The translations under genes and the position numbers were made by a program. Below, piece by piece: positions 1 through 64,000 of a stretch of DNA of 64,000 nt (position 1 is its first letter; each line of letters starts with the position of its first letter). Origin of the DNA: Chamaesiphon sp. 341R_metabat_111 (GTDB lineage Bacteria > Cyanobacteriota > Cyanobacteriia > Cyanobacteriales > Chamaesiphonaceae). The stretch covers positions 1-64,000 of the forward strand of contig JANXVE010000023.1 in the NCBI GenBank assembly GCA_025351825.1. Reading direction: 5' to 3'. Under the pieces are notes generated by a model, which did not search any database, was not told the DNA's origin, and saw only the letters and a program-made list of their open reading frames with translations.

Positions 1-240
1 GGTGATCCCCGTTTTTATATATAAAATATTCTGATATGTAAATTAACAAAATAAAATTGCTGCTTATGTTGCCAAAGCGTCACGTATCAGTCTATGCTTG
101 ACCTTAGCGAATATCTAAGTATTCGGTTTTTCATAGTCAAAATCTGTGAAAAAACTGGTGTGTTCTATACAAATATCGATTCGGAGCGGATACTCGCTCA
201 TAGTCGTTGACTACAAAATTACTCTAAGGACGAAAAATAT
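1..240 (+). promoter_or_regulatory. Leader region of the carboxysome operon
   Basis: This AT-rich stretch precedes ccmK2 and contains no convincing coding sequence. It presumably carries the promoter and 5' untranslated region of the ccm operon, but I cannot point to a clear -10/-35 pair or to a CcmR/NdhR-type operator. A purine-rich AAGGA lies 8-12 bases before the ccmK2 ATG and would serve as ribosome binding site. Confidence 0.4.
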
Positions 241-549
241 ATGTCTATTGCCGTGGGAATGATTGAAACCAAAGGTTTTCCTGCTGTTGTGGAAGCTGCT
301 GATGCCATGGTCAAAGCTGCCCGTGTTACATTAGTCGGCTACGAAAAGATCGGCAGCGGACGGGTAACTGTCATCATTCGTGGCGATGTATCTGAAGTCC
401 AAGCTTCCATAGCAGCAGGTGTGGAATCCGTTAAGCGCGTTAATGGCGGTGAAGTTTTATCAACTCACATCATCGCGCGTCCTCACGAGAACTTGGAGTA
501 CGTTCTGCCGATGAATTACACCGAAGATGTTGAGAAATTCCGCGTCTAG
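241..549 (+). CDS. ccmK2: Carboxysome shell hexamer protein CcmK2
   Basis: This 102-residue single-BMC-domain protein forms the hexameric tiles of the beta-carboxysome facets. It starts [21 protein letters not shown], keeps the central-pore loop KIGSGR and the RGDVSEV helix, and ends shortly after the [12 protein letters not shown] motif typical of CcmK1/K2. It is the first gene of the cluster and lies 67 bases before a near-identical paralogue. The assignment to K2 rather than K1 rests on its compact C-terminus and first position; the pair could be named the other way round. Confidence 0.95.
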
Positions 550-616
550 ACTGCGTTCGCGTCAGTCAAATTTGCTAAGTATTACATTAACTAAAAAATT
601 TTAGGAGTCATTGATA

Positions 617-970
617 ATGTCTATTGCAGTTGGAATGATCGAAACCTTGGGTTTCCCCGCAGTTGTAGAAGCTGCTGATGCGATGGTCAAAGCCGCTCGT
701 GTCACATTAGTTGGCTACGAAAAGATCGGTAGTGGTCGCGTAACGGTGATCGTCCGTGGTGATGTCTCTGAAGTCCAAGCTTCAGTAGCAGCAGGTGTTG
801 AGTCTGTCAAACGGGTGAATGGCGGACAAGTATTGTCCACTCACATCATCGCCCGTCCACACGAGAACCTAGAGTATGTTCTGCCTATGAACTACACCGA
901 AGATGTCGAGAAGTTCCGCGACAGCTTAAATGGTCCAGGTCCTTTGGCAATGGGTAGTAGACGTTCTTAG
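617..970 (+). CDS. ccmK1: Carboxysome shell hexamer protein CcmK1
   Basis: This 117-residue BMC-domain protein is almost identical to the preceding CcmK2 over its first 100 residues and adds a tail with [15 protein letters not shown]. Tailed CcmK1 forms next to untailed CcmK2 forms are normal in beta-cyanobacteria. I chose the ATG at 617 because TTAGGAG precedes it; an in-frame TTG at 611 would add only two residues. The two paralogues probably arose by local duplication and contribute to the same shell facets. The gene ends 7 bases before ccmL, so the two are cotranscribed. Confidence 0.94.
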
Positions 971-977
971 AAGCTAA

Positions 978-1277
978 ATGAAGCTAGCTAGAGTGATGGG
1001 TACTGTGGTCAGTACCCACAAAGAACCGAGTTTGACTGGGACTAAGTTTTTGCTCGTGCAAATGCTCGATGCCGCAGGAAATGATTTGCCGGAGTATGAA
1101 GTCGCCGCCGATTGTGTCGGTGCAGGTTTAACAGAAGTAGTTTTAGTGAGTCTGGGCAGTGCTGCGCGTCAAGTTTCCACCAAAGACCATTATCCCGTCG
1201 ATGCGCTAGTTGTGGCGATCGTAGATACAGTTGCGGTAGGCAATAATTTGACATACAGCAAACGAGATGCGCGATAA
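978..1277 (+). CDS. ccmL: Carboxysome vertex pentamer CcmL
   Basis: This 99-residue protein of the EutN/CcmL family forms the pentamers that close the vertices of the icosahedral carboxysome. It begins MKLARVMGTVVSTHKEPSL, the conserved strand of the family, and contains the GAGLTEVVLVSLGSAAR segment around the pentamer pore. It lies between ccmK1 and ccmM with 7 and 46 bases of spacing, the classical ccmKLMN order. Length and motifs are normal. Confidence 0.95.
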   Translation: MKLARVMGTVVSTHKEPSLTGTKFLLVQMLDAAGNDLPEYEVAADCVGAGLTEVVLVSLGSAARQVSTKDHYPVDALVVAIVDTVAVGNNLTYSKRDAR

Positions 1278-1323
1278 GAAATTATTTATAAAGTTATTAT
1301 TGATTTAATTCGGAACCGAAGAT

Positions 1324-2292
1324 ATGAGTAATATTAGTGATAGCGTCCGCCAAGAAATTCGTCGTTTGTTAAGCCAGGGCTATCGTGTGGGCGTAGAGTA
1401 TGCCGATGCGCGCCGCTTTCGGAGTGGTTCTTGGACTAGTGCTCCCATCGCCCAAGGTGGTGAAAGTGCAGTATTAGCCAGCGTTACGGCTGTGCTGGAC
1501 GAGAATGAAGGTAAGTACGTCCAAATCCTGGGTGTCGATACCAAATCGCGCACGCGGGTATTGGAACTGATGATCCAACGCCCTGATGGTGCGGTGACTC
1601 AAGTAAGTAAATCGAAGGGTACTGGTGGTGGCAGTGTTGCTGCTGCAAGCAATGGTCACAGTAGCGGCAACGGTGGTGGCGGTGATGTCGCTCAAATCGT
1701 CAGACAACTACTAACTCAGGGTTTTCGGATTGGGACGGAGTTTGCAGATGCTCGTCGCTATCGTGCTACATCTTGGACTAGTGGCCCATCCTATCAAGGT
1801 ACGCGGGACAATGAAGCAATTGCCCTCCTTACTAATCTAGTCGCCGAACACGCAGATCACTATGTGCGGTTAATCGGCATCGATCCAACTGCCCGTCGCC
1901 GTGTTACTGAACTAGTGATTCACAAGCCAGGTGAGCCAGTTACGCTCAGTACGGGTGGTGGTAGCAGTTCGGCTAGTTCATTCAATAGCTCCTTTGGTAC
2001 AGCAAGTAATGGCGGTGGTAGCGTCAAAACTTCCCTCAGTCCTGAAATAGTGGCATCAGTGAGACGACTGCTAGAAAATAGCTACCAAATTAGCACCGAA
2101 CATGCAGATTTACGTCGCTTTAGAAGTAGCTCTTGGCACACATGTAAACCAGTGTCGGCGACTCGGATTCAAGAAGCAATTTCGGAATTGGAATCTTGCC
2201 TCACAGATCACGCGGGTGAATATGTGCGGCTGATTGGCGTGGACAAAAAAGCGAAACGTCGCGTTCACGAAGAAATTATCCAACGTCCTTAG
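1324..2292 (+). CDS. ccmM: Short-form CcmM (three RbcS-like domains, no gamma-carbonic anhydrase)
   Basis: CcmM scaffolds RuBisCO in the beta-carboxysome. This 322-residue protein consists of three small-subunit-like (SSUL) domains at about residues 5-90, 122-205 and 237-320, joined by Gly/Ser-rich linkers. It begins directly in the first SSUL domain, after a good GGAACCGAAG leader. The N-terminal left-handed beta-helix gamma-carbonic-anhydrase domain of full-length CcmM is absent, and only 46 bases separate it from ccmL, so the domain cannot be hidden upstream. It corresponds to the M35 isoform that other species make by internal initiation. Only the third SSUL has the cysteine pair (residues 274 and 292, spacing 18) that forms the redox disulfide described in other CcmM proteins. 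Confidence 0.93.
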   Translation: MSNISDSVRQEIRRLLSQGYRVGVEYADARRFRSGSWTSAPIAQGGESAVLASVTAVLDENEGKYVQILGVDTKSRTRVLELMIQRPDGAVTQVSKSKGTGGGSVAAASNGHSSGNGGGGDVAQIVRQLLTQGFRIGTEFADARRYRATSWTSGPSYQGTRDNEAIALLTNLVAEHADHYVRLIGIDPTARRRVTELVIHKPGEPVTLSTGGGSSSASSFNSSFGTASNGGGSVKTSLSPEIVASVRRLLENSYQISTEHADLRRFRSSSWHTCKPVSATRIQEAISELESCLTDHAGEYVRLIGVDKKAKRRVHEEIIQRP

Positions 2293-2346
2293 AGATTAGC
2301 ACCAACGGCAGACGGCAAAAAGTTACCAGCAAACAGTACAGCCCAA

Positions 2347-2994
2347 ATGCTCACCAAGTTTCGGTCTTTATCCAGGGAGGTAGTACCCGTCCATCTCGAT
2401 GGAAATGTGTCGATCGATCCAACTGCTGCCATCGCGCCTGGAGTCTTACTTCAAGCTGAAGCAGATAGTCGAATTACGATCGGGGCAGGGGTATGTATCG
2501 GTGCTGGGACGATCGTTCATGCATCGGGTGGAAATATTGACATTGGGGCTGGAGTGTGCATTGGGCGCGGGGTGCTAATTGTCGGGAGTGGTGGGATCGA
2601 TCGAAATGCCTGCATCGGTGCGGGAACGACTATTTTCAATCCCCAGATTGAGGAAGGGGATGTCATTCCCACCCATTCGATCTTGGGCGATACCAGTCGG
2701 GGGGAAGTATCTGTAGTTGAAACGCCAGATTTACCCCCTCCATCGGCAGATCCATCATCAGCAGATCCGCCCGATCTTTGGGATACCAGCGATGCCTGGG
2801 ATACCTCAACCGTGAAAACGCCAGTAGTGGCAGATCCACCATTTGAGAATACCTTCCAGAGTACACCGCCACCCAATCCTTGGAAGGTAGCCGAAACCGA
2901 ATCATCGCTAGAAATAACTCATCGCTCTACTGAATACGTCGCCGGACGTGCTAATTTCGACAGGCTTAAACGCCAGCTTTTCCCCAATGGTTGA
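2347..2994 (+). CDS. ccmN: Carboxysome assembly protein CcmN
   Basis: CcmN links the CcmM-RuBisCO core to the CcmK shell. The 215-residue protein has an N-terminal left-handed beta-helix built of hexapeptide repeats (about residues 15-115, many IGAGVCIG-type turns). A long acidic proline-rich linker follows, and then a C-terminal amphipathic encapsulation peptide, GRANFDRLKRQLFPNG, which binds the shell. Its usual partner, the gamma-carbonic-anhydrase domain of CcmM, is missing from the neighbouring ccmM gene, so CcmN must bind another beta-helix protein encoded elsewhere or the SSUL part. Its 3' end overlaps or abuts mcdA. Confidence 0.92.
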   Translation: MLTKFRSLSREVVPVHLDGNVSIDPTAAIAPGVLLQAEADSRITIGAGVCIGAGTIVHASGGNIDIGAGVCIGRGVLIVGSGGIDRNACIGAGTTIFNPQIEEGDVIPTHSILGDTSRGEVSVVETPDLPPPSADPSSADPPDLWDTSDAWDTSTVKTPVVADPPFENTFQSTPPPNPWKVAETESSLEITHRSTEYVAGRANFDRLKRQLFPNG

Positions 2995-3658
2995 ACTCAT
3001 GACTAAAAAAGCACTACCTAAACTAAAATCGACCAAAGTTCTCGTCGTATTGAACGGTAAAGGCGGTGTGGGGAAAACGACAACAGCGATCAATCTTGCA
3101 GCTATCTTTGGCGAAGATCATCGGGTGTTGCTAGTCGATGCCGATTCGCAAGGCTCGGCAAGTTGGTGGGTACAGCAGTCTGAAGGTCGAGATTTGGGCT
3201 TTGAGACTACGGCACTAGCCGATCTGACTAGTGTAGATCGATCGCAATGGGCTGATTATGACATTGTGGTTGTAGATATGCCGCCTGCGCTCGATTCTGC
3301 TGCGTTCGAGGCAATTATGCCCGTCGCAGATTATCTGGTGCTACCAACGCCCCCCGCACCAATGGATCTAGCCGCATTGATTCGCACGGTGAGACAAGTG
3401 GTGATTCCATCCCAGATTAGCCATCGCGTCTTACTGACTAAGGTAAATTCTCGCGGTTTGAGAGAAGCGCAAGAAGCACAACAAACCTTATTGCAGTGTC
3501 AGATTCCAGTCTACTATACAGTAATCAGGAATTTGAAAATTCACGAACGTGCTGCAATGTCAGGATTGCCAATTAGTCAGTACAAAGGTCAAGCAGCCGC
3601 ACCCGCAGCCGCCGACTACCGTTGTGTCGTCAATGAAATCTGGAAAGATTGGAACTAA
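2987..3658 (+). CDS. mcdA: McdA, ParA-type ATPase that positions carboxysomes
   Basis: This ParA/MinD-family ATPase of about 223 residues has a deviant Walker [10 protein letters not shown], at residues 24-32, a Walker A' VDADSQGSAS and a Walker B-like VVVDMPPA. McdA coats the nucleoid and forms gradients along which McdB-bound carboxysomes move. The signature lysine is present, which matches type 2 McdA rather than the type 1 found in Synechococcus elongatus. Identification relies on its place directly after ccmN and on the downstream small McdB-like gene. Starts at 2987 (overlapping the ccmN stop) and 2999 are both possible; no clear ribosome binding site decides between them. Confidence 0.82.
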   Translation: MVELMTKKALPKLKSTKVLVVLNGKGGVGKTTTAINLAAIFGEDHRVLLVDADSQGSASWWVQQSEGRDLGFETTALADLTSVDRSQWADYDIVVVDMPPALDSAAFEAIMPVADYLVLPTPPAPMDLAALIRTVRQVVIPSQISHRVLLTKVNSRGLREAQEAQQTLLQCQIPVYYTVIRNLKIHERAAMSGLPISQYKGQAAAPAAADYRCVVNEIWKDWN

Positions 3659-3660
3659 AT

Positions 3661-4062
3661 ATGACTACTAACAAGAAAAAAACATCAGCATCTGATGTGT
3701 TGCGGCAGGAAATGCAGCAGCCATTGGTTCTCCCGACACGGGAAAGTCCCAGTACACCTAGTCCAATACCCACTACGAATATGACACCCCCAACCAACGA
3801 CGACGCTCAAGCTAAAGCTGCTCAAGAAAAAGACGCAAAACTTCAGAAGCAGATGGATGACTTGACAAAGCAACTCAGTGATGCACAAGCAATGATTGTC
3901 AAATTGTCAGCGCAACCCGCAGCAACCCCAGCTAAAGCTAAAGCTACCACAGCGATCGTCAAGAAAGACGCATCTTATTCCTCTCTGACAGCGCGTCCGA
4001 CCCAATCCCGCGAAGAAACCCTCCGCCGTCGCAACAACACCGATATTGGTTGGTTGGACTAA
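3661..4062 (+). CDS. mcdB: McdB, carboxysome adaptor of McdA
   Basis: This 133-residue protein is mostly disordered: a Pro/Thr-rich N-terminal third, a charged coiled-coil segment (about residues 48-85, with KDAKLQKQMDDLTKQL), an Ala/Lys-rich stretch, and a C-terminus ending NNTDIGWLD. A conserved tryptophan just before the C-terminus, a coiled coil and low complexity are hallmarks of McdB proteins, which phase separate and bind carboxysomes. The gene starts 2 bases after the mcdA stop, so the two are translationally linked. Sequence conservation in McdB is poor, so the name rests on gene order and architecture. Confidence 0.78.
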   Translation: MTTNKKKTSASDVLRQEMQQPLVLPTRESPSTPSPIPTTNMTPPTNDDAQAKAAQEKDAKLQKQMDDLTKQLSDAQAMIVKLSAQPAATPAKAKATTAIVKKDASYSSLTARPTQSREETLRRRNNTDIGWLD

Positions 4063-4205
4063 TTCTAAATAGTGGCTGGTGAAATTAGCTAGTGGTAAGG
4101 GGTAAAAGGCAATGGACAACAAATTGATATTATCCCCCCACACCTTCCACACCTCCCACACCCCCTCTACCACATGAGCCTATTAGCCAGGAGTATATCT
4201 AGAAG

Positions 4206-4529
4206 ATGGCAACTCGAAGTTCCAGACAAGCAGTCGGGACGATTCAAACTGACGGATTTCCACCTGTGCTAGCTGCTGCTGATGCGATGCTCAAAGCGGG
4301 GAACGTCACACTGGTTTACTACGGTTTGGCAGAACGTGCAGAGTTTATGATTACGATTCGTGGCCCCGTATCCGAAGTCAATCAAGCGGTTGCGGCAGGT
4401 GTACTAGCTTGTGAAGCCACAAAGAAAGGTGCCCTGATCAGTCACTACATCGTCCCTCATCCCACCGGAAATCTAGATAGTGTGATGCCAATGCAATACA
4501 CGTCTGAATCGGAAGAATTTTGGGTGTAA
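4206..4529 (+). CDS. ccmK3: Carboxysome shell protein CcmK3
   Basis: This 107-residue BMC-domain protein has the CcmK3 hallmarks YYGLAERAEF in place of [19 protein letters not shown], and SHYIVPHPTGNLDSVMP. CcmK3 does not form hexamers alone; it joins CcmK4 in heterohexamers that tune shell permeability. ccmK4 lies 99 bases downstream, as in other cyanobacteria, where the K3K4 pair usually forms a satellite locus away from ccmKLMN. Here the pair sits inside the main cluster. Confidence 0.9.
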   Translation: MATRSSRQAVGTIQTDGFPPVLAAADAMLKAGNVTLVYYGLAERAEFMITIRGPVSEVNQAVAAGVLACEATKKGALISHYIVPHPTGNLDSVMPMQYTSESEEFWV

Positions 4530-4537
4530 ATTCAGAT

Positions 4538-4572
4538 CTGTAGGTTGGGTTGAAGAATGAAACCCAACGCAC
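4538..4572. repeat. Short REP-like hairpin (GTTGGGTT/AACCCAAC)
   Basis: GTTGGGTT at 4544 and AACCCAAC at 4561 form a small stem between ccmK3 and ccmK4. Related sequence occurs at 11419-11482 and 26372-26432, so this is a dispersed repeat of the genome. In this position it may attenuate or stabilise the ccmK3-ccmK4 transcript, which is inference. Confidence 0.6.
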
Positions 4573-4628
4573 TCACCCAGAGATACTAGGCAGACGAATA
4601 ATTTATTATTACAAGGAATATATATTTC

Positions 4629-4976
4629 ATGGCTGATTCAATGAGTTCTCAACAGGCAGTTGGTTCGATCGAAACCAAGGGCTTTCCGGCTGTCCTGGCT
4701 GCTGCTGATGCGATGCTCAAGGCAGGACGTGTCACCTTAGTGGGCTACCTGCGGGCTGGTAGTGCTAGATTTACCGTCAACATCCGTGGCGACGTTTCCG
4801 AGGTCAAACAGGCGATGGCGGCTGGTGTAGACGTAGTTGAGAAAGTCTATGGCGGTACCCTAGAATCTTGGGTGATCATCCCTCGCCCCCATCCCAACGT
4901 TGAGCGAATTCTGCCAATTGGCTATACTGAAGAAGTCCAAGAATTCCGCGACCAAGTTGAAGGCAGAATTAGCTAG
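4629..4976 (+). CDS. ccmK4: Carboxysome shell protein CcmK4
   Basis: This 115-residue BMC-domain protein matches CcmK4: [41 protein letters not shown] and [18 protein letters not shown]. The arginine-bearing pore loop YLRAGSAR separates K4 from K1/K2. It partners with CcmK3 in minor shell tiles that adjust permeability under changing CO2 or pH. A leader AAGGAATATATATTTC precedes its ATG. Confidence 0.91.
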
Positions 4977-5139
4977 TCATTAGGACTGACCGTTGAGTAG
5001 TCTCTTTGCTGGAATATCGATCGAATCAAGAGATCGATCGTAGCAAGTTGGTAGTGACGAATTCACGAGATTTTTAGCTATCAACTATTCTCCTCCGGAG
5101 AGGCTTACGCCAACAACTATCAACTATCAACTAATTTAC

Positions 5140-5928
5140 ATGAATGTTCACGCCGAAAGTGCCATCGGATTGATATCCACTCGGAGCTTTCCGGCGATGG
5201 TGGGAACGGCAGATATGATGATCAAATCTGCCGATGTCACTTTGGTTGGATATGAAAAAATTGGTGGTGGGTACTGTACTGCGGTGATTCGCGGTAGATT
5301 TCCAGATGTGAGATTAGCGGTGTCCGCAGGGGCGGAGATTGCGGAGCAAATGGGTGAATTGATCTATCAATCAGTAATTTCTCGCCCTTCACCCAATCTT
5401 AGTGCTGTATTGCCGATTAGCGATCGAATGCTAGCCCAGGTAGTTGGCAAAAGCAAGCTAACTAATCTAGCAATTGGACTACTCGAAACTCGTGGATTTC
5501 CGTCGATGGTGGGGGCGATGGATGCCATGCTCAAGACGGCGGATGTGCACGTTTCTGGCTATGAAAAGACGGGTGCTGGCTTTTGTACCGCGATCATTCG
5601 GGGGACTGTTTCCAACGTTACCTTTGCCCTCGATGCGGGGATGTCAGTGGCGGAGAGCATTGGTGAACTGAGATCGATCATGGTGATTCCTCGTCCATTA
5701 GAAGATTTGGAGCGGACTATTCCCACCGCTAGTTACTGGCTCGAACAAGCTCTCGTGATTCCAGAACAGCCATTAGCATTGCCGCTCAGACTTCCACAAT
5801 CGGTTAACGCGCCACTGGTAGAAGTCGAAGTCGTGGAACTAGAGCAAGTAGAGCTAGAGCAAAGATTATTAATAGACGGCTCAGATCGAAAGCTCCAGCA
5901 ACAAGAATCAGCAACTGAACCCGATTAG
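5140..5928 (+). CDS. ccmO: Tandem-BMC shell protein CcmO
   Basis: This 262-residue protein carries two BMC domains (about residues 7-95 and 107-195), each with the AIGLxxTRxFPxMVG opening and a GYEKxGxGxCTAxIRG strand. It forms pseudohexameric trimers thought to sit at shell edges and is essential for closure in model strains. The C-terminal tail of about 65 residues is Glu/Val/Leu-rich. The 160-base spacer upstream carries short repeats (CAACTATCAACTATCAAC and the dispersed word GAGAGGCTTACGCCAAC). ccmO is often unlinked from ccmKLMN; here it closes the cluster. Confidence 0.92.
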   Translation: MNVHAESAIGLISTRSFPAMVGTADMMIKSADVTLVGYEKIGGGYCTAVIRGRFPDVRLAVSAGAEIAEQMGELIYQSVISRPSPNLSAVLPISDRMLAQVVGKSKLTNLAIGLLETRGFPSMVGAMDAMLKTADVHVSGYEKTGAGFCTAIIRGTVSNVTFALDAGMSVAESIGELRSIMVIPRPLEDLERTIPTASYWLEQALVIPEQPLALPLRLPQSVNAPLVEVEVVELEQVELEQRLLIDGSDRKLQQQESATEPD

Positions 5929-6045
5929 AATCTATCGTAACGTTGCAATTCGATCGGAAGACGATCGAAACCGACTATCATGTTTAGCGGTCATGGATTG
6001 AATCCTAGCCTCACATAGAAGTCAGGGAGCTGTTTTAGATACATC

Positions 6046-6948
6046 ATGGGAATTGTCATTGCCACTGTTAATATGAAAGGAGGTGTCGGTAAAACCACCC
6101 TCACCGTCAATTTAGCGGCTTGTCTCGCCAAGTTACACGGCAAGCGCGTCTTAGTCGTCGATCTCGATACCCAGATTAGTGCGACCTTAAGTTTAGTTAC
6201 ACCTCAAGATTTTGCCAGAATTCGCCGCGAAAAGAAAACAATTAGTTATTCGATCGCTAAAGTTCTCAAACCAAGTAGCCGCTATAAATTTGAAACAAAA
6301 GATCTGATTACTAAAGATGTCTGCTGGGTCAAAGGACTAGACTTATTGGCAGGAGATATTGATATCTACGACGAGTTTTTAGTATCCGAGAAACTCCATC
6401 AAGAAACAGTCGAAAATCCTTATATAGATTTTAGTGATGTCTGGAATGAATTTGAAGGTTCTTTGATCAAGAATATCCTAGCTCCGATCATTGATGATTA
6501 TGACTTTATCATTCTTGATTGCGCCCCTGGCTACAATCTCTTGACTAGAAGCGGGATTATGGCTAGTCATTTTTACCTGATGCCAGCTCGTCCAGAACCG
6601 CTTTCATTAGTTGGGATGCAGTTATTAGAACGTCGCATTGCCAAACTGAGAGCAACACATGAAGGTGATAAAAATTGTCTCGAAAGTAGTCTATTAGGCA
6701 TAGTTTTCATCCTATCTGGCAGTACACTATTTGCTCGTTATTATGAGCAAGTCATGCAGCGAGTCAGCCAAGATTTTGAAGCTGCTAAGATCTTTCAGAC
6801 GCGAGTGCCGATGGATGTGAATGTGGCTAAGGCGATCGATAGTTTTCAGCCTGTCGCGATCGAGAATCCTGGATCGGCTGGTTCTAAAGCTTTTGCGAAG
6901 ATAAGTCAGGAGTTGTTGGTGAAGGTGCAGCAGTTGGCGGGGGATTAG
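6046..6948 (+). CDS. Second ParA-family ATPase
   Basis: This 300-residue protein has a canonical ParA deviant Walker [14 protein letters not shown], at residues 8-20, a Walker A' region [10 protein letters not shown], and the Walker [10 protein letters not shown]. Between them lies an insertion of about 60 residues containing [12 protein letters not shown]. No ParB or McdB-like partner follows; the next gene is petN. It lies 117 bases after ccmO. It could position a second cargo, assist McdA, or be unrelated to carboxysomes. ParA family is certain; function is not. Confidence 0.85.
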
Positions 6949-7075
6949 GAGTGGGGGACTGGGAGACTGGCTTGCGCCGCTTAGTGCTTATGCGACACGA
7001 TCGTCACATTTGCTAACTATGCCAGGAAAAGATTATGATATGTGTAGGTATAAAAATATTATTCTAAATAAAGCT

Positions 7076-7165
7076 ATGGATATTCTCACACTGGGCTGGG
7101 TTTCACTATTAGTCCTATTTACTTGGTCGATTTCGATGGTTGTATGGGGTCGCAACGGATTTTAG
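7076..7165 (+). CDS. petN: PetN, cytochrome b6f complex subunit 8
   Basis: A 29-codon reading frame starting [18 protein letters not shown] and ending MVVWGRNGF matches PetN almost residue for residue. PetN is a single-span hydrophobic subunit that stabilises the dimeric cytochrome b6f complex in the thylakoid membrane. The protein is nearly all one membrane helix. The reading frame is far below normal gene-finder length cutoffs, so it is easily missed. A palindromic repeat starts 16 bases after its stop and could act as terminator. Confidence 0.93.
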
Positions 7166-7181
7166 ATCCAGTGGTAATTAC

Positions 7182-7281
7182 CAAAAAATCTCTGTAGGGG
7201 TAATTCATGAAGCGGCGGTTTTATTCGGAGGTTCCCTCCGAATAAAAACCGACAAGACATTACCCCTACAGAGATTTTTTG
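7182..7281. repeat. 100-bp near-perfect palindromic repeat
   Basis: An outer stem pairs CAAAAAATCTCTGTAGGGGT with its complement ending at 7281. After a short unpaired part, an inner stem is built on TATTCGGAGG/CCTCCGAATA around a TTCC turn. The ends with AAAAAAT and ATTTTTT flank GTAGGGGTAATTCATG, a core word of dispersed cyanobacterial repeats. It sits between petN and the convergent methyltransferase gene, so it could terminate both transcripts or be a MITE-like element. Confidence 0.8.
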
Positions 7282-7299
7282 TAAGCAAGATGATAAATA

Positions 7300-8868
7300 T
7301 TAAGCTGGGGCTTCGCCTCTAGTTAGAAAAGCGACGCATTCGACGTGAGAGGTTTGGGGGAAGAAGTCAGCGGGTTGGACGTGGGTGAGCTGATAGTTGC
7401 CTTGCTCACAGAGGATTTGGAGATCTCTGGCGAGAGTTGCGGGTTTGCAACTGATGTAGATGATTTGGGCTGGCTGCATGGCGGTGAGGGCATCGAGGAC
7501 AGCCCTGTCGCAACCAGTTCGTGGTGGATCTAATAAGACAACGTCAGCCTGCACGTCGATTTCTGGGAGGAGTTCTTCAACTGCGCCTGTGCGAAATTCA
7601 ATGTTATTGATGCTATTGAGTCGGGCATTCGATCGAGCTTGCACCACTGATGCCGCATGGACTTCTAGCCCAATTACTTTCTTGACTCGTTTAGAGAGAG
7701 GCAGGGTAAAAGTCCCAATCCCGCAGTAAGCATCAATTAGCGTTTCCTCCCCTGTGAATTTGGCTCGATCGATAATCATATTCAGCACCGTTTCAGCTTG
7801 CTCGGTGTAGATCTGAAAGAAGGTATCACCTTTGAGCTGAAATTGTAGGTTGCCAAAAGTCTCGCAGACATAATCTCGCCCAGCAATACAGCGGGTTTCT
7901 GTGCCGAAGATATTATTCGTAGATTGACTGTTGAGATTGAGACAGACTCCGACTAGCTTGGGATAGCGTTGCATCCATCGCTGTGCTTGTCCCTCGATGT
8001 CGGGAATGTCAAAATCAGTAACTACTAGCGTCAGCAGAATTTCACCTGTCCGCCGCCCGATTCGCATCAGGAGATGGCGAAATTTGGGGCGATTGTCGGG
8101 GATATCGGTGACTTTGGTAATCGTGGGACGATTCCGCAGTTTGGGTTTAGGAATACCCGTGACTGTGAGTTCCTCTTCTTGATACTCACTGACAATAATT
8201 TGGACACCAGTGCGCCGTAAGCCTGGTTCTCTGGCTCCTTTGCTCTCTGGCTGATAGATCTGCCAGCCCCGATCTTGGATGTCTTGCTTGATTTCAGCCA
8301 GAAGCGGATTCAACCTTTCATCTTGGACTGGACACTGATTGAGGTTGACGATCTGGTGGGTACCCTTGCGATAGTAGCCAGCTTTGACACTGCCGGAATC
8401 GCTTACGCCCAGCGGATAAGTGACTTTATTGCGGTAGGCAAAATTTCCTTGCGCGCCGACGATGGGAGCGACAGGTGGGGCTGTGAATTTACCAATCCGC
8501 TTGAGTGCTTGCAGTACCTGATTTTCTTTAGCGATTAACTGGTAATCATAATCGATATGCTGAAGCTGACAACCGCCGCACTTATCAGCGACGATGCAGC
8601 TAGGGCGAACGCGGTGCGGTGAGGCAGTTAAAACTTCAAGCAGTTTGCCGTGGGAGTACTGCCGTTTGACAGTGACTAGCCGAGCTACGACTCGATCGCC
8701 TGTAACTGTATCGGGGACAAATACGACTCGATCTCCCGCGCGTCCAACGCCTTCGCCACTATCATTGACATCGGTAATATCAATTTCGACAACATCCCCT
8801 TGTCTCGATGGCTGGTTAGAAATGGGCAGTTCACTAGAACCATCACTGGGAGAATTGTCGGGAAACAT
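7300..8868 (-). CDS. rlmD: 23S rRNA (uracil-5-)-methyltransferase, RlmD/RumA type
   Basis: This 522-residue SAM-dependent tRNA/rRNA uracil-C5 methyltransferase has an N-terminal TRAM domain (about residues 22-80). An iron-sulfur cysteine cluster PSCIVADKCGGCQLQH follows, then the SAM motif DAYCGIGTF, the LLDPPRTGC motif, and the catalytic YISCKPATLARDL. It methylates a uracil in 23S rRNA; which of the U1939/U747 equivalents cannot be told. The stop lies within 20 bases of a palindromic repeat, and the last codons contain GGCGAAGCCCC, possibly repeat-derived. Confidence 0.88.
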   Translation of the reverse strand: MFPDNSPSDGSSELPISNQPSRQGDVVEIDITDVNDSGEGVGRAGDRVVFVPDTVTGDRVVARLVTVKRQYSHGKLLEVLTASPHRVRPSCIVADKCGGCQLQHIDYDYQLIAKENQVLQALKRIGKFTAPPVAPIVGAQGNFAYRNKVTYPLGVSDSGSVKAGYYRKGTHQIVNLNQCPVQDERLNPLLAEIKQDIQDRGWQIYQPESKGAREPGLRRTGVQIIVSEYQEEELTVTGIPKPKLRNRPTITKVTDIPDNRPKFRHLLMRIGRRTGEILLTLVVTDFDIPDIEGQAQRWMQRYPKLVGVCLNLNSQSTNNIFGTETRCIAGRDYVCETFGNLQFQLKGDTFFQIYTEQAETVLNMIIDRAKFTGEETLIDAYCGIGTFTLPLSKRVKKVIGLEVHAASVVQARSNARLNSINNIEFRTGAVEELLPEIDVQADVVLLDPPRTGCDRAVLDALTAMQPAQIIYISCKPATLARDLQILCEQGNYQLTHVQPADFFPQTSHVECVAFLTRGEAPA

Positions 8869-9072
8869 GATATATTTTGGCTGGAGATCGATCTATCATG
8901 ATAGCAGTTGTTGTCATCAAATCTACATAGCCAAGAAGATTTATTGGTGAGTGGTAGATAGTTGAATTTTTAGTACGAGAAATAATTTATCTGGCAAGAA
9001 GAATGCGTGGGGTGGGAGCTGCTAACCATCTAGACTGTAACCATTATTTAGCCGATCGAGATTTGGATTCAT

Positions 9073-9969
9073 CTATTTAGTTTTCTCACTTTTATTCCAG
9101 ATAAAATCAGCTAATTCTGGCTGTTGTAAGCCTTCCTCAAGATTAAGTAGCACTGTTTTTTGGATCGATTTTGGTTGGTTTAATCGCCGCAGTACTCGAT
9201 CGGGAATACCATAGCCATAGATAATGTGTGAGCTACCTGCTAAGACGATCGTTTGATAGCTGGGATTTTTTTTAGCAAAATTAGCCGTATTTGCTGCCAT
9301 TGTCTCATCCCATAGTAGTTGGGCTGTATAGAACCTATCGAAACTTTTGCTAGCAGCTGAGACAATCCCCGCATGTTGCTGATAGCTACCCAAAATCATC
9401 TGCTGATATTTGGCATTGCTACGATCGATTTCAGCCGCAGGTGGAATCGACTGACGTTCGGAACTAGTAAGACTCTCCAACCCTTGTCGCGCCGACTTCC
9501 GCGCAATCTCACCAGGCGTATTCAAAGCAATCACAGGTAAGCGATTAGCCTTAGCAAATTCCAAGATCGGCAGATAATACTGCCACGGATAGCCCCAGCG
9601 TTTGTCAAATTCCGACTGTTCGTATAGCTCAGTCGCCGTAATTTTACCTGCTAAATATCGATCGAGCAACGGCTGCATCTGACTCTGAAACATTTCCATC
9701 CCGATCGCTATTTGCGGTTTGTGCTTGAATAATGCTTGAATAATTGCCAGTTGCTGCTGGTGATCTGATTCACGATCGTGAGTTTCACCCAGATAGATAA
9801 TTTTCGCAGCTTGTAGCTGTTTGATGATTCCTTGTTGTGGAGTCGTAAAGCTAATATTGTCTTGAGCTGTAGTTGGCAAAGCTCCTGCATTTGGTATGAT
9901 AGCGATCGTATTGCTAGCGGCAATTACAACCAGCCACCAAATAAGTGCAGCAATCCGACGGATATTCAT
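9073..9969 (-). CDS. ChaN/DUF399-family secreted protein
   Basis: This 298-residue protein has an N-terminal hydrophobic signal segment (residues 8-30) and then the DUF399 (ChaN/Tiki-like) fold. Hallmarks are KIIYLGETHDRESDHQQQL, the IAIGMEMFQ strand, the HAGIVSAASKSFDRFYTAQLLWDETMA region and VLAGSSHIIYG. Family members bind heme or act as metal-dependent proteases; the His/Glu of GETHD and the later His suggest an active site. It is probably periplasmic or thylakoid-lumenal. No neighbour reveals its substrate. Confidence 0.8.
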   Translation of the reverse strand: MNIRRIAALIWWLVVIAASNTIAIIPNAGALPTTAQDNISFTTPQQGIIKQLQAAKIIYLGETHDRESDHQQQLAIIQALFKHKPQIAIGMEMFQSQMQPLLDRYLAGKITATELYEQSEFDKRWGYPWQYYLPILEFAKANRLPVIALNTPGEIARKSARQGLESLTSSERQSIPPAAEIDRSNAKYQQMILGSYQQHAGIVSAASKSFDRFYTAQLLWDETMAANTANFAKKNPSYQTIVLAGSSHIIYGYGIPDRVLRRLNQPKSIQKTVLLNLEEGLQQPELADFIWNKSEKTK

Positions 9970-10049
9970 ATCTTAGCTAAATAATATATCTAGCTAAGAT
10001 AACGCACAATATCTGGAGTCCGCATCGCCTACTTTGAGATTACCAATCT

Positions 10050-10541
10050 ATGTCAGAACCTACCGATATTCGTGCTCAAGCTAACTCTGGTAGCGCGATC
10101 GAGAAATTGAGCTTTCAAGCCATCGCAGCCAACTGGTTTGAGTACCCGATCGTCGTATATCCCCATCATACTGACTATGCCGGAATCGTCTGGCATGGTA
10201 CCTATCTTACCTGGATGGAAGAAGCACGAGTAGCCTGTCTCAAATCGATTGGGATTGACTTTGCCGATTTGGTAGCAATGGGTTGCGATTTGCCTGTGGT
10301 AGATTTGTCGGTAAGGTATCGCAGTGCGCTCCGCATGGGCGAATCGGCGATCGTCAAAACGCGAACGATCGATATGGAAGGGGTGCGAATCGTCTGGGAA
10401 TATGAGATTCAATCACTAGATCGATCGATTATTCATCTGACTGGGATGGTGACGCTAGTTGCTGTCGATCGCGAAAAGGGCAAAATCATGCGCCAATTGC
10501 CAGCAACTGTTAAAGATGCACTAGTAAAATTGCGGGAATAA
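10050..10541 (+). CDS. Hotdog-fold acyl-CoA thioesterase (4HBT)
   Basis: This 163-residue single hotdog domain has the 4-hydroxybenzoyl-CoA thioesterase signature HTDYAGIVWHGTYLTWMEEAR, in which the first Asp is catalytic. The later LPVVDLSVRYRSALRMGE strand is typical of the YbgC/FadM group. The first 30 residues are a variable extension. It hydrolyses an acyl-CoA thioester; the substrate could be a fatty acyl-CoA or DHNA-CoA in phylloquinone synthesis, but the sequence does not decide. Its stop is 2 bases from the convergent DUF1361 gene. Confidence 0.82.
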   Translation: MSEPTDIRAQANSGSAIEKLSFQAIAANWFEYPIVVYPHHTDYAGIVWHGTYLTWMEEARVACLKSIGIDFADLVAMGCDLPVVDLSVRYRSALRMGESAIVKTRTIDMEGVRIVWEYEIQSLDRSIIHLTGMVTLVAVDREKGKIMRQLPATVKDALVKLRE

Positions 10542-10543
10542 TC

Positions 10544-11383
10544 TTAATTATATCGATCTACATATATGGACGAATTCTGAACTAGAGGTTTGAAGATTGC
10601 ATAGAGAATTGTAATAATTAAAAATGTTAATAGAATTACTACTAGCGGAAATTTGCCGAGCAATTCGCCTGGAAGTACTTGGAGAAACTGCTGGGGCTGA
10701 GTAACTAGATTCCAACTATTAAATCTTATAAATCTGCCAATATAAATACCGATTGCACACAATAGATGCAGACTAAATTCTGTGACTGTGATATAAGCCT
10801 CAAGCTGATTTTTGCTCATGTATTCGCGAATATTGACCAGCGAAAATACATAAGAAAACCAACCAATCCCAATAAATAGAATATAAGTAGGGACGATCGC
10901 TAAAGTAATCTTCCACACAGAGCTAATCGCCCGTACTGCATCATAAAAGTGGATAATATCTGTTAGCACATATGGCGCATTTGGTAAGATAGTGATAAAC
11001 AAGAGTACTCCAAACCACCAGAAAATAGATCGACTGCTACCTGTTTGGGATTGAGATCGTCGATCGATCGCGATCGAAACCACAATTAAAACAATCGCGA
11101 TCGCAATGAAAATTAGTCGCACCCCCCACAGCGAAATCACAATTTTTTTAATCGCTTCGAGGAAATCACCGTTATTGTATTTTTTAATCCCGACGACAAA
11201 GCTCATTCCTAATAATATATAGGTGCTCCAGCAAAATAATCTCGATCGAGGTTTACTAAATAGAAAAAAACTGAGAGTGAGCGGAACTAGTGCCAGGAAA
11301 CTATTCCAGGCAATTCTACCGATATCTGCGGACAGCACTTCAGTCAGTGTGGCTGTGCCGCCAGAAATTTGAGATAAGAACAT
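10544..11383 (-). CDS. DUF1361 membrane protein
   Basis: This 279-residue protein has about seven hydrophobic segments and the DUF1361 landmark PNAPYVLTDIIHF near its middle, followed by VSLVNIREYM-type loops. It is a predicted plasma-membrane protein of unknown role that is widespread in cyanobacteria and Firmicutes. The start at 11383 gives MFLSQISGGTATLTEV. It is convergent with the thioesterase gene. Confidence 0.8.
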   Translation of the reverse strand: MFLSQISGGTATLTEVLSADIGRIAWNSFLALVPLTLSFFLFSKPRSRLFCWSTYILLGMSFVVGIKKYNNGDFLEAIKKIVISLWGVRLIFIAIAIVLIVVSIAIDRRSQSQTGSSRSIFWWFGVLLFITILPNAPYVLTDIIHFYDAVRAISSVWKITLAIVPTYILFIGIGWFSYVFSLVNIREYMSKNQLEAYITVTEFSLHLLCAIGIYIGRFIRFNSWNLVTQPQQFLQVLPGELLGKFPLVVILLTFLIITILYAIFKPLVQNSSIYVDRYN

Positions 11384-11418
11384 TCAACCTCCATTATCAA
11401 TTGTTAATAGAGAACAGT

Positions 11419-11482
11419 TGGGGGTGTTGGGTTGTTTCCTGATAGAAAGGCTCCGCCAACATTCTTCAACCCAACCTACAGA
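11419..11482. repeat. REP-like repeat with inserted GGCTCCGCCAAC word
   Basis: TGTTGGGTTG at the left and CAACCCAACC at the right form an inverted repeat. The interior carries GAAAGGCTCCGCCAAC, a variant of the GAGGCTACGCCAACG word seen at 5090, 20600 and 35930. It lies between the DUF1361 and phospholipase-D-like genes. It looks like a small repeat nested in another. Confidence 0.6.
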
Positions 11483-11519
11483 TCTACAGATCCTATCAAC
11501 GATCGACTAATTAACTGAT

Positions 11520-12944
11520 TTAGCAATGATTATTTTTTAACTTTGCGGGGATACCGATGACTCCCCGTTCGTACAGCCTGTCGAACTCACGATTGAAATG
11601 TGCAGCTACAGTCGGATTATCTTGAATAACTAATAGTGTCTCATCATTATGATAGTTCGCGGCATTCGACCAATTATGAGAGCCAGTAATCACGGTGCGT
11701 CGATCGACGATCGCAAATTTGTGGTGGAGTAAATCTCCCTGGGGCAAAGTGGGTACTCCAATTGTCGCCAACGGTGACAAATTAGTTCCCCCTACCTGAC
11801 AACTACTATTGGGATTTACTCCCATCAATGATAGCCCCGAACTATAGTTGCGATAGGCAAAGGTGCGATCGATCAACCCCCGCACCTTGACACCCCGCTG
11901 AGATTGAGATTGCAAAATACTGCTCAACCCAGGTTCCGAAAATACAAATAGAGCAAAATCAACTTGTTGTTGACTGGCTTGAAGTAATTTCCCGATCGAT
12001 CCATTACTACTATCTGTCCATGCTTGCTGCTTGGAAGTGGGCGAAAATTGGACGAATACCCGCGTTTTACCCACTAATACTTCAACAGGTGGACGGGGTG
12101 GTTTACGTGTCTTGAATTGGCTAATTTGGTTGGCTGTGTTGCCATCGCCCCACATCAAGTTAAATTCAGTTAGGAATACTGTTGCCAATTCCTTGCTTTC
12201 AATTTGCACCAGATTATTTTGATTGCCCTCACTATCTGGATGGCTAAAATCGCCATAGATATCGCTCATCGTCCAATTTGCTGATGTGACAATTAGCTGA
12301 TGCCGATCTACCACCATGAATTTGTGATGCATCAAACCACTGCCACTGGAGCCATCCGCAGTATCATCCAAGATGGGGATTCGGGCATTTCGGAGGATTG
12401 AAATTGCATCGCGCTGGTTGATTTCGGCTGGACTCAGAGTTCCATCTTTGTCGATATCTACCAGCTTTTGATATTCTCGATAACGATCCTGCTCCCGCAC
12501 AGTCAATCCTTCGACTTCGGCTGCTGTTAATTCACTCAAGGAGCGACTATAATTATGCTCTAGAATTACCCTAACCTTAACTCCTGCTGCTGATTTGGCT
12601 GCCAACGCTTGGGCGATATTCGGTAGTTGAAATTCTTGGACTGCGATGTCAATCTGTGACTGTGCAGACTCGATTGTTTCGATTAACTTAGCACCTAAGT
12701 CCCTACCTGGCCTAGTTTTTTGCCGATAAGGTTCGGTGAAGCTTATAGATCGATCGTGATTAAAATAAGCTCGAATTGATTCATCCTGTGGTAAAGGTGG
12801 TAAACGTTCTGGTGCATGACTTTGAGCACGCGACCAAAATAAATATCCACCCAAAAGAGCAACACCGATGCTTCCAAGAGCTAAACTAGATAGAAGCAAG
12901 AAACGTGATGTGCCAAAAGCACCATTAACTTGTCGGAATTTCAC
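11520..12944 (-). CDS. Phospholipase-D-like protein with an EF-hand loop
   Basis: This 474-residue protein has an N-terminal membrane anchor or signal (residues 13-35) and two PLD catalytic HKD motifs, HHKFMVVDRHQLIVTSANWT and HHKFAIVDRRTVITGSHNWS. The first is followed by the usual Asn and Gly/Ser residues. Between the first conserved domain and the first HKD lies VDIDKDGTLSPAEI, a textbook EF-hand calcium loop. The protein probably acts outside the cytoplasm as a phosphodiesterase (nuclease or lipase) with calcium sensing. PLD fold is certain; substrate is unknown. Confidence 0.85.
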   Translation of the reverse strand: MKFRQVNGAFGTSRFLLLSSLALGSIGVALLGGYLFWSRAQSHAPERLPPLPQDESIRAYFNHDRSISFTEPYRQKTRPGRDLGAKLIETIESAQSQIDIAVQEFQLPNIAQALAAKSAAGVKVRVILEHNYSRSLSELTAAEVEGLTVREQDRYREYQKLVDIDKDGTLSPAEINQRDAISILRNARIPILDDTADGSSGSGLMHHKFMVVDRHQLIVTSANWTMSDIYGDFSHPDSEGNQNNLVQIESKELATVFLTEFNLMWGDGNTANQISQFKTRKPPRPPVEVLVGKTRVFVQFSPTSKQQAWTDSSNGSIGKLLQASQQQVDFALFVFSEPGLSSILQSQSQRGVKVRGLIDRTFAYRNYSSGLSLMGVNPNSSCQVGGTNLSPLATIGVPTLPQGDLLHHKFAIVDRRTVITGSHNWSNAANYHNDETLLVIQDNPTVAAHFNREFDRLYERGVIGIPAKLKNNHC

Positions 12945-13349
12945 AGGAAAAACCCAAAACTATGGATGGTAAACTATGAATCGATCGGTCACGACTAATC
13001 CAGTCACGATCTAGGACACACTCGATCGTTAATGTTCAGTTAGGACTTACGTGCTCAATTGTATCATTTATTACCCAGGTGTTGTTCGAGATCGCTCAGT
13101 AGATAGCAATTAACTTTTAAAATTGAAGATCGACGATCTTGTTGTCATCGATAAGATTCGAGTCAATCTGATGGTGGAACCAACGATAATGCTTGCTAGC
13201 AGCAGGATCTGATTAAAATTTGCTTAATTTAAGATCTCAACCAGCTAGAACAGTAGAATCTAACTTCATTGCTCAAATTTCTATGCAGCTAATTTGTAAC
13301 TGCTTACTTACCATTTTTACAAACTATATAAGACATCGAGGGATATATC
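12945..13349. other. Intergenic region without recognised gene
   Basis: This 405-base AT-rich stretch separates the divergent phospholipase-D-like gene from the zinc-ribbon protein gene. I see no coding sequence with homology. It contains GTTAGGACTTACG, a word common in cyanobacterial intergenic repeats, and presumably the two divergent promoters. Confidence 0.4.
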
Positions 13350-13730
13350 ATGAGCAGACACAGAAAAATGTTTCAATGCGGTCATAAAGGCTACGGACAG
13401 ATTTGTCATCGTTGCCTCCAAGAAGAAGTAGATGTAAACGAAAAGAAAGAGAAAAAAAGGACTTGGCATGATAGTTTTGCCTTCGATCCGATCGATCTCA
13501 AGAGCTTACCATCACATGTGGTTTTAAAAGCTAGAAATATTATTGTTGGGCTACAAGATCGTCGCAACTATCGAGAGTTTGGTGGCAAAAGGCTGCGCCA
13601 CAACCGATTAGTGATTAGCATTCCCGTGACTCGCAATTATCGGATGTTGTGCTTTGAGCGAGATGGCATTCTACAACCAAAAGAAGTGCTATCACATGAA
13701 GACTACAACATCTGTAAACCAGGCAGCTAG
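13350..13730 (+). CDS. Small protein with N-terminal zinc knuckle and RelE/ParE-like C-terminus
   Basis: This 126-residue protein begins with a probable zinc site, CGHKGYGQICHRC (residues 10-22), followed by a lysine-rich linker. The second half, with LVISIPVTRNYRMLCFERDGILQPKEVLSHEDYN, resembles the beta-sheet of RelE/ParE-like ribonucleases. No antitoxin gene is adjacent. Proteins of this architecture are conserved in cyanobacteria without a known role. The RelE-like reading is by pattern only. Confidence 0.6.
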   Translation: MSRHRKMFQCGHKGYGQICHRCLQEEVDVNEKKEKKRTWHDSFAFDPIDLKSLPSHVVLKARNIIVGLQDRRNYREFGGKRLRHNRLVISIPVTRNYRMLCFERDGILQPKEVLSHEDYNICKPGS

Positions 13731-13734
13731 AGAA

Positions 13735-13768
13735 GGCTTTAGGTCTTAGGCTTTAGGCTTTAGTAGGG
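13735..13768. repeat. Heptamer repeat (TTTAGGC units)
   Basis: Imperfect head-to-tail copies of the heptamer TTAGGCT (complement AGCCTAA) fill the spacer before the cysteine desulfurase. The same unit recurs at 29570-29597, 34236-34422 and 62826-62888. Such short tandemly repeated repeats are typical of cyanobacterial genomes. Confidence 0.65.
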
Positions 13769-13852
13769 AGAAAGGAGCTTGTTAGGATGAGCTTAAAATC
13801 CAATCTCCTAGCTCTCAACTCTCAACTCTCAACTCCTAACTTCCTGAAGTCT

Positions 13853-15022
13853 ATGCAGATTTATTTAGACCATAGTGCGACGACTCCAACTCGTACTGAA
13901 GCGATCGCAGCTATGCACCAAGTCCTCACGTCAGGATGGGGCAATCCTTCGAGTATTCATCAATGGGGTGAACGAGCTTCGACAGCGATCGAACAAGCCA
14001 GATTTCAAGTAGCAGCATTAATCAATGCAAACCCTGATGCGATCGCTTTTACATCCGGCGGGACTGAAGCGAATAATCAGGCAATTATGGGGGTAGCAAA
14101 TCTGTATGGCACCCCCAAACATTTGATTATTTCTAGTGTCGAACACTCTTCAATTACTGCCCCAGTGCGGTGGTTAGAGAATCAAGGCTGGGAAGTTACG
14201 AGATTGGCTGTCGATCGATTTGGTAGAGTCAATCCCGACGATCTCGATCTGGCAATCCGACCAAATACAGTCCTCGTCTCGATTATCCACGGCCAAAGTG
14301 AAATTGGTACCATTCAGCCAATCGCCGAACTAGCCGCGATTTGTCATAGGTATCGAGTCTACTTCCATACCGATGCCGTTCAAACTGCGGGCAAAATGCA
14401 GATCGATGTCCAACAACTTGGGATCGATCTACTGTCGATGTCTAGCCACAAGCTTTATGGGCCACAAGGTACAGGCGCATTGTACATTCGTCCAGGCATT
14501 GAAATCGTCCCTCTCCTCGCTGGTGGTGGTCAAGAAATGGGTCAAAGATCTGGCACTCAATCCGTGCCGCAAATTGCTGGATTTGGAGTCGCGGCGGAAC
14601 TTGCCAGTGATGAATTAGCCGTCGAAAATATCCGGTTAATTGGATTGCGCGATCGATTATTCACTCTCCTCTCGGACTGTCCGAATCTGATCCCCACCGG
14701 AGATCCCCTGTATCGTCTCCCCCATCACCTCAGCTTTTGTCTGAATATTCCTCGCTCCCATCAGTCAGAACCCATCACAGGCAAAACGATCGTCCGCCAA
14801 CTCAATCTCGCAGGCATCGGCATCAGTGCTGGAGCCGCTTGTGCCAGCGGTAAACTTACCCCCAGCCCGATTCTATTGGCGATGGGCTACAGCGCGACTG
14901 ATGCAGTAGGCGGCATCCGCATTACCCTCGGCAAGAGCACCACAGCCGCCGATATCGACTGGACAGCAATGGTGCTAAAACAAATTCTCGATCGACTAAT
15001 CCCCAAATTAGTCCATGCATAG
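13853..15022 (+). CDS. Cysteine desulfurase (NifS/IscS family)
   Basis: This 389-residue PLP enzyme moves sulfur from cysteine to acceptors for iron-sulfur clusters and thiocofactors. It starts MQIYLDHSATTPTR, has the PLP lysine in SSHKLYGPQGTGALYIRP, and the active-site cysteine in the loop AGAACASGK. I chose the ATG at 13853, the family start; an in-frame ATG at 13787 would add 22 residues read from repeat-like CAACTCTCAACT sequence. It stands alone, without iscU or suf genes. Confidence 0.9.
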   Translation: MQIYLDHSATTPTRTEAIAAMHQVLTSGWGNPSSIHQWGERASTAIEQARFQVAALINANPDAIAFTSGGTEANNQAIMGVANLYGTPKHLIISSVEHSSITAPVRWLENQGWEVTRLAVDRFGRVNPDDLDLAIRPNTVLVSIIHGQSEIGTIQPIAELAAICHRYRVYFHTDAVQTAGKMQIDVQQLGIDLLSMSSHKLYGPQGTGALYIRPGIEIVPLLAGGGQEMGQRSGTQSVPQIAGFGVAAELASDELAVENIRLIGLRDRLFTLLSDCPNLIPTGDPLYRLPHHLSFCLNIPRSHQSEPITGKTIVRQLNLAGIGISAGAACASGKLTPSPILLAMGYSATDAVGGIRITLGKSTTAADIDWTAMVLKQILDRLIPKLVHA

Positions 15023-15258
15023 TATGGATCTTGTAACTAGATCTTAAAATTCGGGGATCGATATACTAGCCGCCAGTCGCAGACTAAGGTAATATAAATG
15101 TTAATGATTGTTAACAAAACGGTACCTAATTAGGCTACAAATTAATAATTAACACCGATCTGCCGTTGGCGGAACCTCTTGAGTAGGGGAATAGAGCGGT
15201 GTCTAATTGGCAGTAGCAGCAACGGTGCTTTGTAATTTCTGGAGATCTAACCCGCTAC

Positions 15259-16302
15259 ATGACATTATCGATCGAGCCGAATACAGCCACCGTGCTGTCC
15301 CCGAATATTAAACTCAAGCACATCGTTCAATCCTTACCAAAAGAAGTCTTTGCCAAAGACAACACCAAAGCTTTCCTGATGACGGTCAAAACGATCGTCA
15401 CTGTTACCTTGGGGATGGCAGCAATCGCTTACTCACCTTGGTATCTTTTGCCCCTCGCATGGATATTCACAGGTACGGCGATGACTGGCTGCTTTGTGAT
15501 CGGACATGACTGCGCCCACCGTTCCTTTTCCAATAGTCGGAAAGTCAACGATATCGTCGGTCATTTGTTCATGTTGACATTGATCTACCCGTTTCACGGC
15601 TGGCGGTACGGACATGCAAAGCATCACAAACACACCAACAAAATGGATGTGGACAATGCGTGGCAACCTTGGCGACCTGAGGCTTATGCTGGTGCTCCAG
15701 CTTGGCTCCAAGTAGTCTATCAAGCGATGCGCGGTCGGCTGTGGTGGATCGCATCTTTACCCCACTGGGCAGCAGTCCACTTTGACTGGCGCAAGTTTCC
15801 AGAGGGCAAAACTAGAGATGATGTCAAATTCTCGGCTTTGTTTGTGATTATCGGCGCAGCGGTTATTTTCCCAGTCATGCTGGGGACTCTGGGTATCTGG
15901 GGATTCGTCAAGTTTTGGGTGATTCCTTGGTTGGTGTATCACTTCTGGATGAGTACGTTCACGATCGTCCATCATACTGCCGCAGATATCCCCTTCAACC
16001 ATGAAGGCGAGTGGAATGAAGCGATTGCCCAGTTATCTGGTACCGTACACTGTGACTATCCTGCGTGGGTTGAGTTTCTCTGCCACGATATCAATGTCCA
16101 TGTACCGCATCATGTTTCCACTGCTATTCCTTCGTACCGATTGCGTGAAGCTCATGCGATTATCAAGAGTCAATGGGGTGAATATATCAAAGAACGCAAG
16201 TTCACTTGGGAAATGATGAAAGATATCACTGATAAATGTCACATCTACGAGGAGAATGAGTTTTATCAGACTTTCCGCGAATTTAACGCCAATAATAATT
16301 AG
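15259..16302 (+). CDS. desA: Acyl-lipid delta-12 fatty acid desaturase, DesA type
   Basis: This 347-residue membrane di-iron desaturase introduces a double bond at position 12 of oleate esterified to membrane lipids. The three histidine boxes are HDCAHRSF (about residue 82), HAKHHKHTN (about 118) and HVPHH (about 276), with hydrophobic pairs before and between them. The upstream 230 bases carry a stem ACACCG...CGGTGT at 15151-15215, which may belong to the long leader expected for a cold-induced gene. A good terminator follows. Confidence 0.88.
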   Translation: MTLSIEPNTATVLSPNIKLKHIVQSLPKEVFAKDNTKAFLMTVKTIVTVTLGMAAIAYSPWYLLPLAWIFTGTAMTGCFVIGHDCAHRSFSNSRKVNDIVGHLFMLTLIYPFHGWRYGHAKHHKHTNKMDVDNAWQPWRPEAYAGAPAWLQVVYQAMRGRLWWIASLPHWAAVHFDWRKFPEGKTRDDVKFSALFVIIGAAVIFPVMLGTLGIWGFVKFWVIPWLVYHFWMSTFTIVHHTAADIPFNHEGEWNEAIAQLSGTVHCDYPAWVEFLCHDINVHVPHHVSTAIPSYRLREAHAIIKSQWGEYIKERKFTWEMMKDITDKCHIYEENEFYQTFREFNANNN

Positions 16303-16328
16303 GCTTGAGTGATTAGATTCGGATTTTT

Positions 16329-16354
16329 AAAGGTGGGCATTAGCTCACCTTTTT
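16329..16354 (+). terminator. Rho-independent-like terminator of desA
   Basis: AAAGGTG at 16329-16335 pairs with CACCTTT at 16346-16352 around a ten-base loop, and the stem runs into TTTTT. It lies 27 bases after the desA stop on the same strand. Confidence 0.75.
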
Positions 16355-16443
16355 AAGGAACTGCTTAGGTGGTTTCCGACATTCGATCGCCATTTCCTGC
16401 TATGGTAAGTTTGGGAAAATTTTGAGTTAAGAAGATAAATAGC

Positions 16444-17172
16444 ATGGGGACGACTTACCAGCGGGTGTTGCTCAAGTTGAGTGGGGAAGCCCTAATGGGC
16501 GATCTTGGCTATGGGATCGATCCGACGATCGTCCAAGCCGTCGCGCAAGAAGTATCTGAAGTCGTCGCCAGTGGTGTTCAGGTTGCCATCGTCGTTGGTG
16601 GCGGAAATATCTTCCGTGGGGTCAAAGCCTCTGCAAAAGGGATGGATCGAGCCACTGCTGACTACATGGGGATGATTGCTACTGTGATGAATGCAATGGC
16701 TCTCCAGGACGCACTCGAACAAAAAGGTGTCCAAACCAGAGTCCAGACAGCCATCGCCATGCAGGAAGTCGCCGAACCCTACATCCGTCGTCGAGCGATC
16801 CGCCACCTCGAAAAAGGTCGGGTAGTAGTATTTGGAGCCGGATCTGGCAATCCATTCTTTACAACCGATACTGCGGCTGCCCTCAGAGCGGCAGAAATCG
16901 ATGCTAATGTGATTTTCAAAGCTACCAAAGTTGATGGAATCTATGATTCGGATCCCAATCTCAACCCTGACGCAAAACGATTTGAAAGTCTCACTTTTAC
17001 CCATGTGCTAAATCAGGATTTACGGGTAATGGATACAACCGCAATCGCTATGTGTCGTGAGAACAATATTCCGATTATCGTCTTCAATTTGCTCGAACGC
17101 GGCAATATTCAGCGGGTGGTAGCGGGTGAAAAAGTTGGTACTTATGTAGGAGGTTCTTGTGAAATTTGCTGA
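16444..17172 (+). CDS. pyrH: Uridylate kinase
   Basis: UMP kinase converts UMP to UDP in pyrimidine synthesis. The 242-residue protein has the amino-acid-kinase fold, with the opening [13 protein letters not shown], the GGGNIFRG loop, and DMTTAIAMC-type uracil contacts (seen as [13 protein letters not shown]). Length is normal. It overlaps the downstream frr by 14 bases, the usual pyrH-frr operon. Confidence 0.96.
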
Positions 17173-17707
17173 TGTTGAAGGTCATATGCAGAAGGCGGTT
17201 GAGTCAGTCCAGAGATCGTTTAATACGATTCGGACTGGACGCGCGAGTGCTAGTTTGCTCGATCGAGTGACGATCGATTATTATGGTACTCCCACACCGT
17301 TAAAATCCCTGGCAAATATTGGGACACCTGACTCGACGACAATTACGATTCAACCATTCGATCGTAGCAGTATGGGGACGATCGAGAAAGCACTCTCGCT
17401 GTCAGATATTGGCTTGACTCCCAACAACGATGGTTCAATGATCCGGTTGAATATTCCGCCATTAACTGGTGAACGCCGCAAGGAGTTTGTCAAGCAAGCT
17501 GGTAAGTACGCCGAGGAAGGCAAGGTTTCTGTCCGAAATATTCGCCGCGATGCGATCGATTTTGTCAAGAAACAGGAAAAAGCTAGCGAAATATCTGAAG
17601 ACGAATCAAAAGATCTCCAAGACAAAATTCAGAAACTAACTGATAAGTATGGATCTAAAGTCGAACAGGTATTAGCTGAGAAAGAAAAGGATATTACAAA
17701 GGTTTAG
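17159..17707 (+). CDS. frr: Ribosome recycling factor
   Basis: Ribosome recycling factor splits post-termination ribosomes together with EF-G. This 182-residue protein shows the family motifs [30 protein letters not shown] and [12 protein letters not shown]. It starts with GTG inside the last codons of pyrH, preceded by AGGAGG, so translation is coupled to pyrH. A long palindromic repeat follows its stop. Confidence 0.96.
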
Positions 17708-17738
17708 ATTTAGTTAATTCCGATCGAATTCAATAGTA

Positions 17739-17836
17739 ATGTAGGGTGGGCACTGCCCACCATTCACATTTTAATAAGCACTAATCCACTTGACATTAAT
17801 ACTTGTAATGTCAAGTGGGCAGTGCCCATCCTACAT
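17739..17836. repeat. 98-bp nested palindrome after frr
   Basis: The outer arms pair ATGTAGGGTGGGCACTGCCC with its near-complement ending CTACAT at 17836. The inner arms are a perfect 13-bp stem, CCACTTGACATTA with TAATGTCAAGTGG, around a 7-base loop. GGGCACTGCCC-type arms are a known dispersed cyanobacterial repeat style. Here it could also terminate pyrH-frr transcription. Confidence 0.75.
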
Positions 17837-17890
17837 GATGTCTAATCTTAACTAGTTTTCAAGCATCGATTATAACTAGACTACCTGCTG

Positions 17891-18214
17891 ATGAAAATAA
17901 AAGTAATTGAAAACTTTGATGGTAGTTTCAATCTAGATCCAGAAGTGCAAGCGATCTTATTTAGTTTACTTACTGGTGAAAAATTTCTTCAGCAAGTAGC
18001 CGAACAAGCCAACTGTGAAACAGCTATTTTTACTGAAATATTGTTTCAGCCAGTTCCCTACAGTCCAGGTACACCAAAGGGAATGCCTGCTGAGTTAGAG
18101 CAATATCACCAATCGCCAACACATCTAATTATCAACGTACCGCCCAACTTCATGTTTGCAGCGAAGATTTTTCAACCAAGTCGATTGTGTGCAATTTATC
18201 AAAAAGTCATTTAG
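17891..18214 (+). CDS. Hypothetical protein (107 aa)
   Basis: I do not recognise this 107-residue protein. It starts MKIKVIENFDGSFNLDPEVQ and has a PVPYSPGTPKGMPAELEQY segment and a hydrophobic C-terminal third. It lies 32 bases upstream of the GIY-YIG-like gene on the same strand, so the two may be cotranscribed. Confidence 0.55.
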   Translation: MKIKVIENFDGSFNLDPEVQAILFSLLTGEKFLQQVAEQANCETAIFTEILFQPVPYSPGTPKGMPAELEQYHQSPTHLIINVPPNFMFAAKIFQPSRLCAIYQKVI

Positions 18215-18246
18215 GTTTAGATTCTCCTCCCAACTTCTAACTAATT

Positions 18247-18786
18247 ATGTCATCGACTAGCGATCTTCCCAGCTTAGGTAGTTTGGAGTTTCTACCATAC
18301 ATTAATGATGCTGGAGAATTGCCAGAACAACTCCAAAATCAGATTGGTATTTATGCGATCTTTGATGAGTCTCAAGTATTGCAATTTGTCGGGTACTCAC
18401 GGGATATTTACTTGAGTCTCAAGCAACATCTAGTTAGACAGCCAGAATATTGTTATTGGGTAAAGGCTACCACGATCGACAAGCCCGATCGCACATTCCT
18501 AGAAAGTGTCGAGTCAGCTTGGATTGCTGAAAATGATAGTACACCCACTGGAAATGCTGAAGCTAAGTCAGCATGGCTGGATCCAATTTCTACTAACCAT
18601 GCGATGACAGCAGCCGAAAGTGATAGCTTTGAGGACTTAGATGGTTTAGCCCAAATCAAGCTGCTCAAGCAAGTTGCCAGACGTGTGGAAGAGACTATTT
18701 TCACTAAGCTTAAACAGCGGGGTGTCACAGCAGAGATTCGGTTCAATCCAAAGCTAAAAGATCGAGGATTGCTAGATCTAAAATAG
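18247..18786 (+). CDS. GIY-YIG-like domain protein
   Basis: This 179-residue protein has the GIY-YIG order: GIYAIFDESQVLQFVGYSRD near residues 34-53, where FVG replaces YIG, followed by a conserved Arg-Asp. A linker and a C-terminal helical region with RVEETIFTKLKQRGVTAEI complete it. Such proteins are widely conserved in cyanobacteria; nuclease activity is unproven and the catalytic residues are only partly kept. Confidence 0.65.
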   Translation: MSSTSDLPSLGSLEFLPYINDAGELPEQLQNQIGIYAIFDESQVLQFVGYSRDIYLSLKQHLVRQPEYCYWVKATTIDKPDRTFLESVESAWIAENDSTPTGNAEAKSAWLDPISTNHAMTAAESDSFEDLDGLAQIKLLKQVARRVEETIFTKLKQRGVTAEIRFNPKLKDRGLLDLK

Positions 18787-18848
18787 GCACTAGCTTTGTT
18801 TCGTAAATCTAACGATCTGTAATTAGCCAGTCATTGAGGCTTATATCT

Positions 18849-19358
18849 ATGGATTCTCAGCCAGTTATTAAATCACCTCAGCTTACTAATGCAGATTTAG
18901 AACGTCTCGCATACTTAAGATCGCTTCAACCTGCTCGATCTAATGTATTACGAGCTTCTTCACGCGGCGATAAAATTGCTGATGTTGTCACAAATATCGT
19001 CGGATCGTGGCGATTTATTATCATCCAGAGTTGCTTATTGACAATTTGGATTATTCTAAATATTATGGCGTTGGTTCATCATTGGGATCCATATCCATTT
19101 ATTTTACTTAATCTTGCCTTGAGCTTTCAAGCAGCATATGCGACTCCGTTTATTCTGATGAGTCAGAACCGACAATCAACTATCGATCGGGAGAATGCCC
19201 AGCAGGATTTAGACTGTGATATTAAGGCAGAAATGGAAATCGAATTACTCCATGAAAAGCTAGATTCACTTAGAACAAAGGAGATTGCCGATCTCTATTT
19301 ATTAATCCAATCTCAATCACAAACGATCGCTAGAATCGAGAAATTGCTTGCCAAATAA
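18849..19358 (+). CDS. DUF1003 membrane protein
   Basis: This protein of about 169 residues has the DUF1003 core: GDKIADVVTNIVGSWRFI, two transmembrane helices separated by HHWDPYPFILLNLALSF, and the ATPFILMSQNRQ segment. A charged coiled-coil tail follows (residues 115-169). The family is of unknown function, some members being linked to magnesium or cyclic-nucleotide systems. ATG at 18849 was preferred over the TTG at 18834. Confidence 0.82.
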   Translation: MDSQPVIKSPQLTNADLERLAYLRSLQPARSNVLRASSRGDKIADVVTNIVGSWRFIIIQSCLLTIWIILNIMALVHHWDPYPFILLNLALSFQAAYATPFILMSQNRQSTIDRENAQQDLDCDIKAEMEIELLHEKLDSLRTKEIADLYLLIQSQSQTIARIEKLLAK

Positions 19359-19363
19359 CAATC

Positions 19364-20326
19364 TTATAATCCACGAGTGCGGAAGATATCTGTAATTGTT
19401 GGGGCATAAGTAGCCAATCCAAATGTAGCTGGATTAACTGCATTTGCATGACCGAGATAGCGATAATCCAGACAAAATCTGTCCCATTCTGCCATCTGAA
19501 TCTTAAATACTTTAATAAAGAAATTAGCGATCGTATTCGATAGGTTAATCTGAAACAGACTCTTCTTACCAAAATAGCCACAAATTTCTTTGATGCCATC
19601 ATCACCACTAATTACTTGATTACCCATAACTATGCGTCGATCGAATCGATCGGCAATCTCGGGATGAGCAATCAGATGTCTAATCACTTCCGCAATATCT
19701 TTGGCATGGATAAAGTTGAAACTCATATCAGCAGTGAAAAACTGCAACAAGCCCACATACTTTGTAACGCTGGGTAAATCTGCCGAGAGGAAAGAGTAAG
19801 GCTTCTTCTCGTCGCCACCAAGTACTAGCGTTGGAAAAACTGTGGTAATTTTGGAAGCAATACTATTGGTGCGATCCGGTGCCGTTGCAGCCTTGGTAAG
19901 TTTGTCTAAGCACTGATGTTTGGACATGATATAGTCAGTTCCAATTTTACCTGCTTCGGCTAGTAAATTACCATTGCGATCGAGTACACTTGCTGTCGAA
20001 AAGTAGATGACTTGCTCGCAAACATTGGGATCTAGCAGATCGAATAAAACGTGAGTTTTGGTGTAGTTAATATCAAAGGCTTCTTGTCCACCCCAACCTG
20101 CGGCGGTGAGGACTGCAACGTTAATAGTTTTTAGTAATTCAGCCTGCTGTTCGATCTGCATCATGTCTGCGGTGATAATGTGAATACTAGGACGCGCTGT
20201 AATATCCACCGTTAGTTTGGCAGGATTGCGGACGAATAAAAACAGTTCGTGATCGGTATTTTGGATTAGTGTTTCACTAACATAATGACCGACGCAACCA
20301 CTGGCACCTGTGACAAGAATACGCAT
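19364..20326 (-). CDS. NAD(P)-dependent epimerase/reductase family protein
   Basis: This 320-residue extended short-chain dehydrogenase begins with a Rossmann motif, ILVTGASGCVGHYV. It has FSTASVL followed by a YxxxK-like DYIMSKHQCL, and ends in a variable substrate domain. It probably acts on a nucleotide sugar or small carbonyl compound; the substrate cannot be assigned. It is convergent with the DUF1003 gene, the stops lying 5 bases apart. Confidence 0.75.
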   Translation of the reverse strand: MRILVTGASGCVGHYVSETLIQNTDHELFLFVRNPAKLTVDITARPSIHIITADMMQIEQQAELLKTINVAVLTAAGWGGQEAFDINYTKTHVLFDLLDPNVCEQVIYFSTASVLDRNGNLLAEAGKIGTDYIMSKHQCLDKLTKAATAPDRTNSIASKITTVFPTLVLGGDEKKPYSFLSADLPSVTKYVGLLQFFTADMSFNFIHAKDIAEVIRHLIAHPEIADRFDRRIVMGNQVISGDDGIKEICGYFGKKSLFQINLSNTIANFFIKVFKIQMAEWDRFCLDYRYLGHANAVNPATFGLATYAPTITDIFRTRGL

Positions 20327-20408
20327 GAATGTGAGATGGGGAAAGGGGGACGGGGAGACTGGGGGACTGGAGATAATTATTTAATTACTATTCACAATCC
20401 ACCATTCA

Positions 20409-20712
20409 CTCACATCTTGCACCAGTTTGAACATACTAGTGCTAATCGTAGATCCAGGGTACCCATGAAGGGCACCCCTACAGGTTAATTGTGTAGGGGT
20501 GCCCTGTCTTGTCTTGACGCACACAACTGGGAGGAAACCTCCCAGTCGATGCGTCGCTGTCTCACCTTTTTTGACGGGGAACCCGTCTAAAGGTGAGCCG
20601 CTGACGGAGAGGCTACGCCAACGGGGGGAACCCTAGACATCAAAACGCCGCTTCATGGGTACCCAAAGATCTCTGCTTTTACTAGTCTCTATGCATTGGT
20701 GCAAGATGTGAG
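20409..20712. repeat. 304-bp nested palindromic element with three internal hairpins
   Basis: The outer arms are a perfect 16-bp inverted repeat, CTCACATCTTGCACCA at 20409 and its complement at 20697. Inside, GGGTACCCATGAAG at 20457 pairs with its complement at 20651. Between these arms sit three further stems: 20470-20504 (GGGCACCCCTACA), 20526-20546 (ACTGGGAGG around AAA) and 20561-20597 (CTCACCTTT with an inner GACGGG stem). The dispersed word GAGAGGCTACGCCAACG lies at 20602. No coding sequence is present. It looks like a MITE or composite repeat, and it fills the divergent spacer between two genes. Confidence 0.8.
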
Positions 20713-20725
20713 TTTACTAATTAAA

Positions 20726-21829
20726 CTATTTAACTTTCAATCTCAGTGGATATCGAGTTGGTGAATTGCCGATCGAACTAGCCACCTCCATTGAATTAAC
20801 ATAGTTACTAATCTGAACGGTCTTAACTTGAGTCAACATTCGCAGATTATTTTGGAAATCTAGCTCGGATTTTTGCAACGCGCCTTGACGTTGAATCGAG
20901 TTCATGCGATTCCACTGAATATTCGGATCGGCTTTGAGCGTCGCTAATCGATCGCGTCTGAGTTTATTAATTGCTTTTAGTTCGGGAATATAAGCTTCGA
21001 GATTTTGACCCCAGTGAATTCGCATTTGTTCGCGGAACTCATCACCGCGCTGCACCCATTCACTAGTTTTAAATGTTAGCCAATTGGTGGGCAATCTAGA
21101 TAGCTCCTGTTTAACATTAGCTGGAATATTTGCATATTCAGCCGTGAGTTTAGTCGCGATCGCACTCTTGAGTCTACTATCATTTGTAACAACCGATTTA
21201 CCCATCACTTCATTGACCATAAAACACAGAGCTTCCGCACTGATGTCAGTAGTCATTTGGGTTAATGGGGGCTTGCCTGGAGCTAGCCAATTTTTGGACG
21301 ATGCATCATAAAATGACACAAACCACAGTGCATCTTTATCGCCATCTAACACCTGTTGACGGAGATTTCCGACTAACGTAGCTTGGATCTGACTGCGTTC
21401 GGCTGGAGTACCACGGAGAATTTGGGGTTCCATTGCCATCGTTTTGGCGACAGTATTCCGCAGTCCCAGATTCGTCATCCAATCTCTGCTCAACCGCTGC
21501 TGAATTCTTTGCTCCTGATTGGGGGTAAATTTGACCGCCAATACCTCCCCATAGAGATTGGTGAAGCTTTTGAGTGTGGTTGGAGTCAACGCTGGTACGA
21601 CAACTAGCGGGATGATAGTAGGAGTTTTTGCGGCTGGTGGATTAGGAATGGATGTGTTAGCGGGAGTAACTGGCTTGGAAGGAACGACTTTGGGTAGTGG
21701 GGTAGTTTTAATCGTCGGAGTAGTCTTAGCGGGTGGAGTGACTGTCATTCCTGGGGATCCGATCCCGATGGCGAGGCTAGTCGCACACAATGCGGCGATG
21801 ATGCCAGAATTAATGCTGCTTGGTTTCAT
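20726..21829 (-). CDS. Secreted protein of unknown function (367 aa)
   Basis: I do not recognise this protein. It has a signal-like N-terminus (residues 8-28) and then a Pro/Thr-rich spacer with repeated KTTP and PKVVPSKPVTP words. The remainder of about 280 residues is mainly helical, with FTPNQEQRIQQRLSRDW and GDEFREQMRIHWGQNLEAY. It probably acts in the periplasm. Confidence 0.65.
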   Translation of the reverse strand: MKPSSINSGIIAALCATSLAIGIGSPGMTVTPPAKTTPTIKTTPLPKVVPSKPVTPANTSIPNPPAAKTPTIIPLVVVPALTPTTLKSFTNLYGEVLAVKFTPNQEQRIQQRLSRDWMTNLGLRNTVAKTMAMEPQILRGTPAERSQIQATLVGNLRQQVLDGDKDALWFVSFYDASSKNWLAPGKPPLTQMTTDISAEALCFMVNEVMGKSVVTNDSRLKSAIATKLTAEYANIPANVKQELSRLPTNWLTFKTSEWVQRGDEFREQMRIHWGQNLEAYIPELKAINKLRRDRLATLKADPNIQWNRMNSIQRQGALQKSELDFQNNLRMLTQVKTVQISNYVNSMEVASSIGNSPTRYPLRLKVK

Positions 21830-22022
21830 GGTATCTACATCCCGCTGGTGTGAATTAGGTGACTATTTCTAGTTCGCCGATCGATTATACTCTGTCCCGA
21901 TTGTCAGCAAGTGACGATCGCTATTTCAGTCATCGATGTTACCGCTCGATCCCAATTATACAGAGGATCGAAACGATCTCGATCGGCTCATAACTCTCGG
22001 ACGCAGATCGTCTGATATTGTT

Positions 22023-23159
22023 TCAGTGTCCCAAGATCTCACCAACGGCTGCCGATTGACTGAGTGCTTTAACCGCGATGATTGCGACCATCTGAGGATC
22101 TAGATTACCAGCTTGGACGATCGAGTATGGTAGATTTGTTGCCTGAAGATTGGGCACTAAATCGACTGGGAGCGGGATCGAATTAATCACCACTAATTGA
22201 GGTAAGCTCTGCCCACCATAAGCCGAGATTGATTCCACCTGAAGCGAAAATAAACCCGATTTAAAGCGAGGATTTAAGGCTTTGCCATATTCAAACTTAC
22301 TCAACATCAATTGCAACGAACAAATTTGAGTAGTATCAAGCGGCGCATCATTAACAGTTTTGGCTCTAAAAATCGGGACTAAATCCTGAAATGGCACCTC
22401 AATTGTGATCCATTCATTGGCAATAGTATCGAAAGAATAAGCATAACCAACCCCATCCCATTTCGCTTCAGTGCGGAGGAATAACTTATATCTTTGTCCA
22501 TCACCTTTGACTCGCAGCTCAATCCCTCGATAGTTACTCAGATTGAAACTAGGCTCGAAATTGCGGGTGCGTACCGAAGCAAAACCACCAGAATTATCTG
22601 TAGAAACATTGCCGCTAAATAGCGCGTAGCCATCAGCTAACCGAATTCCGCTCTCACTCACGCCACCCATTACCACATCATCCACAGCTCCCCAAGTTGC
22701 CTGAAGATTGATATCTGGCTGGGTAAAATCAAACAATTCTAACTGAGTATTTGGAGCTAAATAAGTAGCTACAGCCGCTGTTAAATTACTCAGAACAGAT
22801 GGTGGTAAGGGACAAATAATAGTCGAACGAACTCCATCCATAATTTGAGCTGACAAGTTCAAGCTGTTAGAATCAACCTGGACATATTCAACATTTTCAG
22901 GCACATTGAGCGGTTTCAAACTCAAATCTGAAATTGCAGCTCTAACCCGATACCCACTTTTGAGCAATTGTCCCACCACCAATTGACCAATTTCACCAAT
23001 TGCCCCAATCACCAACACTAAACCCACAGATCTTCCTCCATCAGTGCTCGATCGATCTTTTGATTCACCCGTCAGCCACCGTTGCACATCGCTAATAATG
23101 GGAATTGCGCCAAAATAACCAACGGTACTTAAAAATCTGCTTGGATCCCACTTAGCCAT
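22023..23159 (-). CDS. CIA30-domain protein with reduced NAD(P)-binding part
   Basis: This 378-residue protein combines a partial Rossmann domain (residues 45-120, VGLVLVIGAIGEIGQLV) with a CIA30 beta-jelly-roll (about 135-320). The CIA30 landmarks are WGAVDDVVMGGVSESG, GGFASVRTRNF and RGIELRVKGDGQRYKL. Cyanobacterial relatives are usually longer, with the CIA30 domain set inside a full dehydrogenase; here the dehydrogenase half looks shortened, with only a short return at the C-terminus. CIA30 homologues assist complex I assembly or act in Ycf39-like photosystem assembly, but the role here is unknown. Confidence 0.75.
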   Translation of the reverse strand: MAKWDPSRFLSTVGYFGAIPIISDVQRWLTGESKDRSSTDGGRSVGLVLVIGAIGEIGQLVVGQLLKSGYRVRAAISDLSLKPLNVPENVEYVQVDSNSLNLSAQIMDGVRSTIICPLPPSVLSNLTAAVATYLAPNTQLELFDFTQPDINLQATWGAVDDVVMGGVSESGIRLADGYALFSGNVSTDNSGGFASVRTRNFEPSFNLSNYRGIELRVKGDGQRYKLFLRTEAKWDGVGYAYSFDTIANEWITIEVPFQDLVPIFRAKTVNDAPLDTTQICSLQLMLSKFEYGKALNPRFKSGLFSLQVESISAYGGQSLPQLVVINSIPLPVDLVPNLQATNLPYSIVQAGNLDPQMVAIIAVKALSQSAAVGEILGH

Positions 23160-23342
23160 GAATTCTCACGATCGAGTATCGATTATTTACGCTGATATCA
23201 ATCTATTATAGTCGATCGATATTCCCCAAATTCAAGCTGTACGCTAATATTTAGTCTAACTCGATCTGAAAAATGTTAAACTAAAGGTAGAAAATATCCT
23301 CTTTTAAAAATATCAGGATTTCAACCATCGGCACAGATTGCA

Positions 23343-23441
23343 ATGTTTGAAATGCTAACTCAATCGATTGAAACAGCCGAAGCTATCGTTGATGCTGGTG
23401 AAGCAACCGTTAAAGAATCAAAAAGTGATTGGAGAATCTGA
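23343..23441 (+). CDS. Possible 32-codon peptide
   Basis: This short reading frame starts MFEMLTQSIETAEAIVDAG and ends SDWRI. It overlaps the next small gene by one base (TGATG), a pattern of translational coupling. I see no homologue by eye, and it could be a remnant of a longer gene. Confidence 0.3.
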   Translation: MFEMLTQSIETAEAIVDAGEATVKESKSDWRI

Positions 23442-23650
23442 TGAATAAGCAACCCATCCCAGATCCTGAAATAGTTAGGAAGACTGTCCGCGAACTGAAG
23501 GCACTTTGTCGTCAGTTCGATCTGCTCAATTTTCAACTTGAAGAATTAACCGCTTACGTTGATGCCGAAATTCGCAAGAGTCCTTTAACAGCATATCGAT
23601 TGGGCAAAACTCCTCAACAGATGACCGATAGAGATTGGCAACAACATTAG
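23441..23650 (+). CDS. Small hypothetical protein (69 aa)
   Basis: The 69-residue product starts MNKQPIPDPEIVRKTVREL and is predicted to be mostly helical, with a charged N-terminal half. It precedes the decayed toxin-antitoxin pair by about 80 bases. Function is unknown; an antitoxin-like role is only a guess from the neighbourhood. Confidence 0.45.
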   Translation: MNKQPIPDPEIVRKTVRELKALCRQFDLLNFQLEELTAYVDAEIRKSPLTAYRLGKTPQQMTDRDWQQH

Positions 23651-23727
23651 CGGCGAATTAGTTTCGATAGAATTGTTGAAATAGTGTTACTCAATTTTTG
23701 TACATTTATGGTAATCTAGAAAACAAC

Positions 23728-24012
23728 ATGAACTTAGCAGACTTATTGCCAACAGTCCAAAAACTTTCCACACCCCAAAAGTTTATACTCTTTGAAGAGT
23801 TAAGATCGGATCTCGAATCTTCAAGTGAAACAGTCTCCAAATGGGATTTATCCGCAGCATCTATCGCCGGACGGAATAATGCTGTCTTAGCTCTTTTAGA
23901 TAAGTGGGAAATGGAAGGAGACGAACAAGAACAGACGGAGACATGGGAGTTTTTACAGCAGGCACTCGATGAGGATCGACTCTCTTCTCATCGCCCCTTA
24001 TTTCCACAATGA
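23728..24012 (+). CDS. Putative antitoxin of a VapBC-like pair
   Basis: This 94-residue protein (ATG at 23728, start MNLADLLPTVQKLSTPQKF) is acidic and helical, with KFILFEELRSDLESSSE and a C-terminus rich in Glu/Gln. Proteins of this kind commonly precede PIN toxins in cyanobacteria. It overlaps the downstream PIN gene by 4 bases (ATGA), as toxin-antitoxin pairs do. The antitoxin looks intact although the toxin is broken. Confidence 0.6.
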   Translation: MNLADLLPTVQKLSTPQKFILFEELRSDLESSSETVSKWDLSAASIAGRNNAVLALLDKWEMEGDEQEQTETWEFLQQALDEDRLSSHRPLFPQ

Positions 24013-24472
24013 CTCATCTGCTTGTCCTCGATTCATCCGTAGTGGGTGCAATTACCAACCCCAAACAGACAAGTCCTATTATTCGTGATTGTCAAATTTG
24101 GTTTAGAAGATCACTCGAACACCAGTCTATCTTTGTGTTACCAGAGATTGCCGATTATGAAATTCGGCGGGAATTACTGCGGGGTAAAAAGATTAATGGA
24201 CTCAAAAAGCTCGATTAACTTAAGTTGGCTATTTACCATTATCCGATCGACAGTGAGATTATGCTTACCGCAGCTCAATTGTGGGCGGAATCGCGCCAAC
24301 GGGGAATGCCAACAGCCGATGTGCGAGAACTCGTGATGTGATTTTGGCAGCGCAAGCAATTCAGCTTCAAACGAAAGGCTATGAAGTCACGATCGTAACT
24401 ACCAATGTCGGGCACTTAGCGCAGTTTGTCACTGCAAGTCACTGGCAAGACCTACCGATCGATCGAGATTAG
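24009..24472 (+). pseudogene. PIN-domain toxin, inactivated (VapC-like)
   Basis: The frame opens LLVLDSSVVGAITNPKQT with the first PIN aspartate and runs to FVLPEIADYEIRRELLRG. A TAA at 24216 interrupts it. The same frame resumes as KLAIYHYPIDSEIMLTAAQLWAE and reaches PTADVREL. A one-base shift near 24333 then moves it to DVILAAQAIQLQTKGYEV and the end IVTTNVGHLAQFV. At least one nonsense mutation and one frameshift therefore disable an RNase toxin that would have been about 150 residues long. Confidence 0.8.
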
Positions 24473-24664
24473 AACGTTAGCATTGAATTCGGTACGCTTA
24501 AATAATTTAGATAGAACTATTATTAAAGAAATTGCTGAAGTTAAATTTATAGATGAAAATGGAATTCTGGTAAGTGTTTAACTGAGTGTGGATAATATCA
24601 ACTTTCTTCACTTGATGCTTAAAAATTTGATTATTATCCTTTACATATAAGCATGAAATCCAAT

Positions 24665-26305
24665 CTAACTCGCAGATGAAGAACCAATCGTAATGGGTGC
24701 GATCGCACTCAATTTCAAACTTGGATGATCTTCTAATAGCTGATTGACATTCCATTCATTTTTAAATAACAATACCGGACGATTCCAGTTATCTTTGATT
24801 GTCACAGTATTAAACAATCGCCCCACTTTATCCAAAGCGTCCCAACCATTCAGTACCCATCGCGCTACCGAATAACCGAGTGGTTCTAGAGTTGTTTCGA
24901 CTCCATATTCATTCTTCATCCGAAACTGCACCACTTCAAACTGCAACTGTCCCACTGCTGCTAAGATTGGGTCGCGTTTGGATTCATCGGCAGAGTACAT
25001 AATCTGAACTGCACCTTCTTCTTGCAGCTCCTTTACGCCTTTTTGAAACTGCTTAAATTTCGAGGGGTTGGGATTGCGAAGAAAGGAGAATAGTTCGGGT
25101 GAAAAGCAGGGAATACCTTCGTATTCGAGCTTTTTGATACCCGTGTAAATCGTATCGCCGATCGCGAACACACCTGGATTATTTAGACCAATTATGTCGC
25201 CTGGATATGCCTCTTCGATCGATTCTCGATCTTGGGCAAATAGTTTCTGGGGGCGGGATAAGCGGACGGTTTTGCCTGTACGGGCGTGACTGACGGTCAT
25301 ATCCTTTTCAAATTTACCAGTACAGACCCGAATAAACGCGACTCGATCGCGATGCTTGGGATCCATATTAGCTTGGAGTTTGAACACAAAACCGGAGAAC
25401 TCTGGATAACTGGGTTCGATCGATCCGATATTAGAATTGCGATTGCCTGGTTTGAGCGCGTATTCCAAGAAATAGTGTAAAAATAGCTCCACACCAAAAT
25501 TAGTCATCGCACTCCCGAAGAATACCGGAGTCATATAACCAGCATGAATCAGCTCTAGATCCAAATCTGAAGCCACCCCATCTAAGAGTTCTAAATCGCT
25601 GTGCAGTTGCTCGAATAATTCCCGATCTAAGATCTCCTTCAGACGCGGATCGTGCAGATCCAGCACTGTATCGGTCGCTTCCTTCTTGCCATGCGCCGTC
25701 CGCTCGAATAGATGAACTTTACGCTGATGTCGATCGAACACCCCTTTAAACCGATCTCCGGTACCGATCGGCCAATTTACCGCATAGGTTTGTAAGCCCA
25801 ATTCTTGCTCGATCTCGTCTAACAATTCTAGCGGTTCGCGTCCAGGTCGATCGAGTTTATTGACAAAGGTGAAAATCGGCAATTCCCGCATTTTACACAC
25901 TTCAAACAACTTGCGCGTTTGCGGCTCCAAACCCTTGGCAGCATCGATCAGCATCACCGCATTGTCGGCTGCGGCTAGTGTCCGATAAGTATCCTCACTA
26001 AAATCTTGGTGTCCGGGTGTATCCAGCAGATTTACCTGAAAGCCCTGATACTCAAATTGCAACACCGTCGAGGTAATCGAAATCCCCCGCTGTTTCTCCA
26101 TCTCCATCCAGTCAGAAGTTGCCTTGCGCTGATCCCGTCTGGCTTTAACTGCACCCGCTTCATGAATTGCACCCCCGTATAGCAATAGTTTTTCAGTGAG
26201 AGTGGTTTTACCCGCATCAGGGTGGGAAATAATCGCAAAATTACGCCGATGTTCGACGGCAATTTCGAGTTCGGTTTGAAGCTGGGTGGAGAGTTCTGTG
26301 GACAT
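24665..26305 (-). CDS. prfC: Peptide chain release factor 3 (RF3)
   Basis: This 546-residue translational GTPase removes RF1/RF2 from terminated ribosomes. The G1 motif [14 protein letters not shown]3 [14 protein letters not shown] and G4 [10 protein letters not shown] are all intact, as is the RGISITSTV switch. The C-terminal domain with [16 protein letters not shown] is typical of RF3. Length and motifs are normal. Confidence 0.95.
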
Positions 26306-26371
26306 GGGGATGGTTGCGTAAGCTGGCTCAGTATCTGATTATATCTGGTTTTAATCATTGACTGACTTCAA

Positions 26372-26432
26372 AGTGAAACCCAACGATCTCACCAGTGTGG
26401 ATGTTGGGTTTAGTGCTTCAACCCAACCTCCA
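26372..26432. repeat. REP-like inverted repeat (AACCCAAC family)
   Basis: GAAACCCAACGATC at the left and GATGTTGGGTTTAG then CAACCCAACC at the right form the same hairpin family as at 4538 and 11419. It lies between prfC and a small coiled-coil gene. Confidence 0.6.
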
Positions 26433-26436
26433 ATTT

Positions 26437-26718
26437 CTAGGAATTGTCGCTGTTCAAGCCAGTGATGTGTCGTAGGATTGTGTCTATCTTCCGATTTTGC
26501 TCATCTAGCTTTTGATTTTGTGCGTCTAATTTGCTATTGACATCACTTCTGAATTGGTCGATTTCCTCATGTACTCGCTCGAAGGCTTCAGTGATATAAC
26601 CACCAGGAGTCATGGTATTCTCCAACTGTTCTTGGTTATGTTCGATTCTATTTAGTCTGTACTCAAGTTGAGCAACGCGAGTAAACAGATCGCGATCGGG
26701 TCGATCGGATTGTGTCAT
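26437..26718 (-). CDS. Small coiled-coil protein (93 aa)
   Basis: This is a 93-residue, strongly charged helical protein with heptads from LFTRVAQLEYRLNRIEHNQEQ through VNSKLDAQNQKLDEQNRKID. Function is unknown; it may be a small oligomeric adaptor. It is in the same direction as prfC and the MlaE-type gene. Confidence 0.6.
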   Translation of the reverse strand: MTQSDRPDRDLFTRVAQLEYRLNRIEHNQEQLENTMTPGGYITEAFERVHEEIDQFRSDVNSKLDAQNQKLDEQNRKIDTILRHITGLNSDNS

Positions 26719-26809
26719 ATTGATATATAGATATTTTAGTTTTTGAATGTCCCCATTAGTTGCGCTGGTAGGGACATTCCTATTCTAATTTATACAGGTC
26801 AAAATTTCT

Positions 26810-27598
26810 TCAAACCCGCTTACCCATTGGCAAATCGCCGAGTAATAGCGAGATTGCCAGATCGATCGCAAAAATCCCGATGCCAGAAATCACGACAGCG
26901 GCAGTGGCTGACTCACCGACTTGCTTTACACCGCCATAAGTCGTCATTCCCCAGCCACAAGAAATCGTTCCAATCGCGCCACCAAATAACATCCCTTTAA
27001 ATCCCAGGCTAATCAAATCGGTAGTTTTTAAAAAACTTCGGGCTGAATCCAAGAAGACTGGTGGGGGTACCTGATAAAATTGCGCTGCGGCGAAGATGCC
27101 ACCCCCGATTCCAAACACCAAACCCAAGACGATCAGAGTCGGTACCATCGCACAACAGGCGACTACTCGTGGCAAAATCAGATAGTCGATCGGGTCAGTC
27201 TTGAGCAGATACAGTGCGTCGATTTGCTCGGTAACTTTCATCGCGCCGATTTCTGCGGCAAATGCCGAACCCACTTGTCCCGCTACCACACTAGCTGTCA
27301 GAATTGGTGCCAGTTCTCGGCAAAACGCCAGTGCGAACGCCCCACCGACAGAATTCAGCGCACCTACTGACTCTAGCTGTCTGGCTGTCTGAATCGTGAA
27401 AATCATCCCCGCCATCACATTTACCAGTAGCACCGGAATCATCGATCCTGGGCCAGTTTTGAACAGATGCTCGGAAATTCGCTGCCAGCAAGTCTTGCCC
27501 TGGATCAAATGTAGGCAAATTTGCCCGATGAGCAGGAGTGTAAAGCCAAATCGTCTACATCCATAGGGATGAGAGTTTGCGCCAGATATTGGAGCCAT
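26810..27598 (-). CDS. mlaE: MlaE/TGD1-type ABC transporter permease
   Basis: This 262-residue integral membrane permease has the MlaE signatures SVGALNSVGGAFALAFCRELAPILTA, VVAGQVGSAFAAEIGAMKVTEQIDAL and GGAIGTISCGWGMTTYGG. In bacteria MlaE moves phospholipids between membranes; the plastid homologue TGD1 imports lipids. No ATPase or MCE partner lies nearby. The EIGAMKVTEQIDAL coupling helix is intact. Confidence 0.9.
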   Translation of the reverse strand: MAPISGANSHPYGCRRFGFTLLLIGQICLHLIQGKTCWQRISEHLFKTGPGSMIPVLLVNVMAGMIFTIQTARQLESVGALNSVGGAFALAFCRELAPILTASVVAGQVGSAFAAEIGAMKVTEQIDALYLLKTDPIDYLILPRVVACCAMVPTLIVLGLVFGIGGGIFAAAQFYQVPPPVFLDSARSFLKTTDLISLGFKGMLFGGAIGTISCGWGMTTYGGVKQVGESATAAVVISGIGIFAIDLAISLLLGDLPMGKRV

Positions 27599-27787
27599 TT
27601 AGCAGAATGTGTGGGGTGGGATCTGTGAATTAATTCCTATTATTGTATAGAAGCTAACTAAGTCGGAATGTTTCACCGATCGCTATTGCGGATTTCCACC
27701 CAGGAAAAACGTACTACTAGACCGCTGTAAGCTATGCTAGAGTTAGTACAAACAGATTTTTAGTCTAAACTCGTTTGAGGATTTAAA

Positions 27788-28168
27788 ATGGTTAATTCTG
27801 GCGATCTCAGTAGTAGTAGCGGCAAACGAAAACTATTTTCGCTATTGTGCCACGGCTCTATTTTTCTAGGTTCATTACTCTTTACTTCTCTAATTCCACT
27901 GGCGGTATTACTGCTATTTGATGACCCCATTATCAAAGCAACTGCAAAAGAAACACTCAATTATCACTTCAATATCTGGCTGTATGGTGCAATTACTGGT
28001 GCATTAGCATTCTTCTTCACTGCTTTAATTATCACCATTCCAGTCGCCTGGATTATTGGCGGCGTATTCACGCTCTTTACTTTAGTACCACCAATCTTCG
28101 GGATTTTAGCAACGTTGAACAATCCTAACGAACCTTATCGTTATCCGTTTATCTGGAGATTAATTTAA
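27788..28168 (+). CDS. DUF4870 membrane protein
   Basis: This 126-residue protein has three or four transmembrane helices and the DUF4870 pattern CHGSIFLGSLLFTSLIPLAV, then AKETLNYHFNIWLY, then a PPIFGILATLN end. Family members are small membrane proteins of unknown role. A terminator follows, and ispE starts 83 bases downstream. Confidence 0.8.
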   Translation: MVNSGDLSSSSGKRKLFSLLCHGSIFLGSLLFTSLIPLAVLLLFDDPIIKATAKETLNYHFNIWLYGAITGALAFFFTALIITIPVAWIIGGVFTLFTLVPPIFGILATLNNPNEPYRYPFIWRLI

Positions 28169-28181
28169 CTTTTCCAACTTC

Positions 28182-28219
28182 AAGGGTGTAGATCGACGAT
28201 TGGTTCATCTACACCTTTT
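28182..28219 (+). terminator. Terminator after the DUF4870 gene
   Basis: GGTGTAGAT at 28185-28193 pairs perfectly with ATCTACACC at 28207-28215, with AAG before and TTTT after. It separates the DUF4870 gene from ispE. Confidence 0.75.
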
Positions 28220-28251
28220 GTTCGATCGATATGGCAAATTGATGAATTCGG

Positions 28252-29193
28252 ATGAAATCTTACACTTTAATTGCTCCAGCTAAAATCAATCTTCATCTCG
28301 AAATACTAGGAATTAGACCCGATAACTATCACGAACTAGTGATGATTATGCAGACCGTGGATTTAGCCGATCGAGTCGAGCTGAAATCCATAGATACTGA
28401 CGATATTATCCTTCACTGTGGACATCCCGACGTACCACTCGATCGAACTAATTTAGCCTATCGTGCGGCGGAATTGATGCAGCAGGAATTTCCCGAGGCT
28501 TTTGCAAAATATGGCGGTGTCGAAATTACGCTTCATAAGCATATCCCGATCGCGGCTGGACTAGCTGGTGGATCTGGAAACGCGGCGGCTGTGTTGGTAG
28601 GTATCGATCTGCTGTGGGAATTGGGACTGACTCAAAGTAGTTTGCAAGAATTGGGGGCAAAATTAGGCTCTGACGTGCCGTTCTGTATTTCGGGCGGAAC
28701 TGCCATTGCGACGGGGCGAGGGGAGTCGATCTCGCCCCTAGCTAGCTTAGAAGGGATCTTTGTGGTGCTGGGAAAATATCGCAGCCTCGAAGTTTCTACG
28801 CCGTGGGCATATACTACTTATCGCCATGAATTCGAGCATGAGTACGATCGAGAGCCTGTTAGCGTAACAGATAGGTTGGATCGGATTCATTCTGGGGCAT
28901 TGGTGCGGGCGATCGTCGAGCGAGATCCTGTTAAGATTGGGGGGCTACTGTACAACGATCTAGAAAAAGTAGTATTACCTGCCCATCCACTAGTCAGCCA
29001 GTTACGGGCAGAATTTCAGCGACACCCTAATTTAGGTACGATGATGTCTGGTTCGGGGCCGACGGTGTTTAGTCTAGCAGACTCTCGATCGCAAGCTGAC
29101 GCGCTCTATCATCAAGTCCGTGCGGCAATCACCGATCCAGATCTAGAATTATTTGTGACTCAATTTTGCGATCGAGGTGTCAGAGTAATTTAG
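28252..29193 (+). CDS. ispE: 4-diphosphocytidyl-2-C-methyl-D-erythritol kinase
   Basis: IspE phosphorylates CDP-methylerythritol in the MEP isoprenoid pathway. The 313-residue GHMP kinase has the opening LIAPAKINLHLEI, the ATP loop IPIAAGLAGGSGNAAAVL, and the C-terminal MMSGSGPTVFSL. Length is normal. It precedes a DUF3082 gene by 25 bases, a pairing known from cyanobacteria. Confidence 0.95.
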   Translation: MKSYTLIAPAKINLHLEILGIRPDNYHELVMIMQTVDLADRVELKSIDTDDIILHCGHPDVPLDRTNLAYRAAELMQQEFPEAFAKYGGVEITLHKHIPIAAGLAGGSGNAAAVLVGIDLLWELGLTQSSLQELGAKLGSDVPFCISGGTAIATGRGESISPLASLEGIFVVLGKYRSLEVSTPWAYTTYRHEFEHEYDREPVSVTDRLDRIHSGALVRAIVERDPVKIGGLLYNDLEKVVLPAHPLVSQLRAEFQRHPNLGTMMSGSGPTVFSLADSRSQADALYHQVRAAITDPDLELFVTQFCDRGVRVI

Positions 29194-29218
29194 TCAAAGT
29201 ATTAATCCACAACCCAAA

Positions 29219-29515
29219 ATGACCCAAGCTACACCTCCAGAAAAAGCCTTACCCAGTCCATTAAGTTGTTTGACTGGTTCGATAATTGCTGGCATCATGT
29301 CGATCGGAATGTACACGGTGACGGTCAGAATTGCGACTACTTTTGCGACCAATCCAATGGTTCAAAAAACCACAATGGCAATTAATATTGCCGCAGCCTT
29401 AAAGACTTTGGTTGTTGGTGCTGCGGCGATGGGAACGGGTATATCTGGAATTATTTCACTTGGTTTGATTGGACTAGCAATTCAAGTTGCTTTTGGCGCA
29501 AAGAAATCTTTGTAA
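29219..29515 (+). CDS. DUF3082 membrane protein
   Basis: This 98-residue protein has two hydrophobic helices (residues 18-45 and 62-92) and matches the cyanobacterial DUF3082 pattern following ispE. Function is unknown. The close spacing to ispE suggests cotranscription. Confidence 0.75.
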   Translation: MTQATPPEKALPSPLSCLTGSIIAGIMSIGMYTVTVRIATTFATNPMVQKTTMAINIAAALKTLVVGAAAMGTGISGIISLGLIGLAIQVAFGAKKSL

Positions 29516-29597
29516 TATTCGATCGATGGAAAAACCTTGATTCTTTGAATTCAATTGCTCCCTAGAGTCTAAAGCCTAAATCCTAACGCCTAAATCA

Positions 29598-29918
29598 ATG
29601 AGTAAGAAGTCTGAATTCAAAGAATCTAGCCTACTACATCAACGCTTGAAAACTGCACTGCATGATGGAATTAAAGTTTGGTTTGAAACTCGTGATAAAA
29701 GCTATTTTGGGATTCCGATTGGACTCGACAAGTCCTTTGTTGAAGTATTAATTTTGGTACCTGGTAGTGAAGAAGAGTCAACCGAATATAGCTTCCAAAG
29801 AGTAACTTGGGTGGTACGATTATCTTCGATTTCAGCGATCGCTTATCCATCAGAATATTGGTCTACAGAACGGTTGGATAGCCTCTTAAATAAATCCGTA
29901 CTTCATCCAGACAAGTAG
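29598..29918 (+). CDS. Hypothetical protein (106 aa)
   Basis: This soluble 106-residue protein contains VWFETRDKSYFGIPIGLDKSF and TWVVRLSSISAIAYPSEYW, which suggests a small beta-rich fold. I do not recognise a family. Heptamer repeats (CCTAAA units) occupy the spacer before it. Confidence 0.55.
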   Translation: MSKKSEFKESSLLHQRLKTALHDGIKVWFETRDKSYFGIPIGLDKSFVEVLILVPGSEEESTEYSFQRVTWVVRLSSISAIAYPSEYWSTERLDSLLNKSVLHPDK

Positions 29919-29945
29919 CTACCCCCCATCTACAGATATTTAATC

Positions 29946-32603
29946 TCAACCTTTAACCAATTTAGCGGCTTCAGCGATCGATGATTGCAATTTTTCAGCT
30001 AGAACTCGAACATGCGGTTCTTGCATGAGTGATGTATGGTTGCCAGGAATCCGCTGGATGTCTAAGCCATCACTAACTAAATCGCCCCAACCCAGCGTCG
30101 GGTGTTTCTTGATATACCAGCTTTGGTATTCGCTCCAAAAAAGTGTCGCTTTACCTGGAAAAACTTGAGGCTGATATTCTTTTGCTGCTTGGACGTTACA
30201 ATCGAGCACTTTTACCAATTCAGGCGTAAATAGATCGAGATCGGATAGTGTGGCAACTATCTCATCTCGATATTCCTGAGACTTAGGTTTGAACAACTTT
30301 TCATAAACATAATTCAACTGTTCTTTGATTGTAAGTTTTCGCATTCGATCGAGTTGAATATCGAGCCATTCACGAAATGGTGTATCAAGCTCTGCAATGA
30401 CTGGGCATCTAATATCTATCAAGCCTAAAAAAGCAACTTTTTCACCTCGTTCTGTTAGTTGTCTAGCGATATCAAAAGCAACAATTCCACCAAAAGAATA
30501 GCCCGCGATGAAGTAAGGACCTTGAGGTTGAATGGTTTGAATCGATCGGATAAAGTAACTAGCCATATCTTCAATTCTTTCAATCGGCTGTTGTTTACCA
30601 TCAATGCCGCGCGGCTGTAGCCCATAAATTGGTCGATGGATATCTAATATTTTGGAGAGGATGTGGTAGTCAAATAAATTTCCACCCAAAGGATGAACAC
30701 AGAATAACGGTGATTTATTTTCACTTTGCTTGAGTAGCACTACTGGCGACCAATCAGATGTCTCACCTGTGCGAATAATTTTCGCTAATTCAGCAATGGT
30801 TGGCGACTCAAGTAGAACTGCTAATAGTAATTTCTTGTGCCAAATTTTCTCGATTTCGGCAAACAATTGCAACGCTTTTAATGAATGTCCGCCCAGATCG
30901 AAGAAGTTATCCTCAATCCCAATTTGTTTGAGATCCAGGACTTTTTCCCAAACTTGGACAAGCTGATGCTCTAAAGCATCGCGGGCAGATACGACAGTCA
31001 GGTTCTCCCGACTTGGCTCTGGGAGTCTCTTGCGGTCTAGTTTATTATTTGGAGTCAGGGGGAGCGCGTCCAAGATTTCGATCGCCGACGGCATCATGTA
31101 GTCAGTTAGTTTCGTTTTTAAAAACGATCGGACATCGCTCAGATCGATCTGGGGGCGATTGGGGACAAGATAGGCGACGATGATTGTTTCGCCTGCACTA
31201 TTCTCTCTACCAACTACAGCAGCTTGCTGGACATCGGGATGCTGCGCTAATACAGTTTCGATTTCCTCAATTTCAACTCGCATCCCGCGAATCTTGACTT
31301 GGAAGTCCTGACGGCCAACGATTTCTAGATTACCATCGGGCAAGTAGCGGGCGAGATCGCCTGTTTTGTACAGCCATGCTGACTGCTGTTCCTGACTAAA
31401 GGGATTGGGGATAAACTTACGATCGTTTAGCTGATAATTGTTGAGATATCCCCGTGGGAGACTGGCTCCAGACACGTACAATTCACCCGTCTGGGCGGCT
31501 GCAACAGGCTGCAATCGATCGTCGAGGACATATAGTTGATTGTGTGAATAGGCGGTACCTACGGGCGCGTATCCGTTATCACCCATCGATTCAGTGGGAA
31601 CTGTATAAGCACAGACTCCAATTGTCTCAGTTTGCCCATAGATATTCACGATCTGTGGGGGCTGATGAAATTGACTGCGGACTCGATCTAGTAGTTGAGC
31701 CGTCAATAGTCCCCCCGAAAACGTCAGCAGTCTAATCCGCGAATTCATCAGGCGCGATTTTTGCGCCGCTTCCATTTCGGCCAAACCAATCAGGATATAA
31801 TTCCAGACTGATGCGACGGTATCAAAGATGGTAATCTGCTCGGTCTGAATTAGTTCGATCAGACTAAACAAATTGGTGGTGTTTTCCTTGGAAGTGATGA
31901 CGACTTTCGCCCCATGCGCTAATGGTAGTAGTAACTGTCTAATTGATGAGGAGAATGAAAAAGAGGCTGAGTGCAAGTAAACATCATCAGCTTGAATATT
32001 CAGGACTCGATTGACAGCTTGGAGATAGCACTCAATCTGTCCGAGCGTAATTTGGACACCCTGAGGCTTTCCGGTAGAGCCAGAGGTGTACATAATATAG
32101 GCAAGATTAGCTGGAACTGTCGTGACAGCTACTAACTTGGTACTTTCATTTGCTACTTTGTCACATTCAGTGTCGAGTAAAAACAATTCTAGTCCAGGGT
32201 GCTGTAAGTCTGGAACTAAATGTGATTGGGTCAGAACTAATCGTAATTGGGTATCGGCAATAATTGATGCCAGTCGTGCTGGCGGGTAGGCTGGATCGAG
32301 TGGCACATAGGCTCCACCAGCTTGAAGCACTGCCAAAATCGCAATTACCAGATCGATCGATCGATCGGCATAAATACCAACTAAGCTTTCCGGCTGAACT
32401 CCCTGCTTGCTCAGATAATTAGCTAATTGATTAACTCGTGCATTAAGCTGTCCGTAGGTTAGTTCTCTAGTTGCATCTTTAATCGCGATCGCTACTGGAT
32501 TCTTACTCGACTGAATTGACAAAGTTTGACGAGTTATCATCTGTTCGCTAAGTGTGAAGATAAAGTTCAATAAGCTGTGCCTATTTTTCAACTCAATTCC
32601 CAA
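29946..32603 (-). CDS. Free-standing NRPS-like A-PCP-TE enzyme
   Basis: This protein of up to 885 residues carries an adenylation domain (about 20-530), a carrier protein (about 550-620, FFDLGGHSLKALQLF) and a thioesterase (about 640-880, catalytic GYSFGG). There is no condensation domain. The core motifs IMYTSGSTGKPQG, NIYGQTETIG, YKTGDLARYLPDG and LPLTPNNKLDRKRLP are intact. At the A4 region it reads ASFSFSSSIRQLLLP, so the Asp that binds a substrate amino group is replaced by Ser, suggesting an acid without an alpha-amino group. The start may be TTG at 32603 or ATG at 32540. No biosynthetic partners lie nearby. Confidence 0.85.
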   Translation of the reverse strand: MGIELKNRHSLLNFIFTLSEQMITRQTLSIQSSKNPVAIAIKDATRELTYGQLNARVNQLANYLSKQGVQPESLVGIYADRSIDLVIAILAVLQAGGAYVPLDPAYPPARLASIIADTQLRLVLTQSHLVPDLQHPGLELFLLDTECDKVANESTKLVAVTTVPANLAYIMYTSGSTGKPQGVQITLGQIECYLQAVNRVLNIQADDVYLHSASFSFSSSIRQLLLPLAHGAKVVITSKENTTNLFSLIELIQTEQITIFDTVASVWNYILIGLAEMEAAQKSRLMNSRIRLLTFSGGLLTAQLLDRVRSQFHQPPQIVNIYGQTETIGVCAYTVPTESMGDNGYAPVGTAYSHNQLYVLDDRLQPVAAAQTGELYVSGASLPRGYLNNYQLNDRKFIPNPFSQEQQSAWLYKTGDLARYLPDGNLEIVGRQDFQVKIRGMRVEIEEIETVLAQHPDVQQAAVVGRENSAGETIIVAYLVPNRPQIDLSDVRSFLKTKLTDYMMPSAIEILDALPLTPNNKLDRKRLPEPSRENLTVVSARDALEHQLVQVWEKVLDLKQIGIEDNFFDLGGHSLKALQLFAEIEKIWHKKLLLAVLLESPTIAELAKIIRTGETSDWSPVVLLKQSENKSPLFCVHPLGGNLFDYHILSKILDIHRPIYGLQPRGIDGKQQPIERIEDMASYFIRSIQTIQPQGPYFIAGYSFGGIVAFDIARQLTERGEKVAFLGLIDIRCPVIAELDTPFREWLDIQLDRMRKLTIKEQLNYVYEKLFKPKSQEYRDEIVATLSDLDLFTPELVKVLDCNVQAAKEYQPQVFPGKATLFWSEYQSWYIKKHPTLGWGDLVSDGLDIQRIPGNHTSLMQEPHVRVLAEKLQSSIAEAAKLVKG

Positions 32604-32971
32604 TAGCCGACTGAAATCGCTGGGCAGTTTTGGGTAAAGTGTCTAATTGTAAAAATTTACAGATACTTAGTGATTAGATCATCCTAATTGTACACTTTCA
32701 ATTATTATTCTCAATAAAATTAGGCCAATTGGCATTTAACCTAGCTAATAACTACGTTAATCTACTTGTTTTTATCGTCTTGCCAAGCGGTAGACCAGAT
32801 CCAACTAAGCTATTTAGCCGAACGTTTAGTAGCTTTCAGCTAATTTTTTTTCATTTACTTAGTGGACTAGATTGCTAGCAGCTTGTTTTATACTAGTAAC
32901 CAAGTGTGGTGCGATCGCGATCGCAGCTAGATTTTTTATTTTATGCTAGATGCAAATTATTAGTATTAATC
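32604..32971. other. Intergenic region without recognised gene
   Basis: The 368 bases between the NRPS-like gene and the symporter gene are AT-rich and show no coding potential I can support. They should contain the promoter for the NRPS-like gene on the minus strand. No repeat stands out. Confidence 0.4.
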
Positions 32972-34234
32972 CTAGTGTCGCACTTCTGGGACTCGCACTG
33001 GAGCTACGGTCAGTTCTGGGGCGACTTCTACTGGTTGAGGTGGTTCCCACCGACTGAGGAGAATGGCATTGCTACTATTGCCAATTACATTGAGGACAGT
33101 CTTGAAGCCGTCGGTTAGCCGATCGATTCCCGCCACAATGGCAATTCCTTCTAGTGGCAATCCTGCCGCCGAGAGCACGGTTGTCATGGTAATCAACGCC
33201 GATCCAGGTACCCCAGGCGTACTAAATGAGACGAGGAAGCTACTCAGCCCGATCGTAAATAACAGGGATGGAGTCAGGGGAATGTGATAAATCTGGGCGA
33301 TAAAGATCGCATTAAATCCCTGGAGAATAGTTGCGCCATCGCGCTTGAGGGCTGTACCTAGAGGGAGGGCAAAGCTGGCAATTTCCGATCGCAAGCCATA
33401 GCCTTCCTGCATATTTTGCAGCACCATCGGCAACACGGCATTGGAGCTAGCAGTCCCAAATCCCAGAAAGAACGAGGGTTTCAAGCTACTAAAGAACTTC
33501 TTCGGTTCAGCCTTGAGCAAGATCAACACCACCACATAAAACAGGATCATAATAATCGTCGATAGCCATAGCCCAACCACATACCAGGACAGCCGGACGA
33601 TCAAGCCCAATCCCTGGGTGGCAATTGTCGAACTAATCAGCGCGAACACCCCAACTGGCGCGACATAAAGAATAATTGATAATACTTTCTCGCTGATAAT
33701 GTAGATACTTTCCATCAGCTCCACAAATGGCTTTGCCTCCGCTTGCGCCATTTGAATCCCCGCCCCGAACAATGCCGCCGAGAAAATGATTTGGAGCAGA
33801 TTACCGTCACTGAGTGCGCCCAACGGATTGATTGGAATCAAATTGACTAGCCACTCGATCGAATCTGGAGCTGCTACATTAGCAGTCGCAGCAGGGATCT
33901 CCAAACCCGTCATCCCCGCCCCAGGCTGCAACAACACCGCCACCGTCATCCCGATACACAGCGAAATCAAACTCGTTACCACATAACAAGTCATCAATTT
34001 CAACACATACTTACCAACCTGTCCCGTACCCTGAATCTTGTTCACCCCCAAAATCAGCGACGAGAAAATCAATGGCACCACCACAAATTGAATAATCCGC
34101 AAAAATCCTTCGCCGACTGGTGCTAATAGATATCGATCGAGCGGCTCGATCGCCAACGGGAAGCTAGTATTGAGGATAGTCCCGAACGCCATGCCGATAG
34201 CTAGGGCTGTGAGGATTAGTGAGGACAGATTCAT
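32972..34234 (-). CDS. Dicarboxylate/glutamate:cation symporter (DAACS/SLC1)
   Basis: This 420-residue transporter has eight membrane helices and two hairpins. Hairpin 1 reads GFGTASSNAVLPMVL, the unwound helix 7 region is lightly diverged, and hairpin 2 is STPGVPGSALITM. The helix 8 motif is IDRLTDGFKTVLNVIGNSS, in place of the more common DRxxDMxRTxxNV. It probably imports glutamate, aspartate or a C4-dicarboxylate with sodium or protons. The start MNLSSLILTALAIGMAFG fits the family. Confidence 0.85.
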   Translation of the reverse strand: MNLSSLILTALAIGMAFGTILNTSFPLAIEPLDRYLLAPVGEGFLRIIQFVVVPLIFSSLILGVNKIQGTGQVGKYVLKLMTCYVVTSLISLCIGMTVAVLLQPGAGMTGLEIPAATANVAAPDSIEWLVNLIPINPLGALSDGNLLQIIFSAALFGAGIQMAQAEAKPFVELMESIYIISEKVLSIILYVAPVGVFALISSTIATQGLGLIVRLSWYVVGLWLSTIIMILFYVVVLILLKAEPKKFFSSLKPSFFLGFGTASSNAVLPMVLQNMQEGYGLRSEIASFALPLGTALKRDGATILQGFNAIFIAQIYHIPLTPSLLFTIGLSSFLVSFSTPGVPGSALITMTTVLSAAGLPLEGIAIVAGIDRLTDGFKTVLNVIGNSSNAILLSRWEPPQPVEVAPELTVAPVRVPEVRH

Positions 34235-34235
34235 A

Positions 34236-34422
34236 GTTAGGTTTTAGGCTTTAGGCTTTGGGCTTTAGGGATTGGGGAAAAGTTGTAGTAATACTGATGA
34301 ACTCTCAAAGCTTTGACATCTTTTCAAAACAAAGCACTAATCAAAACCTAACACAAAAATTAACAATACCCGATTCGATCCATCTAACCCCAAAGCCCAA
34401 AGCCTGAAGCCTAAAGCCTAAA
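34236..34422. repeat. Inverted pair of heptamer repeat arrays upstream of comM
   Basis: TTAGGCTTTAGGCTTTGGGCTTTAGGG-like units run from 34236 to about 34270. Their complement, with CCCAAAGCCTGAAGCCTAAAGCC-type units, runs from about 34384 to 34422. The two arrays face each other across about 115 bases and could form a large stem. The same units follow comM at 62826-62888. Confidence 0.7.
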
Positions 34423-34501
34423 TTAAGACATTCGATCCTTGTTCTCCCCCAACCTCCTATGGTTAACTGATTGAAACTATTTGAGTAATGGGAAAATCGC
34501 T

Positions 34502-35350
34502 GTGCTAGCCAGAGTTTGGAGTGCGACAATTATTGGCATTGATGCTGTCAAGGTGGGCGTAGAAGTCGATGTCGCCAATGGCTTGCCAGGAGTAACTGTG
34601 GTGGGATTGCCAGATATTGCCGTCCAAGAAAGCAAAGAGCGGGTCAAAACAGCGATCAAGAATTCTGGCTCTGCCTATCCAATGCGGCGAATCGTGGTCA
34701 ATCTCACGCCAGCAGATCTCAGAAAGGAAGGACCGAGCTTCGATCTGCCGATCTGTGTGGGCATTTTGGCCGCTTCAGACCAAGTAAGTGGTGAATTATT
34801 AGGAGATTATCTATTTTTGGGAGAACTGTCCTTGGACGGCAGTTTACGGGCGGTTGCGGGGGTATTGTCGATCGCGGCGGCTGCTCTGAAAATGGGAATT
34901 ACAGGCTTGGTAGTACCTGCTGGCAATGCCCGTGAAGCAGCGGTGATTCAAGGCTTGCAGGTATATGGCTTAGAAAATCTCGGTGAAGTCGTCGCTTTTC
35001 TCAATCATCCCGAACAGTTTGAGCCAGTCAAAGTAGATATCACGGGAAAACTCGCCCAAACCCATCTGGACTGTGCCGATCTGCACGATGTCAAAGGCCA
35101 AGCACATGCCCGTCGTGCATTGGAAATTGCGGCGGCTGGTGGACACAATTTGATTTTTGTCGGGCCGCCAGGTAGTGGTAAAACGATGCTAGCCAGACGA
35201 TTGCCAGGTATTTTGCCCCCACTCTCATTCGCCGAAGCTTTAGAAGTAACTCAGATTCACTCCGTCGCTGGCTTATTGCGAGAGCGGGGTTTTCTGGTCT
35301 GCGACAGGCCTTATCGCAGTCCACATCACTCTGCTTCTGGCCCCGCTTTG
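34502..35350 (+). pseudogene. comM: ComM/YifB AAA+ ATPase, 5' part, interrupted
   Basis: This is the first 283 codons of a YifB/ComM-family protein, beginning [21 protein letters not shown] (GTG start at 34502; TTG at 34481 is an alternative). It contains the N-terminal Lon-protease-like domain and the Walker [17 protein letters not shown], and stops in [13 protein letters not shown]. There the coding sequence runs into an inserted element. The partner half lies at 62133-62813; joined, they give 509 codons, the usual family length. ComM is a helicase promoting branch migration in natural transformation. The insertion separates Walker A from Walker B, so the gene should be inactive. Confidence 0.93.
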
Positions 35351-35375
35351 CTTTTATCTACAGCGTCAACAACAT
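35345..35375. other. Left attachment junction (attL)
   Basis: Here comM coding sequence (GGCCCCGCTTTG) changes to element sequence (CTTTTATCTACAGCGTC). CAACAACA just inside (35368) resembles TGTTGTTG words inside the right end, in inverted sense, and could be part of recombinase binding sites. The shared core with the right junction is only TTG. Confidence 0.75.
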
Positions 35376-35451
35376 GGAACAGCTACCAGCAGACATTTCA
35401 CTTCGCAGACATATAGGCAAAGAAGTTTTAATATAAAATATAAAGGCATAG

Positions 35452-35519
35452 TGGACGGCATGGGAATCGAACCCATCAGCGGATGCTTAGGAGGCGGATC
35501 TGGCAACCATGCGCCGCCC
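35452..35519 (-). tRNA. Degenerate tRNA-Arg(CCT)-like sequence
   Basis: On the minus strand, GGGCGGC pairs with GCCGTCC to give a full 7-bp acceptor stem (one G-U). ATGGG-TTCGATT-CCCAT gives a perfect T-arm, and CTCCTAA is a canonical anticodon loop with anticodon CCT. The D-arm is too short (12 nt, GCATGGTTGCCA) and the anticodon stem needs a two-base CC bulge (GAT-CC-GC with GCATC). It totals 68 nt and encodes no CCA. It is probably a tRNA pseudogene or tRNA-like RNA carried 100 bases inside the element. Confidence 0.6.
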
Positions 35520-35527
35520 ATGAAAGC

Positions 35528-35553
35528 CCTTCTTGATGGATTCATCAAGAAGG
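35528..35553. terminator. Perfect 11-bp hairpin
   Basis: CCTTCTTGATG, loop GATT, CATCAAGAAGG. It lies between the tRNA-like sequence and the end of the minus-strand gene at 35572. It lacks a U-tract but is well placed to end that transcript or to protect the 3' end. Confidence 0.6.
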
Positions 35554-35571
35554 TAATATTCTGCCTGTTAT

Positions 35572-36735
35572 TCAGCTCTTTCTGTTGGAGCTAATCATCT
35601 GGTCAAAGGATAGAGATATACTAGCTGGTGAAAAAGACTTCATGCTTTGCATCCGTTGGTTGCGTCGATCGATCTTGTCCTGAGCTTGCAATTGTGCTGC
35701 TCGATCTAAATCCCGTTCTTGATTGGATTGACCGATTAACTCCTCGATCGCCACCATCCGTTGATTCAAACTTTCAATTTCTGCTTTTGAACTTTCAATT
35801 TCAGATTGCTGTGCTTTGATAACTCCATAAAGTAGTTCGATTTCATCTTCTATGTCATAAGCAGTATCTAAGTCAAGGACGTTACTTGCTGGTGAATCTA
35901 AGCTAACTAATGGTTGTAGATTCTCTTTTATAGAGGCTACGCTAACGGAAGTTTCATTCTGGTTGTAGCCATTTACGGCTTGTTCGGTAGTATTAACCTT
36001 TAAGCTCTCATTGTTATTGTCGATAAGCTTAGAAACTCGATCTACATCTTCAATGGATCGCCCTTTAGCTAAAAGTCTTGCAACTTCCTGAGAAGATAAT
36101 GGAGTATCTTCTGAAGTTATTTCATTGTCCACCGAGTTTGTAGAAACTACTGTAGAGAAATCAGAAATATCAATATCGAGAGATTCTTGAATAATTTGTA
36201 GGGTTAAAAGTGGATTGAGAGAATATACATAGCGACACCCTCCATTAGGATTTTTACGTTGAGCTAGCTCTAGTTCGAGTAATTTTTTTAATTGGCTATT
36301 AAAATTTGATGCTGATATATATTCTTGACTGGCTTCGATTAATTCTTGAACACTAACTTCTCTTTGTAGTTTCGCAAGTAATATCAGGGTTTCTAGTGGT
36401 TTTTCGGGGCATGTGGACAAACGATATTTCCACGCCTGTCTGCTCAAATCTAATTGCTCGTTCATTACATCATTTAGCATTTTTCTATCTTGGTTATATT
36501 TAATTTCATTAATATTCTCTATTTTTATTTCAGGGGATAGCTCAATTTTAAAGACATTCCCACCGTTCTTTTTTCTTTGAACATATCCTAATTTCTCCAG
36601 TTTTGCTGAGTGACTTAAAGCTGTATACCTTGAAATATGGCTCTTTACACCAAGTTCCGTTGGACTAATCCCTGGATTTAGGTGGATAATATTAAGGATA
36701 GAAAAGTCAATTTCTTTTAACTTCTCAGGGTACAT
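35572..36735 (-). CDS. Winged-helix protein with C-terminal coiled coil
   Basis: This 387-residue protein of unknown family has a MarR-like winged helix at residues 8-70 (ILNIIHLNPGISPTELG...TALSHSAKLEKLGYVQRK). A second winged-helix-like domain lies at about 108-175 (TLILLAKLQREVSVQELIEAS). A variable Ser/Asn-rich middle and a coiled coil at about 290-345 (AQQSEIESSKAEIESLNQRM) follow. It could be a regulator or DNA-binding partition/replication factor of the element. The dispersed word AGGCTACGCTAACG is embedded in the frame near 35932, suggesting repeat insertion into coding sequence. Confidence 0.6.
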   Translation of the reverse strand: MYPEKLKEIDFSILNIIHLNPGISPTELGVKSHISRYTALSHSAKLEKLGYVQRKKNGGNVFKIELSPEIKIENINEIKYNQDRKMLNDVMNEQLDLSRQAWKYRLSTCPEKPLETLILLAKLQREVSVQELIEASQEYISASNFNSQLKKLLELELAQRKNPNGGCRYVYSLNPLLTLQIIQESLDIDISDFSTVVSTNSVDNEITSEDTPLSSQEVARLLAKGRSIEDVDRVSKLIDNNNESLKVNTTEQAVNGYNQNETSVSVASIKENLQPLVSLDSPASNVLDLDTAYDIEDEIELLYGVIKAQQSEIESSKAEIESLNQRMVAIEELIGQSNQERDLDRAAQLQAQDKIDRRNQRMQSMKSFSPASISLSFDQMISSNRKS

Positions 36736-37229
36736 AAGATCTGTATTACCTCATAAACATCGAATAAAATGACAATTTGGATAAATCTAAAATAGTTGCA
36801 ACAATTACTCCTTGACTAGATATAAACGAACGAGTTAGACTTATATAGAAGGTCATTAAAATTCCTCTTGACTAAAAGGTCAAGATTTGGATATTAGTGG
36901 TCGTTTGATTTGTACCATGAGAAGGTAGGGTCTTAGTCGGCAAAACTCGCCCTACCTTCAGGGGTACAATGTCTAAATTTGCAATATTTCAAAAGCAATT
37001 TAGACTTAATTAAAAAGATATCATGCTTTCCGATTTTTATGGCGGGATTCTCGAAATTATCTTTTACGCATTCAATTTTTTCAGATTACGATCTAAGTGT
37101 AATAAAACATTTTATACTTTAAAAACTCACGAAAGTCGCATAGTACGGAGATTACTGGTTAACTAGAGAAGTCTAGATAACTTAAAATTGCAGAGTAGTT
37201 AAAGATAATTGGGATAAATGATGAGATGG
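36736..37229. other. AT-rich intergenic region with one palindrome
   Basis: Nearly 500 bases without a supported gene. At 36911-36968, TGTACC/GGTACA and GAAGGTAGGG/CCCTACCTTC form nested inverted repeats about a 19-base loop, a small dispersed-repeat-like structure. The rest is low in GC, as in neighbouring element DNA. Confidence 0.5.
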
Positions 37230-37568
37230 CTAGGATCGAATTCTCCAGTTCATGATTTCTTTGCTGATTTCTCTTGTCATGTCCTTGAGCATGAGTTGTA
37301 AGATCGGTTCCCAATCTTGGTCGCCCGAAGCACGCATAGCTCGTTCGACCATTTCCGTCCTCCGCCATCGATATAGTTTAGTGGATGAATGCAGAATTAT
37401 CTCTAGTAAAACAATAGGATCTGTAACCACTCCTTGGTGATTGACCTCTTCTGAAATTTCAAAACAATTAGAAGGCGGGAGATAAGAAATAATATGTATT
37501 CGCGAGTAGAAGCCTTTATTGCTCTTAAATTCTTCAAGAAATTGTGTCCTGTAGCGTTTCCCAAGCAT
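37230..37568 (-). CDS. Hypothetical element protein (112 aa)
   Basis: This unrecognised protein starts MLGKRYRTQFLEEFKSNKGF (ATG at 37568). It contains the segment DPIVLLEIILHSSTKLYRW and a charged helical end. It may be distantly similar to the 40204-40509 product (both have an LLxLVxxxxxLYRY-like run), but the match is weak. Confidence 0.4.
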   Translation of the reverse strand: MLGKRYRTQFLEEFKSNKGFYSRIHIISYLPPSNCFEISEEVNHQGVVTDPIVLLEIILHSSTKLYRWRRTEMVERAMRASGDQDWEPILQLMLKDMTREISKEIMNWRIRS

Positions 37569-37705
37569 GACTATTTGCAATTTTTTATTAGCTTAGAAGG
37601 TTTCCAGAATTCTGGAATCAGCTAAAGGACTGTTTTTAACGAACTACGCCTATGCAAATTTGCCAATTACATCTAATGTAGGATAGTAGTGTTTTTATCA
37701 ATGCC

Positions 37706-37969
37706 ATGTTCGACAAATTCTGCTTGTTAATGGCTCTCCTGCTTCTATTTATCACCGAACCTGCATTAGCTAAAAAGAAAAAAGCCACCACAACCACATC
37801 TCCAATTGCTGTGAGCAATGATTCAAGCGTTTTAAGCAAGTATAAATCGTGTAAGGAAGCCAACCTTGCTGGTGTTAGCAATATTGCTGTTACCCCTGGC
37901 TATATCCCACCTAGCTGGAGACACAGTGCAGATCGGGATAAAGATGGTATTGCTTGCGAGAAAAAATAA
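37706..37969 (+). CDS. Excalibur-domain secreted protein
   Basis: This 87-residue protein has a signal peptide (residues 3-22, ending ALAKKKK) and a C-terminal Excalibur calcium-binding motif, with YKSCKEANLAG, then PGYIPPSWRHSADRDKDGIACEKK. The DxDxDG loop is the presumed calcium site. Excalibur domains occur in extracellular proteins and next to nucleases. It runs opposite to its neighbours and interrupts a duplicated gene fragment, suggesting separate acquisition. Confidence 0.75.
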   Translation: MFDKFCLLMALLLLFITEPALAKKKKATTTTSPIAVSNDSSVLSKYKSCKEANLAGVSNIAVTPGYIPPSWRHSADRDKDGIACEKK

Positions 37970-37974
37970 CTCAG

Positions 37975-38180
37975 CACCCTTTTTGTAAACGATCTGCTCC
38001 TGCCACATCCTCATTGAACCAGGAATAAGGCAGAACAGTCTTACATTTTTGTAATTGATGTTGCCATTAAATTCTGTCAGGTGGGAATACAGAGGCAGAC
38101 AGAGGGCATAGGGATAGCATTAGGCTCTATATTAACCTTTGTATTCCTGCACTAGCCTCTGCAAAATAGCTACTTTTTAA
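37975..38180 (-). pseudogene. Truncated duplicate of the 40204-40509 gene
   Basis: On the minus strand this segment reads HLTEFNGNINYKNVRLFCL, IPGSMRMWQEQIVYKKG, closely matching HLTEFNGNIANYQNIRLFC and PGSMGMWQEQIVHRSG at 40397-40500. The copy then breaks off at the 3' end of the Excalibur gene. The DNA similarity extends into upstream sequence (AGCAAAATAGCTACTT in both). It is a partial duplication that lost its 3' half. About 200 further bases to 38375 hold no recognised gene. Confidence 0.7.
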
Positions 38181-38375
38181 TTTATGCTTGGCTTATAGCT
38201 TGCAATTTTTACCAAGAAATGGCTTTGCTTTATAGATATACCTATAAAGTGATATTTACTTCTGGTTAAGATTACACGCACAGTAGAAAATCTGTGACGG
38301 CTTTAGAATCTAAACTACTCCCTTCCCACTCAACGAATAGACAGTATGATCGCGCCAATCTTTTATTTATCAAGC

Positions 38376-39524
38376 CTAGTTGATGTCTAATTCTATGGTG
38401 GGAAGGGAGTAAGTATCAGACATTGGATCTCTCAATGAGAGTAAAACATATTTAAATGATATTTCCTGGGTAGCTTCGTTAAGACTAATTTCTTCAGAAA
38501 TAACTGCGTTATATGACTTGCTCATCTTAGCTAATTCTTTGACATTTTCAAATGCGCTATCATCAATTTCTCCTTTATAAGTTTTTCCACTATCATTATC
38601 TTTAATCTCAAAAGTCTTACTTCTCTCACTTCCTGCTACCCAACGACAGAAAATCTCAAATTCAGTAGGTGGTTCAGGAACGTACTTCGATACTATCTCT
38701 AAGGCTCTAACTACCTCTTGATACTTAAATTCAACAGAGGCTCCTAAGTTTGCATCTAAAGATCCCCACTCTAGGTAGTTATCAGTTTTTGTTTTTTGTA
38801 GCGTAGTTAGAAATTTTCTATATCCTGAAGAAACTCTATTGCCTAACCTTACTAATGTTTCTTTTAAATGATTTTCATCTTCCTTGCTTGCTACAACTAA
38901 CTTAAACAACTCCTCAAACGACTCCCTTATCAAAGGCTTTAACAGTAAATCTAGTTCTTGTTGATCTAGTTGATCTACTTTTGGTTGCTTAGAAGCAAGT
39001 CTTAAACCAAAAGATCCTTCGTACATGCCGATAACAGAAACTTGAGATTGAGAAATTACTTTATCAGGTATTCTACCAATAGCAGGAATCTTGCAATAAT
39101 AGCCACTTATTCCATTTATTAAATTTTGAAAAGATATCAAAAGTTCTCCCAGTAACGTAGCTTGTAATTCTCGCTGCTCGACATCTTTGAATTTAAGCTT
39201 AAAGTTTAAAATATCTCTATCCTTCTCTTCTGCAAATTCTTTAGCAGATTTAATAGAGTTAAAAACTTCAGCCTGAGAACGTTGCTCTACAATAGATACA
39301 ACCTTGATAAGATCGAACATTCTCGATGCAAAATCAGGAATTTCAACATCTAAAGGTAGAAGAGTAAAAGCATCTCTCTTATCTGGAGTTAAATGTTTTA
39401 ATATTAAATATTGATCTGTTGATTTTGATTCTACTGCAACCCAACTATTACTCTTTAAGTATTCTAAAACTATAGTTGGATTGACTACTTGAAGCTCTTC
39501 AAGATCTAAAGTAGATGTTTTCAT
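38376..39524 (-). CDS. Unknown 382-aa partner of the DUF4365 protein
   Basis: I do not recognise a named family. The N-terminal part (residues 15-95, YLKSNSWVAVESKSTDQYLI...FTLLPLDVEIPDFASRM) has the look of a conserved small alpha/beta module. A long helical middle with SGYYCKIPAIGR follows, then a beta-rich C-terminal domain (about 295-380) starting EIFCRWVAGSERSKTFEIKD. It overlaps the DUF4365 gene by 4 bases (ATGA), so the two proteins are made together and probably form one system. A defence role is inference from the partner and the surrounding restriction genes. Confidence 0.65.
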   Translation of the reverse strand: MKTSTLDLEELQVVNPTIVLEYLKSNSWVAVESKSTDQYLILKHLTPDKRDAFTLLPLDVEIPDFASRMFDLIKVVSIVEQRSQAEVFNSIKSAKEFAEEKDRDILNFKLKFKDVEQRELQATLLGELLISFQNLINGISGYYCKIPAIGRIPDKVISQSQVSVIGMYEGSFGLRLASKQPKVDQLDQQELDLLLKPLIRESFEELFKLVVASKEDENHLKETLVRLGNRVSSGYRKFLTTLQKTKTDNYLEWGSLDANLGASVEFKYQEVVRALEIVSKYVPEPPTEFEIFCRWVAGSERSKTFEIKDNDSGKTYKGEIDDSAFENVKELAKMSKSYNAVISEEISLNEATQEISFKYVLLSLRDPMSDTYSLPTIELDIN

Positions 39525-40054
39525 AATTTTTTATCCTCAGCAATCTGCCGCATGATCTCCTTCAGAACCTCTGAAGAAAGCCTATTTCTCAAAGGAATAT
39601 TGATTGTTATACTATCTATATTTGTGGTGGACGGTAGCCCTTTCAATGATATCCAATAACTACTAGCTCTAACTTCTGTTAAGTAAGGATTAGAAGTATT
39701 CTTAATCCATTCGTTTATATTGCTTGGAACCAAAACAATAATCAGAAGTTGTGGTACGATTGGTCTTGGATGAATTAGTACATTGTAATTTTTTACTTTT
39801 AGCTTGAAGTGAATATAATCATCAACAATACAGTCAGCAGAGGTACATTTTACTTGAGCATCCAATTTGGGATGTAAACAAGCTGATATCTCTCCAGGAA
39901 CCTCTATCGATAAATCGATTCCAGCATTATCCATCCCCCTATCCTTTCTTTGACATACATAACCTGCCGTGGAAGACACTGAATATATATAGGAATAACT
40001 AAACTCCTCTTTACAGCTATTTAAATCTAATTCCCCATTATAAATATTAGTCAT
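39521..40054 (-). CDS. DUF4365-like putative PD-(D/E)XK nuclease
   Basis: This 177-residue protein shows the DUF4365 order of a restriction-endonuclease-like fold. Glu at KEEF (residues 15-18) is followed by AGIDLSIE with Asp47, then DAQVKCTS with the Q-x-K pair at 67-69. The C-terminal half is alpha/beta with ILVLVPSNINEWI-like strands (IIVLVPSNINEWIKN). DUF4365 domains occur in several anti-phage and restriction loci. It is the first gene of a two-gene coupled unit with the 382-residue protein. Confidence 0.72.
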   Translation of the reverse strand: MTNIYNGELDLNSCKEEFSYSYIYSVSSTAGYVCQRKDRGMDNAGIDLSIEVPGEISACLHPKLDAQVKCTSADCIVDDYIHFKLKVKNYNVLIHPRPIVPQLLIIVLVPSNINEWIKNTSNPYLTEVRASSYWISLKGLPSTTNIDSITINIPLRNRLSSEVLKEIMRQIAEDKKL

Positions 40055-40203
40055 AAATTCGAGGAGAATAACAGCAAATAATTATTTTTCTCACTATATA
40101 AATTATCTTTAACTCTAACACAAATAGTCTCTAATTTCAATCAAATCAAGCATTTTAATTCAATAATTAACAAGTACTTTATCATTCAAAAAGTATGAAA
40201 ACG

Positions 40204-40509
40204 TCATAATTTTAAAACCTGTTTTATTCTAGTTGCAATTTGAAATCTAAGCGATGAGATCAACTTACGTCGAATGACATCTGCAATCTCAAGCTGGGAC
40301 ATTCCAAGGTTCAGAGGTTCGGGACTGTTATATCGATATAGTCGATCTCTGATTTTGACCAAAACTAGCAGCTCCTCAACAATGCCCGAACGATGGACGA
40401 TCTGTTCCTGCCACATTCCCATTGAGCCAGGAACGAGGCAGAACAGCCTTATATTCTGGTAATTGGCAATATTGCCATTGAACTCTGTCAGATGAGGATG
40501 AGGAAGCAT
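40204..40509 (-). CDS. Hypothetical element protein (about 101 aa)
   Basis: This conserved-looking small protein (ATG at 40509, MLPHPHLTEFNGNI) contains RLFCLVPGSMGMWQEQIVHR and LLVLVKIRDRLYRYNSPEP. It is the intact copy of the truncated fragment at 37975-38180. An in-frame TTG at 40542 falls inside a strong hairpin and is less likely to be the start. Function is unknown. Confidence 0.5.
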   Translation of the reverse strand: MLPHPHLTEFNGNIANYQNIRLFCLVPGSMGMWQEQIVHRSGIVEELLVLVKIRDRLYRYNSPEPLNLGMSQLEIADVIRRKLISSLRFQIATRIKQVLKL

Positions 40510-40521
40510 ACAGAAGGCTGG

Positions 40522-40571
40522 GAGGTAGGCAGGTAGATCCAAGTTAACCTTTGGATCTACCTGCCTACCTC
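40522..40571. repeat. Perfect 21-bp hairpin before the 40204-40509 gene
   Basis: Arms 40522-40542 and 40551-40571 are exact reverse complements (core GGTAGGCAGGTAGATCC), with an 8-base loop GTTAACCT. It sits just upstream of the start codon on the minus strand. The duplicated copy near 38090 has a degenerate version, so the hairpin was either gained here or lost there. Confidence 0.85.
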
Positions 40572-40596
40572 AGCAAAATAGCTACTTCTTTAGTTT

Positions 40597-40872
40597 TTAG
40601 CTTGTTCTATGTCTCATTTCAGCATTCACTTTATTAAAGTCAACGCTGAAACACGTCTGTATCACTAGTGTCGCCCCAAAATTGAGAGATCTTGCATCAG
40701 CTCTGTTTTCTGCTAAAACTTGCTCTAATTCTTCATAAGTCCAGAGACTGTAATGAACTATCTTCTCTAAAAGAAATTTTACCGAGCGTCCAGCAAAAAC
40801 GTCAATCTGCTCCGTTCGCCACCATCGCGTTGACTGAACGCGATGAAAAAAATTGGCACCCCGACCGATCAA
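40597..40872 (-). CDS. Hypothetical element protein or fragment (91 aa)
   Basis: The frame opens with TTG only (MIGRGANFFHRVQSTRWWRT) and a stop lies shortly upstream, so it may be a gene fragment. It contains a WTYEELEQVLAENRADARSL segment. I cannot assign a family. Confidence 0.35.
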   Translation of the reverse strand: MIGRGANFFHRVQSTRWWRTEQIDVFAGRSVKFLLEKIVHYSLWTYEELEQVLAENRADARSLNFGATLVIQTCFSVDFNKVNAEMRHRTS

Positions 40873-40903
40873 ACGATATGAGAGCTATCGGTCTACTTAT
40901 AAA

Positions 40904-41345
40904 TTACTCTAGTTCGCCTTCAGATACTTTTATTTTTGCACCCATATTTAAAAATTCAGTAAATAAATCTAATTTTGTATAGTCAATCTCAAGATCTGTC
41001 ATTCTAGCTCCTCCTACCTCAAGCATCCATATTTCTGTAGGTAAAGAACCGCCTCCTCCTAAAGGATCAAACTCACTGCCGCCGTATGCAATCTCAAGCA
41101 TATCTTCAGTTATTATAAATGTAATAAACCTCATTGTATTATAATTATTATCTCCATTCCTATACACAATACCAAACTGATAAGATGCATCAGGAGTAAC
41201 TTGAGGTAATTTGTTTAAAGCGTCCAAAGCTTTGTTTAAGATCATACTTTGTATAGAATCAATTCTAGGATTATCGATCAATTTTTTTTGCAGCATCTAT
41301 AGCTAGGCGAATTGCTTCATAATCTTCATCTTGAATATCAAACAT
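40904..41345 (-). pseudogene. Hypothetical protein, frameshifted at an A8 tract
   Basis: The main frame (40904-41296) encodes LIDNPRIDSIQSMILNKALD through a beta-rich end, DLFTEFLNMGAKIKVSE. A convincing start lies upstream at 41345 (MFDIQDEDYEAIRLAIDAAKK) but in another frame. The two join at a run of eight A residues on the minus strand (41282-41289); with seven, the product would read AAKKLIDNPRID without interruption. This is a one-base insertion, a slippage site or a sequencing error. Function is unknown. Confidence 0.55.
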
Positions 41346-41647
41346 TGATTTTATTAATTAGGACTAGGAGAGATGATTATTTAAAAAAGTCTTAAAACAG
41401 AAAGGAAGTAGTCTAGAGTCCATACATAGAGTGATTTTAAAATGTAGCCTTTTGTTTTAAGAAAGAACGTTTTATATGATATCACATACAGCGCATTCGC
41501 AATAATAGCGATCGCAGAAATAAATAATAATTAAGCAACTAATCTATAATACTTTATTGGAGAAGACAATATTGAGGTATTTTTCCCTGAAATTATAAAA
41601 TTGGAGATTTTACTGTGCTTATTTATTTATGACAATTTTTGTAGCCG
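41346..41647. other. AT-rich spacer without recognised gene
   Basis: About 300 bases of low-GC sequence lie between the frameshifted gene and the restriction remnant. I see no coding or structural feature. Confidence 0.4.
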
Positions 41648-41930
41648 CTATTTTCTGTTAGCATACAAAATAACATCTTTAATAACCAATTTCTGAATAG
41701 CGGAAATAAAAATTTCCGTCATTGTGTAATTTGGTTGTTTTTCTTTCATTGGAAGTAAAATATTTAATTCATCTGCATCTTTCGCATAAAAATTTCTACC
41801 ATAATTAAATTGCCCATTACAAGATGATTTATGAATTGCAGTCGTTACAAAAATTGATGCTAGCTTTGGCAAATATTCAGTATGTACAACAGTAATATGG
41901 TCATCTCCCCCATGTTTGTAATTAAAAAAG
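41648..41930 (-). pseudogene. Remnant of a restriction-modification specificity domain
   Basis: The minus strand reads YKHGGDDHITVVHTEYLPK, SIFVTTAIHKS, QFNYGRNFYAKDADELNILLP and ends IQKLVIKDVILYANRK. This resembles the C-terminus of target-recognition parts of Type I/Eco57I-like restriction enzymes. There is no start and no methylase part, so it is a C-terminal fragment of about 90 residues cut off next to the transposase remnant. Confidence 0.6.
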
Positions 41931-42435
41931 CTAATAAAGAAATAAGCAAGATTGTTAAACTAGAATTCGAGCAATCATCGTTAGCACTCAATCAAGTTAG
42001 AGAAATTCAATCTAAATTAAAATATCATTAATTAATCGATATTGAGACTTCTAAACAAACGAACAAGAAGGCACAAGAAATTTATAATATTGCTTGCAAA
42101 TTGGTAGAAAACAGAAAAATAATTGATGAAATCAAGAATCAATCTGGAAGATTTATTTTAGCAACTAATATATTAAGCGAAACTGAATTAATTTCAGCAG
42201 AGATATTAGTTGCATATAAGAAGCAAAAGTCTTGTGAAAGAAGATTTAGATTTCTCAAGGATCCATTATTTTTTTGCAGATAGCTTATTCGTTAAGAATC
42301 CCAAAAGAGTAGAAACAATGATGATGTTAATGGGATTAAGCCTTTTAGTTTATACAGTTGGACAGAGAGCAATAAGAAATAATCTTCAAGCCAGGAAATC
42401 TTGCGTGAAAAATCAACTAAACTGGAAAATTTGAT
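41925..42435 (+). pseudogene. IS1634-type transposase remnant
   Basis: Successive frames encode the C-terminal part of an IS4/IS1634-like transposase: VENRKIIDEIKNQSGRFILA, SCERRFRFLKDPLFF, then after a shift in a T7 run ADSLFVKNPKRVETMMMLMG and LVYTVGQRAIRNNL. The DDE glutamate region (YKKQKSCERRFRFLKDP) is visible. Several stops and at least one frameshift make it inactive. No terminal repeats were found. Confidence 0.75.
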
Positions 42436-42467
42436 TAATCCGAGAATTTTAGAGGTAATGGATTAGA

Positions 42468-42917
42468 TTAGCTAACTTCAAAAACAGGATTTGGTTCGAT
42501 GACACACCACTCATGATAGAGAATCGTTAACCAAAAACCTTCTCCAACTACTCGATCGCAAACAGCGAGAAAACCGATATCAGACCAATTGCTGCCAAAA
42601 GTCGTATCTGTCAGAAATATCGTCACAGAGTTGCCATCGGCACTCCAGATCGTTCTACCAATCTCAACATTAGGATGATATTTGCGAGGAATTAGCAATG
42701 GGACAGGGCGATCGTCGATCATCATAAACTCTGGAACATCCTCAATTTTACGAGTAAATGGTGGATAATCTGGACGATTGGCAAAGACAAATGGTTCTGA
42801 ATCATCATCAATAAGGCAATGCCAATCCCACGGACTTTCATGCCTTCCCACAATCCGATCCCATCGTACTTTGGCAATTTTTTGACGTGTCGCCTCGGAT
42901 AAGTCTGCTAACTTCAT
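42468..42917 (-). CDS. Hypothetical protein (149 aa)
   Basis: This Trp- and Pro-rich soluble protein has KVRWDRIVGRHESPWDWHCL near its start and GRTIWSADGNSVTIFLTDT in the second half. I do not recognise it. Its codon use and GC look closer to the host than the AT-rich genes to its left. ATG at 42917 is taken as start. Confidence 0.5.
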   Translation of the reverse strand: MKLADLSEATRQKIAKVRWDRIVGRHESPWDWHCLIDDDSEPFVFANRPDYPPFTRKIEDVPEFMMIDDRPVPLLIPRKYHPNVEIGRTIWSADGNSVTIFLTDTTFGSNWSDIGFLAVCDRVVGEGFWLTILYHEWCVIEPNPVFEVS

Positions 42918-42920
42918 CAA

Positions 42921-43278
42921 AATCTCCGATTTTTGGCTAGTGGAATTAACTAAATTCTATCCCGATCGTTAATTTATTTATATTCACATCTTGAAGCTGA
43001 CTGCTGTTCTAAACAATTCTCTAATAACCAAACGCGATATAGCTTCTTAAACCTAATCGGATTAATAATCAGTGTAGCTGTCGGATGCCCGATCGGTTGC
43101 CACAAGAATGCAACCCAAGGAAATCTCACTTTAGCTGAATCACGATCGAGCATATATTTTCCAAAATCTTGTGACCTAATTCTATATTTTTAATAGAATC
43201 GGTTGAATCAGCTATTTGTCATAAATATTCCAACCCAATTCTATTAAGGCTGCTATCTCTAAGCCGATCTTCGTTTTA
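42921..43278. other. Intergenic region without recognised gene
   Basis: These 358 bases precede the recD2 remnant. I see scattered HIP1-like CGATCG words but no supported reading frame or repeat. Confidence 0.35.
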
Positions 43279-43290
43279 TTGCTACACTGC

Positions 43291-43742
43291 ATGAAATCGA
43301 TATTTATCAAACACCATTACCTTATCGTGTCAACTCCTAAGTCAAGCACACTAGATTCATCAGTTGCACCCCAAGTTTCTTTAACTGGAGTGATAGAGCG
43401 GATTACCTTTCATTCTGAAGAAAGTGGCTATACTGTCGCTCGATTGCAAATACCCCGCGCTCATGACTTAGTAACGATCGTCGGCAACTTCGCTAATATC
43501 CGAGCGGAACAGACTCTCCAACTCCAGGGCACTTGGAAAGAACATCTCCAGTATGGTCAGCAATTTCAGGTGATTAAATACAGCGAAACCAAACCTGCCA
43601 CGCTGACAGGGATTGAGAAGTATCTGGGTAGTGGCTTGATTAAATGTCGGCCCTGTCACTGCCAAACGAATTGTCGCTCATTTTAATCTGGACACTCTCG
43701 AAATTATCGAACAGGATAGCGATCGCAGCTACAACAAAGGCT
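43291..43742 (+). pseudogene. recD2: recD2 helicase, N-terminal remnant
   Basis: The frame encodes the N-terminal OB-like domain of a RecD2-type SF1 helicase: LTGVIERITFHSEESGYTVA, VTIVGNFANIRAEQTLQL, ETKPATLTGIEKYLGSGL. After a shift near 43654 it continues in another frame as VGPVTAKRIVAHFNLDTLEI and ends IIEQDSDRS. All helicase motifs are missing. It is spliced directly onto an xseA fragment, indicating a deletion between two genes. Confidence 0.8.
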
Positions 43743-43986
43743 GAAACTGGCGATCTCCAGACGATTGCAAGTCGCCCAACAAGAACAGTTAAGATTGACA
43801 GAGCGATGTCAAGCTCTCTATCCGAGATGGGTGTTGAAACGAGGATACGCACTAGTGCGGGATAATAGTGGGGCGATCGTCCGCAATAGTGAAAATTTAG
43901 TAATTGGAGCGGAGTTATCGATCCAATTTGGCAATGGTCAAGCAAAAGTTAGCATAGTTGAAATTGATGATGGCAAAGAAGACTGA
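43733..43986 (+). pseudogene. xseA: xseA (exonuclease VII large subunit), C-terminal remnant
   Basis: About 84 codons survive: LQQRLKLAISRRLQVAQQEQ, then LYPRWVLKRGYALVRD and GAELSIQFGNGQAKVSIVEI. This is the C-terminal domain of XseA with the GYALV motif. The nuclease core is absent. The frame overlaps xseB by 20 bases as in a normal xseAB operon. Confidence 0.8.
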
Positions 43987-44176
43987 GTGGAACTATGAGG
44001 CGACAGTCGCACAAGTCGAGCAAATACTAGGAGAAATTGAAGATGGCGATCTGGAATTAAACGATGTGTTCAGTCAATTTTCAAAAGCAGTGGAATCATT
44101 GCAGCAATGTGAAAATTTTTTAGCCCAACAGCGAGAACAGGTTGAATTATTACTAGAAAACTTAGTGGATACTTAA
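43967..44176 (+). CDS. xseB: Exonuclease VII small subunit
   Basis: This 69-residue helical protein matches XseB: WNYEATVAQVEQILGEIEDG then LELNDVFSQFSKAVESLQQC, a coiled-coil pair that binds XseA. It is full length or nearly so, but its large-subunit partner here is only a C-terminal stub, so it can function only with an XseA encoded elsewhere. ATG at 43967 or 43970. Confidence 0.8.
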   Translation: MMAKKTEWNYEATVAQVEQILGEIEDGDLELNDVFSQFSKAVESLQQCENFLAQQREQVELLLENLVDT

Positions 44177-44184
44177 TTCCGATC

Positions 44185-47100
44185 TTACCGTTGAAAACTG
44201 TTTGTGATCTTACAAAATAAATTAACCAGTCGAGCCTGTTCCAGTGTCGAGCATAAGGTCTTGGCTAAAGCTGGGCTACCCACCACGATCGATAGGCACT
44301 GAGCGCGGGAAATAGCCACATTCAGACGATGACGGTTAAACAGAAATTCCAATCCGCGTGGTGCGGTTTCACTACTACTAGAGGACATAGAAAGAATTAA
44401 AATCGGAGCTTCTTGTCCTTGAAATTTGTCTACAGTGCCAATTCTCGCCCGATTGCCCAATCTGTCTTGCAGCTTGCGAACCTGAAGATTGTATGGAGCC
44501 ACGATCAAAATATCCTCAGCCTGAATCGTCGATTGCCGTTTGCCTCGATCGCTAGTAAACGAATGTCCCAACAGTTTGGCGATTAATTGGTCGATCGCAT
44601 CAACTTCTTCTTTGCTCGATTGTTGATTATCTCTGTGTGCTACAGGGATAAACAAGATGCCATTTCCCTGACTACCGTTTGGCTCTACTAAGGTTGTGAT
44701 GCAGTGAGTGTGGGTCTGCTGGGCTGACTGGAGCCGACCTTCATAGATTGCTTCCGAGATCGGCTGACAAATACTAGGGTGCATCCGGTAGCTAGTATCA
44801 AGGAAAATCCCCAGATGTTCGGGAATTGTATCTAGACCATTGAGGAAATAATTCAGTGCTGACTGACCGCTTTCCCCTGGATGAGTAGCTTGAATGGGTT
44901 GCTCTAACTGCATGGGGTCGCCAATGAGAATCAGGTTATGGGCACAACGAGCGATCGCGAGTAAATTAGCCAGAGACATTTGCCCTGCTTCATCGATAAA
45001 CAGATAGTCAAATTTCTCGACAGCTTCCGCTCTACAAAGCTGGAATGCTGTGGCACCAACCATTTGATATATGGGCGGTGAAGTATCTTTGATACTATCC
45101 CTGAACTTAATCGTCGGATACTGAAATATTTCATCCTCCTTATCCCCGCCAATTTTGGCAGCTTGAAAGTTAAACCCTGCCTCGATCGCGCACTTTGCTA
45201 CTCTGCCCATCAAATTAGTAATTACCTGATGACTATTGGCACAGACGGCGATCGATTTACCCATTTTGAGCAAGTGTAAAATCGTCTGAGCGCAAGTGTA
45301 AGTCTTACCACTACCTGGTGGGCCTTGAATACAGAGAGTACTCTGGTGCAGATTGGCAACGATTCGAGTGGTTGCTGCTAGTAGATCCTCATTTTTTGAG
45401 ATGAGGGGATGACCCGATGTTACGTCTTGAATGCGGGGTGACTCACGATCTAAGAAGTTTTGCAGAGCTGGTTGAAGCGTATTCGATTCCGACCAATCTT
45501 TGACGGTTTCGAGAATCGAATTGCTAAGTTCTGTGGTTTTGATAAAGTTGCAACCTACGAGGCTGGTGCGGTTTGGTGGCTCCCAGCCTGGTTCTTGTTG
45601 CTGAATATCTTTGAGAGTTTTTTCAGAAATGCTAATGGAGACAGTCCCTTGCTGAAGATCGAGGCTGTCGAGCTTGCATCCTTTTTGCTTTTGCTCTGGG
45701 GAGAACCAACAAGAGGTTCCATCTTTGAGCTTTGTTTCTTGTGGGTCAAAGTGGTATTCAAATGCTAGGGATCGACTTTTGGGAGTGGGTTTGAACGGCG
45801 GTCGGTCGGTACGTTCTAATCCGGCGAGACAATCTAGCTCGGTGTAGAGGTCTGCTTCATCGGCTTCTAGCCATTCAAAACGCTGCCACCAGAAGGGCTT
45901 GGCTTCCCGCTTGTGGAATAGTAATGAATGGGCGAGTAAGGTTTGAATGCGGCTTGCTGCTGGAGATTGGTCTTCACTAGTGGCTAGGAGCTGTGCCGCG
46001 AGTACGTCTGCTTCATCTAACTTTTCTGGTGCTGCTGCTGGAGTGTCGTGAGATTTCGACACATAGGTAATGCTGTGTTCCACTTGGATTCCCCTGAGCC
46101 AATTTACTAGCTCTTCGGTCGATTCACAGTCAACGCGATTGTAATCGCGGATCTCTGCCAAGATCGGCGATAGGTTGGGTCGATTACCTTCAGAACTCTG
46201 AATCCAATCGAAGTATTGAACCACAGAATCTAGGGCATTTTTTACTTCTTCCGAGCGTTGGCGACCATACAATGGTTCTAGTTTTTTGATTGAATAACTA
46301 GGCTGACCGACAAATAACCCTTGGCGGACAATTTGGAACAGGTCGATAAAGACCTCTGCCCTGAGCAGGTTATCTACCTGGTGTTCGCGGGTAGCATACT
46401 TAGACATCAGCCGCTTGAGCGCGATCGTTTCATAAGCAGCATAGTGATAAATGTGCATGTGCGGATCTTGTTGCCAACGGTGGTAAACCCAATCGATAAA
46501 TTGCTCGAATGCCAGTTTTTCGGCTGGGAGATCGTGTGCCCACCAATCATGAAACTGACCATTTGGAACAGAAATAGCTCCAAATAAATACTCTAAGCCA
46601 CCTGATACCAGCGGATAGCCCTCCATATCGAAATACACATCCAAGATACTAGGAGGCGGTAAAGTAGCTAAACCACGGGGTGATTCATCGGGAAGTAGGG
46701 GGATAATTTGATATTGAACCTGTCCTTTTTGGATCGTGGCTTGCTGGAGTCTCGCTTGAGTAGCTAGTCGGTGAAATATTACCGGATTGAGATGAGGAAT
46801 TGTGGCTTGAGGATCGGTAGTGGCTAATTGCTGGAAAGTTTTAATCCCAGCTTCTTCCAACTTACTAATTTGGCTGCGAGTAATATTGGCAACTTGGGAG
46901 AGATGATCGCGGTCGAGTAGCATCTGCTCCGCGTAGCTCTGCCATTGCCCGTGTTCACCTGGAGCGGGTAATGGCATTCGGTCGGAATCGAATGCTGCCA
47001 TAAACTCCAAGAAGGATTTACGGACTTGCTGATAGTAGTAAAAGTATTGCTCTGTAGAATGAGATTGAATTTCCCCATCGCCGAGCAACAACTGAAATTC

Positions 47101-47586
47101 TGATGGTCTGATCCCTTGAATGTGTTCGATTAGATCGCAATAGGCACAAGTTTGGAGTAAAAACTCAGCTTTGGGACTTCGAGCTAGTTTGCACTCCAAA
47201 GGCACGTAACTCCAGTCCCCTAAGTTCGATGGAGTTTCTACCCGCACCAGGAAGTCTGCATAGCCAAGAAAGCAATCGTTTTTGAGAGCTGGTTGGTAAA
47301 TATAAGTGTGTCCCATCTGCATCGCTGCGATGGTGGCTGCATATGATCCGCGATGACCGATCGAGCAAACATCCGCCCCAGCTTCTTGCAAGGATTTAAG
47401 ATACCGTTGTTCATGCTCCTGACCGAGTTGACATAGCGCGACCAACAGGGAATCTTTAGCTCCAGGCGGCGGGCAGTCACTAGGACGCTCTAGTTGAAAC
47501 CGATCCATCCAACTGGCGAATTCACTTTGGCTGTACTGAATTAGGTCTTGAGGACTATAAACGATCACTTGATGGTTGCGTTGCAC
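44185..47586 (-). CDS. TM0106-type RecB-like nuclease fused to SF1 helicase
   Basis: This 1133-residue protein (GTG start) has two halves. Residues 1 to about 550 form a TM0106-family RecB-like nuclease: GYADFLVRVE and WSYVPLECKLARSPKAEF give the PD-(D/E)XK acidic residues and lysine, followed by an RNase-H-like YprB part, VYFDMEGYPLVSGG. Residues about 760-1120 form an SF1 (UPF1/DNA2-like) helicase: Walker [16 protein letters not shown] box LFIDEAGQMSL, motif V GTVDKFQGQEAPIL, motif VI RHRLNVAISRAQ. Such fusions process DNA ends or foreign nucleic acid. It lies 27 bases after a DEDDh exonuclease gene on the same strand. Confidence 0.85.
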   Translation of the reverse strand: MQRNHQVIVYSPQDLIQYSQSEFASWMDRFQLERPSDCPPPGAKDSLLVALCQLGQEHEQRYLKSLQEAGADVCSIGHRGSYAATIAAMQMGHTYIYQPALKNDCFLGYADFLVRVETPSNLGDWSYVPLECKLARSPKAEFLLQTCAYCDLIEHIQGIRPSEFQLLLGDGEIQSHSTEQYFYYYQQVRKSFLEFMAAFDSDRMPLPAPGEHGQWQSYAEQMLLDRDHLSQVANITRSQISKLEEAGIKTFQQLATTDPQATIPHLNPVIFHRLATQARLQQATIQKGQVQYQIIPLLPDESPRGLATLPPPSILDVYFDMEGYPLVSGGLEYLFGAISVPNGQFHDWWAHDLPAEKLAFEQFIDWVYHRWQQDPHMHIYHYAAYETIALKRLMSKYATREHQVDNLLRAEVFIDLFQIVRQGLFVGQPSYSIKKLEPLYGRQRSEEVKNALDSVVQYFDWIQSSEGNRPNLSPILAEIRDYNRVDCESTEELVNWLRGIQVEHSITYVSKSHDTPAAAPEKLDEADVLAAQLLATSEDQSPAASRIQTLLAHSLLFHKREAKPFWWQRFEWLEADEADLYTELDCLAGLERTDRPPFKPTPKSRSLAFEYHFDPQETKLKDGTSCWFSPEQKQKGCKLDSLDLQQGTVSISISEKTLKDIQQQEPGWEPPNRTSLVGCNFIKTTELSNSILETVKDWSESNTLQPALQNFLDRESPRIQDVTSGHPLISKNEDLLAATTRIVANLHQSTLCIQGPPGSGKTYTCAQTILHLLKMGKSIAVCANSHQVITNLMGRVAKCAIEAGFNFQAAKIGGDKEDEIFQYPTIKFRDSIKDTSPPIYQMVGATAFQLCRAEAVEKFDYLFIDEAGQMSLANLLAIARCAHNLILIGDPMQLEQPIQATHPGESGQSALNYFLNGLDTIPEHLGIFLDTSYRMHPSICQPISEAIYEGRLQSAQQTHTHCITTLVEPNGSQGNGILFIPVAHRDNQQSSKEEVDAIDQLIAKLLGHSFTSDRGKRQSTIQAEDILIVAPYNLQVRKLQDRLGNRARIGTVDKFQGQEAPILILSMSSSSSETAPRGLEFLFNRHRLNVAISRAQCLSIVVGSPALAKTLCSTLEQARLVNLFCKITNSFQR

Positions 47587-47613
47587 GAGAGATTTTGGGG
47601 GTATGGGGGAGAG

Positions 47614-48312
47614 CTACGGAGAACTGGGAATCTTGACCACTGAAAAAGGCAAATCTTTTGTATCTGCTTCAAGCATCCGGCGAGTCCATTCTTTTCGGTC
47701 TGGATTCCATTGAAAGCCTGCTTGTTTGGCTAGATCTTTGTTTGGATAAGAAACTTGTGCTAGAAATAGAGCTTTCGGGCGTTTAGCTTCCTCTATCATC
47801 GCCTCAAGGTTTTCCATCCGATCGAATAAGGCTGCAATCAGACTGCAATCAGTTAACGCACGATGAGCCGAACTGACTCCAATGCCGTGATTGAGAGCTA
47901 GGCTGACTAGATTTTCTCTAGGACGAGTTTGGTAAGGGAAAGAAAAGTCTTCGAGGGTACAGAGCCATTCAAGCGGTTTCCCAGCACTAGTACTGAGGAT
48001 GGGTAAATGATGTCCGTCAAACCATTCCCGATCGAACGCTGCGTTGTGAGCAATAACATAATTAGCACTATGAGCTAAATACTGGAGCAGATCGATAAAA
48101 TGTTGCTGAGTTTTCGTACAAACTTCAGGTAGTACAGCGGGAGGAATCCGGTTAATGTGTTCGGCGGCATTATCGTTGGCATTGAGTAAGGTGGAGAGTT
48201 GAAAAAGCGTTGTACGATGAGGGACAGAGTAGAGGATCGCTGCGACTTCGATCATTCGATGCTCCTCTACTTTCAGTCCGGTTGTCTCAGTATCGACGAT
48301 CAGAAGCTTCAT
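47614..48312 (-). CDS. DnaQ-like DEDDh 3'-5' exonuclease
   Basis: This 232-residue exonuclease has the ExoI motif VDTETTGL (Asp7, Glu9), the ExoII region NYVIAHNAAFDREWF, and the ExoIII AHRALTDC (His and Asp). The C-terminal 40 residues (ALFLAQVSYPNKDLAKQAGF, WNPDRKEWTRRM) form the small add-on domain also seen after ExoX-type nucleases. It is transcribed with, and immediately upstream of, the helicase-nuclease gene, suggesting joint action on DNA. Confidence 0.87.
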   Translation of the reverse strand: MKLLIVDTETTGLKVEEHRMIEVAAILYSVPHRTTLFQLSTLLNANDNAAEHINRIPPAVLPEVCTKTQQHFIDLLQYLAHSANYVIAHNAAFDREWFDGHHLPILSTSAGKPLEWLCTLEDFSFPYQTRPRENLVSLALNHGIGVSSAHRALTDCSLIAALFDRMENLEAMIEEAKRPKALFLAQVSYPNKDLAKQAGFQWNPDRKEWTRRMLEADTKDLPFSVVKIPSSP

Positions 48313-48355
48313 TTAAAAACTATCACAAACACATTTTTAAGCAGGGTGAAAAAAA

Positions 48356-51300
48356 CTACACTTGCTCATTTAGATCTGGTAGCGAATTAATAATCTTCAC
48401 TGTTTCAATACTTACCCGCACAATCCGCTTAACTAAATCAACGATGTAGCGCGGATCTTCTGACCAATCATTTGGGTCATTAGTAATACCACTCTCTTGT
48501 TCTTTTGTTACCTGATAACGTTCCATAATCCACTCCAGAGCAGATTTGCCATTCACTATATACTGATAAGCTTCTAACGGTATTTCAAATAAAGTGAGGT
48601 GATTGTTATAGACAATCGTTGTTTTGTCTATAGTTTTATCGCGCCGCCCAAAATTCATTTTAGAAACCCGATAATATTCAACAGCATCGATAACCAGTTC
48701 TTTTTGATATTCCTGAAGTGGGTATGGTTCGATAGTTTCATAGTTCAGGTGCCATTGAGCTAGTTGTCTGCCAGCTTTACTAAATGCCCAGAAGTTTTGA
48801 GCATAGGGAATACGAGGCAACATTTTTTTCAGATCGGATTCAAAGCGTCGCTTATATTCAGGTGAATGAAGAATGCCATAGATATAATAAAAAATATCCT
48901 CTTTAGTAATTGCTGGATCTTTATAAGTTTTCTTAAAGTCAGTCAGAATATCATCAGGGATATTTTCTTTTTTAATATAATCTTCATTAAGATCCTTCGT
49001 CAATAAAGACAATTGATCTGTTTTGGGCTGTTTTTCGTATGAATAAAGTGGGAAGCATTTACTTGTATCATGCAAATGAAAATCTGGTAACACATTTATT
49101 ATTAATGCTGAAAAATCTTTACTTGCAGCCTTTCCAGTAATACAAATCAACAAGTTGTCAGATTTACCATTCGGTATAAAAGCTGGTATTTCTCCTTGCC
49201 TTTCGTTGAAAACATGGCTAAAGTATATTTTTTGTTTGCAATATGGTCTGTACATACCAATTGATACATTTCTTGATTCATGCTGATGAATTCTCTCTCG
49301 TTGAATGTCTTTTTTTAAATCGGCAGACCAACTAATTTTGCTAGGATCGTTATCAATGAATTCATCTAAGTTTATAGTATTCTTCCGTCTCTGAAATTCT
49401 TTAAGTTGTCCATTATAAAAATCAATCATTCTTATGATATTACTATTCAACTTGTCTTCAGAGAAGTTATAAACCCAAGGATCTCTATTGGTTTTAACTC
49501 CATTTGAATACAAATTAAAAACAGATTTTGTATTTTCCTTATCACCTAGCGAAACAAACTCATCAAATATCGGATCGCGCTGATTAATCCAGTCATAACT
49601 GGTATTTTGAACAAGAGATTTCCATTGAATACCATTACTACTATCGAATTTAGTGATAATACTTAGCTTTTCTTCACGACTCAAATAATCACCAATATCA
49701 TGATAGAAAAGCTTGCATTTATCTACTACTTTATCTGGATTCTTAATAAGCATAATAATGGCAATGCTTGCACGGCTTCCAGAACCAAATATTTTGCCAC
49801 CTTCCATCCGTGAAGTTTCACCAGATGTACGTTGATTTCCACGTAAGTTAAAGCAGTAAATACTAGTAAATTCATCAGTCAAACATTTTCGCAGTCCATC
49901 AGCCGAGTTGCTATCAATAAATGAGCCATTAATAACATAGCAGATAATTCCTTTGTCCTTAATCCGATCGCTTGCCCATCGAATCGCTCGAATTTCAGAA
50001 CTGTACAGACTAGTTTTTAAGGTTGCCGTTGAGTGTTCAGCATAGGTTCGTCTGATTCGTTCATCTAACTGAGGATACTTTAAATTTTTATTGCTATCAT
50101 TTTCACTGTTCTGACCCGCTGAATAAGGTGGGTTGCCAATAATCACTCGAATATCATTTTGTTTTTGACGATTCACACGTTGATTGTTTTCAGGAAACAT
50201 TAACTTGTCTAGCGTCCCATCACCCTCAAACATTTGAAAGGTATCAGTTAAGACAATCCCATCAAAAGGGATGTAGTCTCCAGCCAATGCACCATGATAA
50301 GCCCCCTCAATGTTCACCGCTGCAATGTAATAAGCCAGTAAGACAATTTCATTAGCATGGAGTTCCTGATTAAACTTCCGTGCTAAATCCTCTGGCTTAA
50401 TCAATCCACTTTGCAGTAATCGCACGATAAAAGTACCAGTTCCAGTAAACGGATCGAGAATGTGAACGTTTTCATCAGTCAATCCCACACCAAACTCTTG
50501 TTTGAGGGCATCATCAGCACTCTTAATGATGAAATCCACTACTTCTACAGGCGTATAAACGATACCTAACCGTTCTGCCATTCGAGGGAAAGCATTGCGG
50601 AAAAACTTGTCATACAGCTCGACAATAATTCTTTGCTTACCTTCCGCATTGTCGATTCCACTAGCACGATCCCTTACACTGGCATAGAACTTATCCAATG
50701 TTTTTGTTTCTTTTTCAAGAGCTTGTCCTTCCAATAAATTCAGCATCTTTTGCATAGATACCGATACGGGGTTTTGTTGCGTGAACTGATAGCCCTCAAA
50801 CAAGGCATCAAATACGGGTTTAGTAATCAAGTGCTGGGAGAGCATCTCGATTGCATCGGATTCACTCACGCTGGGGTTTAGATTACTCTGTAGCCCCTCC
50901 AGAAAATCATTGAATGCTGCGCGATGTTCCAACGCCGGATCGTCAAGCAAAGCCTTAATCCGTGTGGTGTGTCTTTCAGCGATCGTCGCCACATCCTTTG
51001 CCCAATCTTCCCAATAACGACGATTGCCACATTTGACAACAATTTTTGCATAAATAGCGTCTCGCCATTCTGTAAGATGTGGAAAATTCAACGTTGTCTG
51101 AACTGGTCTTGTTGAATCACCTTCACCTCCTCCCTCATTATCGTTATCCCCACCAACACCAAGGATCCCAATTTGGGGAGGTTTACCTTTATTGAGTTCT
51201 ATTTTATTGATAGTCGCATTGAATCGATCGTCATGAGCGCGTAACGCTTGTAAGACTTGCCAAACAACTTTATATCTTTTGTTGTCCTTCAAAGCCTCTT

Positions 51301-53113
51301 CTGGAGTCATATCAGAAGGAATTCCGATCGGTAAGATAATGTAGCCATATTGCTTCCCTTCAGATTTTCGCATTACTCGCCCGACAGATTGCACCACGTC
51401 TACGACAGAATTGCGCGGCGTGAGAAACATAACAGCGTCTAATGATGGAACATCAACACCTTCAGACAAGCAACGGGCATTAGAAAGGACTCGACAGACA
51501 TTACCAGCATCAGCTTTGAGCCAATCCAACTTTTGATTGCGCTGGAGCGAGTTAAATGTTCCATCAACGTGCTGTAATTCGCAGTTCAAAACATCTTCAT
51601 CAGGATGAGTTTGACGGTATTCCTCAATAATGCCTGCAAATAAATCTGTAATTCTTTTAGAATCTTTAATCGAGCGGGAAAAAGCTACAGCCCGACGCAT
51701 GGGTGCTGAATCCTTTTTGATTTCATCTCCATCAACTTCAGTTGCCATTCGCTTGGAAAGTCCATTCCAGCAACCAGTTATTTTGACAGCATCTTCTAGG
51801 CTAAGTTCATTGTCGGTATCGGAAATTTGTCTCTGAAAAGCTTTGCTGACATACTTTTCATCAACAGCTAACACCATTACTTTATAATCGGTCAATAGTC
51901 CACTGCTGACCGCTTCCGAAAATCCCAGACGGTGAAACTCTTGCCCATAGATGCTTTCATCATCCATCGAACAAAGCATTGCATCATTTTCTTGCGCTTG
52001 AGTTCTTGTGCCATCATCGTAAAGTTTGGGAGTGGCGGTCATGTAAAGCCGTTTCTTGCTCTTGATAAAATCTTGATTATGCACTCGAACAAAATAAGAT
52101 TCATCATCACCCTGCAATGTTATTCCGGTAGTGCGATGAGCTTCATCACAAATAATCAAGTCAAACTCTGGTAAGCCCTTTTTCTGTGCGTCAGCAATCG
52201 CCTGAATGGATTGATAGGTTGAGAAAATGACTGTGAGTTGCTTTTTTCCCTCAAAAACCTTTACTCGTGCTGCGATCGTATCAGCATCTGTTGTAGCAGG
52301 AAAGGCAAGATCTCTGGCGTTAATATCTTCATTCTCTGACTCTCTAGCTACCTTCGTATCAGAACAAACTGCAATGCTATGCAGTGTAACGGTCGCTTCT
52401 GCCGACCACTCCCGTAACGTCTGAGATAATAAAGAAATTGACGGCACTAAAAATAAGATATTCGCATTGTCAATGTTGAGAGCAAATTGTTCAGCTATCT
52501 TCAGGGCTGTATAAGTCTTTCCCGTGCCACAAGCCATAATTAGCTTACCTCGTTCAGATTCATTAAACCCAATTATTACCTTTTCGAGTGCAATACTTTG
52601 GTGAGTTCTAATTTCCTTCTTCGGCTTGAGTTTAATATCTTGAGGACGCTTATTGCTGAAAGTAGCCCAATTAATGGGGCTTTCTTCTAAGTCACGAGTC
52701 AGCAATCTAACCACAGGAATCTGTTGATTATTTATCGCCTCTTCAGCATTTTTACCCCACTTGTCAGTAGTGGAAATAATCATTCGCTTCTTAAACAATG
52801 ATTTTCCTGAAGCAGTGAAAAATGAATCGATATCGGATTTGTCTAAAGTATGCTTCGGGTCATAAAATTTACATTGAATCGCCCAGTAATCTCCTGTGGC
52901 GTTCTCTTGAGCAACTAGATCGATACCTGTATCGGGAATGTCACCTCTTAGTGGGAATTCCATCCACATCCAAACATGACTGAACAAATCTTGGTATATG
53001 GGATCGCATTTCATAAAAGCAACCATCAGACGCTCGAACTTGTCGCCGAGATCGCGGTTAGAAGTTGCAGCCTGTCTAAACTCTTCAAGAATGGTGTGGA
53101 TAGTCGTAGTCAT
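48356..53113 (-). CDS. Type ISP restriction-modification enzyme (single chain)
   Basis: This 1585-residue protein has the LlaGI/LlaBIII layout. An Mrr-like PD-(D/E)XK nuclease (Asp65 in TGIDLVAQE, Gln80-Cys-Lys82) is followed by an SF2 helicase (MACGTGKTYTALK, IICDEAHRTTG, VGRVMRKSEGKQ). A gamma-type N6-adenine methyltransferase comes next (motif I ILDPFTGTGTFIVRLL, motif IV NPPYSAGQ), then a C-terminal target recognition domain. One chain cleaves and protects. Length agrees with known Type ISP enzymes (about 1570-1580). All catalytic motifs are intact. An XRE regulator lies upstream on the same strand. Confidence 0.93.
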   Translation of the reverse strand: MTTTIHTILEEFRQAATSNRDLGDKFERLMVAFMKCDPIYQDLFSHVWMWMEFPLRGDIPDTGIDLVAQENATGDYWAIQCKFYDPKHTLDKSDIDSFFTASGKSLFKKRMIISTTDKWGKNAEEAINNQQIPVVRLLTRDLEESPINWATFSNKRPQDIKLKPKKEIRTHQSIALEKVIIGFNESERGKLIMACGTGKTYTALKIAEQFALNIDNANILFLVPSISLLSQTLREWSAEATVTLHSIAVCSDTKVARESENEDINARDLAFPATTDADTIAARVKVFEGKKQLTVIFSTYQSIQAIADAQKKGLPEFDLIICDEAHRTTGITLQGDDESYFVRVHNQDFIKSKKRLYMTATPKLYDDGTRTQAQENDAMLCSMDDESIYGQEFHRLGFSEAVSSGLLTDYKVMVLAVDEKYVSKAFQRQISDTDNELSLEDAVKITGCWNGLSKRMATEVDGDEIKKDSAPMRRAVAFSRSIKDSKRITDLFAGIIEEYRQTHPDEDVLNCELQHVDGTFNSLQRNQKLDWLKADAGNVCRVLSNARCLSEGVDVPSLDAVMFLTPRNSVVDVVQSVGRVMRKSEGKQYGYIILPIGIPSDMTPEEALKDNKRYKVVWQVLQALRAHDDRFNATINKIELNKGKPPQIGILGVGGDNDNEGGGEGDSTRPVQTTLNFPHLTEWRDAIYAKIVVKCGNRRYWEDWAKDVATIAERHTTRIKALLDDPALEHRAAFNDFLEGLQSNLNPSVSESDAIEMLSQHLITKPVFDALFEGYQFTQQNPVSVSMQKMLNLLEGQALEKETKTLDKFYASVRDRASGIDNAEGKQRIIVELYDKFFRNAFPRMAERLGIVYTPVEVVDFIIKSADDALKQEFGVGLTDENVHILDPFTGTGTFIVRLLQSGLIKPEDLARKFNQELHANEIVLLAYYIAAVNIEGAYHGALAGDYIPFDGIVLTDTFQMFEGDGTLDKLMFPENNQRVNRQKQNDIRVIIGNPPYSAGQNSENDSNKNLKYPQLDERIRRTYAEHSTATLKTSLYSSEIRAIRWASDRIKDKGIICYVINGSFIDSNSADGLRKCLTDEFTSIYCFNLRGNQRTSGETSRMEGGKIFGSGSRASIAIIMLIKNPDKVVDKCKLFYHDIGDYLSREEKLSIITKFDSSNGIQWKSLVQNTSYDWINQRDPIFDEFVSLGDKENTKSVFNLYSNGVKTNRDPWVYNFSEDKLNSNIIRMIDFYNGQLKEFQRRKNTINLDEFIDNDPSKISWSADLKKDIQRERIHQHESRNVSIGMYRPYCKQKIYFSHVFNERQGEIPAFIPNGKSDNLLICITGKAASKDFSALIINVLPDFHLHDTSKCFPLYSYEKQPKTDQLSLLTKDLNEDYIKKENIPDDILTDFKKTYKDPAITKEDIFYYIYGILHSPEYKRRFESDLKKMLPRIPYAQNFWAFSKAGRQLAQWHLNYETIEPYPLQEYQKELVIDAVEYYRVSKMNFGRRDKTIDKTTIVYNNHLTLFEIPLEAYQYIVNGKSALEWIMERYQVTKEQESGITNDPNDWSEDPRYIVDLVKRIVRVSIETVKIINSLPDLNEQV

Positions 53114-53446
53114 GAATGATGCAACCCTAGAAGTTTGAAGATCGGCGCACTCATTGATAGGATGTCGCTAAATCTTTAAACACTAATAGCATGATTTCAT
53201 ATACATTTTGCTTGAAATTTAGTAATAGTAGTCTGGACTACACGTAAATTAGACCTGTCAGGGGCTGTTTAAGAAACAGATCTCGCAGTCTACTCGATCG
53301 AGATTCCTCTTCTGCCCACTTCGATGGATCTAGATAGACCCCTCTGTTGAAATAAATGGCTATTTTCATTAGAGCTAAATTCATCGCATTCGTAACAGAA
53401 AATACTTATGAGTCCAAGTCATGAGAATTTAGTATCTAAAAATCCT
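53114..53446. other. Spacer between XRE regulator and Type ISP gene
   Basis: These 333 bases hold no reading frame I can support. CTGTTT-AAG-AAACAG at about 53266-53280 is a small inverted repeat that could be an operator. The promoter of the restriction gene should lie here, on the minus strand. Confidence 0.4.
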
Positions 53447-53704
53447 TTACCCCAAATCGTCAGCAGTCTTCCCATCTCCTTGCGCGATCGACTCCCGAAC
53501 AGCCAGATCCAACTCTGCGATCGAACATTGATACAACAGACACAACGCCGCAGTCTTATCGATCGAGAGTGTTGGAATCGTGCGCCCCTTTTCCCAATTG
53601 CGTACCGAAGACTCAGCCACACCAATCCTACTCGCTGTATCAACCGTGCGGAGTTTGACTCTGAGCCGCAGTTGTTTCATATTCATGCCAATTACGTTAT
53701 CCAT
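53447..53704 (-). CDS. XRE-family HTH regulator
   Basis: This 85-residue protein (ATG at 53704) is a single Cro/C1-type helix-turn-helix: KQLRLRVKLRTVDTASRIGV, ESSVRNWEKGRTIP, and a C-terminal helix. TATAAT on the minus strand at 53744-53749 makes a good -10 for a start at 53704, so the longer frame to 53794 is probably not translated. Its place upstream of the restriction gene on the same strand suggests a controller (C protein-like) role. Confidence 0.75.
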   Translation of the reverse strand: MDNVIGMNMKQLRLRVKLRTVDTASRIGVAESSVRNWEKGRTIPTLSIDKTAALCLLYQCSIAELDLAVRESIAQGDGKTADDLG

Positions 53705-53935
53705 TGGATTTAGCGCAATGGGTTGACGTTTAGATCTAGCATAATTATAATAAGTAGAACTAACCAGCGAATCGACTGCCAGGAAGAATCGCAATTACAA
53801 ACGTCAACCTCTTGCGAGGTCAAAATCCTATGATGACACGACAGCGCAGGCAATCGATAGTCTAAACGCATAAAAAATCAGGTATTACAAGTAATTAAAT
53901 AGTACTAGCAACGCTTCTGCATCGAAATTAGAACT

Positions 53936-54442
53936 ATGACCGCATCGGAAACAGAGCATTTTCAGCAGATGTCCAAATCGGCTTGGCAACAACTCCACCA
54001 AGCAGTTATCAATTTGTCTCCTCAACACTTTTCAGGAGCCGATCGCCAACAATTGACTATTCTCCTGATTCAGCAATTAAGTCATAATTTACAAGCCCAA
54101 AACCTAGCGGAGTTCTGGAATCATTGCCAAGAATATGGTGAAGCCGTTGACAGGATCGCCAACGAATTGTCGAGACTACCGCCGACACTCGAATTTGTCG
54201 ATCGATTACCCGCTAATTGCTTCAGCCCTGGAGCCTATGTGCGCTGGAAACCACTGCCAGAAGATTCAGACGAAACCGACACCGGAACGATCGTTGGTAG
54301 CTTCTATGCACCCTCACAGCGGGGCTGGAACTGGAAATATCTAGTGTTGCTAGATCGATCGAGTTATAGTCGGCAGTTTTGTATCGCCGATACCGCCTGG
54401 GAATCAGATTTAGAGGGATGGCAGAGAAAGCAATGCCACTGA
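53936..54442 (+). CDS. Hypothetical protein (168 aa)
   Basis: This unrecognised soluble protein has a helical N-terminal half (SAWQQLHQAVINLSPQHFSG) and a beta-rich second half with GAYVRWKPLPEDSDETDTG and GWNWKYLVLLDRSSYSR, possibly an SH3-like fold. It overlaps the next gene by about 10 bases, so the two are coupled. It diverges from the XRE gene. Confidence 0.5.
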   Translation: MTASETEHFQQMSKSAWQQLHQAVINLSPQHFSGADRQQLTILLIQQLSHNLQAQNLAEFWNHCQEYGEAVDRIANELSRLPPTLEFVDRLPANCFSPGAYVRWKPLPEDSDETDTGTIVGSFYAPSQRGWNWKYLVLLDRSSYSRQFCIADTAWESDLEGWQRKQCH

Positions 54443-54735
54443 ATATTCCTCGTAGATTGGGGCAACGAGAAATCGACTTAATCGAGCAACTTGCTCACTG
54501 TCAGCTAGAAATGACACCTCGCCAATTTGAAGCTAAATGGGATGTCGATCGATCTCAAATTGCCGCTTTGTGTCACTGTTCCTTGGGAAATGTCAAACGG
54601 TGGTTCAAGACTGATGAAAACTATCGATCGCCAACCAAATACCATCGACGTTATCTCGCGCTCTCAGATTTGTACTTAGAACACTTCGAGCGACTACCCT
54701 TAGAACTCCAGCAGCTAATTTGTATCGAGCGATAG
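54433..54735 (+). CDS. Cyanobacterial HTH-domain protein (about 100 aa)
   Basis: The product (ATG at 54433; 54418 is possible) starts MPLNIPRRLGQREIDLIEQL and contains EAKWDVDRSQIAALCHCSLG then VKRWFKTDENYR, a helix-turn-helix. Close-looking proteins occur on many cyanobacterial chromosomes and plasmids. It overlaps the 168-residue protein gene and precedes the DUF262 gene by 75 bases, so it may regulate it. Confidence 0.6.
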   Translation: MPLNIPRRLGQREIDLIEQLAHCQLEMTPRQFEAKWDVDRSQIAALCHCSLGNVKRWFKTDENYRSPTKYHRRYLALSDLYLEHFERLPLELQQLICIER

Positions 54736-54810
54736 GTCGAATCTTTACAAAAAAGGATCGTTCCGATCCTAATTAAGTATATAAGTGCGTCTCGATCTAC
54801 GACAGGAATT

Positions 54811-56601
54811 ATGCTGAGAAGAGGTTATCAGAAAATAGTAGCTATGAACTCAATCGGTATGTTCGATAACACGAAAGAATCTCTCGGCGACTTGCTCGAA
54901 GAGATCCATACTGGCAAAGCTCAACTGCCGGATCTTCAGCGGAGTTTCACTTGGTGCAACGAACAAATCGTTAAACTAATTGCCAGCATGTCTCAATCCT
55001 TTCCGATTGGTGCAATTCTCACCATTAAAGTCAGTAACAACAGTAGTTTTACTTTCAAGCCACGACTGCTCGAAGGTGTTCGACTCAAAGAAGAACCCAT
55101 ACCCGATAGTCTGATCCTAGACGGACAACAGCGGCTTACTAGTGCTTACATGTGCTTGCGTTCTGGTTCGGCAGTGAGTATTCGAGATCGCCAAACCCAC
55201 AAAATTCAAGAGCGTTGGTACTATATTGATATTCCAGCCGCCCTCAATCCAGAGATCGAGCGAGTAGATGCTATCATCTCACTGCCCCGATCTCAAACTC
55301 AGAAAACGAAACATCGCAAAATAGATTGCACCACTGCCGAAAAAGAGTACGAGCAATTACTATTTCCTGTCTCTGCCATCTTCAACTATGTTCAATGGCG
55401 CGAAGGATTTCAGAAATACTGGGACTACGAGCCGGAAAAATTAGCTCTTGCCAGACAATTTGAATTAGAGATTGTCAAAAGATTCGAGCATTATCAATTG
55501 CCAATTATTCAATTGCGTCCAGAACTGTCTAAGGTAGCCGTTTGTCAGATCTTTGAAGATATGCACGAAATGCCTACTCCCATGACCTTCTTCGACCTCA
55601 TAACCGCCTGCTTTGCTGCTGAAGACTTCTCACTGCGGGATCATTTTGCTGGTGTCAGCCAGCAGTTATCTAGATTTGGCATACTTCAGGGAGTGCGGAA
55701 TACTGATTGGTTGTCAGCAGTGACTTTAGTTGCTACTTATCATCGTCGAGAGCGAGTGCTGAAGCAGAATCCGCTCGTAACTCAATTGCCAACGGTAGGT
55801 TGCGGCCGTCAGAATATTCTCAATTTGGAATTAGCGGATTATCAACAATTTGCACCAATGACATTGGCAGGTTTCGAGCAGTCTGCAAAATTCTTGCATA
55901 GTTTAGGATTCGTCCATTCTGAAGATATTGCTTATCCTAGTCAGTTACTCGCTTTGGCATCAGTACTGGCAATTGTTGGGTTGCCTAACGATCTGGGACG
56001 TACTCAATTAGAACAATGGTGGTGGTCGTGTTCGTTTGGTGAAGTCTATAATAACTGGCAAAATAAATGTACAGCCACTGATACGATCGAGATTCCGCAA
56101 TGGTTAGCTGGCGGAAATACTCCGAGTAATCTCGATTCGGCACATTTCAATCGCGAACGTTTATTGCAAGTGACCCGACGACAGGGTGCAATTTACAAGA
56201 GTTTGAACGCACTATTACGCAAACAGGGTGCAATCGATTTTGTCTCTGGGGAAGTACTGAGGGATGTCAAAGCATTTGATGGAGAGATTGAATCTCATCA
56301 TGTGTTTCCCGAAGCTTGGTGCAAGCGGCAGGGGATTCCAGCCGCTCGATACAATTGTCTGCTAAATCGGACTCCATTGAAAAGAGATACGAATCGCTTT
56401 ATTGGTTTTCAGCCGCCATCAGTGTATTTGGCTCGATTGATAGAGGAGCAGGGAATCGTTAAGAAAAGAGTAGACGAGATTTTGCGATCGCACTCGATCG
56501 AACCTCAAACATTGTGGAATGATGACTTCGATGCTTTTTTAGATTCGAGATTGAAAAATCTGTCTCGATCGATCGAGACGGCGATGGAGCCATCTATCTA
56601 G
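54811..56601 (+). CDS. DUF262-HNH protein, GmrSD-like type IV restriction candidate
   Basis: This protein of up to 596 residues has a ParB-like DUF262 domain near the N-terminus (LPDLQRSFTWCNEQIVKLIA, then the hallmark LILDGQQRLTSAYM). It has a C-terminal DUF1524/HNH nuclease-like part (EIESHHVFPEAWCKRQGI, YNCLLNRTPLKRDTNRFIG). The combination is that of GmrSD-type NTP-dependent enzymes that cut modified phage DNA, and of related anti-phage proteins. AGGA lies five bases before ATG 54811; starts at 54844 and 54859 are alternatives. Confidence 0.82.
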   Translation: MLRRGYQKIVAMNSIGMFDNTKESLGDLLEEIHTGKAQLPDLQRSFTWCNEQIVKLIASMSQSFPIGAILTIKVSNNSSFTFKPRLLEGVRLKEEPIPDSLILDGQQRLTSAYMCLRSGSAVSIRDRQTHKIQERWYYIDIPAALNPEIERVDAIISLPRSQTQKTKHRKIDCTTAEKEYEQLLFPVSAIFNYVQWREGFQKYWDYEPEKLALARQFELEIVKRFEHYQLPIIQLRPELSKVAVCQIFEDMHEMPTPMTFFDLITACFAAEDFSLRDHFAGVSQQLSRFGILQGVRNTDWLSAVTLVATYHRRERVLKQNPLVTQLPTVGCGRQNILNLELADYQQFAPMTLAGFEQSAKFLHSLGFVHSEDIAYPSQLLALASVLAIVGLPNDLGRTQLEQWWWSCSFGEVYNNWQNKCTATDTIEIPQWLAGGNTPSNLDSAHFNRERLLQVTRRQGAIYKSLNALLRKQGAIDFVSGEVLRDVKAFDGEIESHHVFPEAWCKRQGIPAARYNCLLNRTPLKRDTNRFIGFQPPSVYLARLIEEQGIVKKRVDEILRSHSIEPQTLWNDDFDAFLDSRLKNLSRSIETAMEPSI

Positions 56602-56798
56602 TAAGTGAGTTTGTGTTCTGACTGCTGCTGATTAGAGAGGCTCTCCCGCCCATGTAGGGCAAATGGGGTGAAATGTAGCATTTTCCAGCGAACATCTTCC
56701 GGCACCAATCCAGTTTTAGGTGCTCCGAAACTCGCCAGGGTTATGTTCAGAATGCAAGTCAACGCTATGGCGGTACCAGAACTTTAGAAAGGCTATAT

Positions 56799-58103
56799 CT
56801 ACAAATCACTAAATATACCCACCGCACGCTCAAAATTTACCTTACAAATTCCAGTAGGCCCATTTCGATTCTTTGCCACATGAATTTCCATCAGCCCTCT
56901 ATCCTTAGTCTGAGGATCGTAGTACTCATCTCTGTACAGTAACAGCCCCAAGTCCATGTCTTGCTCGATATCACCCGAATCTTTGATATCAGCCATCCCA
57001 GGACGTTTATTATTTTGACCTTCTACGCCACGATTGATCTGTGCTAAAGCTACGAATGGGCAGTCAAACTCCTTTGCCATATCTTTGAAAGCTCCCGAAT
57101 ATTTCCCGATCGTCTGCGCTCGATTTCCGGCTGCTCGATCGCCTAATTTCTGAATGTAATCCATAACAATCAACCCGATCCGCCCATGTTGAGAACGGAT
57201 GCGCCGAAGATTTGAACGCATTCGTGTAACTGTCTGAAGTTCGGCAGGAGTATCATCAATAATGATTGGTAATTGCTTAACGACTCCCAAAGCTGTTTCT
57301 AACGTCGGTAGCTCACTCTTGTAGATCTTATTAGTAATTAACCGTTGAGAGTCGATCCCTGAATAAATGGACAAAAATCGCTTGATAATTTGCTCTTTCG
57401 ATGATTCTGCACTGAAGAAGACAACTGGTAAAGCTAAATTAGCTGCTACATGATTAGCCAGATGACATCCCAACCATGTTTTACCCATTGAAGCTCTGGC
57501 AGCTACAACGATTAAATCTTTAAGAAGCATTCCGCCAGTAAGTTTGTCTAAGCTTTGAATTCCCGTCGAAATAGTCGGTGATTCTCCATGTTGAATTTTA
57601 CTCCAAACATCTGCAAAACATTCATCAATCGTTTGGGGCTTAAAGCGATCTGTTTGATGTTGGGTTATCTCAAAAATCTTCCCTTCCGCCTTTTCCAGCA
57701 CCACGTCTAGCTCGTTCGTCATATCGTAGCTTTGCTCTGCGATCTCCATTCCTGCTGCAATTAATTGACGACGTTTATACTTACTTAAGACTAATTTGGC
57801 ATAGCCATCGACATTAACACTAGAAACAGCCGTATCCATTAATCGAGTTAAGTAAGTTCTACCACCTACTTTTTCTAGCAGCTTATGTTCCTCCAGCCAA
57901 TTACTGACAGTGATGAAATCGACTGTAATCTCCTTTTGGTAAAGATCGATGGCAGCATGGTAAATCTCTTTGTGAGTAAGTGCGTAAAAAGCTTCCGCAG
58001 GTAGAATGTCAATCGTGCGCTCGATTGCGTTAGCATCAATGAGAATAGCACCTAAAATGTGACATTCTGTTTCAATTGCTTGCGGTGGTGTTTTATCAAT
58101 CAT
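56799..58103 (-). CDS. DnaB-type replicative helicase of the element
   Basis: This 434-residue protein has the DnaB N-terminal domain (AIETECHILGAILIDANAIE) and the RecA-like C-terminal domain: Walker A ARASMGKTW, Walker B LIVMDYIQKL, the H4-like QINRGVEGQNNKRPGMADIK and the arginine-rich end. It lacks an intein and is shorter than many cyanobacterial chromosomal DnaBs. It overlaps the TnpC-like gene by 8 bases at the end of the recombinase operon, so it belongs to the element. This suggests replication of the excised circle. Confidence 0.88.
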   Translation of the reverse strand: MIDKTPPQAIETECHILGAILIDANAIERTIDILPAEAFYALTHKEIYHAAIDLYQKEITVDFITVSNWLEEHKLLEKVGGRTYLTRLMDTAVSSVNVDGYAKLVLSKYKRRQLIAAGMEIAEQSYDMTNELDVVLEKAEGKIFEITQHQTDRFKPQTIDECFADVWSKIQHGESPTISTGIQSLDKLTGGMLLKDLIVVAARASMGKTWLGCHLANHVAANLALPVVFFSAESSKEQIIKRFLSIYSGIDSQRLITNKIYKSELPTLETALGVVKQLPIIIDDTPAELQTVTRMRSNLRRIRSQHGRIGLIVMDYIQKLGDRAAGNRAQTIGKYSGAFKDMAKEFDCPFVALAQINRGVEGQNNKRPGMADIKDSGDIEQDMDLGLLLYRDEYYDPQTKDRGLMEIHVAKNRNGPTGICKVNFERAVGIFSDL

Positions 58104-58992
58104 TCTGATTAAAGATACTGCTTATATTTTTAAGATCTTCAAGGCTTGCCAGTTCTTCTTCTTCTTCCTCCACCACAATTGCAATCGCTTCTATGACGGT
58201 ATCGATTGTCTCAGTATTGTTAATAGGCTGATTTTTTGTCCATTCCGACTCGATTGCATTCGATAACCAACCTTCAGGACTTCTGATCGTCTCACCTCTT
58301 TGGTAGGCTAATTCAATCGCCTGTTCGAGAGCTTCAATCGCATCAATCGTTACCCGATTCGGTTTAGAGGCAATCTTCTCCATCAAGGAACTGGTAATTT
58401 TGACAGACATTGCCTGTAGCGTATCTAAATGAGGTTGCAACTCATCTTTTCGTCCACCAGGGAATGAAATGAGTTTAGATTTGGACGGCACTGTGTTGGT
58501 GATAGAATTCTTAGCCTCTTCTACTGGTAGTTCGAGAGCAGTTTGTTTGAGGCTTTCTAACTGTTGGCGAAGTTTTTTATTCTCATCTTCTAATCTTTTT
58601 CGATTGCTTTCAGATAGTTGTAGCTGTGGAGCCAGAGAATAAGCAATCTTTATTTTTGCTGACAGCTCTTTATTTTCGTTCTCAAGCTGTCCGATCCGTC
58701 GTCTGAGGATGTCGATCGTACTCGATTGAGACTCTAGACTCATTTTTCCTTTAGGATTAATTGGAGTCTTTGGAATCACTTGTTTCCGCAAGTGGGCAAT
58801 TCGCTCTCTCATGTCTGGCTCATCATACAACCAAGCCTTAGAGACTCCAGCGGCTTCGGCAACTGTATTGAAGTTAATCCGCTGTTTATCTTTGATTAGC
58901 TGTTGGATTGCCTTCTCTGTTCTCTCAATCGTCTCTGCTCGTTTTTGTTGAGCATGGGCTTTTAAGCCCTCAGTATTCCGTTCAAGCTTCAT
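58096..58992 (-). CDS. tnpC: TnpC-like protein with C-terminal extension
   Basis: This 298-residue protein begins with a TnpC/DUF6262-like domain: ERTEKAIQQLIKDKQRINFN, then TVAEAAGVSKAWLYDEPDM, a helix-turn-helix. A coiled coil follows (about 85-150, QLENENKELSAKIKIAY). Tn554 TnpC is only about 125 residues. The extra C-terminal half contains ALEQAIELAYQRGETIRSPE then GWLSNAIESEW, resembling segments at the end of replication or helicase-loader proteins, and an acidic tail. It overlaps tnpB by 11 and the helicase gene by 8 bases. Confidence 0.78.
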   Translation of the reverse strand: MKLERNTEGLKAHAQQKRAETIERTEKAIQQLIKDKQRINFNTVAEAAGVSKAWLYDEPDMRERIAHLRKQVIPKTPINPKGKMSLESQSSTIDILRRRIGQLENENKELSAKIKIAYSLAPQLQLSESNRKRLEDENKKLRQQLESLKQTALELPVEEAKNSITNTVPSKSKLISFPGGRKDELQPHLDTLQAMSVKITSSLMEKIASKPNRVTIDAIEALEQAIELAYQRGETIRSPEGWLSNAIESEWTKNQPINNTETIDTVIEAIAIVVEEEEEELASLEDLKNISSIFNQND

Positions 58993-60913
58993 GCTTAACC
59001 TCCAACCCGTTAATAATTCTCATCAGGTTATCTCTGACAGGAATATTCTCTTTGAGGATTTCTTTGGATCTGCGACTATCAGGATTCTGCAATGCCCAAT
59101 CGATAATCCCATTGACACGCTCTAAATGTTCGTGATGCTTGGTTAAATAACGGCGATCGGTTTTAAAGTGAGTACAGCCAGAGCCATCGTTACCTGTCAG
59201 ACATTTATTCGATCCCCACGGACAAGAACCTTGAACCACTGGGATGGCACATAACCCATTGGGCAGAGCTTGGGCGAGGGTATTTTTCTTCAGCCATTGC
59301 GAGTCGATATCGTTGGGATCTAACCCTGCTGCCATCTCTACTTGCAAAGATTCGGGGGTAACGATATTGCCAGTTACATTGACCAATTTCTCTTTGAATT
59401 CAAAAAACTTGGTTTTCATCGTTTGGTCTAAGATTGTCGCGTAGGTTGCTGTCATTTCGGGGCTGGCATGACCGAGAAACCGCTGTACTATATGTTGCGG
59501 TACACCCAAGTTAATCATCCGCGTACCAACGGTATGTCTGAATTGATGCGCCTGGAACCGCCAGACTTTTCCAGCATTGTTTTTAATCTGTTCTTTGTAG
59601 CTCAATCGATTCAGTGCATCTCCAAAATAATCCTGCTTAAACGACCTGGGTTTTTCTTCGTCAGGATAGACAAATAAGTATGGGCTTTTTGTACCAAATT
59701 TATCTCGAATAATCTGTTGCTGCTCGATAATTACGCCTACTAATTCTGCTGAAATTGGAATAGTATGATCTTTCTTTTGTTTACCTTGATAATACTTGAG
59801 AAAATAATCGCCCTCGGCATCGCGCAATAAGCAGTCATAGGGGGTACTGCATAGCTCACTGACTCGCATTCCTGCCTCTTGAATTACCAGCAGCATCCGC
59901 ATAATCACATCGGGTAACTTATTGATATGCTGGTTTAACGTTGCCATTACTTCTTCAGGAATATACCGTGGCAGAGCTTTTTCGATTCTAGGATAATCTT
60001 CTCGATAGATTAACCGTCGATCGGGAATAGCCATCCATTCCTCTCTGGCACATAGTTCAAAGAAATGCTGAAGGGTGCATACATGGTAATGTCTGGTGGC
60101 AGATTTTAAACCAGTTTGGAGTAACTTGCTAAAATAGTCTATAACTATTTGTCTATCGATCGAGTCTGGTGTAATCTCCTCATAATTAGTCAGTAAGTGT
60201 AACGAGAAATCTTTGATAATTCCAAGTTTTCTTTGACTGTTAGCCCATGAATTGATAGTAATATTGTAACGTAAGTATTTTCTTGCTGCCTCATACAACC
60301 AATTTTGATTGATACCTACAAAATTCATCGTATAATCACTGCGAGATGAACTCGTTGGAATCCCTAGCTTTAACGCATTCCACATTTCTTTGTCCCACTC
60401 ATCTCTTTCGTCATAGTCCTCTTGCAATACCTTGTAGATAACGCTTAAAAGGATGTTGTCTGGATTGTTTATTTTGTAAGATACTAATTCATTATTTTTA
60501 TTAAGTTCTTGCTTGATCTGTTCTCTCAATAGCCCATGTTCTAGCAGATAAGTACGGAACAGAATTGCCCATTGATTCAATGGTCTTTCAAGAAGTGAAT
60601 TATTGTTTGGAGCAACTGTATTGATAAACTTACATAATTTAGCAAGATGTTGTCCATTTTTCCAACAGCTAGTTGCTGTCCATTCTCCTTTCACTAATTT
60701 CTGCCAAAAAACATATTTCAGCTCCATATTTAAAATCGATGATTTGCAAGTAAATCGATTCGCCTTAGTTAAACTAAAGTGTCCTCGATCTACACCTCCC
60801 GTTTTAATCGGGCAATCGCCAAAGACCCACACATCCTCAGCCCAGTAGCCTTGTACCTTGCTTAATAATTCTTCTTGTTTGTTTCTAGTCCACTGGATCT
60901 GGAGTTCGGTCAT
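58982..60913 (-). CDS. tnpB: Tyrosine recombinase, TnpB of Tn554 type
   Basis: This 643-residue integrase has its catalytic core in the middle: MRVSELCSTPYDCLL (first Arg), HQFRHTVGTRMINLGV (His-x-x-Arg) and LGHASPEMTATYATI with the nucleophilic Tyr. A C-terminal extension with CPWGSNKCLTGNDGSGCTHF (probable zinc site) and a helical tail is characteristic of TnpB in Tn554-like elements, whose length (about 630) also agrees. It overlaps tnpA by 29 bases. Confidence 0.9.
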   Translation of the reverse strand: MTELQIQWTRNKQEELLSKVQGYWAEDVWVFGDCPIKTGGVDRGHFSLTKANRFTCKSSILNMELKYVFWQKLVKGEWTATSCWKNGQHLAKLCKFINTVAPNNNSLLERPLNQWAILFRTYLLEHGLLREQIKQELNKNNELVSYKINNPDNILLSVIYKVLQEDYDERDEWDKEMWNALKLGIPTSSSRSDYTMNFVGINQNWLYEAARKYLRYNITINSWANSQRKLGIIKDFSLHLLTNYEEITPDSIDRQIVIDYFSKLLQTGLKSATRHYHVCTLQHFFELCAREEWMAIPDRRLIYREDYPRIEKALPRYIPEEVMATLNQHINKLPDVIMRMLLVIQEAGMRVSELCSTPYDCLLRDAEGDYFLKYYQGKQKKDHTIPISAELVGVIIEQQQIIRDKFGTKSPYLFVYPDEEKPRSFKQDYFGDALNRLSYKEQIKNNAGKVWRFQAHQFRHTVGTRMINLGVPQHIVQRFLGHASPEMTATYATILDQTMKTKFFEFKEKLVNVTGNIVTPESLQVEMAAGLDPNDIDSQWLKKNTLAQALPNGLCAIPVVQGSCPWGSNKCLTGNDGSGCTHFKTDRRYLTKHHEHLERVNGIIDWALQNPDSRRSKEILKENIPVRDNLMRIINGLEVKHEA

Positions 60914-62006
60914 GCTGTTCTCGCTTATCTAGATAACTTTTATATGCTGATTTCATGTCTCGATCGTCCAAATGTATGTAGGCATCGATCGTTGTTTGAA
61001 CGTGAGCGTGTCCGAGTCGTTTTTGGACATAGGCGGCATCCCAGCCGCTGCGAAAGAGGTTGGTAGCGTGAGAATGTCTAAACTGGTGTGGATGTGCCTT
61101 AATGCCTGTTCTCTGGTTTAATCGGACGAATAATTCAGCTACCGTTCCATATCGCATTGGTTCGCCGATTTTGCCCTCCCATAGGTTGACAAAGATATAG
61201 TCGCTTTCACAATCTTGAAATTCTTCGAGAGTATAGGTCGAATACAAATCCATTAAGTCTTTCGTCACATCAATTGGAAGTGGATCTTTACGTTTGGCTC
61301 TTGCCCCGTTGAGGTTGTCATCACGGGGAATCACAGTGATTAAGTTTTGATATGTTTTGATATCGCTATGTCTCAGCCCCAAAGCCTGACCGATCCGAAT
61401 GCCACTCTCGTACATCAGGGCAATGAGAAATTTATCCCGCAGCCGATGACAAGCATCGATTAGTGTCCTAACTTCCTCTTCTGTCAAAGTTTTGGGCTTT
61501 TTTTTTGGTTCTTGAAGTTTGAGTTCTTTGACTTTAGTGGGTTTGCCGCCATTGATGTGATGAAGAAAATCCTTAAATTTCTTGGGTTGGCGTTTGTGTT
61601 TATAAAGTGGAATATTCTCGACAGTGCCCATGTCTTCTTGAAAGTCATAGAATCTGCCTACAGCGGTCAAGATCGCATTGACCGTGGTTTCTCTACGTTT
61701 GAGTTTTTGAACGGCTTGGTTGCCCGACCTTGCGCTCAATGAGATAACTTTTTCGGGCGATAACCTCAGCCATTCGATGAATCGAGCGAGATCGTCGATT
61801 TTTACTTCTGTCCACAATCGATTGCTGATTTGAAGATATTCCCAGTACAAGCGCAAGTGGTAGGCATAAGACCTGACCGTGTTTGGACTGCGTTCACATT
61901 TGTCCATGTAGCCTAGAAATTCAAGAATCGGCATGATGGGTGTGTGATTATCGTCTAGCACCATCCAAGTCGTTCTATCGTCTTGCCAAATTTCCTGTAC
62001 CTGCAT
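60885..62006 (-). CDS. tnpA: Tyrosine recombinase, TnpA of Tn554 type
   Basis: This 373-residue integrase has a SAM-like N-terminal domain (CERSPNTVRSYAYHLRLYWE), the first catalytic Arg in SGIRIGQALGLRHSDI, HQFRHSHATNLFRSGW, and LGHAHVQTTIDAYIHL with the nucleophilic Tyr. Length and opening match TnpA. It is the first gene of the four-gene operon, and its promoter lies within 120 bases of the right end of the element, so excision can place it next to the left end. Confidence 0.9.
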   Translation of the reverse strand: MQVQEIWQDDRTTWMVLDDNHTPIMPILEFLGYMDKCERSPNTVRSYAYHLRLYWEYLQISNRLWTEVKIDDLARFIEWLRLSPEKVISLSARSGNQAVQKLKRRETTVNAILTAVGRFYDFQEDMGTVENIPLYKHKRQPKKFKDFLHHINGGKPTKVKELKLQEPKKKPKTLTEEEVRTLIDACHRLRDKFLIALMYESGIRIGQALGLRHSDIKTYQNLITVIPRDDNLNGARAKRKDPLPIDVTKDLMDLYSTYTLEEFQDCESDYIFVNLWEGKIGEPMRYGTVAELFVRLNQRTGIKAHPHQFRHSHATNLFRSGWDAAYVQKRLGHAHVQTTIDAYIHLDDRDMKSAYKSYLDKREQHDRTPDPVD

Positions 62007-62132
62007 AGGCTTTCGTTTACTTTGCTTACTATGATGAATAGCCTACATTAATTCGTCCACTATGTAAATATACTGAGGAAATGTTGTTGTTGTTTACTTT
62101 ATTGACTAATATATAAGGACTGTTGTTAATTG
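62007..62132. other. Right end of the element and attR
   Basis: The end carries two similar words, CGTTTACTTTGCTTAC (62027) and TGTTTACTTTATTGAC (about 62091), and a GTTGTTGTTG run, plausible arm sites for the recombinases. The tnpA promoter must lie here too. The element ends at TTG (62130-62132), after which comM resumes with GTCGGTGGC. Confidence 0.65.
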
Positions 62133-62813
62133 GTCGGTGGCGGTACCTTTCCCCGTCCTGGGGAGATTTCCCTCGCCCATCGGGGCGTACTATTTCTCGA
62201 CGAGCTGACAGAATTCAAACGCGATGTGCTAGAATTCCTGCGCCAACCGCTAGAAGATGGACACGTTACGATCTCCCGCACCCGTCAGTCTGTCTCCTTC
62301 CCCGCCCAATTTACCCTCGTTGCCAGCACCAATCCTTGCCCTTGCGGTTACTATGGCGATACGATTCAGGCTTGCACCTGTAATCCCCGTCAGCGTGAGA
62401 ATTATTGGGCAAAGCTATCTGGCCCACTAATGGACAGAATCGACCTGCAAGTGGCCGTAAATCGGCTCAAACCAGAAGAAATTACCAACCAACCCACAGG
62501 CGAAAATTCGGCAACAGTCCGCCCCCGTGTCCAAGCAGCACGAGACAGAGCAACCGAGCGATTCCTCTCAGTACCCACCATCGTCTGCAACGCCCAGATG
62601 CAAAGTAGAGAACTACGAACCTGGTGTCCATTGGACGATAATAGTCGGCAATTATTAGAAACAGCCATTCGGAAACTAGGACTATCAGCCAGAGCTAGCG
62701 ATCGAATCATCAAAGTAGCCAGAACCATCGCCGATCTCGCCAGTACCGATCGAATTGAACCCACCCATATCGCCGAAGCAATCCAATATCGTACAATCGA
62801 TCGAATGCAATAA
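62133..62813 (+). pseudogene. comM: ComM/YifB AAA+ ATPase, 3' part
   Basis: The last 226 codons of comM begin VGGGTFPRPGEISLAHRGVL with the Walker B FLDELTEF. They continue through RQPLEDGHVTISRTRQSVSF and the Cys-rich STNPCPCGYYGDTIQACTCN to the C-terminal helical domain. In frame it follows SGPAL at 35350. It lacks its own start unless the TTG at 62130 is used. Alone it lacks Walker A and cannot hydrolyse ATP. Confidence 0.93.
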
Positions 62814-62825
62814 ATCACTTTAAGC

Positions 62826-62888
62826 TAAACTAAAACCTAAAGCCTGAATTTCAATCCCCAAAGCCTAAAGCCTAAAGCCCAAAGCCTC
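62826..62888. repeat. Heptamer repeat (GCCTAAA units) after comM
   Basis: Tandem imperfect AAAGCCT units (AAGCCTAAAGCCTAAAGCCC) fill the short spacer after comM. The same family lies in inverted pairs before comM at 34236-34422. Confidence 0.7.
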
Positions 62889-62893
62889 TCTTT

Positions 62894-63760
62894 ATGACAA
62901 ACCAAAACCCCGCATCTTCCAAGCCACTAGATCGAGATATATTAACAAAACTCAATGCCCATGCAGATCGTTCCCTCGATCGATTATTTATCGACATTGA
63001 TGAATTGCTCAGTGGCGATCTCGAAGCCGACCAAAAATCTGCCCAGCCAAATCATGCGGCACTGTCTCCAGTTAACTACCGGACGGAAACAGATTCAGAC
63101 CAACAATATAACCAGACTTATATCCCCCAATCAGATCGGTTCTCACCTCAATATACTGCCGAACTAGATCCGCCTCAGCCGTCAGCCAGACCAAAAAAAG
63201 CAGCTCGACGCATTCCATTTTGGCTCAAAGCTATCCTCGGCGTTGGAGTTGGTTCGATCGCAATTGGTAGTGGGCTAGTCTGGCTAGTCACCGAGCGCAA
63301 AATCACCATTCCCCAAAATATCGATACCAGTTGGCTCCCGTTCCAATCCAAGCCCCAAGTGTCACCAGAAGATGCGAAATTTGCCGACTATATGCGAAAA
63401 TCGATCTCCAAAATCGAGTCTACCAAAATTGCGACCCCTGCGGCGAGCGAACTCCCACCTACAGCTAATCCAGCTATTCCATCCGCTGCACCTGCAACAC
63501 CTTTTAATCGAGCAATAGCTCCAGCACCAATCGCCGCTAAACCAGCCGCAATTGAGAAACCAATTTCGCTCACTAAAATAATCAAAAATAGCGAACAGCC
63601 CAGTGCAATCTTTCAAATCGACCAGAAAAATCAACCAGTCAAAATCGGTCAAAAAATCGGCACCAGCAATTGGTCATTAGTCAACATATCCAAAAGCGAA
63701 GTAACCATCAAAAGAAAAGGTGGTGAAATTCGATCGCTCAAAATCGGTCAGAAATTCTAA
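62894..63760 (+). CDS. Single-span membrane protein with GspC/PilP-like C-terminus
   Basis: This 288-residue protein has an acidic cytoplasmic part (1-105), one transmembrane helix (about 110-131, FWLKAILGVGVGSIAIGSGL), an Ala/Pro-rich spacer, and a C-terminal beta domain. The end, VKIGQKIGTSNWSLVNISKS then GEIRSLKIGQKF, resembles the homology region of GspC/PilP proteins. It may be an inner-membrane linker protein, but no secretion or pilus genes are in view. Confidence 0.6.
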   Translation: MTNQNPASSKPLDRDILTKLNAHADRSLDRLFIDIDELLSGDLEADQKSAQPNHAALSPVNYRTETDSDQQYNQTYIPQSDRFSPQYTAELDPPQPSARPKKAARRIPFWLKAILGVGVGSIAIGSGLVWLVTERKITIPQNIDTSWLPFQSKPQVSPEDAKFADYMRKSISKIESTKIATPAASELPPTANPAIPSAAPATPFNRAIAPAPIAAKPAAIEKPISLTKIIKNSEQPSAIFQIDQKNQPVKIGQKIGTSNWSLVNISKSEVTIKRKGGEIRSLKIGQKF

Positions 63761-63868
63761 ACTTAGACGTTAGGGCAAGAGGGAGTTAGGAATTTGGCGA
63801 ATATCTATGTTCTTCCCTCCCCAACTCCCCACACCTCCCACACCCCCCCAACTCCCCACACCTCCCCA

Positions 63869-64000
63869 ATGGCCTTACTCGAAGACATGAAGCGGTTCCT
63901 CGAAAGTCAGATCGATGACTTTCTGAGCAAAAATCCGCATCTCGAATTGCAGGTAATCGAACAACAGCTAGCCGAACAGGAACGTGACACCATTCAGCTC
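63869..64000 (+). CDS. TIGR04376-like cyanobacterial protein, 5' part
   Basis: The window ends inside this gene. The first 44 codons read MALLEDMKRFLESQIDDFLS then NPHLELQVIEQQLAEQERDT, which fits the start of a cyanobacterial family annotated as TIGR04376. A CCCCACACCTCCC-rich spacer precedes it. Confidence 0.65.
   Translation, partial: MALLEDMKRFLESQIDDFLSKNPHLELQVIEQQLAEQERDTIQL

Follow-up and report, generated by a model that had tools for sequence, protein, structure and literature searches.

The closest described relatives of the locus considered here are transposons of the Tn554 family, in which two tyrosine recombinases, TnpA and TnpB, and a DUF6262 protein, TnpC (about 125 aa in Tn554), are encoded by a single operon at one end of an element that inserts cleanly into one gene. 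A second set of comparisons is offered by the GInts and by the strand-biased circularizing integrative elements (SEs), the latter encoding IntA, Tfp, IntB and Srap (PMC10214605); Srap of the SEs and GinD of the GInts are described as counterparts of TnpC (PMC10214605, PMC5385486). According to the accessible parts of the 2023 SE paper, Srap is essential for recombination, and a copy-out mode is proposed in which recombination of one strand at the ends produces a figure-eight that needs replication (PMC10214605). The same parts name no element-encoded replication factor for copy-out, and they present the Tn554-related elements as reported from Staphylococcus and Enterococcus only, with their mode of movement untested (PMC10214605).

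The locus analyzed here lies on a cyanobacterial contig (G000:C14), and the window, namely the whole stretch of 64,000 nucleotides that was studied, contains a comM-inserted element, at one end of which tnpA, tnpB, tnpC and a gene for the replicative helicase DnaB form a codirectional block with overlapping ends:

35351..62132, no strand assigned: Tn554-like element (26.8 kb), whose flanks when joined give one uninterrupted 516-aa ComM frame
34481..35350, plus strand: N-terminal part of the target gene comM/yifB (TIGR00368 positions 1-280; flank join)
62133..62813, plus strand: C-terminal part of comM/yifB (TIGR00368 positions 279-499)
60885..62006, minus strand: tnpA, tyrosine recombinase, 373 aa (PF00589, 7.7e-34; R, HxxRH and LGH..Y motifs)
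58982..60913, minus strand: tnpB, large tyrosine recombinase, 643 aa (PF00589, 1.8e-25; catalytic motifs present)
58096..58992, minus strand: tnpC, DUF6262 protein, 298 aa (PF19776, 7e-17)
58096..58103, minus strand: overlap of the tnpC stop and dnaB start, ATGATTGA, 8 nt (from the sequence; recurs in relatives)
56799..58103, minus strand: dnaB, replicative helicase, 434 aa, ATPase motifs intact (TIGR00665, 436 bits against a cut-off of 385)

The order tnpA-tnpB-tnpC is that of Tn554, the R, HxxRH and LGH...Y motifs are kept in both recombinases, and joining the flanks of this one element indicates that comM was split cleanly after codon ~290, with no target duplication. What distinguishes it from the Tn554 family is a TnpC with an added C-terminal half and a DnaB-linked tail, the dnaB gene that follows, the cyanobacterial host and comM as the target. 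The likeness to the SEs and GInts, drawn from gene order and published description, lies in the dnaB-bearing relatives of the window element, which often have three recombinases and a TnpC in the same order (e.g. L072). However, the accessible parts of the SE and GInt papers report no helicase (PMC10214605, PMC5385486), and the window has two recombinases, both with their motifs, and no third, catalytically altered recombinase-fold protein of the Tfp/GinC kind. In the three-recombinase dnaB elements (L072, 2830-7197), the two larger recombinases seem to have altered catalytic motifs, reminiscent of Tfp/GinC. A precedent for a replicative helicase on an integrated element is the DnaB of SPI-7-type integrative islands (NF040583), but the window DnaB scores 317 against the cut-off of 655 for that family, and its gene is overlap-coupled to a transposition accessory gene.

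Several further observations concern the element and its target. Related elements have hit comM repeatedly, splitting it at codon ~223 in one case (L046) and near codon 250 in another (L039), and in a third locus (L102) a dnaB fragment adjoins a comM fragment. Near the distal end of the window element, a tRNA-like sequence lies on the minus strand at 35450-35520 (T-arm GGGTTCGATTCCCATGCCGTCCA), for which neither ARAGORN nor Rfam at its gathering threshold gave a report. Between dnaB and this end, at 43279-56601, lies a defense-looking cargo that includes a type ISP restriction-modification enzyme, a GmrSD-like protein and a TM0106-type nuclease-helicase.

The element DnaB has the N- and C-terminal domains, the ATPase motifs and an equivalog-level score. 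The 8-base overlap with tnpC to which the original prediction had drawn attention is indeed there, and it is not a chance feature because exactly 8 nt are shared in 20/30 tnpC-dnaB pairs of the cyanobacterial set. All 32 element-type DnaBs (32/32) fall into a single clade (support 100) that is separate from the chromosomal, plasmid and other DnaBs included for comparison. The genome from which the window comes has a second element-type dnaB, truncated by the start of a contig; the frame upstream of it ends in LQQLSTIFNQKHE and again overlaps it by 8 nt. The host chromosomal DnaB (L037, 4781-8054, G000:C58) is a 1091-aa frame in which the matches to DnaB fall into three separate pieces, the pattern that two inteins would produce.

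A search based on TnpC across 390 cyanobacterial genomes recovered relatives in 24, and among the loci examined only the window had a dnaB nearby, a result which, taken alone, would count against the idea of helicase coupling. A scan based on DnaB changed this picture: run over genome contigs with DnaB patterns only, it yielded 36 DnaB relatives, 30 with near-full-length genes, and in 29 of these 30 nearest near-full-length relatives from public genomes a tnpC gene precedes dnaB. The sole exception (L070) has its start adjoining a transposase remnant at a contig start. The hosts include Cyanothece, Okeania, Iningainema, Calothrix, Nostoc, Fischerella, Chamaesiphon, Symplocastrum, Mojavia, Hyella and others, and the pair also occurs on plasmids of Stanieria PCC 7437 and Chondrocystis NIES-4102. 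The search for the pair in other elements, as originally proposed, thus found it in some of the Tn554-like and SE/GInt-like elements across the Cyanobacteria, and these patterns in the genomes support the view that in this subset tnpC and dnaB are inherited together as a conserved pair. At the same time, dnaB marks a minority, even if widespread, subclass: most TnpABC relatives are devoid of it, which implies that an own DnaB is dispensable for the family and speaks against a mechanism built on it.

TnpC has the following parts:

58651..58974, minus strand: DUF6262 domain, residues 7-114 (Pfam; AlphaFold model with a helical, HTH-like N-terminus and a coiled coil)
58243..58449, minus strand: domain common to O/DnaD-like replication initiators, residues ~182-250, containing GETIRSPEGWLSNAIESEW (profile matches in replication-initiator-like proteins)
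58099..58167, minus strand: DnaB-linked C-terminal tail, residues ~276-298, EEELASLEDLKNISSIFNQND (tail model separating TnpCs with and without dnaB)

TnpC matches PF19776 with 62 bits against a cut-off of 29, placing it in the DUF6262 family, but the 110-position model covers residues 7-114 only, leaving more than half of the protein outside the domain. AlphaFold predicts a helical N-terminal part, a long coiled coil and an ordered helical domain (pLDDT about 88-90), then a disordered linker at 255-278 and a short helix at 284-295 (pLDDT about 78); with a low pTM of 0.32, the model does not give the mutual arrangement of these parts. A fold search of the PDB with the whole model or its C-terminal half returned no match below E 0.001. 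Nor does TnpC have a PHROG match, a winged-helix replication domain at its N-terminus, which is the DUF6262 domain, or a Pfam match to the AAA+ domain of DnaC/DnaI loaders or to DciA (PF05258).

The segment GETIRSPEGWLSNAIESEW, which the original prediction had singled out as loader-like, is present in the extra half of TnpC and falls within the middle domain (residues ~182-250). Profile searches with TnpC matched this domain alone in cyanobacterial proteins of roughly 300-430 aa with a different N-terminus, at E about 1e-9 to 1e-18, and 4 of the 8 scanned match PHROG families for 'replication initiation' or 'DnaD-like helicase loader' (L165 most strongly, at 1.6e-33; L163 and L175 weakly). 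Two such initiator-like proteins are near ParA-like genes, and 10/13 share with the dnaB-less TnpCs a distinctive terminal domain, the 'W-tail' described below, the 7 kb examined being free of dnaB. Phage and plasmid O-like and DnaD-like initiators, which are often encoded beside dnaB, have in common with the TnpCs a ~65-aa domain and the W-tail, as well as the placement of an adaptor gene directly upstream of dnaB, although their N-terminus is winged-helix-like, as opposed to the DUF6262 domain of TnpC. By contrast, both the middle domain and the W-tail are missing from all the partners encoded upstream of other mobile-element DnaBs (8/8); several of these partners are O-like. The LxxAIxxxW segment also recalls the YxxxIxxxW motif of DnaD (PMC4909229), a likeness we mention as a remark; the host genome yielded no match to DnaB_2/DnaD (PF07261). 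Searching the PDB by sequence with one O-like relative led to nothing of use. In one cyanobacterial genome, several initiator-like proteins with the TnpC-type C-terminal domain occur inside about 90 kb (L171-L174, G025:C1:4.80-4.89 Mb). On these profile matches, the C-terminal half of TnpC looks like an initiator-derived helicase-recruiting module. The loader-like reading accordingly holds as to the kind of domain but not as to a particular tie to DnaB, because TnpCs without dnaB carry the middle domain too (22/30, beside 31/31 of those with dnaB).

What does track dnaB is the very end of TnpC. Those accompanied by dnaB have a C-terminal linker followed by (E/K)LxSxxxLxxLSxIF (the 'D-tail'), whereas in 22/30 of those without it there is another terminal domain, FxxWWxxAxxxGLV...WxPF (the W-tail), the rest stopping early. 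Using models that leave out each N-terminal cluster, with 0.5 bits as a pass and with relatives included in the counts, the D-tail was recovered in 29/31 TnpCs with dnaB and in 0/30 without; in the two misses (L071 and L088) the motif is visible by eye, giving 31/31. The W-tail model matched 0/31 TnpCs with dnaB. Nine plasmid TnpCs are all consistent with this pattern (9/9), two having a D-tail with dnaB, both on plasmids originally found through DnaB, and six a W-tail and one no tail, all without dnaB. When the presence or absence of dnaB is mapped on the TnpA tree, 7 changes are required, of which well-supported branches force 5, so that it switched at least five times; among the 5 independent pairs, the tail changes together with dnaB in either four or all five (p 0.0625-0.125, five pairs being too few to reach 0.05). 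Hence, judging from these comparisons, the DnaB-specific part of TnpC is its last ~25 residues, and a cognate pairing of TnpC tail and DnaB is well supported by sequence. That the D-tail is present only alongside an element-borne DnaB suggests that the elements themselves supply the helicase with which DNA copying begins as they move.

Two kinds of elements illuminate the place of dnaB in this system. First, Calothrix PCC 7716 has a 6,715-bp stretch in two copies with 100% identity (L072, L073) and a 5,381-bp stretch in two copies with 99.9% identity (L093, L095). The repeats start about 110-130 bp before tnpA and end about 120 bp after dnaB, and in both we see recombinase genes, tnpC and dnaB and no other gene. 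Because these minimal, recently copied transposons contain nothing else, dnaB in the dnaB-bearing subclass is, by gene content, core rather than cargo. This bears on the notion, prompted by the restriction- and defense-like cargo of the window element, that this DnaB is directed at the host or at phages, for instance by interfering with their replication, as a defense or maintenance gene: dnaB sits within the recombination operon, apart from the cargo, and is retained when cargo is absent, making such a role very improbable. The original prediction had instead envisaged an excised form that recruits its own helicase and replicates. In a plasmid-like version of this, TnpC would be the initiator at an element origin and load DnaB, and the circle would be kept in several copies. 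An initiator-like C-terminal half and an own helicase are what this would call for, but all copies examined are integrated and no circle is known. Copy-out fits better since the minimal elements lack genes for partition, a primase and a separate initiator, and we regard plasmid-like replication as unlikely.

Second, tail and helicase travel together. In the MAG PMM_0019, the TnpAs of two elements (L082 and L088) belong to different clades and the upstream parts of tnpC are dissimilar, yet the two elements are 91% identical over the stretch that begins 79 nt ahead of the tnpC stop and runs to the end of dnaB; the exchanged unit, as delimited by this alignment, is exactly the last ~26 tnpC codons plus dnaB. 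A second and weaker example is the window, whose TnpA falls inside a clade that is otherwise devoid of dnaB (11/12 rows, support 99). The window DnaB, on the other hand, groups with those of Nostoc L074/L075 (support 91), the TnpC ends being EEELASLEELKVLSSIF in Nostoc L074 and EEELASLEDLKNISSIF in the window. That the unit reaches only so far into tnpC could mean that dnaB is a passenger, with the common tnpC end carried along for the translation start signals of dnaB, whose ribosome-binding signals would lie there. However, in three Nostocaceae elements (L085, L086, L089) a DNA methyltransferase-like gene of 425 aa lies exactly between tnpC and dnaB, its ends overlapping on both sides and the two genes being 1.26 kb apart, and the D-tail is retained, as it also is with gaps of 2 and 60 nt. 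Moreover, codon position 2 varies least (0.29 as against 0.51 and 0.58), and dnaB is the sole non-recombination gene in the minimal elements. We therefore give the passenger explanation hardly any credence.

Taken together, we favor, with a probability of roughly 60%, a Tn554/SE-like tyrosine-recombinase transposon that has its own helicase as part of the movement machinery, in which TnpC recruits the cognate DnaB to the recombination intermediate for copy-out. Here, TnpC would serve as an adaptor: its N-terminal DUF6262/coiled-coil half would act with the recombinases at the element ends, and its C-terminal half would be the helicase-recruiting module, comparable to the O- and DnaD-type initiators of phages and plasmids, with the last ~25 residues as a tethered short helix that docks the DnaB made beside it through translational coupling. 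Once the ends have recombined, TnpC would put DnaB on the exposed single strand, and the resulting fork would copy the element out as a circle. Docking of TnpC and DnaB, helicase loading and copy-out replication are steps that we infer from the patterns above. The middle domain resembles initiators at the level of profiles, the PDB having given no fold match, and copy-out is itself a proposal for distant relatives; both points weigh against this mechanism. The tail-DnaB pairing is also compatible with any role that bridges to DnaB, such as one in target choice, wherein DnaB would tie the recombination complex to replication forks and direct integration into replicating DNA. We find this improbable: comM is hit by the window element and by family members both with and without dnaB, target choice not being obviously dnaB-dependent, and the host DnaB would be a simpler means of tethering to a fork.

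If own-helicase copy-out holds, the TnpCs without dnaB, with their different last domain, would recruit the host DnaB, which is perhaps what the W-tails serve. More generally, we propose tentatively, and at somewhat less than even odds, that in tyrosine-recombinase transposons the accessory proteins of the TnpC type act as adaptors to the replisome and that their C-terminal helicase-docking tails are exchangeable, one class of tail docking the DnaB of the element and the other that of the host. In the open-access literature on Tn554 and DnaB, on tyrosine recombinases and DnaB, and on DUF6262, outside which most subscription papers fall, we found no description of the pair; hence, it is likely, though not certain, that the TnpC-tail/DnaB pair is new. 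Its significance lies in the question of how copies of Tn554-, SE- and GInt-type elements are made: natural helicase-bearing operons along with a short, exchangeable TnpC peptide provide a direct handle on the missing step. If the tails are indeed exchangeable helicase-docking devices, transposition of the Tn554/SE/GInt type would include replication as an inherent step directed by the element, and the TnpC tail may reveal a modular signal for the recruitment of DnaB outside oriC in cyanobacteria.
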